DNA of 34,351 nucleotides, taken from NCBI GenBank assembly GCA_027484915.1, contig JAIXSA010000026.1, forward strand, positions 1-34,351, written 5' to 3'. Under the pieces are notes generated by a model, which worked only from the letters and a program-made list of their open reading frames with translations, searched no databases and had not been told where the DNA came from. Made by a program: the position numbers and the translations under genes. Shown piece by piece: positions 1-34,351 of the stretch; the stretch's first letter is position 1, and every line of letters begins with the position of its first letter. This DNA is from Paracoccaceae bacterium. Its GTDB lineage: Bacteria > Pseudomonadota > Alphaproteobacteria > Rhodobacterales > Rhodobacteraceae.

Positions 1-2
1 CA

Positions 3-134
3 ACCCTGATCCTCGGCGTCCTTACGGCCTACGCGGCCAAACTGCACCCACCGTCCCTGCAGACCATAACCCGAAGCGTCGACCTATACGTCGACAGTCA
101 AATCATCTCCACAAAGGCAAATTTACCGAACTAA
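3..134 (+). CDS. C-terminal end of an unknown protein (partial at left edge)
   Basis: The frame is open from the window edge to a TAA at 132-134 and encodes 43 residues, beginning TLILGVLTAYAAKL and ending STKANLPN. The start lies outside the window. No family is recognised. The composition (hydrophobic start, then mixed polar) is compatible with real protein, but the fragment is short. It uses rare codons for this region (ATA, CTA, TTA), unlike the GC-rich genes to its right, which hints at acquired DNA. It overlaps the end of the opposing small ORF at 103-336, so at most one of the two may be real. Confidence 0.3.
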   Translation, partial: TLILGVLTAYAAKLHPPSLQTITRSVDLYVDSQIISTKANLPN

Positions 135-288
135 ACTCAAGACTTCCAAGTCCCGCCACCGCGGGGCCCTTGTCGTTCGTAGCGAGCCAAATCAACTCTG
201 TCAGCGCCCGTTCCAAAGCCACAACTGCCTGACCGGCCTCCCAACTCACCGAAACCATGTCGATCAAGCACCGCACAACATCCCGCAC
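103..288 (-). CDS. Small ORF of unknown function, possibly a gene remnant
   Basis: A GTG-started 61-residue ORF (VRDVVRCLIDMV...NLPLWR). The open frame continues upstream to a stop at 334-336 without an ATG, adding PATTLADPAIAEP, so this may be the 3' end of a decayed gene. Composition looks protein-like (amphipathic, Ala/Leu/Val rich with Trp) rather than the Arg/Pro-rich pattern of antisense shadows here. I recognise no family and see no clear ribosome-binding site. It converges on, and slightly overlaps, the partial ORF at the left edge. Confidence 0.25.
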   Translation of the reverse strand: MRDVVRCLIDMVSVSWEAGQAVVALERALTELIWLATNDKGPAVAGLGSLEFSSVNLPLWR

Positions 289-390
289 AGGCTCGGCGAT
301 CGCAGGATCGGCGAGCGTGGTCGCGGGGCACCCTCAGCGCCATACATGAGGGATTCCCGGGATGATGCGGTATGGATATACCAAAGGCGA

Positions 391-1248
391 TCACGCCGCC
401 GCGTCCACCGCAGCGGGCGCAAGACCAAGGATTGCGCGCGCCGTCCGCCAGTCCGCAACCGGGCGTTCGTACCGGACGCAGAGGTCCACGACGCGGCGCA
501 CCAGTGCGGCGTTGGAGGGGGCGAGCCTTTCGCGGTCGAGGCGGACGTTGTCTTCAAGGCCAGTGCGGGCGTGACCCCCGGAGGAGATGGCCCATTCGTT
601 CAGGACGATCTGGTTGAGGCCGATGCCCGCCGCACACCAGGGGGCGGCTTCGCCGAACAGGCGGTGCACGGTGCGGATGTAGTAGTCAAAGACCTCACGG
701 TCCGCAGGCATGGCATTCTTCACGCCCATCACGAATTGCACATAGGGCCGCGCGGCGATCTGGCCTGCCTGCCACATCTGGTGGGCCTTCAGGATATGAG
801 ACAGGTCGAAGGCCTCGATTTCCGGCATCACGCCGTAGGTCTTCATCTCGGCCGCCAGCCAGTCCACCAGATCCGGCGGGTTTTCATATACACGGTTCGG
901 GAAGTTGTTCGATCCGACCGAAAGCGAGGCCATGTCGGGCCGCAGGGGCAGCATCCCGCCCCGCGTCTTGCCGGCGCCAGAGCGGCCCCCGGTCGACAGC
1001 TGCACGATCATGCCGGGGCAGTGCTGGCGGATTCCCTCCATCAGTCGGGCGAAGCGGTCGGGGTCGGAGGTGGGCTTGCCCTCGTCGTCGCGGACATGGG
1101 CGTGGACGATTGCGGCGCCGGCCTCGAAGGCCTCATGCGTCGATTCCACCTGTTCTGCGATGGTGATCGGGACGGCGGGGTTGTTGTCCTTGGTCGGCAA
1201 TGAACCGGTGATGGCGACGCAGATGATGCAGGGGTTTCCGGCGGTCAC
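391..1248 (-). CDS. BKACE family (DUF849) beta-keto acid cleavage enzyme
   Basis: The 285-residue length is normal for the family. Known members are Zn-dependent cytosolic enzymes that condense a beta-keto acid with acetyl-CoA, releasing acetoacetate and a new acyl-CoA; the founder is 3-keto-5-aminohexanoate cleavage enzyme (Kce). Visible signatures are AITGS at residues 12-16, the metal pair His49-x-His51 in HAHVRD, STGGRSGAG, LRPDMASL, and Glu232 in GLEDN, the usual third metal ligand. The TIM-barrel fold is inferred from the family. It is the last gene after the alpha/beta hydrolase and SCP2-like genes on the same strand, divergent from a ring-cleavage dioxygenase. That context suggests a beta-keto acid from aromatic breakdown, such as beta-ketoadipate, as substrate. 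This is inference; the sequence alone does not fix the substrate. Confidence 0.9.
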   Translation of the reverse strand: MTAGNPCIICVAITGSLPTKDNNPAVPITIAEQVESTHEAFEAGAAIVHAHVRDDEGKPTSDPDRFARLMEGIRQHCPGMIVQLSTGGRSGAGKTRGGMLPLRPDMASLSVGSNNFPNRVYENPPDLVDWLAAEMKTYGVMPEIEAFDLSHILKAHQMWQAGQIAARPYVQFVMGVKNAMPADREVFDYYIRTVHRLFGEAAPWCAAGIGLNQIVLNEWAISSGGHARTGLEDNVRLDRERLAPSNAALVRRVVDLCVRYERPVADWRTARAILGLAPAAVDAAA

Positions 1249-1317
1249 TTGGCTTTTTCCGGCGTTGGAAAGGCGGGAAGGCGGGGGCAGTCCGTGCCCT
1301 TGCAGGTCTCGCAGTGG

Positions 1318-2169
1318 TCACACATCGGCCGGGACCTTCATGCGGGCCAGCGCGTCGGCGAAGAAGGGGCGGAAGGCGTTGGGGTGTTCGGACATCGGGA
1401 AATGGCCAAGTTCGTCCATCACCGTGCAGGTCGCACCGGGAATGGCGGCGGCGGTGCGGCGCGCGTCCTCGGGCGTGCAGGTCAGGTCATAGGCGCCGAC
1501 GAGGAGGTGGACGGGGGTGCGCGTGGCGTCGATTTGCGCCAGACGGCCGATCAGGCTGTCGTCGCGGGTGTAGAACGACAGGTCGCCGCGAAAGACGCCG
1601 GGGCCGGATTGCATGAACATCCACAGCGTGTTCCAGCGTTCGGCATCCGGCGCGTGGGGGCTGATGTTGGCCGAGACGAGCGCCGCCCCCATCTCGCCGC
1701 CGTGGGCATCAGGACGGTGGAACCAGTCGATGTCGTACCAGGCGGGCTGGAAGTCGGACGCCTCGATGGCGGTGAAGCCCGAGAAGGCGTCGCCGTGGAG
1801 CGCCGCGAGTTGCAACGCGATGCGGCCCCCCATCGAACAGCCCGCAAGGATTGGCCGGTCGAGACCGAGGGCGCGCGACACCGCGAGGACCGTCTCGATA
1901 TAGTCCTCGGTCGTCAGCAGGTATTCCTCGGTCTGAAAGCCCTCGGGTGGCAGCGACTTGCCATGCCACGGCATGTCGAAGGCATAGAAGCGGTAGTCCT
2001 TGGTCAGGCCCGCGTCGTTCAGGATGTGCCGCCACTGGCGGGTATCGGCCCCGGCGGTGTGCAGGCAGAGGACCGGAGTGCCAGTTCCCGCCATTTCCAC
2101 ATAGATCCGCTGGCGGCGGCCCTGGACGGTGACGGTCAGGTAGCGGCCGGTGATGGGCTCGAAGCTCAT
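1318..2169 (-). CDS. Alpha/beta hydrolase (possible lactone or ester hydrolase of the aromatic pathway)
   Basis: A protein of 283 residues. Alpha/beta-hydrolase landmarks are HTAG at 37-40 (oxyanion region), the nucleophile elbow GCSMGG with Ser112, a GAYDLT acid motif near residue 230, and a late GHFPMSEHP carrying the catalytic His. The ATG at 2169 is chosen because it overlaps the stop of the upstream gene in an ATGA arrangement; the longer reading at 2247 adds residues overlapping that gene. There is no signal peptide, so it should be cytosolic. Next to a ring-cleavage dioxygenase and near catB, a role like PcaD (3-oxoadipate enol-lactonase) is plausible. However, the region after the oxyanion motif (DMPWHGKSLPPEGF) differs from typical PcaD, so only the fold is certain. 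Confidence 0.88.
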   Translation of the reverse strand: MSFEPITGRYLTVTVQGRRQRIYVEMAGTGTPVLCLHTAGADTRQWRHILNDAGLTKDYRFYAFDMPWHGKSLPPEGFQTEEYLLTTEDYIETVLAVSRALGLDRPILAGCSMGGRIALQLAALHGDAFSGFTAIEASDFQPAWYDIDWFHRPDAHGGEMGAALVSANISPHAPDAERWNTLWMFMQSGPGVFRGDLSFYTRDDSLIGRLAQIDATRTPVHLLVGAYDLTCTPEDARRTAAAIPGATCTVMDELGHFPMSEHPNAFRPFFADALARMKVPADV

Positions 2170-2552
2170 GCCAGTTTCTCCATCTGGGCTACGGGGCGGG
2201 CGAGCGCCATGAAATCCTTGAAGAACCGCAGGTTCTTGACGAGGCACAGGATATCGCCGTCGATCCGCCCCCGCCCGATCTTCACCAGACCGAAGATGTC
2301 GTGAAAGCCTGGCTTCGGCTGGGGTTGCCAGAACTGCGCCAGGGCTTCGCCATCCGTCCGCAGGGCAAAGCGCCAGGGCGTCTTGCGGCTGGGGCCTTCG
2401 GCAATCTGTTCAAGCCGCCCGTCGCGGAAGGTCAGGTAGTATTCGGCTCCGCCCACCTCCAACAGCACGGTTTCGGAAAACAGACGACCGAGGCGAAGCA
2501 GATAGGGCGTCGCGTTCAGCCGCGACTGCATCCTGTCCAGTGTGGCGCGCAT
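2166..2552 (-). CDS. SCP2-like small protein of unknown role
   Basis: A protein of 128 residues. The pattern (short N-terminal helix, then LLEVGGAEYYLTFRDGRL, a PW-rich strand, a GRIDGDILCLVKN loop, and a helix ending in a hydrophobic face) resembles the sterol-carrier-protein-2 fold used for binding lipids or acyl-CoA. This is recognition of the pattern only; no catalytic motif is visible. It is first in a three-gene minus-strand unit, overlapping the hydrolase by 4 bp, so co-translation is likely. Because the cluster lacks a recognisable muconolactone isomerase (CatC, about 95 residues), one can ask whether this protein fills a missing step; it does not look like CatC. Its start is 256 bp from the divergent dioxygenase start. 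Confidence 0.75.
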   Translation of the reverse strand: MRATLDRMQSRLNATPYLLRLGRLFSETVLLEVGGAEYYLTFRDGRLEQIAEGPSRKTPWRFALRTDGEALAQFWQPQPKPGFHDIFGLVKIGRGRIDGDILCLVKNLRFFKDFMALARPVAQMEKLA

Positions 2553-2627
2553 GTGGGTTCCTCCTTGGCCCGACGGGGGCGTTGGACCCGAAAAAGCGCT
2601 GACCGGCCCTTTCCCGCAATGACGTGC

Positions 2628-2647
2628 AGGGTATCCTGCGATACCCT
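2628..2647. promoter_or_regulatory. Palindromic operator candidate (box 1), LysR type
   Basis: A perfect inverted repeat AGGGTATC-CTGC-GATACCCT lies in the divergent region between the SCP2-like gene and the dioxygenase. Its core GTATC-N4-GATAC contains the T-N11-A symmetry favoured by LysR-type regulators, and a CatR/BenM-like LysR gene follows the dioxygenase. A second copy of the core begins 50 bp further on. The assignment to this regulator is inference. Confidence 0.5.
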
Positions 2648-2680
2648 TTCCCGGACGGCAGGGCCTGGAACGGGGCGGGA

Positions 2681-2694
2681 GTATCGGGCCATAC
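2681..2694. promoter_or_regulatory. Palindromic operator candidate (box 2), LysR type
   Basis: GTATC-GGGC-CATAC repeats the core of box 1 with the same 4-bp spacer and one changed half-site base. The two centres are 50 bp apart, close to five helical turns. It lies just upstream of the best dioxygenase promoter candidate, where LysR regulators usually bind. Confidence 0.45.
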
Positions 2695-2705
2695 CCGGGC
2701 GGTCA

Positions 2706-2734
2706 TTGGCGGGGGGTCGGACGGCGTGGATAGT
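2706..2734 (+). promoter_or_regulatory. Candidate sigma-70 promoter of the dioxygenase
   Basis: TTGGCG (4/6 to the -35 consensus) and GATAGT (4/6 to the -10) are separated by 17 bp. They lie immediately downstream of the two palindromic boxes and about 75 bp before the dioxygenase ATG. Each element alone is weak. Confidence 0.3.
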
Positions 2735-2808
2735 CGGGTCATCGGCGGGAGGGAGTGGCCTTCAAGGCAGCCCGCACCAGATCAGCATCACGCCCGGAGG
2801 AGGGACAC

Positions 2809-3678
2809 ATGAGCAAGGTTACCATCGACAACGTCACCGATGTGGTCGTCGCAACGCTTGGCCAGAACGGCGCGATCACCGAGCGTCAGCGCGAGATCAT
2901 GACGGCGGCCATCCGTCACCTGCACGGCTTCTGCAAGGACGTGAACCTGACCCACGCCGAGTTCATCGACGCCTGCATGTTCCTGGCCCGCGCCGGGGCG
3001 GTCTGCAGCGACAAGCGGCAGGAATTCATCCTTCTGGGCGACATCCTGGGCGTCGAGGTCCTGTGCGACATGCTGACGAACCCGGTCACCGGATCGGAAT
3101 CGACCGTCCTTGGGCCGTTCTACCGCGAGAACCCGCCGGTCCTGCCGCATGGCGCCTCGACCGCGCAGAAGCATTTCGACGGTGAAGAGACCGTCTTCAT
3201 GGAAGGCTACATCAAGGACACCTCGGGCCGCCCGCTGGCTGGGGTGACGCTGGACATCTGGGAAGACGCGCCGAACGGGTTGTACGAAAACCACGACCAC
3301 GACCAGCCCGACTACAACTTGCGCGGCCGGTTCGAGACCGACGAGAACGGCTACTTCGCGCTGCGCGCGCTGCGCCCGGTGCCCTATCCGATCCCGGCCG
3401 ACGAGACCGCGGGAGAGCTTCTGCGCTATATGGGCCATCACCCGAACCGCCCCGGCCACCTGCACTTCATCGTGGCCAAGCACGGCTACCGGACGCTGGT
3501 CAGCCAGGTCTACGACAGCTCTTCGGCTTTCCTCGACAATGACTCGGTCTTCGCCGTGAAGGACAGCCTTGTTGGCAACTTCCAGAAGGGCAAGCCCGAG
3601 CATGGCACCGACCTTTACCTGCGCTTCGACTTCACGCTGAAGCCCGAAGCCGCTGTCTCGGCTCTGGCTGCCGAGTGA
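2809..3678 (+). CDS. Intradiol ring-cleavage dioxygenase (catechol or hydroxyquinol 1,2-dioxygenase)
   Basis: A protein of 289 residues; the ATG at 2809 is preceded by GGAGGAGGGA. It is a non-heme Fe(III) enzyme that opens a catecholic ring between the hydroxyls using O2. The helical N-terminal dimerisation domain spans about 1-100. In the beta-sandwich catalytic domain the four expected iron ligands are visible: Tyr159 (NGLYEN), Tyr193 (VPYPIP), and His217 and His219 (RPGHLHF). Their spacing closely follows catechol dioxygenases. The segments TVLGPFYREN and VKDSLVGNF also resemble hydroxyquinol dioxygenases, so the substrate is not settled. Because benABCD and catB are nearby and no other ring-cleavage gene is in the window, catechol to cis,cis-muconate (a CatA role) is the best inference. 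A terminator follows. Confidence 0.9.
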   Translation: MSKVTIDNVTDVVVATLGQNGAITERQREIMTAAIRHLHGFCKDVNLTHAEFIDACMFLARAGAVCSDKRQEFILLGDILGVEVLCDMLTNPVTGSESTVLGPFYRENPPVLPHGASTAQKHFDGEETVFMEGYIKDTSGRPLAGVTLDIWEDAPNGLYENHDHDQPDYNLRGRFETDENGYFALRALRPVPYPIPADETAGELLRYMGHHPNRPGHLHFIVAKHGYRTLVSQVYDSSSAFLDNDSVFAVKDSLVGNFQKGKPEHGTDLYLRFDFTLKPEAAVSALAAE

Positions 3679-3701
3679 GCCTTCCCTCCCTGTCGGACCT
3701 T

Positions 3702-3732
3702 GCCGCGCTCTGGAAACAGGGTGCGGCTTTTT
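3702..3732 (+). terminator. Rho-independent terminator after the dioxygenase
   Basis: A stem GCCGC...GCGGC encloses a second stem CTCTG/CAGGG (one G-U pair) capped by a GAAA tetraloop, followed directly by TTTTT. It separates the dioxygenase transcript from the lysR gene that starts 53 bp later. Confidence 0.88.
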
Positions 3733-3785
3733 CCTTTGGGAAAGGGACGTCTGCGAGTTAGCGTCATGCGCGGGGGGAGACTGCG

Positions 3786-4673
3786 GTGAACATCAAGCAG
3801 CTGGAATACTTCATCGCCCTGGCCGAGGAATTGCACTTCGGCCGCGCGGCAGAGCGTCTGGGCATGGCGCAGCCGCCCTTAAGCCGCCAGATCAAGCAGA
3901 TCGAGGACGACCTTGGCGCGCTTCTGTTCAACCGGGGCCGCAACGCGATCACCCTGACGCAGGCCGGGGAGCGGCTGTATGCGCGCGGCACGGCGATGCT
4001 GGCCGAGTTCAACGACATCAAGCTTGAGGTGCGGCGGATCGGGCAGGGGGCCGAGGGGCGGCTGCGGGTGGGCTTCGTGGGCTCGGCGACCTACGGCATC
4101 CTGCCCACGATCCTGAAAAGCTTCCGGGCGTCCTATCCGGACGTGAACCTCTCGCTGATCCCGATGAACAACGCCCAGCTGCACCGCAGCCTGATCCGGC
4201 GCGAGATCGACATCGCCTTCGCCCGCCCCGCGCTGGACGATGCCGAGATCACCACACGTAAGCTGGGGGACGAGCCGCTGGTCCTTGCCGTACCCGACAC
4301 GCTGGACCTGCCCAAGGGACCCGTGGACCTGCGCCAGCTGGCGGGAGAGGCCTTCGTGCTGTATCCCGAATTTCCCCGCCCCTCCTTTGCCGACTTCGTG
4401 CTGAACTCCTGCGCCGATCTGGGGATCGAGGTGAAGCGGCGGGTGTTCACGATGGACTTCCAGACCGCGATCGCCCTGGTCTCGGTCGGCGAAGGCGTGG
4501 CGGTTGTCCCGCAATCGGTGGGGTCGGTGCAGCGGACGGGCGTGCGCTTCCACGATATCGTCAACCCGCTGGCCAAGACCGGGGTGTCGGTAAACCACCG
4601 CCTGGACGAACAGGGCGTGCATGTCCGCAACTTCGTGGCCATCGCCCAGAAGGTCGCGCGGAAGACGTTCTGA
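3786..4673 (+). CDS. LysR-family transcriptional regulator, CatR/BenM-like
   Basis: A protein of 295 residues, typical for LysR. The GTG at 3786 follows a strong GGGGGGAGA site. The N-terminal winged helix-turn-helix is clear (LEYFIALAEELHFGRAAERL, then PPLSRQIKQIEDDLG, about residues 6-45). The rest is the two-lobed effector domain. The HFGRAAERL and PPLSRQI wording matches regulators of catechol and muconate genes (CatR, CatM, BenM, CbnR), which respond to muconate-type inducers. The gene lies just after the dioxygenase and probably acts on the divergent promoter region with two GTATC-N4-palindromes. Its end is only 7 bp from the convergent livF stop, with no terminator between. Confidence 0.93.
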   Translation: MNIKQLEYFIALAEELHFGRAAERLGMAQPPLSRQIKQIEDDLGALLFNRGRNAITLTQAGERLYARGTAMLAEFNDIKLEVRRIGQGAEGRLRVGFVGSATYGILPTILKSFRASYPDVNLSLIPMNNAQLHRSLIRREIDIAFARPALDDAEITTRKLGDEPLVLAVPDTLDLPKGPVDLRQLAGEAFVLYPEFPRPSFADFVLNSCADLGIEVKRRVFTMDFQTAIALVSVGEGVAVVPQSVGSVQRTGVRFHDIVNPLAKTGVSVNHRLDEQGVHVRNFVAIAQKVARKTF

Positions 4674-4680
4674 CGGCGGG

Positions 4681-5382
4681 TCAGACCCCCAGCCAGCGGT
4701 GCTGCGCCTCGGTATCCGCCCGGATCGCCTCGGCACTGCCCTGCCAGACGATGCTGCCCTTGGACACGACGACCACGTCATCGGCCAATGAGGTAGCGAA
4801 GCCGAAGTTCTGTTCGACCAGGATCATCGACAGGCCTTCCCGCTTCAGGTCGGCCAGCTTGTCATGGATCAGCTTGACGATGATCGGGGCCAGCCCCTCG
4901 GTCGGCTCGTCCAGGATCAGGAGGCGCGGGTTCATCAGAAGGCCGCGCGCGATGGCCAGCATCTGCGCCTCGCCGCCCGACAGCTGGTCGCCACCGTTGT
5001 CCAAACGCTCTCCCAGCCGGGGGAAAAGCCCGATGATCCGCTCCACCGTCCATCCGCCCTGCGGGCAGGGGAAGCGGCGGGCGGCGAGGTCGAGGTTCTC
5101 GCGCACCGAAAGCGAGCGGAAAATGTCCCGGGTTTCCGGGACATAGGCGATGCCAAGCCGGGCGATGTCGAAGGGCGACTTGCCGCTGATCTTCTGCCCG
5201 TCGAAGCTGACGCTGCCGCCCTTCGTCGGCAGTAGGCCCATGATCGTCTTCAGCGTTGTCGACTTGCCCGCACCGTTGCGGCCGAGGATCGCCAGCACCC
5301 GGCCCGGCTCGGCCCTAAGGCTGAGGCCATGCAGGACCTGGGTTTCCCCGTAGCCGGACGAAAGGTCTGTCAGATCAAGCAT
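4681..5382 (-). CDS. livF: ABC transporter ATP-binding protein, LivF type
   Basis: A protein of 233 residues, the normal LivF length. Walker A GRNGAGKS is at about 34-41, the signature LSGGEAQM follows, and Walker B is LLILDEPTEGLAP, with the EGLAP wording typical of LivF. It is one of two nucleotide-binding subunits of a branched-chain-amino-acid-type (HAAT) importer at the inner membrane. It is the last gene of the ben-liv operon and overlaps livG by 8 bp. Because the transporter follows benABCD with no promoter-sized gap, its substrate is more likely an aromatic acid such as benzoate than leucine. That specificity is inferred from position, not from the ATPase itself. Confidence 0.93.
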   Translation of the reverse strand: MLDLTDLSSGYGETQVLHGLSLRAEPGRVLAILGRNGAGKSTTLKTIMGLLPTKGGSVSFDGQKISGKSPFDIARLGIAYVPETRDIFRSLSVRENLDLAARRFPCPQGGWTVERIIGLFPRLGERLDNGGDQLSGGEAQMLAIARGLLMNPRLLILDEPTEGLAPIIVKLIHDKLADLKREGLSMILVEQNFGFATSLADDVVVVSKGSIVWQGSAEAIRADTEAQHRWLGV

Positions 5383-6118
5383 CTTCCCAAGCCCCCAGAT
5401 AGATGTCCTTCAAAAGCTGGCTGCCGCGCGCCGCTTCGGGCAGACCGTCGAAGACGACCTCGCCGTAGTTCAGGACGGTGATCGTGTCGGCCACGTCGAA
5501 GGCCAGGTCCATGTCATGTTCGATGATCAGGATGGTCAGATCGCGTGGCAGGCCCTTCAGCAGCCGGTGGAAGCCCTTCGACATCTCCGGCCCGACGCCG
5601 CTGGTCGGTTCGTCCATCAGGATCACCTTGGGCCGGGTGGCCAGTGCGATCCCGACCTCCAGCTGGCGGCGGATGCCGTAGCTGACCGCGTCGACCCGGG
5701 CCCCAAGGTACGGGGCAAGATCGACCTGGGCGGCGACTTCGCGGACCGTCTCGCGCACTTCGGCACTTTGCAGCGGGTCGGACCAAAGGCCCTGGCCCTT
5801 GCCAAGCGCGACCGCGGCGGCAAGGCCCAGGTTCTCGCCAATTGTCAGCCCGTCGAAGAGCGTGTTCTTCTGGTAGCTGCGGCTGAGGCCCCGGCGGGCG
5901 CGGTCGGCGACGCGAAGGCCGGTGACGTCCGCACCGTCGAGGTGGATCGAGCCGCGGTCGGGGCGCAGCTCTCCGACCAGCTGGTTGAAAAGCGTGGTCT
6001 TGCCCGCGCCATTCGGACCCAGGATCACCCGGCGTTCGCCCTTTTCCAGCTTCAGGCTGACATCGCGCGTCACCTGGATCGGGCCGAAGGATTTCGAAAG
6101 GTTGCGCGTCTCAAGCAT
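5375..6118 (-). CDS. livG: ABC transporter ATP-binding protein, LivG type
   Basis: A protein of 247 residues. Walker A GPNGAGKT is at 34-41. The signature region reads VSYGIRRQLEV, the degenerate form usual in LivG proteins, and Walker B is VILMDEPTSGVGPE. The LivG C-terminal extension (NYGEVVFDG...VLKDIYLG-like ending) is present. It pairs with LivF to power the importer. It overlaps livF downstream by 8 bp and livM upstream by 8 bp, indicating translational coupling. The same HAAT transporter layout recurs beside aromatic-acid catabolic genes in other alphaproteobacteria, so benzoate or a related acid is a reasonable substrate guess. Confidence 0.93.
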   Translation of the reverse strand: MLETRNLSKSFGPIQVTRDVSLKLEKGERRVILGPNGAGKTTLFNQLVGELRPDRGSIHLDGADVTGLRVADRARRGLSRSYQKNTLFDGLTIGENLGLAAAVALGKGQGLWSDPLQSAEVRETVREVAAQVDLAPYLGARVDAVSYGIRRQLEVGIALATRPKVILMDEPTSGVGPEMSKGFHRLLKGLPRDLTILIIEHDMDLAFDVADTITVLNYGEVVFDGLPEAARGSQLLKDIYLGAWEDA

Positions 6119-7091
6119 CGGCCTTGGCCTCCTTGACCACGGGTTTCGGGCTACGGGCCTCCCAGCGCGCTTCGATGAAGCCGAAGACGCCTTTGGCGCG
6201 GCTCATGACGACGGCGATCAGGATCAGGCCGACAATGGCGTGCCAGTAAGGGGTGATGGCCGAAATCTCGTGTTTCAGGACCACGAACAGGATCGCGCCG
6301 AGGAGCGGTCCGACCAGCGTGCCAAGGCCGCCGAGGATCACGACCACCAGCGCCTCGCCCGAGACTGTCCAGGACAGAAGGCCGGGCGAGACGTACTGCG
6401 TGTGCTGGGCGGCAAGGCAGCCCGCCAGCCCAGCCAGCGCGCCCGAGATCGCGAAGGCTGTGGCCTTGGCGCGCCAGACGGTCAGGCCAAGGGCGCGCAG
6501 CCGCTTTTCGTTGTGGTGAATGCCGACGAGGCTGCGCCCGAGGCCAGAGCGCAGGGTGGCCGAGGCGATGAGGTAAGAGAGCGCAACGAGAAGGATGGTG
6601 TAGACCGCGAAGGCCCGACTGTCGGTAAAGTCGATGCCGATGGCCGTCAGGTCGGGTCGCGGCGCGCCGGAAAGGCCGTCATCCCCGCCAAAAAGCGGCG
6701 ACTGGAAGACGAAGCTGTAGGCCATCTGCCCGAAGGCCAGGGTCGCCATGATGAAGTAGATGCCGGTCGAGCGCGCGCAGACCGCCCCGATGGCGAAGGC
6801 AAGGACGCTGGAAAGCGCGACGGAAAGCAGCATGGCGGGCAGCGCAGGCAGTCCCGCCTCGGTCGCGGCGACGGTGAAGGCATAGGCCCCCACCCCCAGA
6901 AGCGCGCCGTGGCAGAGCGAGACCATCCCGCCAAAGCCCGCGACAAGGTCCAGCGCGATGACGAGGATGGCGAGGATCGCGATCTCGGCCAGGATCTCCA
7001 GTCCGAAGAACCCGGCAATGTAAGCGTAGGAGAGCGACCCGGCGGCCAGAAGCGCCAGCGTGGTCAGACGAAGCGGCGTGTGCGTGAACAT
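6111..7091 (-). CDS. livM: ABC transporter permease, LivM type
   Basis: A protein of 326 residues with many hydrophobic segments across its length (for example LTTLALLAAGSLSYAYIAGF near the N-terminus). The LivM-type motif GFGGMVSLCHGALLGVGAY appears near residue 60 and a GGLGTLVGPLLGA loop near residue 255. The ATG at 7091 is chosen because it lies 4 bp after the livH stop and begins MFTHTPLRL; the longer frame to 7136 would run into livH. It forms the inner-membrane channel with LivH. A cytosolic C-terminal tail rich in Lys and Ala (KPVVKEAKADA) follows the last membrane segment. Confidence 0.92.
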   Translation of the reverse strand: MFTHTPLRLTTLALLAAGSLSYAYIAGFFGLEILAEIAILAILVIALDLVAGFGGMVSLCHGALLGVGAYAFTVAATEAGLPALPAMLLSVALSSVLAFAIGAVCARSTGIYFIMATLAFGQMAYSFVFQSPLFGGDDGLSGAPRPDLTAIGIDFTDSRAFAVYTILLVALSYLIASATLRSGLGRSLVGIHHNEKRLRALGLTVWRAKATAFAISGALAGLAGCLAAQHTQYVSPGLLSWTVSGEALVVVILGGLGTLVGPLLGAILFVVLKHEISAITPYWHAIVGLILIAVVMSRAKGVFGFIEARWEARSPKPVVKEAKADA

Positions 7092-7095
7092 CGGG

Positions 7096-7965
7096 TCACC
7101 CTTTCGCGGGCAGAAGGCCCTCGGGACGGGTGACAAGCACCGCCGCGAGAAGCGCGTAGATGAGGACGGAACTCAGCGTCGGCAGCAGGACCGCGCCGAA
7201 GGTCTGGACGAAACCGAAGATCAGCGCCCCGGCGACCGCGCCTTTCAGGCTGCCAAGCCCGCCGATCACGATGACGATCAGGGTCGGGATCAGGATCTGC
7301 AGGCCCATGTCGGGTGTGACCGACAGCACCGGCGCGGCAACGGCCCCGGCAAGCCCCGCAAGGGCGCAGCCGACGACGAAGACCAGGAAGAACATGCGTT
7401 CAACGTTGATGCCAAGGCAGGCGGCCATCTGGTCGTTGTCGACCCCGGCACGGATCATCGCGCCAATCTGGGTGCGGGTCAGGATCAGGGTCAGGACGGC
7501 CAGCACGGCAAGGCCAAGGGCGATGATGAACAGCCGGTAGACCGGATACTCGACGCCCAGAAGTGCGATCTGGCCGTCCAGCAGGGCAGGCACCGCGATC
7601 CCGATGGGCAGGTCGCCCCAGATCAGCCGGGTGGCGTCGACGGCGACGAAGATGAGACCGAAGGTCACCAGCACCTGGGCCATCGGTCCGGCGCGCCGCT
7701 GAGACCGGATCAGGGTGAAGTACAGCACGGCGCCGAGGGCCGCGACGGCCAGCGGTGCCAGGACGAACCCGCCCCAGTAGCCCAGTGTCTCCGCCAGCGT
7801 GGCCGCGACATAGGCGCCGAAGGCGTAAAGCGAGCCGTGGGCGAGGTTCACGAAATGCATCAGCCCGAAGATCACCGTCAGGCCGACAGAAAGCAGGAAC
7901 AGCAGCATGGAGAGTTGCAGAGCGTTCAAGGTCTGCAGCACCCAGAAGCCAAGGTCTGTGGTCAT
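7096..7965 (-). CDS. livH: ABC transporter permease, LivH type
   Basis: A protein of 289 residues, almost entirely membrane helices. Typical LivH wording includes LMHFVNLAHGSLYAFGAY near residues 35-52 and IVIGGLGSLKGAVAG near the C-terminus, the loop that contacts the ATPases. The ATG has an AAGGGTG site upstream. It is the first transporter permease in the operon, separated from the binding-protein gene by a 51-bp gap containing a strong hairpin. It pairs with LivM; the substrate is inferred to be an aromatic acid from its ben neighbours. Confidence 0.93.
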   Translation of the reverse strand: MTTDLGFWVLQTLNALQLSMLLFLLSVGLTVIFGLMHFVNLAHGSLYAFGAYVAATLAETLGYWGGFVLAPLAVAALGAVLYFTLIRSQRRAGPMAQVLVTFGLIFVAVDATRLIWGDLPIGIAVPALLDGQIALLGVEYPVYRLFIIALGLAVLAVLTLILTRTQIGAMIRAGVDNDQMAACLGINVERMFFLVFVVGCALAGLAGAVAAPVLSVTPDMGLQILIPTLIVIVIGGLGSLKGAVAGALIFGFVQTFGAVLLPTLSSVLIYALLAAVLVTRPEGLLPAKG

Positions 7966-7987
7966 GGTTGCACCCTTCGGGGTTGGC

Positions 7988-8008
7988 GGGGGCCGACCTG
8001 CGGCCCCC
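7988..8008 (-). other. Intercistronic hairpin between binding protein and livH
   Basis: A perfect 8-bp stem GGGGGCCG/CGGCCCCC with a 5-base loop sits right after the binding-protein stop. No U-tract follows on the transcribed strand, so it is more likely an RNA-stability or attenuation element than a full terminator. Such elements often let the binding protein be made in excess over the permeases. Confidence 0.6.
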
Positions 8009-8016
8009 GGGAAACG

Positions 8017-9198
8017 TCAGTTGGTGGCGACGGGCATCTCGCAGCCGTTGGCGGGGTCCGCCTCGGCCGGAAGGGTGGCGAGCACTTTCTGGGTCAGCCC
8101 CTCGGGACCGGCGACCGTCTCGTAGACGTGGATCGGCTGGACGATGTTGTTCGTCGCCGGGTCGATCCGCAGCTCTCCCCGCGGGCCGGTGAAGGCCACC
8201 TTGGGCAGCGCCGCCGCCAGGGTTTCGCGGTCGGTTGCCCCGGCCTTCACTGCCTCGACCAGCGCGCGGGCGCTGTCATAGCCCTGAACCGCGTATTCCG
8301 ACGGGATGCGGCCGGTCTTGGCCTTGAAGGCTTCGACAAAGGCGGCGTTCTCGGGGTTGTCGAGCGTCGGCACGTAGTGGAGCGCGGTGATGACGCCTTC
8401 CGCCGCCGGGCCTTCCGCCTCTACATAAAGCGCCGAGGTCAGGAAGCCCGAACCGTATAGCGGCATCTCGGCCTGCAGGCCGAAGCTGTCGTATTGCTTG
8501 ACGAAGGAGATCGCCTCGCCGCCCGCGAAGAAGACATAGACCGCATCGGCACCGCTGGCCTTGGCATTGGCAAGGTAGGGGCCAAAGTCCTGTGTCTTCT
8601 GGAAGGCGGGCCATTCTTGGCCCACGACCTCGCCGCCCGCGGCGGTGAAGGCGGTGGTGAAGGCGTCGATCATCTGGCGGCCGGCGGCATAGTCCGGGGC
8701 GATGGTGAAGACCTTCTTCACGCCCTGATCGACCATCCATTTGCCCATTGGGCGGTTCACCTGGCTGTTCGAGAAAGAGACGCGGGTGATGAACGGGCTG
8801 CACTGTTCGCCCGTCGCCTCGTCGTTGCCCGCATTCGCCACGATGAGCGGCACGCCTGCGCCATCCACGGTGTCGCGGATCGCGCCCAGCACGCCCGAGG
8901 AGACCACACCGACCATCACGTCGACTTCGTCCTGCAGGATCAGCTTCTTGGTCTTGGCAAGGCCCACCGGCGGCTTCACTTCGTCATCCTCGCGGACGAT
9001 CTCGAAAGTGACGCCGCTGTCCGCGCCATAGGTTTCAAGGCCCAGCGCAAAGGCGTCGTCGATGTCCTGCCCCAGCGCGGCATAGACGCCGGAATAGGGC
9101 AGAAGCATCCCCACCTTGATATCCTCGGCGTAAGCTGCCGACAGCATGGCCGTGCTGGTGACGAGCCCGGCAAGGGCCGCCTTGAAAGTCGATTTCAT
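8017..9198 (-). CDS. Periplasmic binding protein of a HAAT-type (LivK-like) ABC importer
   Basis: A protein of 393 residues. It begins with a classical signal peptide (MKSTFKAALAGLVTSTAML, Ala-rich end at AAYA before ED), so the mature protein is periplasmic. The IKVGMLLPYSGVYAALGQDI start of the mature chain is typical of the Peripla_BP_6 fold, and two lobes continue to a Cys-containing tail (ANGCEMPV). It lies between benD and livH in the same operon. Relatives beside aromatic pathways bind benzoate, hydroxybenzoates or related acids; benzoate is inferred here from operon context. A GGCGCC-N7-GGCGCC hairpin at 9216-9234 lies just upstream of its ribosome-binding region. Confidence 0.92.
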   Translation of the reverse strand: MKSTFKAALAGLVTSTAMLSAAYAEDIKVGMLLPYSGVYAALGQDIDDAFALGLETYGADSGVTFEIVREDDEVKPPVGLAKTKKLILQDEVDVMVGVVSSGVLGAIRDTVDGAGVPLIVANAGNDEATGEQCSPFITRVSFSNSQVNRPMGKWMVDQGVKKVFTIAPDYAAGRQMIDAFTTAFTAAGGEVVGQEWPAFQKTQDFGPYLANAKASGADAVYVFFAGGEAISFVKQYDSFGLQAEMPLYGSGFLTSALYVEAEGPAAEGVITALHYVPTLDNPENAAFVEAFKAKTGRIPSEYAVQGYDSARALVEAVKAGATDRETLAAALPKVAFTGPRGELRIDPATNNIVQPIHVYETVAGPEGLTQKVLATLPAEADPANGCEMPVATN

Positions 9199-9215
9199 TG
9201 TCTATCTCCCGTTTG

Positions 9216-9234
9216 GGCGCCTCTCCCTGGCGCC
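9216..9234 (-). other. Intercistronic hairpin between benD and the binding protein
   Basis: GGCGCC-TCTCCCT-GGCGCC forms a 6-bp GC stem in the 51-bp gap, upstream of the GGGAGA ribosome-binding site of the binding-protein gene. There is no U-tract. It could mark an RNA processing site that separates catabolic from transport messages. Confidence 0.4.
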
Positions 9235-9249
9235 GTGAAGTGAAGGGCG

Positions 9250-10023
9250 TCAGCCCAGGTCGCCCCCACCCACCGGGATCGTGACCCCGGTCAGATAAGA
9301 GGCATCGTCGGACGCCAGGAACAGGATCACCCCCGCCTGTTCATCCAAGGTTCCGTAGCGGCGCATGAGGCTGGACTGGACCGTCTGGTCGACAATCTCT
9401 TGGTACCAGGCCTTCTCTTGCGACGTCTGTTCGTTCGGGTTGCGCGGCACGGCGCGGGGCGGCGCCTCGGTCCCGCCGGGGGCGGTGGCGACGACGCGGA
9501 TGCCGCGCTCGGCCACTTCCCAGGCAAGGCTTGCGGTGATGGCATTCACCCCGCCCTTGGCCGCGGCGTAAGGCACGCGGTTCAGGCTGCGGGTGGCGAT
9601 GGAGCTGACATTGACGATCACGCCCTTGCCCGCCGCCAGCATGTGCGGCAACGCGGCGTGGCAGGAGTAAAGCGTCGGGAACAGCGACCGGCGCACTTCG
9701 GCGTCGATCTGGTCGGCCTCGTAATGCTCGAAGGGCTTGGCCCAGATCGTGCCGCCGACGTTGTGGATGGAGACGTCGATGCGACCGAATTCCTTGATGA
9801 CGCCGTCCATTGCAGCGACGGCCCCGGCGTGGGTTTCGAGGTCGGCGCTTAGATACACTGCCTTGCCACCCGCCGCAGTGACTGCATCCGCCACCTCGGC
9901 TCCGATGGGGGAGCGGTCGATCACCGCGACATGGGCACCTTCTAGCGCGGCCCGTTCGGCCACGCGGCGACCGATGCCCTGCGCGGCTCCGGTGATCGCA
10001 AAGACCCTGCCCTTGAACCGCAT
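9250..10023 (-). CDS. benD: Benzoate cis-diol dehydrogenase (short-chain dehydrogenase)
   Basis: A protein of 257 residues. It oxidises and decarboxylates the cis-diol made by BenABC to catechol, with NAD+. The nucleotide-binding motif TGAAQGIG is at 11-18, the catalytic Ser is in NVSSIA (140-141), and Tyr152 and Lys156 form YxxxK in PYAAAKGG. The HNVGGTIWAKPFEHY stretch is characteristic of BenD-type enzymes. The ATG at 10023 is preferred because it overlaps the benC stop as TGATG; a GTG one codon upstream is also possible. It follows benC directly and is the last catabolic gene before the transporter genes. Confidence 0.93.
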   Translation of the reverse strand: MRFKGRVFAITGAAQGIGRRVAERAALEGAHVAVIDRSPIGAEVADAVTAAGGKAVYLSADLETHAGAVAAMDGVIKEFGRIDVSIHNVGGTIWAKPFEHYEADQIDAEVRRSLFPTLYSCHAALPHMLAAGKGVIVNVSSIATRSLNRVPYAAAKGGVNAITASLAWEVAERGIRVVATAPGGTEAPPRAVPRNPNEQTSQEKAWYQEIVDQTVQSSLMRRYGTLDEQAGVILFLASDDASYLTGVTIPVGGGDLG

Positions 10024-11036
10024 CACGCTGCCGCCTTGGTCTCAGAGGGGTTGAACTTCTCGAAGAAGAACGAGGCGGGCGTCACGCCAAGCGCGGCCAT
10101 GTGGGTCCGCACCGCCTCGACCATCGGCGGTGGGCCGCAGAGGTAGACATCGGCCGCCCCGGCCCAAAGGTCAGCGGCCGTCAGGTGGTCGGTGACGAAG
10201 CCCTTTTTCGGGTGGCTGCTTGCCGCATCGGCGACGATGGTCAGGATTTCCAGCGACGGGATCAGCCCGGTAAGGCTGGTCAGCCGGTCAAGCTCCACCA
10301 GGTCCGCGTCGCGGGTGACGGCGTAGTAAAGGCGGATCGGCTGGTCCGTGCCCGTGGTGGCGATCTGCTCCAGCATGGACAGGAAGGGTGCCAGGCCCGT
10401 GCCGCCGGCGAGGAAGACCTGCGGTCGCGTGACCGGGCGCAGGTAGAAGGCGCCCATCGGGCCCATCAGGGAAATGTCATCGCCAGCCTTGGCGCGGGCG
10501 AGGTAGCCCGACATCAGCCCGCCCGGGATGTTGCGGATCAGGAAGGAGGCTTCCGTCGCCTCCGGGTGGCTGGAGAAAGAATAGGCCCGAGTCGCCGCGG
10601 TGCCAGGTACCTGCACGTTGACGTACTGGCCGGGCAGGAAGGGCATGGCGGCGGGCAACTTGACGCGCAGGCGGAACGAGGTTTCCGACAGCGCCTCCAC
10701 CCCCGCGACCGTGGCCTGGACCGTCTGCGCGCCGGTCTTGCAGGCGAGCGACGAGGCCGGGATGGCCACGACGCAATCGGACTTCGGCATCATCTGGCAG
10801 GTCAGGACCATGCCTGCCGCCGCCTCTTCCTCGGTCATCGCGTCTTCGAGGTAGAAGCCCAGCTCATAAGCGCCCCGCTCGGCCATGCACTTGCAGGTGC
10901 CGCAGACGCCGTCGCGGCAGTCCATCGGCACGTTGATCTTCTGCCGGAAAGCCGCGTCCGAGACCTTTTCGTCGGCCTCGCAGTCGATGATGCGGGTGAC
11001 ACCATCCTCGAAGTTCAGGGCGATCTTGTAGGTCAT
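10023..11036 (-). CDS. benC: Benzoate 1,2-dioxygenase electron-transfer component (ferredoxin reductase)
   Basis: A protein of 337 residues. The N-terminal plant-type ferredoxin has the 2Fe-2S cysteines Cys40, Cys45, Cys48 (DCRDGVCGTCKC) and Cys80. The FAD-binding domain shows RAYSFSS near residue 150, and the NAD(P) domain shows GGTGLAPFLSML. It passes electrons from NADH through FAD and the iron-sulfur centre to the BenAB oxygenase. A long GC hairpin lies in the 75-bp gap between benB and this gene. Its stop overlaps the benD start. Confidence 0.95.
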   Translation of the reverse strand: MTYKIALNFEDGVTRIIDCEADEKVSDAAFRQKINVPMDCRDGVCGTCKCMAERGAYELGFYLEDAMTEEEAAAGMVLTCQMMPKSDCVVAIPASSLACKTGAQTVQATVAGVEALSETSFRLRVKLPAAMPFLPGQYVNVQVPGTAATRAYSFSSHPEATEASFLIRNIPGGLMSGYLARAKAGDDISLMGPMGAFYLRPVTRPQVFLAGGTGLAPFLSMLEQIATTGTDQPIRLYYAVTRDADLVELDRLTSLTGLIPSLEILTIVADAASSHPKKGFVTDHLTAADLWAGAADVYLCGPPPMVEAVRTHMAALGVTPASFFFEKFNPSETKAAA

Positions 11037-11048
11037 GGCTCCTCCTCT

Positions 11049-11084
11049 CTCCGGCGGGCCTCCTCCTCAGGGGCCGCGCCGGAG
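11049..11084 (-). other. Intercistronic hairpin between benB and benC
   Basis: Arms CTCCGGCGGGCC (11049-11060) and GGCCGCGCCGGAG (11072-11084) pair as a 12-bp stem with a single bulged base. The hairpin ends a few bases before the GGAGGAG ribosome-binding site of benC. There is no U-tract. It may tune the ratio of oxygenase (BenAB) to reductase (BenC). Confidence 0.6.
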
Positions 11085-11111
11085 TGCCGTCTGGGGAACG
11101 GCTTTGCGGTG

Positions 11112-11621
11112 TCAGATGTGGTAGACGTCGATCACGTGATGGATGCGGTCGTTCTTCAGGATCACATTCTTCGAGGTGATCAAGGGCGCGCCGGAGGCCA
11201 CGTCCACCGTATAGAACGACGTTCCCCAGTAGGTGTCGGTCGTCCCGTAGCGGTAGTTGTGCGTCATCCAGTTGAAGCGCAGATGCGTCTTCGTGCCCTC
11301 ACGCCCCAGCACCTCGACATTGGTGATGTTGTGCCCCGTGCGCGGTTCGGGCAGCGAGGTGGCGCTGGACCGATCCGTCTTGATCCGGAACACCCGATCC
11401 TCGATCCCGCCCCGGTTGGGGTAGTAGATCAGCGACATTTCGTTCATCGGGTCTTCGGTCAGGGTGTCGAAGTCGTCCCAGGCTGGCATCCAGAACGGGC
11501 AGTCGGGGTGGTAGAACTGGATCCAGTCGTCGAAGCGGCGGTCGTCCAGGGCACGCGCCTCGGCATAAAGGAAAGCGCAAAGCGCGTCGTAGGAAAGCTG
11601 GGTATCGGTCACGGCGTTCAT
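11112..11621 (-). CDS. benB: Benzoate 1,2-dioxygenase small (beta) subunit
   Basis: A protein of 169 residues, as usual for ring-hydroxylating dioxygenase beta subunits, which have a cone-shaped NTF2-like fold and mostly a structural role. Recognisable stretches are LYAEARALDDRRFDDWIQFY near the start and WMPAWDD, PMNEMSLIYY and RTGHNITNVEV further on. The ATG at 11621 lies 5 bp after the benA stop; the longer open frame to 11696 only adds residues overlapping benA. It forms a hexamer with BenA in relatives. Confidence 0.94.
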   Translation of the reverse strand: MNAVTDTQLSYDALCAFLYAEARALDDRRFDDWIQFYHPDCPFWMPAWDDFDTLTEDPMNEMSLIYYPNRGGIEDRVFRIKTDRSSATSLPEPRTGHNITNVEVLGREGTKTHLRFNWMTHNYRYGTTDTYWGTSFYTVDVASGAPLITSKNVILKNDRIHHVIDVYHI

Positions 11622-11626
11622 CTGGC

Positions 11627-13006
11627 TCACTCCGCTGCGATCTGGGTTGCGGTCTGGCGCTCGGCCTCGACAGCCGCGGCCATGCGTTCGGTCCACTGGC
11701 TGTGCTGGATGACGAAGAGCCCCTCATCCTCGGTCCGGGCACCCGACAGGATCGGCTTCAACCCGATCCGTTGTGCTTCCTCGTCTGCGCCCTTGATCCA
11801 CTGGGTGGCACCCCGGGTCAGGTCGTTCCACTTCGCCGTCGGCGCTGCGGCATAGCCCATCTGGGTCGCGCGGAATTCCTCCAGGTCGTCCGGCGTCGCC
11901 ATGCCCGAGGCGTTGAAGAAATCCTCGTACTGGCGGATGCGGCGGGTGCGGGCCTCCTGGCTCTCGCCCCTCGGCGCGATGCAGTAGATTGTGACCTCGG
12001 TCTGATCGACCGAGATCGGACGGAACACGCGCAGCTGGCTGGAGAACTGGTCCATCAGGAACAGGTTCGGATAGAGGCAAAGGTTGCGCAGGTAGCCGAT
12101 CATCCAGTCGGCCTTGGCCTCGCCGTATTTCGCCACCAGCTCATCCTGCCGCGGGGCCAGCGGGCGGTTCGACGGGTCGGCCCATTTGGTCCACAGAACC
12201 AGGTGGCCGTTGTCGAAGCTGTAGAACCCGCCTTTCTGCTTGTTCCACTTCGAGGCGTCGACGGACTTCACCTCGTCCTTGCCCTCATCCGCGCGGTGGC
12301 TGGTGGTGGCGACATAGTTCCAGTGCACGGCCGAGACGTGGTAGCCGTCCGCGCCGTTTTCGGCCTGCAGCTTCCAGTTGCCCTGGTAGGTGTAGGTCGA
12401 GGACCCGCGCAGCACCTCCAGCCCCTCGTCGGACTGGTCGGCCACCATGTCGATCATCACCTTGGCCTCGCCCAGGTAATCCGACAGCGGCTGCACGTCG
12501 GGGTTCAAGGAACCGAAGAGGAAGCCGCGATAGGATTCAAACCGCGCCACGCGGCGCAGGTCGTGGCTGCCGTTCTTGTTGAACTGCTCGGGGTAGCCCG
12601 CGCCTTCGGGGTCCTTCACCTTCAGCAGCTTGCCGGTGTTGTTGAAGGTCCAGCCGTGGAACGGACAGGTGAAGGTCGCCTTGTTCTGCCGCTTGTGCCG
12701 GCACAGCATCGCGCCCCGGTGCGAGCAGGCGTTGATCAGCGCGTGCAGGGTGCCAGTCTTGTCGCGGGTGATCATGATCGGCTGGCGGCCGATATGGGTA
12801 GTGAAGGTGTCGTTGACGTTGGGGATCTGGGATTCGTGGGCCAGGTAGATCCAGTTGCCCTCCCAGATGTGCTTCATCTCCAGCTCGAAGAGCTCCGGGT
12901 CGGTGAACATGTCGCGGCGGGCGCGGAAAATGCCCTCGGCGGGCTTGTCCTGCACGATGCCGTCCAGGCGGCGGGTGATCTCGTCGAGACCTGCGTCTGT
13001 AAACAT
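11627..13006 (-). CDS. benA: Benzoate 1,2-dioxygenase large (alpha) subunit
   Basis: A protein of 459 residues, normal for the family. It adds both atoms of O2 to benzoate, giving a cis-dihydrodiol. The Rieske centre ligands are Cys94 and His96 (CSHRGA) and Cys114 and His117 (CPFHGW). The mononuclear iron site shows His223 and His228 within [15 protein letters not shown], with the bridging Asp220. The ATG at 13006 is preceded by GGAGGGAGAG; the longer reading frame lacks such a site. It is separated from catB by 95 bp holding two hairpins. Relatives accept benzoate and sometimes toluate or anthranilate; benzoate is most likely given the BenD-type partner. Confidence 0.95.
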
Positions 13007-13053
13007 GGCTCTCTCCCTCCATGATGCCCCTCGCGGGACAAAGCTCCCTCGGT

Positions 13054-13076
13054 CCCGGAAAGCGATGCTTTCCGGG
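13054..13076 (-). other. Perfect hairpin in the benA 5' region
   Basis: CCCGGAAAGC-GAT-GCTTTCCGGG is a perfect 10-bp stem with a 3-base loop. No U-tract follows on the minus strand. It lies between catB and benA together with the smaller hairpin at 13086-13098, and could protect or attenuate the downstream ben message. Confidence 0.65.
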
Positions 13077-13085
13077 TCATCTCCT

Positions 13086-13098
13086 CCCCCAGTGGGGG
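13086..13098 (-). other. Small GC hairpin just after the catB stop
   Basis: CCCCC-AGT-GGGGG begins 4 bases beyond the catB stop codon. It has no U-tract and is followed within 10 bases by the longer hairpin at 13054-13076. Confidence 0.4.
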
Positions 13099-13101
13099 TA
13101 T

Positions 13102-14262
13102 TCACGCGCCCGCGATGGCCCCGGATACTGCCCGCACCGAGACCGAACGGTCGCGGCGGTAAAAGTTCACCTTGTCATCGTCGAGGCTGACCCCGATCCC
13201 TGGGCCTTGCGGCACGGTGACCGAGAAATCCTTGTATTCCAGCGGCGTGGCCAGAATTTCGTCCTTCAGAAGCAGGGGGCCGAACATCTCGGTCCCGAAC
13301 TGCCACTCCGGCACGGTTGAGAAAAGCTGGATTGCGGCGGCGGTGCCAAGGCCGCTTTCCAGCATGGTCCCGCCGTACAGGTCGATCCCCGCCGCCCGCG
13401 CGATGGCGATCACGTCCGAGGCCGGCTTCAGCCCGCCCGACTGGCAGACCTTGACCGCGAACACGTCTGCCGACCGGTTGGCGGCGACGCGCATCGCATC
13501 CGCCGGGCCTTGCAGCACCTCGTCGGCCATGATGGCGATCTCATACCCGTCTGTCAGCGTCTTGAGAGCCGCCAGCTTGTCCCGCGCCACCGGCTGTTCG
13601 ATCAGCACGCAGCCGATTTCCTGCAACCCGCGGGCGCCATAGCGGGCGTCGGTCAGGCTCCAGGCCTGGTTGACGTCGACGCGGATCGTACCGCGGTCGC
13701 CCACGGCCTTGGCGATGGCCGCGACATGGGCGATGTCCTGCTTCACCGGGCGCTTGCCGATCTTCAACTTGAAGTCGCGGTGGCGGCGGAGATCCAGCAT
13801 CCGCTCGGCCTCGTCGATGTCGGTCTGGCTGTTGCCCGAGGCAAGCGTCCAGGCCACCGGCAGACGGTCATGCACCCGGCCCCCGAACAGCTGTGCGACG
13901 GACAGGCCGCTGCGACGACCAAGACCATCCCACAGCGCACATTCCACGGCGGCGCGGGCAATCGGGTTGCCCTTCACGGCCTTTTCCATATGGGCGCTGG
14001 CCGCTGCGATGGCGTCGCCGTCCATGCCGATCAGCGCCGGGGCGATATAGGTGTCGATTGCCAGCTTGACGCTTTCCACGCTTTCCGGCCCGTAAGAAAG
14101 GCCGCCAATCGACGCGCCTTCGCCCAAGCCTTCGGACCCGTCGGAAAAGCGCACGCGGACCAGCACGACCGACTGGGTCAGCATCGTCGTCATCGACAGC
14201 ACATGGCCGCGTACGGTCGGCACGTCGATGATGATGGCGTCTATGCGGTCGATCTTGGTCAC
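13102..14262 (-). CDS. catB: Muconate cycloisomerase (enolase superfamily)
   Basis: A protein of 386 residues. It converts cis,cis-muconate to muconolactone. Catalytic pieces match muconate-lactonising enzymes: KxK at Lys165 and Lys167 (FKLKIG), metal ligands Asp196 (RVDVNQ), Glu222 (LIEQP) and Asp247 (MADEVL), and the later [11 protein letters not shown] and MLESGLG stretches. The GTG at 14262 gives the usual N-terminus ([15 protein letters not shown]); the open frame to 14475 adds non-conserved sequence overlapping the promoter. It is first in the ben-liv operon and divergent from a MarR-type regulator. Its presence argues that catechol is degraded by the ortho route. Related enolase-family cycloisomerases cannot be wholly excluded. 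Confidence 0.92.
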
Positions 14263-14451
14263 GGCTGGTGCCTTTGCTTCAGGTCCTTCGATGACCCGAA
14301 GATGGCACTGTGGCGTGCTGCCCGTCCAATACCGAAGCGGTCTGGTGCGATACCCGAAACCGCTGCCGCCAGCCCGCGCAGTCCCCGGCCCTGGGGCCGA
14401 GGCGGCTACTGTGAGGGCGGGAGTCCGGGACATTGGGATTCCATTGTTGGT

Positions 14452-14499
14452 TGGCAATATAATCTCATCGTGCAACTATTGCATAATGATACATTGCCA
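14452..14499. promoter_or_regulatory. Divergent catB/marR control region with inverted repeats
   Basis: This is an AT-rich island in GC-rich surroundings. TGGCAAT (14452-14458) and ATTGCCA (14493-14499) form perfect outer arms. Inside lies a palindrome TGCAA-CTA-TTGCA (14471-14483). TATAAT at 14458-14463 could be a -10 on the plus strand, although no good -35 is at the right distance. MarR-family proteins commonly bind such short palindromes over divergent promoters, so autoregulation together with control of the ben operon is likely. Confidence 0.5.
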
Positions 14500-14543
14500 C
14501 GCAAGATGGAACAGGATCGCGGAATGTATAAGGAGTGGGCGGC

Positions 14544-15026
14544 ATGCCGGAGAGCAGTTTCCCCAGCAAGCGATTGACTTATCTGCTGGAAGTCATCGCG
14601 GACGAGGCGATTGCGGGTAATGACGCCATCTTCCTGCGCGACCTCGGCTGTTCGATCCGCGAAATCCGGGTGCTGCGAATCGTCGACGACAACCCCGGAA
14701 TCACCTTCGTGGAGATCTGGGAGAAAAGCGGTCTGGAGCGCAGCCTGACCTCGCGCATCCTGCAAAAGCTGATCGGGGACGGCCTCCTGCTGCGCACGTC
14801 CTCGGGCACCGATGCACGCAAGTACTACCTATCCACTACGCCCAAGGGCCAGGCGCTGCGGCAGCGCGGCAGAGTGATGTCGGACGAGCTAGAGGCGCTG
14901 CTGCTGGCCCCGTTCTCTCCTGCTGAACGGGTCCGGCTCTTTGACCAGATCGAGCGTCTGGGCGCCTGGGTCCGGTCGGACGACTATCGCCGAGCGCTGG
15001 AGGGTTTCGAAGCGCCGACGGCTTAG
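14544..15026 (+). CDS. MarR-family transcriptional regulator
   Basis: A protein of 160 residues. A winged-helix core is visible: LRIVDDNPGITFVEIWEKSGLERSLTSRILQKL, a wing region LLLRTSSGTDARKYYLSTTPKGQAL, and flanking helices for dimerisation. The ATG at 14544 is chosen because AAGGAG ends 8 bp upstream; a GTG at 14535 overlaps that site. It is divergent from catB over a 281-bp region containing palindromes. MarR-type regulators of aromatic genes usually repress until a pathway acid or CoA ester binds. The ligand here is unknown; benzoate, catechol or muconate are candidates. Confidence 0.9.
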   Translation: MPESSFPSKRLTYLLEVIADEAIAGNDAIFLRDLGCSIREIRVLRIVDDNPGITFVEIWEKSGLERSLTSRILQKLIGDGLLLRTSSGTDARKYYLSTTPKGQALRQRGRVMSDELEALLLAPFSPAERVRLFDQIERLGAWVRSDDYRRALEGFEAPTA

Positions 15027-15699
15027 GGGCGGCGCGGTAGGCCAACCGCAAAGACAGGGCACTCTCCAAGACATTCGTTACGCAGCAGGTCACAAATCCC
15101 AGTGGAACTGTCGGAATTTCCGCTCTCGGTAAACCTTGCGGCTAGGCGCTTCAATCGGTGCTTCGAGCAGCAGCGCATCAGGCCCTGGGGCGCAAACCAA
15201 GAGGCCGGCCTCCACCGCCATCGACATCGCCAGACGCATCATTTCAGCCCCTTGAACTTGCATGCGCCAGTTCAAGGTCGACGTTCGTTGATTGCGACGC
15301 CACAGTTTGGCGGATAGCGGATGGATCAACCAAACACCGTCTCGAGGGGCCATCCCAGAAGGCAGCGATTGACCTGCAGCACCCGCGCTTTCGAAAGCGC
15401 GATGGATGAATTGGCCACCCCGGCAAACACCAACGGGCGGACTGTGAACCCTGGAACGGACGCCGGAGGCCTTCTTCGGTGTCCCGTGGCTGTGCGCGCT
15501 TTTCAAGACATCACTTGGCGCTGGACCGGGTGATGGCGCCCTAAGCTAGTGCGTGATCGGCCCGCGGAACCACTCGGGAATCTGCTTCTGCGTCGGTTTG
15601 TCTTCCGTCCCAATCTTGGTTCTTGATTATTGCCGATTGATTGGTCCTGACCCTAAGGCATGACCAGTGCCAGACTCATGAAAGACGCCAGGCGCGGCC
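15027..15699. other. Gene-poor region between the ben and amide loci
   Basis: No confident gene is seen. It holds a low-confidence minus-strand ORF at 15090-15506, a perfect 18-bp palindrome CGCGCTTTCGAAAGCGCG at 15384-15401, and, at 15546-15626 on the minus strand, a 26-codon open stretch ending PEWFRGPITH before a TAG. That stretch is bounded upstream by an in-frame stop and looks like the decayed 3' end of a gene. The region may be a deletion or insertion scar. Confidence 0.5.
15090..15506 (-). CDS. Unrecognised ORF, low confidence
   Basis: An ORF of 138 codons. The second half (MRLAMSMAVEAGLLVCAPGP, then DALLLEAPIEAPSRKVYRER) has protein-like composition; the first half is rich in Gly, Ser, His and Arg and less convincing. 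An internal Met near residue 52 (MAPRDGVWLIHPL) could be the true start. I recognise no family, and no ribosome-binding site stands out. It may be a remnant of mobile or decayed DNA. Confidence 0.25.
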   Translation of the reverse strand: MKSAHSHGTPKKASGVRSRVHSPPVGVCRGGQFIHRAFESAGAAGQSLPSGMAPRDGVWLIHPLSAKLWRRNQRTSTLNWRMQVQGAEMMRLAMSMAVEAGLLVCAPGPDALLLEAPIEAPSRKVYRERKFRQFHWDL

Positions 15700-17475
15700 T
15701 CACATGGAGCCCACCAGATGCCCGTCGCCGATATCCCGCAGTACGACGGGGTCCGGGCGCTGACCCACGGGATGCAAAGGACTTGGAACTTCGGTCGACT
15801 GGCGCGGACGGGTCATCCGCTTGCGGGTTGGGTCGGGCACCGGGACCGCTTCGATGAGGCGGCGGGTGTAGGGGTGCTGGGGGTTGCCGAAGATCTGCGC
15901 CTTGGTCCCCATCTCGACGATCTGGCCCAGATACATCACCGCCACCCGGTCCGAGATGTTGTCGACCACCGCCATGTCGTGGCTGATGAAGAGATAGGAC
16001 ATGTGGAACTCTTCCTGCAGCGCGCGGAGGAGGTCTAGGACGCGGGCCTGGACCGACACATCCAGCGCCGAGACGCTTTCGGCGGCGATGATCAGGTCGG
16101 GCTGGAGGGCGAGGGCGCGGGCAATGCAGATGCGCTGGCGCTGGCCGCCGGAGAATTCGTGCGGGTAGCGGTCGAGGTACGAGGCCTCCAGCCCAACGCG
16201 GGCCATGAGGTCGGCGGCCTTTGCCCGCTGGCTGGCCGCGTCGCCGACCTGGTGGATGACCAGCGGTTCTGCGATCAGGTCGCCAACCTTCATCCGGGGG
16301 TTCAGCGCGGCCATCGGGTCCTGAAAGACCATCTGCACCTTCCGGCGCATGGCTTTCAGGGCGTCCGGGGCCAAGCCTTCCATCGCCTGTCCGGCGATCT
16401 CGATCCGGCCCTGATGGGGCGCGAGGCCGACAAGGGCCTTTGCGATGGTCGACTTGCCGCAGCCGGATTCGCCGACCAGCGCAAAGGTCTCGCCCTTGCG
16501 GATGTCGAAGCTGACGTGTTCGACGGCATGGACGTTGTGGGTGACCCCGCCCAGCAGGCCGCCGCGCAGGGGATAGCGGACGACGACATCGGTCAGCCGG
16601 GCGATGGGGTCCGAGGTGACAGGCGGTCGGGCTGGCCCCTGCCCCATGCGCGGCACGGCGGCGAGAAGGGCGCGGGTGTAGTCGGCCACGGGCCGCGCAA
16701 AGATGTCGGTGGTCGGCGCGGTTTCCACCTGGCGGCCCTGGCGCATGATGATGACGCGGTCGGCCATTTCGGCGACGACGCCCATGTCGTGGGTGATCAG
16801 GATGATCGCCGTGCCAAGGTCGCGCTGCAGGTCGCGGAGGAGGTCCAGGACTTCGCGCTGCACGGTCACGTCGAGGGCCGTCGTAGGTTCGTCGGCGATG
16901 AGGACCTCGGGCTTCAGGGCCAGCGCCATCGCGATCATCACCCGCTGGCGCATACCGCCAGAGAGTTCATGCGGGTATTGGCCCATCCGACGCTCAGGCT
17001 CAGAGAGCCGCACCGCCCGCACCGCCTCCACTGCACGTTTGGCGGCCTCGGCCCGGCTGACCGGCTCATGCGCCCGGATCGCCTCGGCCAGTTGCGCGCC
17101 GACGGTCATCACCGGGTTGAGCGAGGTCATGGGCTCCTGGAAGATCATCGCGATCCGGTCGCCGCGGATGCTGCGAAGCGCGGGTTCGGCAAGGCCCGTC
17201 AGCTCCTGCCCGCCAAAGCGGATGCGGCCCCCGGTCACCCGGACGGCGGGCTGCGGCAGAAGGCCCATGATCGCCAGCGAGGTGATCGACTTGCCCGACC
17301 CGCTTTCCCCAGCGATGGCCAGGGTCTCGCCCCGGCGGAGGTCGAAGGAAAGGTCCTGTACCAGCGGCTTCAGCCCCTGCTCGGTGCGGGCGCTGACGCA
17401 CAGTCCTTCGACCCGCAGGACGATGTCCGGGGCCGTCACAGCCCCGGAAAGTGGCATGGCATCCACAAGGGTCAT
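15700..17475 (-). CDS. Fused double ATP-binding protein of a peptide/nickel-type ABC importer
   Basis: A protein of 591 residues formed by two complete ATPase domains, equivalent to a fused DppD-DppF or OppD-OppF pair. The first domain has Walker A GESGSGKS near 57-64, the signature LSGGMRQR and Walker [14 protein letters not shown]. The second has Walker A GESGCGKS near 330-340, the signature FSGGQRQR and a Walker B-like [13 protein letters not shown], where the usual D-E-P reads A-E-S. Each domain ends with the Opp-type C-terminal segment. It is last in the amide operon and overlaps the formamidase stop by 4 bp. The substrate is inferred to be an amide or peptide-like compound. Confidence 0.93.
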
Positions 17476-18431
17476 TCGAAGACGACCCGGGGGAAGTAGA
17501 AGCCGACGACCCAGTTCGGCATGTCGACGATCTCGGAAATCCGCAGATCGCCGCAGACCGAACAGAGCATGTAGGCGTCCACCGCCGAGATGCCCTGTTG
17601 CCGGGTCAGAAGGTCGATCATCCCCGAAACCGCATCCCGCGCCGCCGTCATCAGGTCCGGCCCGATGCCCGTCGTCGCCTCATACCCCTTTGCATCCAGA
17701 TGCCGAGTGACCGGCCCCGGCGTGGTGAAACGCGGGGTCTTCAGCGGCTGGTCCTTCACCAGGTCCAGCGTCAGGACGACGTTCATCGGGGACTCGATGG
17801 CCGTCCCGCAGACCTCCCCATCCCCCTGCGCGGCATGGGTGTCGCCCACGCTGAACAGGGCCCCCTCCACCTCCACCGGCAGGTAGAGCGTGACACCCGC
17901 CGTCAGGTCGCGGATGTCGAGGTTCCCCCCCACCCGGCGCGGCGGGACGATGGAATGCAAGCCAGCCTCGGCAGGCGCATTGCCGATGGTGCCGGAGAAC
18001 GGCTTCAACGGCACTTTCGCAGACTTGCCCCACAGCGCTGGCTCCATGCTGGCCGGGTCATAGGACCAGAGGCACAGGGCCGGGTCCTTGAACTGGTCAG
18101 CCAGCAGCCCGAACCCCGGGATGTTCGCCGTCCAGCCAAAGCCCTTGCCGTCGAACACCTTCGGCGCGAACCCCTCCAGCGTCACCTTCAGCACGTCGCC
18201 CGGTTTCGCCCCGTCGACCCAGATCGGCCCCGACACCGGGTTGATCTTGCCGAAGTCGAGGTCGACCACGCTTTGCAGGGTCGACGACGGGCCAAGCTGG
18301 CCCGCCGAGGAATCGTGACAATGGAACTCGATGGTCGAGCCCGGAGCGACGCGCAGCGCGGGGGGGAGCGAGTTGTCCCACCCGAAATGATGCTGCGCGC
18401 CGTGGATCGTATAGTCGCAGGCCTTGCACAT
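17472..18431 (-). CDS. Acetamidase/formamidase family amidohydrolase
   Basis: A protein of 319 residues, the usual FmdA/AmdA length. Enzymes of this family hydrolyse formamide, acetamide or other short amides to acid and ammonia in the cytosol. Recognisable segments are FHCHDSSAGQ at 36-45, the GDVLKVTLEG strand, SVGDTHAAQGDGEVCGTAIE near residue 200, and the ending SVCGDLRISEIVDMPN. The ATG at 18431 shares its first base with the TAA stop of the binding-protein gene (TAATG), indicating coupled translation; the longer open frame upstream is antisense-like. Sitting inside an AmiC/AmiR-controlled importer operon, it probably releases ammonia from the imported amide. Confidence 0.92.
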   Translation of the reverse strand: MCKACDYTIHGAQHHFGWDNSLPPALRVAPGSTIEFHCHDSSAGQLGPSSTLQSVVDLDFGKINPVSGPIWVDGAKPGDVLKVTLEGFAPKVFDGKGFGWTANIPGFGLLADQFKDPALCLWSYDPASMEPALWGKSAKVPLKPFSGTIGNAPAEAGLHSIVPPRRVGGNLDIRDLTAGVTLYLPVEVEGALFSVGDTHAAQGDGEVCGTAIESPMNVVLTLDLVKDQPLKTPRFTTPGPVTRHLDAKGYEATTGIGPDLMTAARDAVSGMIDLLTRQQGISAVDAYMLCSVCGDLRISEIVDMPNWVVGFYFPRVVFE

Positions 18432-20044
18432 TACTGCTTGACCCAGACGTAGTCGTAGTTCACCGGGATCGAGACCGGATCGACGTACAGCGCATCCTCG
18501 CCGCCCATCCGCTCCGACTTCATCGTGTAGCGTTCCTCGTTGAAGACCGGGACCCAGGGCGCCTGCTCCATCACGCCCATGTAGACGTCGGACCACAGCT
18601 TCAGCCGGTCCGCCGACTTGGCCGGGTCGAACATGCTGTCAGCCTCGACCGCCTTGGCATCCAGGCTTTCGTCGCAGAACTTGGACCAGTTCCAGCCACC
18701 CTCACCCGCACCGGCGCAGCCAAGGATCGGGCCGTAGAAGTTCGACGGATCGGGGAAGTCCGCGATCCAGGCCATGCCGCCCGACCAGATCATCGGGGCG
18801 GTGCCCGCGCCACCAGCCTCGATCACGTTGGCTTGGGCGAGGTTCTGGATGTTCGCGGTGATCCCGATGGCCGCAAGGTCCTGCTGGATGGCTTGCGCGA
18901 TGCGCGGGTTCGGGTCGGTGTTCATCACGTAGAGGTCGGTCTCGAACCCGTCGGCCAGGCCTGCGTCGGCCAGAAGCTTCTTCGCGCCTTCCACGTCATA
19001 GGGATAGCCGGCGTAGTCCGCGGTGTACCCCGGCATTGAAGGCGGCAGCGGCTGGTTTGCGGGGATCGCGCGGCCGTTGATGATCTGGGTGATCCGCTCC
19101 TTGTTGATCGCCATGTTGATGGCCTTGCGGACCTCGACCTTGTCCAGCGGCGGGGTGGTGACGTTCAGCGTGATGTAGCCGGTCTGCAGCTGCCCGCCTT
19201 GCACCACGCGGGCCGCCTGCGCCGGGTCGGCCATCACCTCCTGGAACTTGGCCGGAGGAATGCCATCGCCGGGCAAGTCCACCTCGCCGTTCTGCAACCG
19301 CAGCAGCGCCACCACCGGCTCCTGCCCGACCTCGAACACGATGGAGTCCAGGAACGGCACGCCCGGCCGCCAGTAATCGGCGTTCTTCTCGAATACCAGC
19401 CGCTGACCCAGCGTCCATTCCGCCAGCTTGTAGGCCCCGGTTCCCACGGGCTTCTTGCCGAAGTCGGCGCCAGCCTCGTCTACGGCTTCCTTCGGCACGA
19501 CGGAGGCGAAGTTCAGCGCCATGACGTGCAGGAACGTGGCGTCGGGGCGCGACAGGGTGATCTTCACAGTCAGCGGATCAACCACTTCCACACCGGAAAG
19601 CCCGCCTTCGCCCGCCGCGTCAAAGCCCGCAATGGCCCCAAAGAACCCTGCGCCGGGCGACTGTGTGGCGGGGTTCGTGACGCGGTCTAGCGAATACTTC
19701 ACGTCGTCCGCGGTCATCTCGCGCCCGTTATGGAACTTGACCCCGGCGCGGAGCTTGAAGGTGTAGATCAGGCCGTCCTCGGAGATCTCGTAGCTTTCCG
19801 CCAGGCCCGGGCGCAGCTCGGTCGTGCCGGGGGTATAGTCCATCAGCCCGTCGAACAGCGACTTGATCATCGACCAGTTCTGCCAGTCGTAGCCGATGGC
19901 GGGGTCCAGCGTTGCCACATCGTCCTTGTAGGTGATCGTGATCGTTCCGCCGGGCTTGGCGGCCGGGTCGGGGGTATACTCCTGCGCGACGCCGGGAAGG
20001 GCCAGCGCCAGCATGACGGCGGTCGAGGCGAGCAGTTTCTTCAT
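18431..20044 (-). CDS. Periplasmic substrate-binding protein, ABC family 5 (peptide/nickel type)
   Basis: A protein of 537 residues. The signal peptide MKKLLASTAVMLALALPGVA is followed by QEYTPD. The SBP_bac_5 pattern is clear: TLDPAIGYDWQNWSMIKSLF near residues 45-65, LAESYEISEDGLIYTFKLR, NGREMTADDVKYSLDR and VRKAINMAINKERI. The mature protein should capture the substrate in the periplasm for the DppB/DppC-like permeases encoded upstream. Members bind peptides, glutathione, nickel chelates, opines or amide-containing compounds. Here the downstream formamidase and upstream amide sensor point to an amide-bearing substrate, by inference. Confidence 0.93.
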   Translation of the reverse strand: MKKLLASTAVMLALALPGVAQEYTPDPAAKPGGTITITYKDDVATLDPAIGYDWQNWSMIKSLFDGLMDYTPGTTELRPGLAESYEISEDGLIYTFKLRAGVKFHNGREMTADDVKYSLDRVTNPATQSPGAGFFGAIAGFDAAGEGGLSGVEVVDPLTVKITLSRPDATFLHVMALNFASVVPKEAVDEAGADFGKKPVGTGAYKLAEWTLGQRLVFEKNADYWRPGVPFLDSIVFEVGQEPVVALLRLQNGEVDLPGDGIPPAKFQEVMADPAQAARVVQGGQLQTGYITLNVTTPPLDKVEVRKAINMAINKERITQIINGRAIPANQPLPPSMPGYTADYAGYPYDVEGAKKLLADAGLADGFETDLYVMNTDPNPRIAQAIQQDLAAIGITANIQNLAQANVIEAGGAGTAPMIWSGGMAWIADFPDPSNFYGPILGCAGAGEGGWNWSKFCDESLDAKAVEADSMFDPAKSADRLKLWSDVYMGVMEQAPWVPVFNEERYTMKSERMGGEDALYVDPVSIPVNYDYVWVKQ

Positions 20045-20062
20045 TCTTTCTCTCCTGTTGGG

Positions 20063-20983
20063 TTAACGAAGTTTGATCCGGGGGTCGATGAAGGGGGCAA
20101 TGAGGTCGGCCAGCAGGTTCCCCAGCACGATGGCGCAGGCGGACACGAGCGTGACGCCCATGATGATCGGGATGTCGACGCGCTGGATCGCCTGCCAGGC
20201 CAGCTGGCCAATGCCGGGCCAGCCGAAGACGGACTCCACCACGACGATCCCGCCCATGAAGACGCCGATGTCGATGCCGATCATCGCGATGACGGGTAGG
20301 ATCGCATTGGGCAGCGCATGGCGCAGCACGATCCGCGCGCGGCCAAGGCCCTTGGCGCGGGCGGTGCGGATGTAGTCGGCGCGGAGCACGTCGATCATCG
20401 AGGACCGCATCATGCGGGAATACCAGCCCGACCCGAGGATGCCCAAGGTCACGGCGGGCAGTACGAGATGAGCAAAGGTGCCGTAGCCGCCGATCGGGAA
20501 CCAGCCGAGCTTCACCGCGAAGACATACAGGAGGAGGAGGCTCACCACGAACTGCGGGGCCGAGACGGTGACGAAAGAGGTGACCATCAGCGTCTGGTCC
20601 AGCGCCCTTCCCCGCCATAGGGCTGCGACGATCCCCATCGTCAGCCCCAGCACCAGCTCGCAGAAAATGGCCCCGGCCATGAGGAGCAGCGTCGCAGGCA
20701 GCCGCGACCAGATCAACTCGGCCACCTCGGTCTTCTGTAGGTAGCTGCGACCCATGTCGCCCTGCACCAGCGCGCCAAGGTAGCGGGCGTATTGCACGAT
20801 GAAGGGCTGGTCGAGGCCAAGTTGCTGGCGGATGTTCTCCACCGCCTCCGCCGTGGCCGACCGCCCGGCAATCTGGCGCACGGGGTCGGCGGGCAGGACG
20901 AAGAGAAGGAAGAAGGTGATGAAGCTGACCCCCAGCAGGATCAGGGCCGAGATCACCAGTCTGCGGATCAGGTAGGCGGCCAT
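20063..20983 (-). CDS. ABC transporter permease, DppB type
   Basis: A protein of 306 residues. The N-terminus MAAYLIRRLVISALILLGVSFITFFL is the standard start of DppB/OppB permeases. About six membrane helices follow, with the conserved loop ADYIRTARAKGLGRARIVLRHAL at about residues 195-220 that docks the ATPase. It begins 1 bp before the stop of the other permease gene ends, with essentially no spacing. It forms the inner-membrane channel with the DppC-like partner. Confidence 0.93.
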   Translation of the reverse strand: MAAYLIRRLVISALILLGVSFITFFLLFVLPADPVRQIAGRSATAEAVENIRQQLGLDQPFIVQYARYLGALVQGDMGRSYLQKTEVAELIWSRLPATLLLMAGAIFCELVLGLTMGIVAALWRGRALDQTLMVTSFVTVSAPQFVVSLLLLYVFAVKLGWFPIGGYGTFAHLVLPAVTLGILGSGWYSRMMRSSMIDVLRADYIRTARAKGLGRARIVLRHALPNAILPVIAMIGIDIGVFMGGIVVVESVFGWPGIGQLAWQAIQRVDIPIIMGVTLVSACAIVLGNLLADLIAPFIDPRIKLR

Positions 20984-21865
20984 CTAGTCGCGCCCCCGCT
21001 GCGTCGGGTCCAGCACATCGCGCAGCGCGTCGCCGACCAGATTGAAGGCCAGCGCCAGAAGGATGATCGCCGCGCCGGGAATGAAGACCAGCCAGGGGGC
21101 GGACTGGAAATACGTCTGGTTCTCGAAAATGATGTTGCCCCAGCTTGGCGTCGGCGGCTGCACGCCGATCCCCAGGAAGGACAGCGTCGCCTCCAGAAGG
21201 ACCGTCGTGGAAATCCCCAAGGTCCCCCAGACGATGATCGTCGGCATCAGATGCGGCAGGATGTGACGGAAAAGAATGCGGCTGGTCGAGGCCCCCAGTG
21301 TCCGCTCTGCCGCGATGAAGTCGCGCGTCGCAAGCGACGAAGTCTCGGTATAGATCACCCGCGCGGTCTGGACCCAGTTCACCAGCGCGATGACCATGGC
21401 GACGATCCACAGCGACGGCTCGAAGATCGCGGCCAGGCAGATCGCCAGCAAGAGCGCTGGGAAGGCCATCATCAGGTCGGTGAAGCGCATCAGCACCCCG
21501 CCGATCCAGCCCCGGAAGAATCCCGCCGTGATGCCCACCAGCGTCCCGATGACCAGCGCCAGCCCGTTCGCCACCACCCCGATGATCAGCGAGGTCTGCG
21601 CCCCGTAAAGAAGCCGGCTGAAAAGGTCCCGGCCCAGAAGGTCGGTCCCCATCCAGAACTTCCCGTCGGGCGGTATCGGCGCGCCTTCCAGCGTCAGCCC
21701 GTCGAACATCTGGTCATTCGGATCAAACGGCGCGAGCCAAGGCGCGAACACCGCCCCCGCGACGACCAGCACGATGATCGCAAGCCCGAACAGCGCCATC
21801 TTCCGGCGCAAAAGCCGGGCCAGCGCGCCCTGCGGGGGTGCGTCAGAGACGCTCAGATCGGTCAT
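20984..21865 (-). CDS. ABC transporter permease, DppC type
   Basis: A protein of 293 residues. A cytosolic N-terminus is followed by LFGLAIIVLVVAGAVFAPWLAPFDP and a large loop with GTDLLGRDLFSRLLYGAQTS, a hallmark of DppC/OppC. Near residue 190 the ATPase-docking loop reads RDFIAAERTLGASTSRILFRH. The ATG at 21865 (MTDLSVSD) is chosen; it overlaps the end of the AmiR-like gene by 23 bp, and the longer open frame would overlap it much more. It pairs with the DppB-like permease downstream. Confidence 0.92.
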   Translation of the reverse strand: MTDLSVSDAPPQGALARLLRRKMALFGLAIIVLVVAGAVFAPWLAPFDPNDQMFDGLTLEGAPIPPDGKFWMGTDLLGRDLFSRLLYGAQTSLIIGVVANGLALVIGTLVGITAGFFRGWIGGVLMRFTDLMMAFPALLLAICLAAIFEPSLWIVAMVIALVNWVQTARVIYTETSSLATRDFIAAERTLGASTSRILFRHILPHLMPTIIVWGTLGISTTVLLEATLSFLGIGVQPPTPSWGNIIFENQTYFQSAPWLVFIPGAAIILLALAFNLVGDALRDVLDPTQRGRD

Positions 21866-22445
21866 CCGCCCCCCCTTGCGCCGCGACGATCCGCGCCGCC
21901 GCATCCTCGAAACTGATCCGCCAGGCCATCGCCATCTGGCGCAGCTGCGCATAGGCCTCGGCCTCGGACTTGCCCCGCGCTGCCAGCAGCGTCACCGCCC
22001 GCACCACCGTCTGCCGTTCATCCAGCCGCCGCCGCAGGTCCGCGATTTCCGCCGACAGCGCCTTCTGCGCGTCAAACGCATCCCGCGCGATCAGCAGCGC
22101 CGAATAGGCCCCGTTGTCCCCCACCGGCTTCAAAAGCTGGGCATGCGAGCCCGCCTTCAGCGACCATTCGATCCGTCCCGGCGCCTCGGAGCCAATGAGC
22201 GCGATCATCGGGATCGGCGGCTGACCGGCCTCCCATGGGAACATCCCGTCATGGCCCATGTCGGCATCGAAGAAGATGTAATCGGCCGCCAAAGCCTCGG
22301 GCCCCAGCTCCGGCCAGACTTGCGTGACCTGCAACCCGATGGCCGTCAGCTGGCGCGTCAATGCCTGCACCGTCGGGTGGGGGCGGTGCAGGATGATCGC
22401 CTGCGCACCGCCAAGGTTCGGGATGCGGATCGGGCGGCGCTTCAT
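21843..22445 (-). CDS. AmiR/NasT-like response regulator with ANTAR RNA-binding domain
   Basis: A protein of 200 residues. The N-terminal 120 residues form a receiver-like domain (AIILHRPHPTVQALTRQL, then YIFFDADMG), probably a pseudo-receiver as in AmiR. A coiled-coil linker (ALSAEIADLRRRLDERQ) leads to the ANTAR three-helix domain, marked by AVTLLAARGKSEAEAYAQLRQMAM. ANTAR proteins bind nascent RNA hairpins and prevent premature termination. The gene overlaps the AmiC-like gene by ATGA and is followed by the transporter. In Pseudomonas, AmiC holds AmiR inactive until an amide binds; the same arrangement is likely here. The RNA target is probably in the structured leader at 23534-23868. Confidence 0.9.
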   Translation of the reverse strand: MKRRPIRIPNLGGAQAIILHRPHPTVQALTRQLTAIGLQVTQVWPELGPEALAADYIFFDADMGHDGMFPWEAGQPPIPMIALIGSEAPGRIEWSLKAGSHAQLLKPVGDNGAYSALLIARDAFDAQKALSAEIADLRRRLDERQTVVRAVTLLAARGKSEAEAYAQLRQMAMAWRISFEDAAARIVAAQGGADDRSERL

Positions 22446-23533
22446 GACACCACCCGCAACACCGGCGCCGGGGCCTGACGGCTGCGCGTCAGGTAGGGGT
22501 CCCCCGCCACTGCGTCCCACCGCTTCAGCGGCGCAAAAGCCCCGCCCTCGACCCGCGCGATGATCACCGGCAGCACGGTATGGTGCGTCTCGGGATCGAC
22601 GATCCCGCCCCGCCCGGCCAGAAGCTGCGACAAAGGCCAGTGCTCCGCCCCCTCGCGCCCCGCCAGCAGCCGCGCGAGTTCCATCACCGCCGAAAACGCC
22701 GCCGCCTCGTGCGACGAGCCGAAGTTCCCCGCCCCCGGCCAGCCCGCGACCCCGCGGAAATAGGGCCCGGCCGCCACCAGCCCCTCGGCCGCCGGACCCA
22801 GCGCCGGAAGCTCGCATTCGGTGACGTTGCAGGATAGCACCGGACAACGGTCGGGCCGGAAAGCCGCATCCTCTTGCCCCAGCGCGCGGTAGGCGGCCAT
22901 GAACTCATAAGACGACGGCCCGATCAGTGAATTCAGGATGAAATCCGGCCGGGCAAAGCGCAGCTCCTCGATCATCCGCCCCACCTCGCGCGACCCGATG
23001 GGCAGGTAACGCTCACCCAGAACCTCACCCCCCGCCGCGCTGATCCGCTCGCGCGCCAGACGGTTCATCTCCCAGCCCCAGATGTAGTTCGAGCCCGTCA
23101 GATAGCCCCGCCGCCCATGCGTCGGCATCACCCAGTCCAACAGCGGCAGCAGATGCTGGTTCGGGCAGGCATGGGTGTAGACCACATGGTCCGATGCCTC
23201 GAACCCCTCATAGGGCACCGCGTACCACAGCGTTCCGCCGTGTTTCTCGACCGTCGGGATGACCTCTTTCCGGCTCCACGACGTTATGCACCCCACCACA
23301 TGCCGCGCCCCGCTGCCTTGCAGGATCTCCTCGCAGAGCGGCGCATAGGCGTCGATGTTGCCACCGGGGTCGCGTTCGACCGGCACGAAGCTCACGTCCA
23401 GCTCCGGGTCGCCGTTGACCTGCGCAATCGCGGCCAGCGCGCCAGACCGGCACGCCTCGGAGATCAGCGAATAGCTGCCCGAGCGCGACAACAGGAGCCC
23501 CAGCTTGATCTGTCGTTTCAAGGCGTTCCCCAA
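22442..23533 (-). CDS. AmiC-like amide-sensing binding-protein homologue
   Basis: A protein of about 363 residues with the Peripla_BP_6 fold of AmiC and the urea/short-chain amide binding proteins (IKLGLLLSRSGSYSLISEAC near the start, then GCITSWSRKEVIPTVEKHGG and LTGSNYIWGWEMNR). It has no signal peptide, fitting a cytosolic sensor that restrains its AmiR partner rather than a transporter component. The start is uncertain: TTG at 23533 gives MGNALKRQ, while TTG at 23521 (MKRQIKLG) has GGGGA at a better distance. It is the first gene of the seven-gene amide operon. Confidence 0.88.
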   Translation of the reverse strand: MGNALKRQIKLGLLLSRSGSYSLISEACRSGALAAIAQVNGDPELDVSFVPVERDPGGNIDAYAPLCEEILQGSGARHVVGCITSWSRKEVIPTVEKHGGTLWYAVPYEGFEASDHVVYTHACPNQHLLPLLDWVMPTHGRRGYLTGSNYIWGWEMNRLARERISAAGGEVLGERYLPIGSREVGRMIEELRFARPDFILNSLIGPSSYEFMAAYRALGQEDAAFRPDRCPVLSCNVTECELPALGPAAEGLVAAGPYFRGVAGWPGAGNFGSSHEAAAFSAVMELARLLAGREGAEHWPLSQLLAGRGGIVDPETHHTVLPVIIARVEGGAFAPLKRWDAVAGDPYLTRSRQAPAPVLRVVS

Positions 23534-23868
23534 ACGTCAAAAGCCCTGTCGCAGACGGATTTTCGTCTGCGTACAAGGCGCGAGTGCCACGTCGATGTTC
23601 TACGATTTGCACCCCAGACGATATGCGGGGTTGGGCGGTGGTCAAGGCCTCATGTCGATTTTCTTCCTACGGAGCGGGTCTCTTTCGGCAGATCGACCAA
23701 TTATCAAGCAGAAGGGCCGGCGCCCCGGTGCCGGTGGCCCGCCGCAGAATTCAAAAAGACTTTACCCCGCTTTCAGGACATTGGGCCTGACCAGACCGAT
23801 GGTTGGACATCAGACCCGAGGTGTCCCATGTCGCTGCAGGATCCTGTCCTCCGCACTGCGCGACATTA
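23534..23868 (-). promoter_or_regulatory. Long, structured 5' leader of the amide operon
   Basis: About 330 nt without a gene. On the minus-strand RNA, in order: an 11-bp stem with one bulge (arms at 23828-23839 and 23856-23866), an 8-bp stem (GGGTCTGA/TCAGGCCC, 23783-23817), a GC-rich hairpin at 23714-23740, a weak ACCCC/GGGGT hairpin near 23610-23632, and a perfect 8-bp stem with a 6-base loop at 23550-23571. CGTCTG at 23615-23620 could also pair with the left arm of the last stem, giving two mutually exclusive folds. This is where an ANTAR protein would be expected to act. No canonical A1/G4 hexaloop pair was found. Confidence 0.45.
23550..23571 (-). promoter_or_regulatory. Perfect 8-bp stem-loop just before the amiC-like start
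   Basis: CGCAGACG-N6-CGTCTGCG sits 17 bp upstream of the TTG at 23533. The RNA loop is AAAATC. ANTAR target loops normally have A at loop position 1 and G at position 4; this one has A1 but not G4. It could regulate termination or ribosome access. Confidence 0.5.
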
Positions 23869-23874
23869 GGGAAC

Positions 23875-23899
23875 AACGCGCGAGGTCCAATGCGGTTCC
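23875..23899 (-). promoter_or_regulatory. Candidate EcfG-type (general stress) promoter for the amide operon
   Basis: On the minus strand GGAAC (23899-23895) is followed after 16 bp by CGTT (23878-23875), an exact match to the alphaproteobacterial EcfG consensus GGAAC-N16/17-CGTT. A start site about 7 bp downstream would place the first leader hairpin (23828-23866) at the 5' end of the RNA. A nine-base pattern can occur by chance in a window this long. Confidence 0.4.
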
Positions 23900-24067
23900 C
23901 TCACCTTTTCAATATTTATCCTTTGCAGATTAATACGTTATGCGGGAAAATCCGGCAGCTTGGCCTTGTCGGGGGGCGTTGGTTCAATTGTGACCGGTTG
24001 AGCAATCCCAAGCAGCATCGCGGCATTTCCCTGCGGTCATGGCCGTGGACCTTCGGTTGGAGAAACG
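23900..24067 (+). other. AT-rich upstream region of the histidine kinase
   Basis: Less GC-rich than its surroundings, with runs such as TTTTCAATATTTATCC. It probably carries the kinase promoter, but no convincing pair of -35 and -10 elements could be assigned. No ORF with protein-like composition is seen. Confidence 0.35.
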
Positions 24068-25468
24068 ATGGAAGGCCCTGTCGAACCGGCAGCTTACGAG
24101 ACGGCGATCAAGTACGAACTGGCCTGCCGCGCCGCTGGCATCGGGGTCTGGGAACTTCACGTCGCCGAAGACCGTCTGGTCTATTGCAAGATCGCCCGGT
24201 CGATCTTCGGCTTTCCCGAGGAGGGCCCGATCACCCGAGAGATGGTCTACAGCGTCATCCATCCCGATGATGCCGAGGTGGTCCGTCTGGCGGCACAACG
24301 GGCCATGGACCCGCAGGTCCGCTCGACCGAAAGCTATTCCTACCGGATCAGTCGTTTCGACACCGGCGAGAGGCGCTGGCTGATCGGAAATGGGATCGCG
24401 TTCTTCGATCAGATCGGTCCCGCCGCGCGTCCGCTACTTTACGCGGGCTCGATCCGGGACGTGACGGAACGCGAACTGACCCGTCAAGGGCTGGCGGAAA
24501 GTGAAGAGCGGTTCCGGCTGGCTGTCGACGCGGCCCGGATGGCCGTCTGGGACATGAACCTTGAAACCGGGATTGTCGCGCATTCCCCGGACCTGAACCG
24601 GATGCTTGGTTTCCCCCCGGCTGCGCATCCCACGCTGGAAGAGCTTCGATCCAGATATGCCCCCGGCGAACGTGAGCGGCTGGAGGCAGAGGGGGCCGCC
24701 GCAACCGCGCGCGGCGAGACCAGCCTGCAATCCAGGGTAAGATACGACATCCCCGGCAAGGGAGAGGTCACCTATGTGCTGCGCGCAGCCTTGGCGACCC
24801 CCGCCGCTGGGGGCGAGACAGGCAGGCGGGTCATCGGCGTGCTCTACGACGCGACAGAGCAGGTCCGCGCAGAAGAGCGGCTGAAGACCGTGAATGGCGA
24901 ATTGCGGCACCGGTTGAAGAACATGACGAACCTCGCAGGCATTTTCGCGCGCCAGACATGGGCGGATGACTCCAGGCTTGACACCTACCTTGGTCGGATC
25001 CGGGCGTTGGCGATGTCCGCCGACCTTATGTTCGGCTCACGCGATGCCGTCCTGCACTTGCATGATGTGGTGCACCGCTCGCTCAAGCCCTTCACGGACG
25101 ACTTCGAGGACCGCTTCCTGCTGCAAGGCCCGGACGCGGTCCTGTCCGACCAGACCTATACCGGGATCGCGCTTGTGCTGCACGAACTGGCGACGAATGC
25201 GGTCAAGCACGGTGCCTTGTCGCAGTCCTCCGGTCGGGTGGACCTTGTCTGGGAGGTCGGGGACGCCGACCTTCGGATGCACTGGACCGAGACGGGCGGG
25301 CCTGTCGTGTCCAAGCCTGAAAGCAGCGGCTTCGGCCTCAACCTTCTGCGCCGTGGCGCACTGCCACCGCCAAGCAGCGTGACGCTCGACTTCCGGCCGG
25401 AAGGCCTGGTGGCTGCACTGTCGCTTTCGCTCGGTGATGCTTCAAAGGCTGCCGGAATGAGGCCGTAG
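24068..25468 (+). CDS. HWE-family sensor histidine kinase with two PAS-like regions
   Basis: A protein of 466 residues without membrane segments, so probably a soluble cytosolic sensor. PAS-like regions lie at about 15-130 (GIGVWELHVAEDRLVY, then RDVTERE) and 145-265 (RFRLAVDAARMAVWDMNL, then YDATEQVRAEERL). The kinase core has the phospho-acceptor His281 in ELRHRLKNM, the N-box HELATNAVKHG with His372 and Asn377, and the WTE motif at 406-408 that gives the family its name. HWE kinases often feed single-domain or PhyR-type regulators, or light and stress responses. No response regulator is encoded beside it. It is divergent from the amide operon. Confidence 0.92.
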   Translation: MEGPVEPAAYETAIKYELACRAAGIGVWELHVAEDRLVYCKIARSIFGFPEEGPITREMVYSVIHPDDAEVVRLAAQRAMDPQVRSTESYSYRISRFDTGERRWLIGNGIAFFDQIGPAARPLLYAGSIRDVTERELTRQGLAESEERFRLAVDAARMAVWDMNLETGIVAHSPDLNRMLGFPPAAHPTLEELRSRYAPGERERLEAEGAAATARGETSLQSRVRYDIPGKGEVTYVLRAALATPAAGGETGRRVIGVLYDATEQVRAEERLKTVNGELRHRLKNMTNLAGIFARQTWADDSRLDTYLGRIRALAMSADLMFGSRDAVLHLHDVVHRSLKPFTDDFEDRFLLQGPDAVLSDQTYTGIALVLHELATNAVKHGALSQSSGRVDLVWEVGDADLRMHWTETGGPVVSKPESSGFGLNLLRRGALPPPSSVTLDFRPEGLVAALSLSLGDASKAAGMRP

Positions 25469-25484
25469 CGGCAAGGCGATGGGT

Positions 25485-25602
25485 GAGCAACGCTGCCCCG
25501 ACGGGACAGTGGCGGGTGCCAATCCCAAGGCCAAAGGGGAAACCGGAAAAACCCACATGTTCCACATGCCGTCGCGTCCGGTTGACAAGGGCGGCGTTGC
25601 TC
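25485..25602. other. Nested inverted repeats between convergent genes
   Basis: Outer arms GAGCAACGCTGCC (25485-25497) and GGCGGCGTTGCTC (25590-25602) pair over 13 bp with one G-U-type mismatch. Inside are AACCGGA/TCCGGTT (25541-25547 and 25577-25583) and CATG/CATG (25556-25559 and 25565-25568). The kinase ends at 25468 and the opposite-strand secreted-protein gene ends at 25688. The element could be a structured RNA or a convergent transcription barrier. There is no U-tract beyond the outer stem. Confidence 0.4.
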
Positions 25603-25687
25603 GGATGACCAAACGGCATCAGCGGCCTTTGTTTCCTGCTTCCGAAGAAGGCCCCGCATCGGCAGAGCCTTCCCGAAGCGTGACAGG

Positions 25688-26503
25688 TCAGTTCGTCAGC
25701 AGGTAGTAGCTGTTCCGCGACCCGCCCATGTTCTGCACGGTGACGTAGAAGTAGCCGTCCCACGCCGGTGTCCAGTCGCAATACAGCTTGTCCGACCAGC
25801 TTACATCATAGCAGATCACGTTGCCGTTCTCGTCCGTCACCGCCACGTCCAGGTTCGCGTCGCCGTCGCCGACGACCGCGATCTCTGCATAGGAGTTGCC
25901 GTAGTAGGGGATTTCCCAGACGTCGGTCTGTCCCGCCGGCAGGCGCGACAGCCATTCCACCGCACCGCCGATCCGGCCACGGCCGGTCTCGGCCATCGCA
26001 TCCTCGATCACGCCCAGCAGCGCCTCGTCATCGGGAGCAAGTTCCTTGGCTTTGGTAAACATCGCATCCGCCGAGACCGGAGCCTCGGCCGCGCCTTCAT
26101 CCTCGTTCGCGGCGTTGAAGAAGGTGGCCTTCGCGGCCGCGCGCGGGGTGCCATCGTTCATCATCGGCGCTGGTGCTGCAGGGGCGGCCGCAGGGGCAGC
26201 CTTCTTCGCGAAGGTCGCTTCGTCGACAGTGACTTTAGCCGGGTCCAGCGCAGCCGGTTCTGCGGAGGCCACTTCGACCGAAGCGGCCAGCTTGGCAGCG
26301 GCCAGCACCGTCACCGCGTCACCCTGCGCCACGCCGACAGTATATAGCTCCTGCGCCAGGCTGACGGTCGCGGCTGCACCCGGAGCGGCCCCTTCAGCGG
26401 CAGCCCCCACGTTCGGACCGGACTTGTCCTGTGCAAGCGAGGGAAGAGCCACGGCGACCAGTGCCGTGGTGGCGAGAGCAAGCGAAATTCCTTTAAGCGT
26501 CAT
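25688..26503 (-). CDS. Secreted protein of unknown function with a C-terminal PPC-like domain (paralogue A)
   Basis: A protein of 271 residues. It has a signal peptide (MTLKGISLALATTALVAVALPSLAQ), then an N-terminal helical part with VSLAQELYTVGVAQGDAVTV, an Ala/Pro-rich linker (AAPAAAPAAPAPM near 115), and a C-terminal beta-rich domain. That domain contains GQTDVWEIPYYGNSYAEIAVVGDGDANLDVAV, a Cys pair (VICYD, LYCDW) that may form a disulfide, and the ending NSYYLLTN. The C-terminal pattern resembles bacterial pre-peptidase (PPC) beta-sandwich domains. No catalytic motif is seen. It is a clear paralogue of the next gene upstream on the same strand. A CCGTCC/GGACGG hairpin at 26523-26541 lies in its 5' region. 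Confidence 0.85.
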   Translation of the reverse strand: MTLKGISLALATTALVAVALPSLAQDKSGPNVGAAAEGAAPGAAATVSLAQELYTVGVAQGDAVTVLAAAKLAASVEVASAEPAALDPAKVTVDEATFAKKAAPAAAPAAPAPMMNDGTPRAAAKATFFNAANEDEGAAEAPVSADAMFTKAKELAPDDEALLGVIEDAMAETGRGRIGGAVEWLSRLPAGQTDVWEIPYYGNSYAEIAVVGDGDANLDVAVTDENGNVICYDVSWSDKLYCDWTPAWDGYFYVTVQNMGGSRNSYYLLTN

Positions 26504-26612
26504 GTCGACCTCTATCGGTTGGCCGTCCTGCCAAGGGACGGAATGACACGATCTTCGCAGGTGTTCACGACGTTGAGAAGTCAGGTTCCCATGACAAATT
26601 CGGTCATTTGCA

Positions 26613-27290
26613 TCAGTTCCCGACCAGCCGGTAGCTGTTGCGGGCAGGGCCGGGATTGCCGATCCGGACGGTGAAAAACCCGTTGCGCGCTGGGGTGAAG
26701 CGGCAAAGCGCAGGTGCCTGCGCTGCAGGAAAGGCGCAGATGACGGTACCGCCCTCGTCCTGGACGGTCAGGCTCAACGCGGTGTCGCCGTCGCCGATCA
26801 GCCCGATTTCAGCCCCGGCCTCGCCCGCCAGGACAAGGGTCCAGCTGTCCGTCTGACCGGGGTCCAGCGTGGCCGTCGCGTTGATCGCCGTGGGCAAGCG
26901 CCCGTGCGGCAGTTGGGCATCAAGGTCATAGACCAGGTCCTGCAGGTCCGGGTCATCCCCGGCAAGACCCTGCGCAATGCCAATGGCCTCCGGCCCGGCC
27001 GGGTCCGGAGCGGCACGGGTGCCTTCGGGTGCGTCCGGCGCCGGGTCGCCCTCGGTGCTCTTGGTCCAGCCCGCCGGCCCGCGCAACGTGACATCGCGCG
27101 CCAGTCGGATCGCGGTGATCAGCACCACAGGGTCGCCACCGGACAGCGCGCGCTCATAGGCCTGCTGCGCCAGGATCAGTCGGGCCGCGGCCCCAGACTC
27201 TCCCATCTGGTTCGGCGACAGGTTCGGGGTCTCGGCCTGTCCCGCATGGGTCAGGGCAAGCAGCAGGGCGGCAGGCAAAAGGGGGCGCAT
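26613..27290 (-). CDS. Secreted protein of unknown function with a C-terminal PPC-like domain (paralogue B)
   Basis: A protein of 225 residues from the ATG at 27290. The signal peptide is MRPLLPAALLLALTHAGQA before ETPN. The same plan as paralogue A follows: a helical ARLILAQQAYERALSGGDPVVLITAIRLARDV, a Pro/Ala-rich linker, then a beta domain with DPGQTDSWTLVLAGEAGAE, GDGDTALSLTVQDEGGTVIC, CRFTPARNGFFTV and the ending RNSYRLVGN. Two Cys residues sit at the positions of those in paralogue A. The far longer open frame upstream (to 28142) is antisense to argE and not real. The role is unknown; periplasmic or extracellular location is predicted. It is divergent from argE over 114 bp. Confidence 0.85.
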   Translation of the reverse strand: MRPLLPAALLLALTHAGQAETPNLSPNQMGESGAAARLILAQQAYERALSGGDPVVLITAIRLARDVTLRGPAGWTKSTEGDPAPDAPEGTRAAPDPAGPEAIGIAQGLAGDDPDLQDLVYDLDAQLPHGRLPTAINATATLDPGQTDSWTLVLAGEAGAEIGLIGDGDTALSLTVQDEGGTVICAFPAAQAPALCRFTPARNGFFTVRIGNPGPARNSYRLVGN

Positions 27291-27360
27291 GGGGACTTTC
27301 TTCCGGTATGGCTCGCGAGTCTGGCAAAGCAGGCGCATGGGAACAAGAGCCGAAAGCTTC

Positions 27361-27389
27361 CCGCTCCGCCGGTTTCGCGGTAGGAGCGG
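27361..27389 (+). promoter_or_regulatory. Leader hairpin before argE
   Basis: CCGCTCC (27361-27367) and GGAGCGG (27383-27389) form a 7-bp stem with an inner CCG/CGG pair, ending about 6 bp before the AGAGGTG ribosome-binding site. Function unknown. Confidence 0.35.
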
Positions 27390-27404
27390 CGAAAGAGGTG
27401 ACCC

Positions 27405-28550
27405 ATGCGCGACATCCTGGACCGGCTTCTGGCCTTCGACACCGTCAGTTCCAAGCCGAACATGGCGCTGATGGACTATGTCCGCGGGCTGCTGGAAGGC
27501 GCGGGGATCCAGGTTGTGCTGGTGCCCGACCCGGCGGGCGGGAAGGCGAACCTCTATGCCTCCACCGGACCGGGGGCGGGCGGCGTCATGCTCTCGGGCC
27601 ACACCGACGTCGTCCCGGTCGAGGGGCAGCACTGGACCGTGCCGCCCTTCGCTCTGACCGAGGCCGATGGTCGGTACTACGGACGCGGCGCGGCGGACAT
27701 GAAGGGTTTCGTCGCCTGCGCGGTCGAGGCGATGCTTGTCGCTGCGAAGCGGCCGCTGAAGGTGCCGCTGCACCTGGCGCTGTCCTACGATGAGGAGATC
27801 GGCTGCATGGGGGTGCGGTCCTTGATCGACCTTCTGGACACGGCCCCGGTGAAGCCGCGGTTCTGCATCGTGGGCGAGCCGACAGGAATGCAGGTCGCAA
27901 CCGGCCACAAGGGGAAGGTGGCACTGCGGGCGACTTGCACGGGACGGGAAGGGCACTCTGCGCTCGCGCCCCTGGCGCTGAACGCGCTTCATCTGGCGGG
28001 GGATTTCCTGGCGGCGTTGCGGCGCGTGCAGGCGGATGTGGCTGCGACAGGGCTGCGGGACGGGGACTATGACGTGCCCTACACGACGCTGCATGTTGGA
28101 AAGATGTCGGGCGGGGTCCAGGTCAACATAGTGCCGAACCATGCCGTGCTGGATTTTGAGATCCGGTCATTGGCGGGCGAGGATGTGGCGGGCCTGATCC
28201 GGCGGCTGGAGGCAGAGGCCGAGGCAATCGTTGCGCCCCTGCGGGAAGAGTTCCCGGAGGCCGCGATCCGGGTGGAGCGGCTTTGGGACTACCCTGGCCT
28301 CGGGACGCCTTCGGATGCCGAGGTGGTGCGGTTCGTCAAAGGGCTGACCGGGGCAAACGGGACGATGAAGGTGGCCTTCGGGACCGAGGGGGGGCTTTTC
28401 GATGCCCGGTTGGGGGTGCCCACGGTGATCTGCGGGCCGGGGTCGATGGCCCAGGGTCACAAACCGGACGAGTTCGTCTCAGTCGAGCAGGTGGAGCGGT
28501 GCCGGGGGATGCTGGCGGCGCTGGTCGACCGGCTGGAAGTGGGGTTCTGA
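27405..28550 (+). CDS. argE: Acetylornithine deacetylase (ArgE-type M20 peptidase)
   Basis: A protein of 381 residues. It removes the acetyl group from N-acetylornithine in arginine synthesis, or a related N-acyl substrate. Dizinc-site motifs of the M20 family are present: SGHTDVVPV with His66 and Asp68, GRGAADMKG with Asp98, and SYDEEIG with Glu130 as general base and Glu131 as ligand. PTGMQVATGHKGK marks the start of the dimerisation domain, and GPGSMAQGHKPDEFV near the end carries the last ligand His. The ATG follows GAAAGAGGTGACCC. Many alphaproteobacteria also have ArgJ, so the biosynthetic role is likely but not proven. A 16-bp palindrome TGCCCACGCGTGGGCA lies at 28558-28573, after the stop. 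Confidence 0.9.
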   Translation: MRDILDRLLAFDTVSSKPNMALMDYVRGLLEGAGIQVVLVPDPAGGKANLYASTGPGAGGVMLSGHTDVVPVEGQHWTVPPFALTEADGRYYGRGAADMKGFVACAVEAMLVAAKRPLKVPLHLALSYDEEIGCMGVRSLIDLLDTAPVKPRFCIVGEPTGMQVATGHKGKVALRATCTGREGHSALAPLALNALHLAGDFLAALRRVQADVAATGLRDGDYDVPYTTLHVGKMSGGVQVNIVPNHAVLDFEIRSLAGEDVAGLIRRLEAEAEAIVAPLREEFPEAAIRVERLWDYPGLGTPSDAEVVRFVKGLTGANGTMKVAFGTEGGLFDARLGVPTVICGPGSMAQGHKPDEFVSVEQVERCRGMLAALVDRLEVGF

Positions 28551-28790
28551 GAGGGGGTGCCCACGCGTGGGCAGGTCTTCGGTCCTTGGGAAATCAAGGG
28601 CTTGCCTGCGGGCGTTAGGCTTTGCTTTGCCCTGATCTGACCACGTAGCAGCGCCAGAGTCGCAACCAGGCCCACCGTCAGGCGCGCTTTTTTCTGCGGT
28701 GCAGCAGATAACGACCCTTCGCCCCTGTCATTCCGTCCGCGCCGCCCCATATGTATGGAAGCGGGCCATCCGTCCGCACAAAGGACTTTC
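28551..28790 (+). other. argE 3' region and FAS1 upstream region
   Basis: It contains the perfect palindrome at 28558-28573, then CCTTG-GGAAAT-CAAGG, an internal hairpin, and a T6 run at 28688-28693 preceded by a GCGCC/GGCGC stem with a long loop. This could be a weak terminator for argE. No classic strong terminator and no gene are seen. The last bases hold AAGGA, the ribosome-binding site of the FAS1 gene. Confidence 0.35.
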
Positions 28791-29201
28791 ATGAACATTG
28801 TTGAAACGGCTGCCGGAAACCCGGGATTCTCGACGCTTGTGACCGCGCTGACTGCGGCGAACCTGACATCCGCCCTGGGCGGCACCGGACCCTTCACCGT
28901 CTTTGCCCCGTCGAACGACGCCTTCGCCAAGCTGCCTGCCGGCACCGTCGAGGACCTTGTCCTTCCGGCCAACAAGGACAAGTTGGTGGCAATTCTGAAG
29001 CTGCACGTCGTCTCGGGCAAGCACATGGCGTCGGAGTTCACCGACAAGACCGCGGATGTCGCCACGCTGGGCGGTGAGCAAGTCCCCATCACCGGCAAGG
29101 ACGGGTCCGTCCACGTTGGCGCAGCCAAAGTCAGCTCGGCCGATCTTGGTGCTTCGAACGGCGTGATCCACATCATCGACACCGTGATGATGCCCGCCTG
29201 A
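28791..29201 (+). CDS. Single-domain fasciclin (FAS1) protein
   Basis: A protein of 136 residues, nearly all one FAS1 domain. The two conserved FAS1 boxes are visible: GPFTVFAPSNDAFAKLP near residues 40-56, and the C-terminal GVIHIIDTVMMP, with LKLHVVSGK in between. FAS1 domains mediate adhesion or ligand binding and are usually exported. This one begins MNIVETAAGN with no evident signal peptide from the ATG at 28791, which has AAGGA 5 bp upstream. An earlier in-frame ATG at 28755 lacks a site and does not add a signal. It is therefore predicted to be cytosolic or exported by a non-Sec route. A strong terminator follows. Confidence 0.9.
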   Translation: MNIVETAAGNPGFSTLVTALTAANLTSALGGTGPFTVFAPSNDAFAKLPAGTVEDLVLPANKDKLVAILKLHVVSGKHMASEFTDKTADVATLGGEQVPITGKDGSVHVGAAKVSSADLGASNGVIHIIDTVMMPA

Positions 29202-29228
29202 CCCAAGGGTCAGCGAACGCATGAGTGC

Positions 29229-29252
29229 GGGGGGCCGATGGCCCCCCTTTTT
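29229..29252 (+). terminator. Rho-independent terminator after the FAS1 gene
   Basis: A perfect 8-bp stem GGGGGGCC-GAT-GGCCCCCC is followed immediately by TTTTT. It is 28 bp after the FAS1 stop and before the convergent DUF1287 gene. Confidence 0.93.
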
Positions 29253-29285
29253 CATGCCTTTGGGAGAGTCTGTCTGAAGCCCGAC

Positions 29286-29903
29286 CTACTGGAGCGTCTT
29301 CAGCCGTTCGGCTTCCTCGGCCCCGATGCGGTAGTGGCCGGTCATCGGATAGGCGAAAAGGATGTCCTCTTCCTTTGCACCGGCGCCGATGTTGTGCAGG
29401 ATCAGCGGCACGCCAGCCTCGGTCCTGAGGTCCGACACGATGCCCATGTGGTCAAGATTGCCGGGCAGCTTCCAGGTGATGATGTCGCCGGGCAGGTAAG
29501 GTGCCGGACCTTCCTCCAGCGGCACTTCGGCCCCGATGCGGGCAAAGAGCGTCTGCAGGTTCGGCACCCGGCGGTGGTCGATGTTGCGATCCGGCCCCTC
29601 AAGGCCCCACAGCGCGGGATAGGCCGCGAAGTCGGCCATCATGTCCCGGTGCGCCGCCAGTTGCAGGTCGATCCCCCAGGCGTCGCGCAGGGCGCGGATC
29701 ACCACGTCGGTGCACACACCCCGGTCGCGCGGAATGTCGCCGCCCGGAAACTCCAGCGCGACATAGGCCGGGTCATAGGTCAGCGTCACGCCTACCTGGT
29801 CGCGCGCTGCGGCCGTCAGGCGCGAAGGTTCAGACCCCGCAAAGGCCGGGGCGGCAAGCACCAGAGACAGGATCAGGGCCAAGGAACGCATGGGGCGAAT
29901 CAT
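29286..29903 (-). CDS. DUF1287 family exported protein
   Basis: A protein of 205 residues from the ATG at 29903 (MIRPMRSLAL). A second Met four codons in gives a cleaner signal peptide, MRSLALILSLVLAAPAFAG, so the start is not certain; the mature protein is periplasmic either way. Family hallmarks are YDPAYVALEFPGGDIP, RGVCTDVVIRALRDAWGIDLQ with a conserved Cys, RRVPNLQTLF and LPGNLDHMGIVSD with a conserved His. The Cys and His resemble an NlpC/P60-like cysteine hydrolase, which suggests action on cell wall or peptides; this is inference. It is convergent with the FAS1 terminator and divergent from mnmH by 88 bp. Confidence 0.88.
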   Translation of the reverse strand: MIRPMRSLALILSLVLAAPAFAGSEPSRLTAAARDQVGVTLTYDPAYVALEFPGGDIPRDRGVCTDVVIRALRDAWGIDLQLAAHRDMMADFAAYPALWGLEGPDRNIDHRRVPNLQTLFARIGAEVPLEEGPAPYLPGDIITWKLPGNLDHMGIVSDLRTEAGVPLILHNIGAGAKEEDILFAYPMTGHYRIGAEEAERLKTLQ

Positions 29904-29991
29904 GCCCTGTTCACGCGTCCGTGGGTAGTCAGGATTTTCCGTGATCGGCATGGGCTGGCACCTTTCCGCCGGGGCCGGTAAGAACTGCGTG

Positions 29992-31041
29992 ATGGCGATC
30001 ACGCTCACCTCCCTGGCCGATCTGGCGACGCATGGCTTCGATGACATCATCGATGTCCGCGCGCCTGCGGAATTCGAAGAGGATCATCTGCCGGGCGCGA
30101 TCTCTTTGCCCGTGCTGGATGACGAGGAACGCGCGCGGGTCGGGACCATCTACAAGCAGGTCTCGCCCTTTTCCGCCCGCAAGATCGGCGCGGCGCTGGT
30201 GGCGAAGAACGCGGCGGCCCATCTGCAGGGCCCTTTGGCCGACAAACCGGGTGGCTGGCGTCCGCTGGTCTATTGCTGGCGGGGCGGGCAGCGGTCGGGG
30301 TCCTTTGCCACGATCCTTGGCCAGATCGGCTGGCGGGTCGAGACGCTGGTCGGCGGCTACAAGACCTGGCGCGGGCTGGTGGTGCGCGAGGTCTATGACA
30401 CGCCCGTGAGGGCGCCGGTGGTGGTGCTGGACGGCAATACCGGATCGGCCAAGACCGAAGTGCTGAACCTGCTGCCGGGGTTCGGGGTGCAGGTGATCGA
30501 CCTGGAAGGGCTGGCGCGGCATCGCGGGTCCTTGTTCGGAAACGTGGGTCCGCAGCCGTCGCAGAAGGCGTTCGAGGGGGCGCTTGCGCTGGCTTTGGCG
30601 GGGCTTGACCCGTCGCGGCCGGTGGTGGTTGAGGCGGAAAGTTCCAAGATCGGCAATTGCCGCCTGCCGCCGGAAATCTGGAAGGCGATGGTTGCGGCCC
30701 CGCGTGTGGCGATTGCTGCACCCCGGTCGGCGCGGGCCGAGTATCTGGCGCGGGCTTATGCCGACCTGACCTGCGATGCCGGGCGGTTGGCGGCCACGGT
30801 GGGCCTGCTGAAGCCCATGCACGCGGCCGAGGTGATCGAGGACTGGCTGGGGCTTGCGTCTTCGGGACAGTTTGCCGCTTTGGCCGACAGCCTGATGGAG
30901 CGGCATTACGACCCGCGCTATGGCAAGCACCGCGACCGGATGGCGGTGCCGTTTCAGGAAGTGGCGGTGGATGACCTGCGGCCCGAAGCTTTGCCGGGGA
31001 TCGCAGAGGCCGTGGCGATGGCGGTGAAGCGGCTGGTCTGA
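29992..31041 (+). CDS. mnmH: tRNA 2-selenouridine synthase
   Basis: A protein of 349 residues (also called SelU or YbbB). It replaces sulfur by selenium in 5-methylaminomethyl-2-thiouridine at the wobble position of some tRNAs, via a geranylated intermediate, using selenophosphate. The N-terminal rhodanese domain has the catalytic Cys95 in VYCWRGGQRSGS. The C-terminal P-loop domain has LDGNTGSAKTEVL at about 146-158, with Ala where Walker A normally has Gly before Lys. The ATG at 29992 starts the conserved MAITLTSLADL; the open frame to 29941 is less likely. No selD or selA gene is in the window, though the enzyme needs selenophosphate from elsewhere in the genome. Confidence 0.92.
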   Translation: MAITLTSLADLATHGFDDIIDVRAPAEFEEDHLPGAISLPVLDDEERARVGTIYKQVSPFSARKIGAALVAKNAAAHLQGPLADKPGGWRPLVYCWRGGQRSGSFATILGQIGWRVETLVGGYKTWRGLVVREVYDTPVRAPVVVLDGNTGSAKTEVLNLLPGFGVQVIDLEGLARHRGSLFGNVGPQPSQKAFEGALALALAGLDPSRPVVVEAESSKIGNCRLPPEIWKAMVAAPRVAIAAPRSARAEYLARAYADLTCDAGRLAATVGLLKPMHAAEVIEDWLGLASSGQFAALADSLMERHYDPRYGKHRDRMAVPFQEVAVDDLRPEALPGIAEAVAMAVKRLV

Positions 31042-31062
31042 AGCGGCGGAACATGGCAGAAT

Positions 31063-31077
31063 GTTCTGCATTTGTTC
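31063..31077 (+). promoter_or_regulatory. LexA (SOS) box upstream of dnaE2
   Basis: GTTC-TGCATTT-GTTC matches the alphaproteobacterial LexA site GTTC-N7-GTTC exactly and ends 18 bp before the dnaE2 ATG. LexA bound here would block transcription until DNA damage. No clear -35 and -10 pair is assigned, but they probably overlap the box. Confidence 0.85.
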
Positions 31078-31095
31078 ACGTTGTGAGTCGCTGCC

Positions 31096-33936
31096 ATGCC
31101 CTTCGTCGAGCTTTCGGCGCTGACCAATTTCACCTTCCTCACCGGGGCCTCGCACCCCGAGGAAATGATCCTGCGCGCCGCCGAGATGGGGATGGAGGGG
31201 ATCGCGGTGGCCGATGTGAACTCGGTCGCGGGGATCGTGCGGGCGCACACCAAGGCACGGGAACTGGCGCGGGATGGGGGGCCGCAGGTGCGGCTGATCC
31301 CGGCAGCGCGGGTGGTGCTTGCGGACGGGTTCCAGGTGACCTGCCTCCCGCGGGATCGGGCGGCCTGGGCGCGGCTGTCGAGGCTGCTGAGCCTGGGGCG
31401 GTTGCGGGCGGTGAAGGGGGAGTGTCGGCTGGAGCTTGCCGATCTGCTGGACTGGGGCGAGGGGATGGAGCTTCTGGTCCTGCCGCCCGATCAGCGGCTG
31501 ACCTTGGCGGCGGTGGGCGATGCGATGGACGCGCGGCTTTGGCGTGGGCATGTCCAGAAGCTGGTGGCGCGGTTTCCCGGCCAGGTGAGTCTGGGGATGG
31601 CGCCGCGCTATGACGGGCAGGATGCGGCGCGGTTCCAGCGGCTGGTGAAAGCGGCGGGGGCGCTGGGCGTGCCGGTTGTGGCGACGGCGCTGCCATTCCT
31701 GCACCACGGGCGGCGGCGGCGCTTGGCGGATGTGCTGACGGCGATCCGGCTGGGGGTGCCGGTGGACCGGCTGGGGCGGAAGGCGCTGCCGAACAACGAG
31801 GGGCGGCTTCGCGGCGAGGGCGAGATGCTGCGGCTTTTTGCCGGGCATGAGGCGGCGGTTTTGCGGGCAGGGGAGGTTGCGGCGCGGGCGGCGTTCTCCT
31901 TGGACGAGTTGCAGTATGAGTATCCGTCCGAGGTGACGGGGGGCGAGACGGCCTCGGAGCGGCTGGCCCGGCTGGCCGAGGCGGGGCTTGACTGGCGCTA
32001 TCCCGAAGGCGTGCCGGACCGGGTGCGGGCGCAGATGGCGCATGAGTTGGCGCTGATCGGGAAGCTGCGGTACGAGCCGTATTTCCTGACCGTCCACGAC
32101 ATCGTCGACTTTGCCAGGAAACGCGGGATCCTGTGTCAGGGGCGGGGGTCGGCGGCGAACAGCGTGGTGTGCTATGCGCTGGGCGTGACCTCGGTTTCGC
32201 CCGAGATCGGGACGATGGTCTTCGAGCGGTTCATCAGCGAGGCGCGGAATGAGCCGCCGGACATCGACGTCGACTTCGAGCATGAGCGCCGCGAAGAAGT
32301 GATCCAGCACATCTACGAGAAATACGGGCGGCACCGGGCGGGGCTGTGCGCGACGGTGATCCACTATCGCGGCAAGCGCGCGGTGCGCGAGGTGGGGCGT
32401 GCGATGGGCCTCAGCGAGGACACCTTGGCCGCGATGTCCAGCCAGATCTGGGGCTGGGGGGGCCCTGGCGCGGTGACCGAGACGCGGCTGAAGGAAATCG
32501 GGCTGGACCCGACAGACCACCGGCTGACCCAGACGATGCAGCTGATCGACGAGATCCAGGGGTTTCCCCGCCATCTGAGCCAGCACGTCGGCGGGTTCAT
32601 CATCACCGAGGGGCGGCTGGATGAGCTTTGCCCGGTGGAGAACGCGACGATGGAGGACCGGACGGTCATCCCCTGGGACAAGGACGACATCGACACGCTG
32701 AAGATCCTGAAGGTGGATATCCTGGCCTTGGGGATGCTGTCCTGCATCCGCAAGGCCTTTGACCTTCTGGACAAGCACCACCACCAGCGCTTCACGCTTG
32801 CCACCCTGCCGCCCGAGGATGCCGAGACCTACCGGATGCTCTGCCGGGCGGATTCATTGGGAGTGTTCCAGGTGGAAAGCCGCGCGCAGATGAACTTCCT
32901 GCCCCGGATGCGGCCGAAGTGCTTCTACGACCTGGTGATCCAGGTGGCGATCATCCGGCCGGGGCCGATCCAGGGCGACATGGTGCATCCGTTCCTGCGA
33001 CGCAGGAACGGGCAGGAGCAGGTGAGCTTCCCATCGGACGAACTTGGTCGGGTGCTGGGCAAGACGCTGGGGGTGCCGCTTTTCCAGGAGCAGGCGATGC
33101 AGATCGCCATCGTCGGCGCGGGGTTCACCCCCGATGAGGCGGACCGGCTGCGGCGGTCCTTGGCGACGTTCAAGAAGCACGGGTCGGTCAGCGAATTTCA
33201 CGACCGCTTCATCGGCGGCATGCTGGCGCGGGGCTATGACGAGGACTTTGCCCGGCGTTGTTTCGCCCAGATCGAAGGGTTCGGGAGCTACGGTTTCCCC
33301 GAAAGCCATGCGGCAAGCTTTGCGCTGCTGGTCTATGCCAGCGCCTGGATCAAGCGCCACCACCCGGGCATCTTCGCCTGCGCGCTGCTGAACTCCCAGC
33401 CGATGGGCTTCTACGCCCCGGCCCAGATCGTCCGCGACGCGCGGGAGCATGGGGTGACGGTCCTGCCGCCCTGCATCCAGGCCAGCCACTGGGACAACCG
33501 GATGGAGTGGATCACCCGCCCCGGCCAGGCACCCGACCTTGCCCTGCGGCTGGGGTTCCGGCAGATCAAGGGCATAGCCGAGGAGGAGGCGCGCTGGGTC
33601 ACGGGCGCACGGGGGAACGGCTACCTGACGGTGGAAGACGTCTGGCGCCGCGCCGGGGTGGGGCCTGCCACGCTCAGCCGCCTTGCCGAGGCCGATGCCT
33701 TCGCCGCGCTGGGCCTGTCACGCCGCGATGCGCTTTGGGCGGCGGCGGCCCTGGCCAAGGACGAACCGCTGCCCCTGTTCGCGGGTGACATCGAGGGCGA
33801 GGGGATCATCGAGCCCGCCGTCCGCTTCCGCGAAATGACCACGGGCGAGGCGGTGGTCGAAGATTACGTGTCGATGCGCCTGACGCTGCGCGCCCATCCG
33901 ATGGCGCTTCTCCGCCCCTGGCTGGACGCTGCCTGA
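31096..33936 (+). CDS. dnaE2: Error-prone DNA polymerase III alpha-type subunit, C-terminally short
   Basis: A protein of 946 residues. Family C polymerases of the DnaE2 type copy past DNA lesions during the SOS response and cause damage-induced mutation. The N-terminal PHP domain starts FVELSALTNFTFLTGASHPEE. The polymerase core has GRGSAANSVVCYALGV near 350, PPDIDVDFEHERREEV near 390 with catalytic Asp residues, and KVDILALGMLSCIRKAF. Helix-hairpin-helix sequence follows. DnaE2 proteins are usually about 1,050-1,150 residues. Here the chain stops after LTLRAHPMALLRPWLDAA, just where relatives continue into the OB-fold domain. No frame before smc encodes that domain. imuA and imuB, often beside dnaE2, are absent here. 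A LexA box precedes it. Confidence 0.93.
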   Translation: MPFVELSALTNFTFLTGASHPEEMILRAAEMGMEGIAVADVNSVAGIVRAHTKARELARDGGPQVRLIPAARVVLADGFQVTCLPRDRAAWARLSRLLSLGRLRAVKGECRLELADLLDWGEGMELLVLPPDQRLTLAAVGDAMDARLWRGHVQKLVARFPGQVSLGMAPRYDGQDAARFQRLVKAAGALGVPVVATALPFLHHGRRRRLADVLTAIRLGVPVDRLGRKALPNNEGRLRGEGEMLRLFAGHEAAVLRAGEVAARAAFSLDELQYEYPSEVTGGETASERLARLAEAGLDWRYPEGVPDRVRAQMAHELALIGKLRYEPYFLTVHDIVDFARKRGILCQGRGSAANSVVCYALGVTSVSPEIGTMVFERFISEARNEPPDIDVDFEHERREEVIQHIYEKYGRHRAGLCATVIHYRGKRAVREVGRAMGLSEDTLAAMSSQIWGWGGPGAVTETRLKEIGLDPTDHRLTQTMQLIDEIQGFPRHLSQHVGGFIITEGRLDELCPVENATMEDRTVIPWDKDDIDTLKILKVDILALGMLSCIRKAFDLLDKHHHQRFTLATLPPEDAETYRMLCRADSLGVFQVESRAQMNFLPRMRPKCFYDLVIQVAIIRPGPIQGDMVHPFLRRRNGQEQVSFPSDELGRVLGKTLGVPLFQEQAMQIAIVGAGFTPDEADRLRRSLATFKKHGSVSEFHDRFIGGMLARGYDEDFARRCFAQIEGFGSYGFPESHAASFALLVYASAWIKRHHPGIFACALLNSQPMGFYAPAQIVRDAREHGVTVLPPCIQASHWDNRMEWITRPGQAPDLALRLGFRQIKGIAEEEARWVTGARGNGYLTVEDVWRRAGVGPATLSRLAEADAFAALGLSRRDALWAAAALAKDEPLPLFAGDIEGEGIIEPAVRFREMTTGEAVVEDYVSMRLTLRAHPMALLRPWLDAA

Positions 33937-33944
33937 CCAGGGGA

Positions 33945-33979
33945 GCCGTCGCCGGGGGCATCGAACCCCCATCGACGGC
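33945..33979. other. Long hairpin right after the dnaE2 stop
   Basis: GCCGTCG pairs with CGACGGC (7 bp), then after a 2x2 internal loop GGGGG pairs with CCCCC (5 bp) around a 7-base loop. It starts 8 bp after the stop. No U-tract follows, so simple rho-independent termination is unlikely. On the minus strand the loop reads TTCGATG, like a tRNA T-loop, but no other tRNA arms are found. Confidence 0.55.
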
Positions 33980-34111
33980 GCATCCGCGGGACAGGCAGAA
34001 AACGCAACATCTTGGGGATAACGGGGCAAGGATCGGCCATATGCGGGGCGGCCCGGTTGACTCCTGCGGCCCCCGGCGGGAACATCCCCCACCCGACTCG
34101 GAAGGGATCCC

Positions 34112-34351
34112 GTGCGTCTGACCCGCCTGCGCCTCAACGGCTTCAAAAGCTTTGTCGACCCCACGGATCTGGTGATCCACGAGGGGCTGACCGGCGTGGT
34201 CGGCCCCAACGGCTGCGGCAAGTCGAACCTGCTGGAAGCGCTGCGCTGGGTCATGGGCGAAAACCGCCCCAGCGCGATGCGCGGCGGCGGGATGGAAGAC
34301 GTGATCTTCAACGGCCCAGCCCCCCCGGGAGCACGGCACTTTGCCGAGGTC
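34112..34351 (+). CDS. smc: Chromosome segregation ATPase SMC, N-terminal part
   Basis: The first 80 residues; the gene runs off the right edge of the window. The start [17 protein letters not shown] and the Walker A motif GPNGCGKS at 31-38 are typical of bacterial SMC, with [12 protein letters not shown] and MEDVIFNG following. SMC dimers compact and segregate chromosomes with ScpA and ScpB. The GTG at 34112 has GAAGGGA upstream at normal distance. The 175 bp between the dnaE2 stop and this start carries a hairpin but no recognisable gene. Confidence 0.94.

What the first reader, a model, noticed from the sequence alone, without database searches (positions are those of the whole stretch)
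391..3678. A BKACE enzyme in a ring-cleavage divergon: possible alternative end to the beta-ketoadipate pathway
The locus pairs a ring-cleavage dioxygenase with an alpha/beta hydrolase, an SCP2-like protein and a BKACE (DUF849) enzyme. benABCD and catB are close by. No recognisable catC, pcaIJ or pcaF is in the window. BKACE chemistry could take beta-ketoadipate plus acetyl-CoA to acetoacetate plus succinyl-CoA in one step, replacing the CoA-transferase and thiolase. The SCP2-like protein or hydrolase might cover the missing isomerase/lactonase steps. The gene identities are seen; the pathway is inference.
Basis: partly seen in the sequence, partly recalled or inferred. Interest (0 to 1): 0.62.

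Follow-up and report, generated by a model that had tools for sequence, protein, structure and literature searches.

The report
Alternative catechol pathway with SCP2-fold enzyme
A benzoate-degrading gene cluster that lacks the usual muconolactone isomerase carries instead a small protein with a lipid-carrier fold, paired with a hydrolase, which together probably do the two missing steps and would explain a known gap in a marine bacterium that grows on benzoate.

Summary
The four genes are real: BKACE, alpha/beta hydrolase (ABH), a small SCP2-fold protein and, divergently, an intradiol dioxygenase, near LysR, transporter, benABCD and catB genes. The BKACE idea is sound but known: the protein passes NCBI's cut-off for 3-oxoadipate:acetyl-CoA acetyltransferase, and BKACE in place of pcaIJ/pcaF is published for Methylobacterium. 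BKACE is in the locus in 16 of 19 SCP2-positive Rhodobacterales genomes. The constant is the SCP2-ABH pair. Of 292 genomes, 33 have catB: 19 of these carry the SCP2-like gene and 0 of 19 have catC; of the other 14, 10 have catC. The pair overlaps by four bases in 79 of 80 named loci; five loci are compact dioxygenase-catB-SCP2-ABH operons. Some distant pairs sit beside succinate-semialdehyde dehydrogenase or AttM lactonase genes, which fits similar chemistry on a simpler lactone. Sulfitobacter D7, published as growing on benzoate with every catechol-branch gene "except" CatC, carries the pair. Best reading: SCP2-like protein = muconolactone isomerase, ABH = enol-lactonase, BKACE = last step. 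The pattern rests on few independent events; no enzyme was assayed.

The parts
391..1248 (-). BKACE, predicted 3-oxoadipate:acetyl-CoA acetyltransferase (acetoacetate + succinyl-CoA as products)
   Evidence: PF05853; NF053568 484.8 bits vs cut-off 350; nearest solved chains 3fa5, 3chv, 3no5
1318..2169 (-). alpha/beta hydrolase (ABH), predicted 3-oxoadipate enol-lactonase; its ATG overlaps the end of the SCP2-like gene by 4 bases
   Evidence: PF00561; 68.4 bits to PcaD model TIGR02427, cut-off 255.85; S112/D228/H256 invariant; overlap in 79 of 80 loci
2166..2552 (-). SCP2-fold protein, 128 aa, predicted muconolactone delta-isomerase
   Evidence: no Pfam/NCBIfam family; model pLDDT 90.3; SCP2 fold; conserved residues
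2631..2644 (.). palindrome GTAT-N6-ATAC, possible operator in the divergent promoter
   Evidence: one of two occurrences in the window; pattern in 68 of 79 upstream regions, about 0.18 hits expected in all by mononucleotide shuffling
2681..2694 (.). second GTAT-N6-ATAC palindrome
2809..3678 (+). intradiol ring-cleavage dioxygenase, predicted catechol 1,2-dioxygenase of a hydroxyquinol-dioxygenase-like clade (ORF open from 2755)
   Evidence: PF00775, PF04444; PDB neighbours; ATG at 2809 after GGAGGAGGG
3786..4673 (+). LysR-type regulator
   Evidence: PF00126/PF03466; a relative in 77 of 80 loci
4681..9198 (-). Liv-type ABC transporter (2 ATPases, 2 permeases, binding protein), possible aromatic-acid uptake
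   Evidence: lies between LysR and ben genes in many relatives too
9250..13105 (-). benDCBA (benzoate dioxygenase and diol dehydrogenase); benB by synteny only
   Evidence: SDR, reductase and Rieske families; same order as annotated benABCD of Sulfitobacter D7 p5SUD7
13102..14475 (-). catB, muconate cycloisomerase (homology starts near residue 74 of the ORF)
   Evidence: TIGR02534 493.5 bits, cut-off 334.95; nearest solved chain 3ct2

Best explanation
[quoted passage not shown] BenABCD makes catechol; the dioxygenase opens it to cis,cis-muconate; CatB closes that to muconolactone. The SCP2-fold protein then shifts the ring double bond (delta-2 to delta-3 butenolide, the CatC reaction) and the hydrolase coupled to it opens the enol-lactone to 3-oxoadipate (the CatD/PcaD reaction). 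BKACE cleaves 3-oxoadipate with acetyl-CoA to succinyl-CoA and acetoacetate, and a CoA-transferase plus thiolase finish acetoacetate. Shown by computation: gene identities, co-occurrence, coupling, absence of catC from the searched genomes, fold. Inferred: every substrate assignment and the split of the two steps between the SCP2-like protein and the hydrolase.
For: (1) Complementarity: of 292 Rhodobacterales genomes 33 have catB over the cut-off; 19 of them carry the SCP2-like gene and 0 of 19 have PF02426 catC; 10 of the other 14 have it. Of 42 further SCP2-positive genomes 38 have no PF02426 match; 1 has a strong one, which lies in a separate module with its own ben genes, catA-like gene and catB. 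(2) Anatomy: SCP2-ABH adjacent in 80 of 80, dioxygenase in 76 of 80, catC in 0 of 80 loci; 4-base overlap in 79 of 80; five compact operons dioxygenase-catB-SCP2-ABH, where the pair stands where catC and catD would be expected. (3) Slot exchange: in G088 and G255 a related dioxygenase (69% identical) and catB (40% and 39%) are followed by a GST-family gene; both genomes have PcaD over the cut-off, in G255 as the end of the next ORF, in G088 about 11 kb away; their catBs nest beside SCP2-associated ones. (4) Four SCP2-positive genomes (G000, G175, G108, G019) have no PcaD over the cut-off, so ABH is the candidate lactonase there. (5) Of 8 distant SCP2-ABH pairs read, 3 stand beside SSADH and 2 beside AttM: isomerising and opening an unsubstituted butenolide would give succinate semialdehyde (chemistry, inferred). 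(6) R/K56 and K57 occur in 6 and 7 of 7 catB-linked proteins aligned and in 0 of 11 distant ones; K106 in 7 of 7 and 0 of 11 (R in 2), as expected if they bind muconolactone's carboxylate. (7) Sulfitobacter D7 grows on benzoate as sole carbon source, with all catechol-branch genes found 'except Muconolactone isomerase CatC' (PMC9873259, passages); its plasmid p5SUD7 carries catB, ben, dioxygenase, SCP2-like and ABH genes. (8) BKACE.
Against: No enzyme was tested. On the catB tree the four isomerase labels need only 5 changes among 34 sequences, so the 0-of-19 vs 10-of-14 contrast (Fisher p 1e-5; by genus 0 of 16 vs 3 of 5, p 0.0075) rests on few independent events; 8 of the 10 catC genomes are one genus, and the tool warns that long rows (G228, G246) are placed unsurely. 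SCP2-fold proteins are known as carriers, not isomerases (recalled). One SCP2-positive genome (G307) also has a strong catC; lower PF02426 hits (51.9-63.7 bits, still over Pfam's 26.7 cut-off) occur in four, G307 included, with no catB or dioxygenase label beside them, but they could be isomerases. Fifteen of 19 SCP2-positive genomes have PcaD as well, so ABH is not needed there for that step. The dioxygenase is closer to hydroxyquinol than to catechol dioxygenases. Position 91 does not separate the groups cleanly (K 7 of 7; K or R in 4 of 11 distant). Three of the 8 distant pairs read have neither SSADH nor AttM next to them. The window's genome is a 95%-complete draft and its contig ends beside BKACE.
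Confidence: 0.62

Rival explanations
1. The hydrolase alone handles muconolactone (direct lactone opening followed by tautomerisation, or a promiscuous enol-lactonase), and the SCP2-fold protein is an accessory: substrate carrier, chaperone or scaffold for it.
For: SCP2 folds are binding/carrier folds (fold; function recalled). In all 80 named loci the two genes are together, as expected for a complex.
Against: The SCP2-like protein has an invariant polar set (H84, D85, K91, K106, N107; K57 nearly so), which is not what a lipid tunnel would need. In the GST operons PcaD is present and one extra protein still sits in the slot, which suggests that a separate isomerase is needed.
Confidence: 0.2
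2. The pair acts on something else in the benzoate regulon, and the isomerase is an unknown gene elsewhere in these genomes.
For: Absence of PF02426 does not show which gene replaces it, and no association over all gene families was run. Distant relatives seem to do other work.
Against: The pair is the unassigned conserved part of the locus and occurs in five operons with just dioxygenase, catB and LysR as labelled company. 19 of 19 SCP2-positive genomes have catB.
Confidence: 0.12
3. The divergon is a hydroxyquinol route: dioxygenase to maleylacetate, reduced to 3-oxoadipate and cleaved by BKACE, independent of ben/catB.
For: Closest PDB sequences of the dioxygenase are (chloro)hydroxyquinol 1,2-dioxygenases.
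Against: No maleylacetate reductase was recognised among the window genes scanned (the rest of the genome was not searched for one). catB in 19 of 19 SCP2-positive genomes and compact dioxygenase-catB operons. The genome has another intradiol dioxygenase on C116 beside a flavin aromatic hydroxylase and a second BKACE, a better hydroxyquinol candidate. 0 of 19 SCP2-positive genomes have a canonical CatA over the cut-off, G019 coming nearest with 340.3 of 392 bits.
Confidence: 0.06

Closest known systems
[quoted passage not shown]
   Same: Same upper steps (benABCD, intradiol cleavage, catB) and same predicted intermediates; LysR gene
   Different: In the window's draft genome no catC, and CatA, PcaD and PcaF only below cut-off; SCP2-ABH pair in the catC-catD place; BKACE in the locus instead of PcaIJ/PcaF
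Methylobacterium pca clusters with kce (DUF849/BKACE) in place of pcaIJ and pcaF (PMC8963497, PMC12379598; passages only)
   Same: BKACE as predicted last step of a beta-ketoadipate pathway
   Different: Protocatechuate branch (pcaHGBL + kce); no SCP2-like protein mentioned in the passages seen
SCP2 superfamily (UbiJ-SCP2 6h6o, Thermus 1wfr, 2cx7, alkylsulfatase domain 2yhe)
   Same: Fold
   Different: No family match by sequence; conserved basic and polar residues; predicted enzyme, not carrier
CatC muconolactone delta-isomerase (PF02426)
   Same: Predicted reaction and operon place
   Different: No sequence match to PF02426; predicted SCP2 fold; both genes in one genome only in G307, in separate modules, the low-scoring hits apart

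Membership tests
BKACE, 3-oxoadipate:acetyl-CoA acetyltransferase (NF053568) | Whole-protein score above the curated equivalog cut-off (350 bits) | tested here: met
   484.8 bits
BKACE, 3-oxoadipate:acetyl-CoA acetyltransferase (NF053568) | Active-site subgroup of the published BKACE groups | not tested
   groups read about in passages only
BKACE, 3-oxoadipate:acetyl-CoA acetyltransferase (NF053568) | Activity on 3-oxoadipate and acetyl-CoA | not testable with these tools
   needs purified enzyme
SCP2 superfamily | SCP2 fold | tested here: met
   AlphaFold pLDDT 90.3; best PDB matches are SCP2 proteins
SCP2 superfamily | Sequence match to a catalogued SCP2 family | tested here: not met
   no Pfam/NCBIfam hit; at E<=10 only one sub-threshold DUF
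CatC (PF02426) | Match to PF02426 | tested here: not met
   none in the protein or the genome
CatC (PF02426) | Muconolactone isomerisation | not testable with these tools
   inferred from context only
PcaD/CatD (TIGR02427) | Score above cut-off 255.85 | tested here: not met
   ABH 68.4 bits
PcaD/CatD (TIGR02427) | alpha/beta hydrolase family with Ser-Asp-His residues | tested here: met
   PF00561; S112/D228/H256 invariant in 10 sequences; triad geometry not modelled
CatA catechol 1,2-dioxygenase (TIGR02439) | Score above cut-off 392 | tested here: not met
   129.5 bits; over the cut-off in 8 of 33 catB genomes, all 8 with catC
Muconate cycloisomerase CatB (TIGR02534) | Score above cut-off 334.95 | tested here: met
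   493.5 bits
Standard catechol branch | catC, pcaD, pcaI and pcaF present in the genome | tested here: not met
   catC none; PcaD, PcaF below cut-off; best PcaI/ScoA-model hit 197.5 bits at a contig end, in the ScoA range; pcaJ not searched; genome 95% complete

The most novel reading that the evidence does not exclude
A small SCP2-fold protein is a true butenolide double-bond isomerase. With its coupled hydrolase it forms a two-protein module for gamma-lactones found in Alphaproteobacteria, Rhodococcus, Bacillales and a haloarchaeon, and the catB-linked branch replaced CatC-CatD in 19 of the 33 catB-positive Rhodobacterales sampled here. Its isomerase slot has been exchanged with CatC and with a GST-family protein.
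Probability: 0.45. Interest if true: 0.76.

Novelty: new variant of a known kind. Interest (0 to 1): 0.6.

Why it matters
It offers a concrete, easily tested candidate for a documented gap: Sulfitobacter D7 grows on benzoate, which algae release, without a recognised muconolactone isomerase (PMC9873259, passages). If right, it gives a function to a small protein that the plasmid records call hypothetical or leave unannotated, a new activity to the SCP2 fold, a better way to predict benzoate and catechol use from genomes (catC-based rules would miss this version), and a new part for engineering pathways through muconolactone and 3-oxoadipate.

Tried and rejected
Rejected: the idea that BKACE is the key novelty (known in Methylobacterium; missing from 3 of 19 loci). 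Rejected: a BenM/CatM-type site ATAC-N7-GTAT (consensus recalled), one hit with 1 mismatch at 14329 against 1.22 expected; the conserved motif is GTAT-N6-ATAC. Rejected as chance: the single weak DUF7141 match of the SCP2-like protein.

Checked and weaker than hoped: the Fisher p values overstate independence. The first catB tree is void: six rows had been read on the wrong strand; rebuilt. The first ORF picking by length chose antisense ORFs in GC-rich DNA; redone for 14 of the 20 stretches with codon-position GC. Position 91 is basic in 4 of 11 distant SCP2-like proteins, so it is no clean mark of the catB-linked group.

Papers: searches for SCP2 + muconate (0 papers), muconolactone + Roseobacter (4), missing or replaced muconolactone isomerase (13; 19, 15 listed), butenolide isomerase + SSADH (12, 10 listed) and GST + muconolactone (9) listed no title that claims this replacement. 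Apart from papers named in the report and PMC5527002 (passages: a Sphingomonas with ordinary catC), only titles and abstract starts were seen; subscription journals are not held and supplements could not be read. PMC12442348 (abstract and passages) is a counter-example for the last step: the Roseobacter-clade Roseovarius nubinhibens degrades 4-hydroxybenzoate with PcaIJ, by mutant evidence.

Exceptions among the 14 SCP2-negative catB genomes without catC: G088 and G255 (GST operon), G261 (ben-catB kept, but no SCP2-like gene, no BKACE match and no TIGR02439 match: pathway looks decayed), G034 (divergent catB, other context). They are counted as catC-negative in all tallies. G224 has SCP2-ABH but no dioxygenase in its locus and only a 54-bit TIGR02439 match in its genome.


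Full report
What is there. The window is contig C14 of a 3.84 Mb draft genome (173 contigs, 95.24% complete). The finding's four genes exist as described. The BKACE gene (391-1248, minus) passes the NCBI equivalog cut-off for 3-oxoadipate:acetyl-CoA acetyltransferase (484.8 against 350 bits). The hydrolase is best read from ATG 2169, which overlaps the end of the small gene by four bases. The small protein has no sequence family, but its model has the SCP2 fold. The dioxygenase lies divergently, with its start best placed at 2809. LysR, a Liv-type transporter, benDCBA and catB follow; benB is placed by synteny only.

Conservation. I searched 292 genomes drawn from the order with the SCP2-like protein: 22 matched, 19 of them strongly (E <= 1.7e-41) and 3 weakly. 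In 20 stretches of 15-20 kb (18 strong relatives and 2 of the 3 weak ones), SCP2 and ABH were adjacent in 20 of 20. A collection scan found 143 relatives and returned the best 80, named: mostly Rhodobacterales by name, with Mesorhizobium, Aquamicrobium, Pseudaminobacter, Sinorhizobium, Roseibium and Stappia. In these 80 loci ABH was present in 80, LysR in 77, the dioxygenase in 76, BKACE in 60, benD in 50 and catB in 25, while catC was seen in none; many loci are cut by contig ends or by the 10 kb flank. The four-base overlap of SCP2 and ABH is present in 79 of 80, and five loci are compact operons dioxygenase-catB-SCP2-ABH. GTAT-N6-ATAC palindromes lie upstream of the SCP2-like gene in 68 of 79 regions (one too short was dropped) against about 0.18 hits expected in all by mononucleotide shuffling; the window's only two occurrences, at 2631 and 2681, are both in the divergent promoter.

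Who lacks catC. catB (TIGR02534 over its cut-off) is in 33 of the 292 genomes. All 19 strong SCP2 genomes are among them. PF02426 was searched in 42 genomes including those 19: 0 of the 19 had it, while G006 (136.6 bits) and G010 (61.8 bits) gave hits, which shows that the search works. Of the 14 catB genomes without the SCP2-like gene, 10 had catC. Fisher's p is 1.1e-5 by genome and 0.0075 by genus, but the genomes are related: on a catB tree the labels SCP2, catC, GST and none need 5 changes among 34 sequences (one search is void), and the tool warns that some long rows are placed unsurely. The SCP2 label lies in two deeply separated catB clades. In a second set of 42 SCP2-positive genomes, whose completeness is not told, 38 had no PF02426, one (G307) had a strong catC (138.6 bits) and a lower second hit, and three had only lower hits (51.9-60.6 bits, over Pfam's 26.7-bit cut-off). 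G307's strong catC lies between a catA-like gene (25% identical to the window's dioxygenase) and its own catB beside ben genes, on another contig than its SCP2 locus. Near the lower hits no catB or dioxygenase was labelled, but they were not followed further.

The exceptions are informative. G088 and G255 have neither gene, but carry a dioxygenase (69% identical to the window's) and catB (40% and 39%), followed directly by a glutathione S-transferase family gene. Both have PcaD over the cut-off: in G255 as the C-terminal part of the next ORF of 580 aa, in G088 about 11 kb from catB. Their catBs form a clade nested beside SCP2-associated ones. So where a normal lactonase is at hand, a single extra protein still fills the isomerase place. 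G261, nested among SCP2 genomes on the tree, keeps ben-catB but has no SCP2-like gene, BKACE match or TIGR02439 match: probably decay. G034 has a divergent catB in another setting.

The other steps. Canonical CatA is over its cut-off in 8 of the 33 catB genomes, all with catC, and in 0 of 19 SCP2 genomes (G019 has a 340.3-bit hit below the 392-bit cut-off). PcaD is over its cut-off in 29 of 33; the four without are all SCP2-positive, the window's genome among them (listing limited to E <= 1e-30). So ABH is the candidate lactonase in those four, and is additional in the other 15. BKACE of the 3-oxoadipate type is over its cut-off in 18 of 19 SCP2 genomes (28 of all 33). It is in the SCP2 locus in 16 of 19 (window included). 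Strong hits to the PcaI/ScoA model (over 300 bits, my own line; the model's cut-off is 128.5 and it covers both kinds) occur in 5 of 19: in 3 of the 3 whose locus lacks BKACE and in 2 of the 16 whose locus has it. PcaF is over its cut-off in 14 of 19, not in the window's genome (540.4 against 597); PcaJ was not searched. A lower-scoring (ScoA-type, by my reading) transferase gene lies directly downstream of BKACE in 27 of 45 loci with room for it, of 57 loci with BKACE at 60% identity or more, as expected if acetoacetate is the product.

The wider family. A plasmid search with the SCP2-like protein found 40 records, 22 of them at 60-80% identity; the gene is called hypothetical protein or has no annotation. 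Of the 17 records at 35% identity or less, 8 were read. Three pairs stand beside NAD-dependent succinate-semialdehyde dehydrogenase (Agrobacterium larrymoorei, Rhodococcus sp. PD04, Peribacillus), two beside AttM (Martelella sp. AD-3, Hoeflea), two beside a gluconolactonase-like gene and near tcuAB (Palleronia, Martelella mediterranea) and one, in the archaeon Natrinema, in a setting with no clear link. Isomerising and hydrolysing an unsubstituted butenolide gives succinate semialdehyde, so the SSADH neighbours fit one shared chemistry; this is inference from chemistry, not a result. P79 and G99 are shared by all 18 aligned members and H84 by 15. R/K56 is in 6 of 7 and K57 in 7 of 7 catB-linked members, and neither site is basic in any of 11 distant ones; K106 is in 7 of 7, with R in 2 of 11; K91 is in 7 of 7, but K or R also in 4 of 11.

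Link to physiology. G194 is Sulfitobacter sp. D7: its contig C6 has the length of plasmid p5SUD7 and the gene lies at the same position. [quoted passage not shown] The plasmid carries catB, benABCD, the transporter, LysR, dioxygenase, SCP2-like and ABH genes in the window's order, without BKACE next to them; BKACE, PcaI, PcaF and PcaD hits lie elsewhere in the genome, also on the same plasmid. PF02426 is absent from the genome.

Known and new. BKACE acting on beta-ketoadipate, and BKACE replacing pcaIJ/pcaF in a pca cluster, are in print as proposals: PMC8963497 (passages), PMC12379598 (passages), where a cluster with pcaHGBL and kce let M. extorquens grow on protocatechuate (no test of kce alone in the passages seen), and PMC4922564 (passages). 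Against a general rule, Roseovarius nubinhibens uses PcaIJ for 4-hydroxybenzoate (PMC12442348, abstract and passages). What I did not find in print (searches; open-licence library only, some listings capped) is a replacement of CatC by an SCP2-fold protein. I therefore file the locus as a new variant of a known pathway, with a candidate new enzyme family inside it. Confidence that the pair together covers the two missing steps is higher than confidence in which protein does which.

Noticed in passing
L203:8034-10948 (G088) and L204:8165-10929 (G255): Operon dioxygenase-catB-GST: a glutathione S-transferase family gene takes the place of the SCP2-ABH pair or catC in two genomes that have PcaD; possible third muconolactone isomerase.
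   Followed up: partly
L193:9394-14764 (contig C116 of the window's genome): Second BKACE (492.1 bits to NF053568) beside another intradiol dioxygenase, a 583-aa flavin aromatic hydroxylase and Liv-type permeases; looks like a resorcinol/hydroxyquinol-type route ending in BKACE.
   Followed up: partly
window 15700-23533: Opp/Dpp-type transporter with acetamidase/formamidase, an AmiR-like ANTAR regulator (21843-22847) and an AmiC-like binding protein (22442-23533): an amide-sensing and uptake set next to the ben/cat cluster.
   Followed up: no
window 31096-33936: DNA polymerase III alpha-type gene of 946 aa (DnaE2-like by recall); five neighbouring ORFs scanned at 25688-31054 gave no Pfam match.
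   Followed up: no
L173 (Phaeobacter inhibens P88 plasmid pP88_c): Two dioxygenase-SCP2-ABH sets in one 20 kb stretch with a BKACE gene but no ben or catB annotated in that stretch; may handle a substituted catechol.
   Followed up: no
L175 (Natrinema zhouii plasmid): Distant SCP2-ABH pair in a haloarchaeon (25% identity) beside TRAP transporter and oxidoreductase genes.
   Followed up: no
G293, G307, G308, G316 (L198-L201): Low-scoring PF02426 relatives (51.9-63.7 bits, over the Pfam cut-off) away from any labelled catB; possibly a different isomerase family of unknown role.
   Followed up: no
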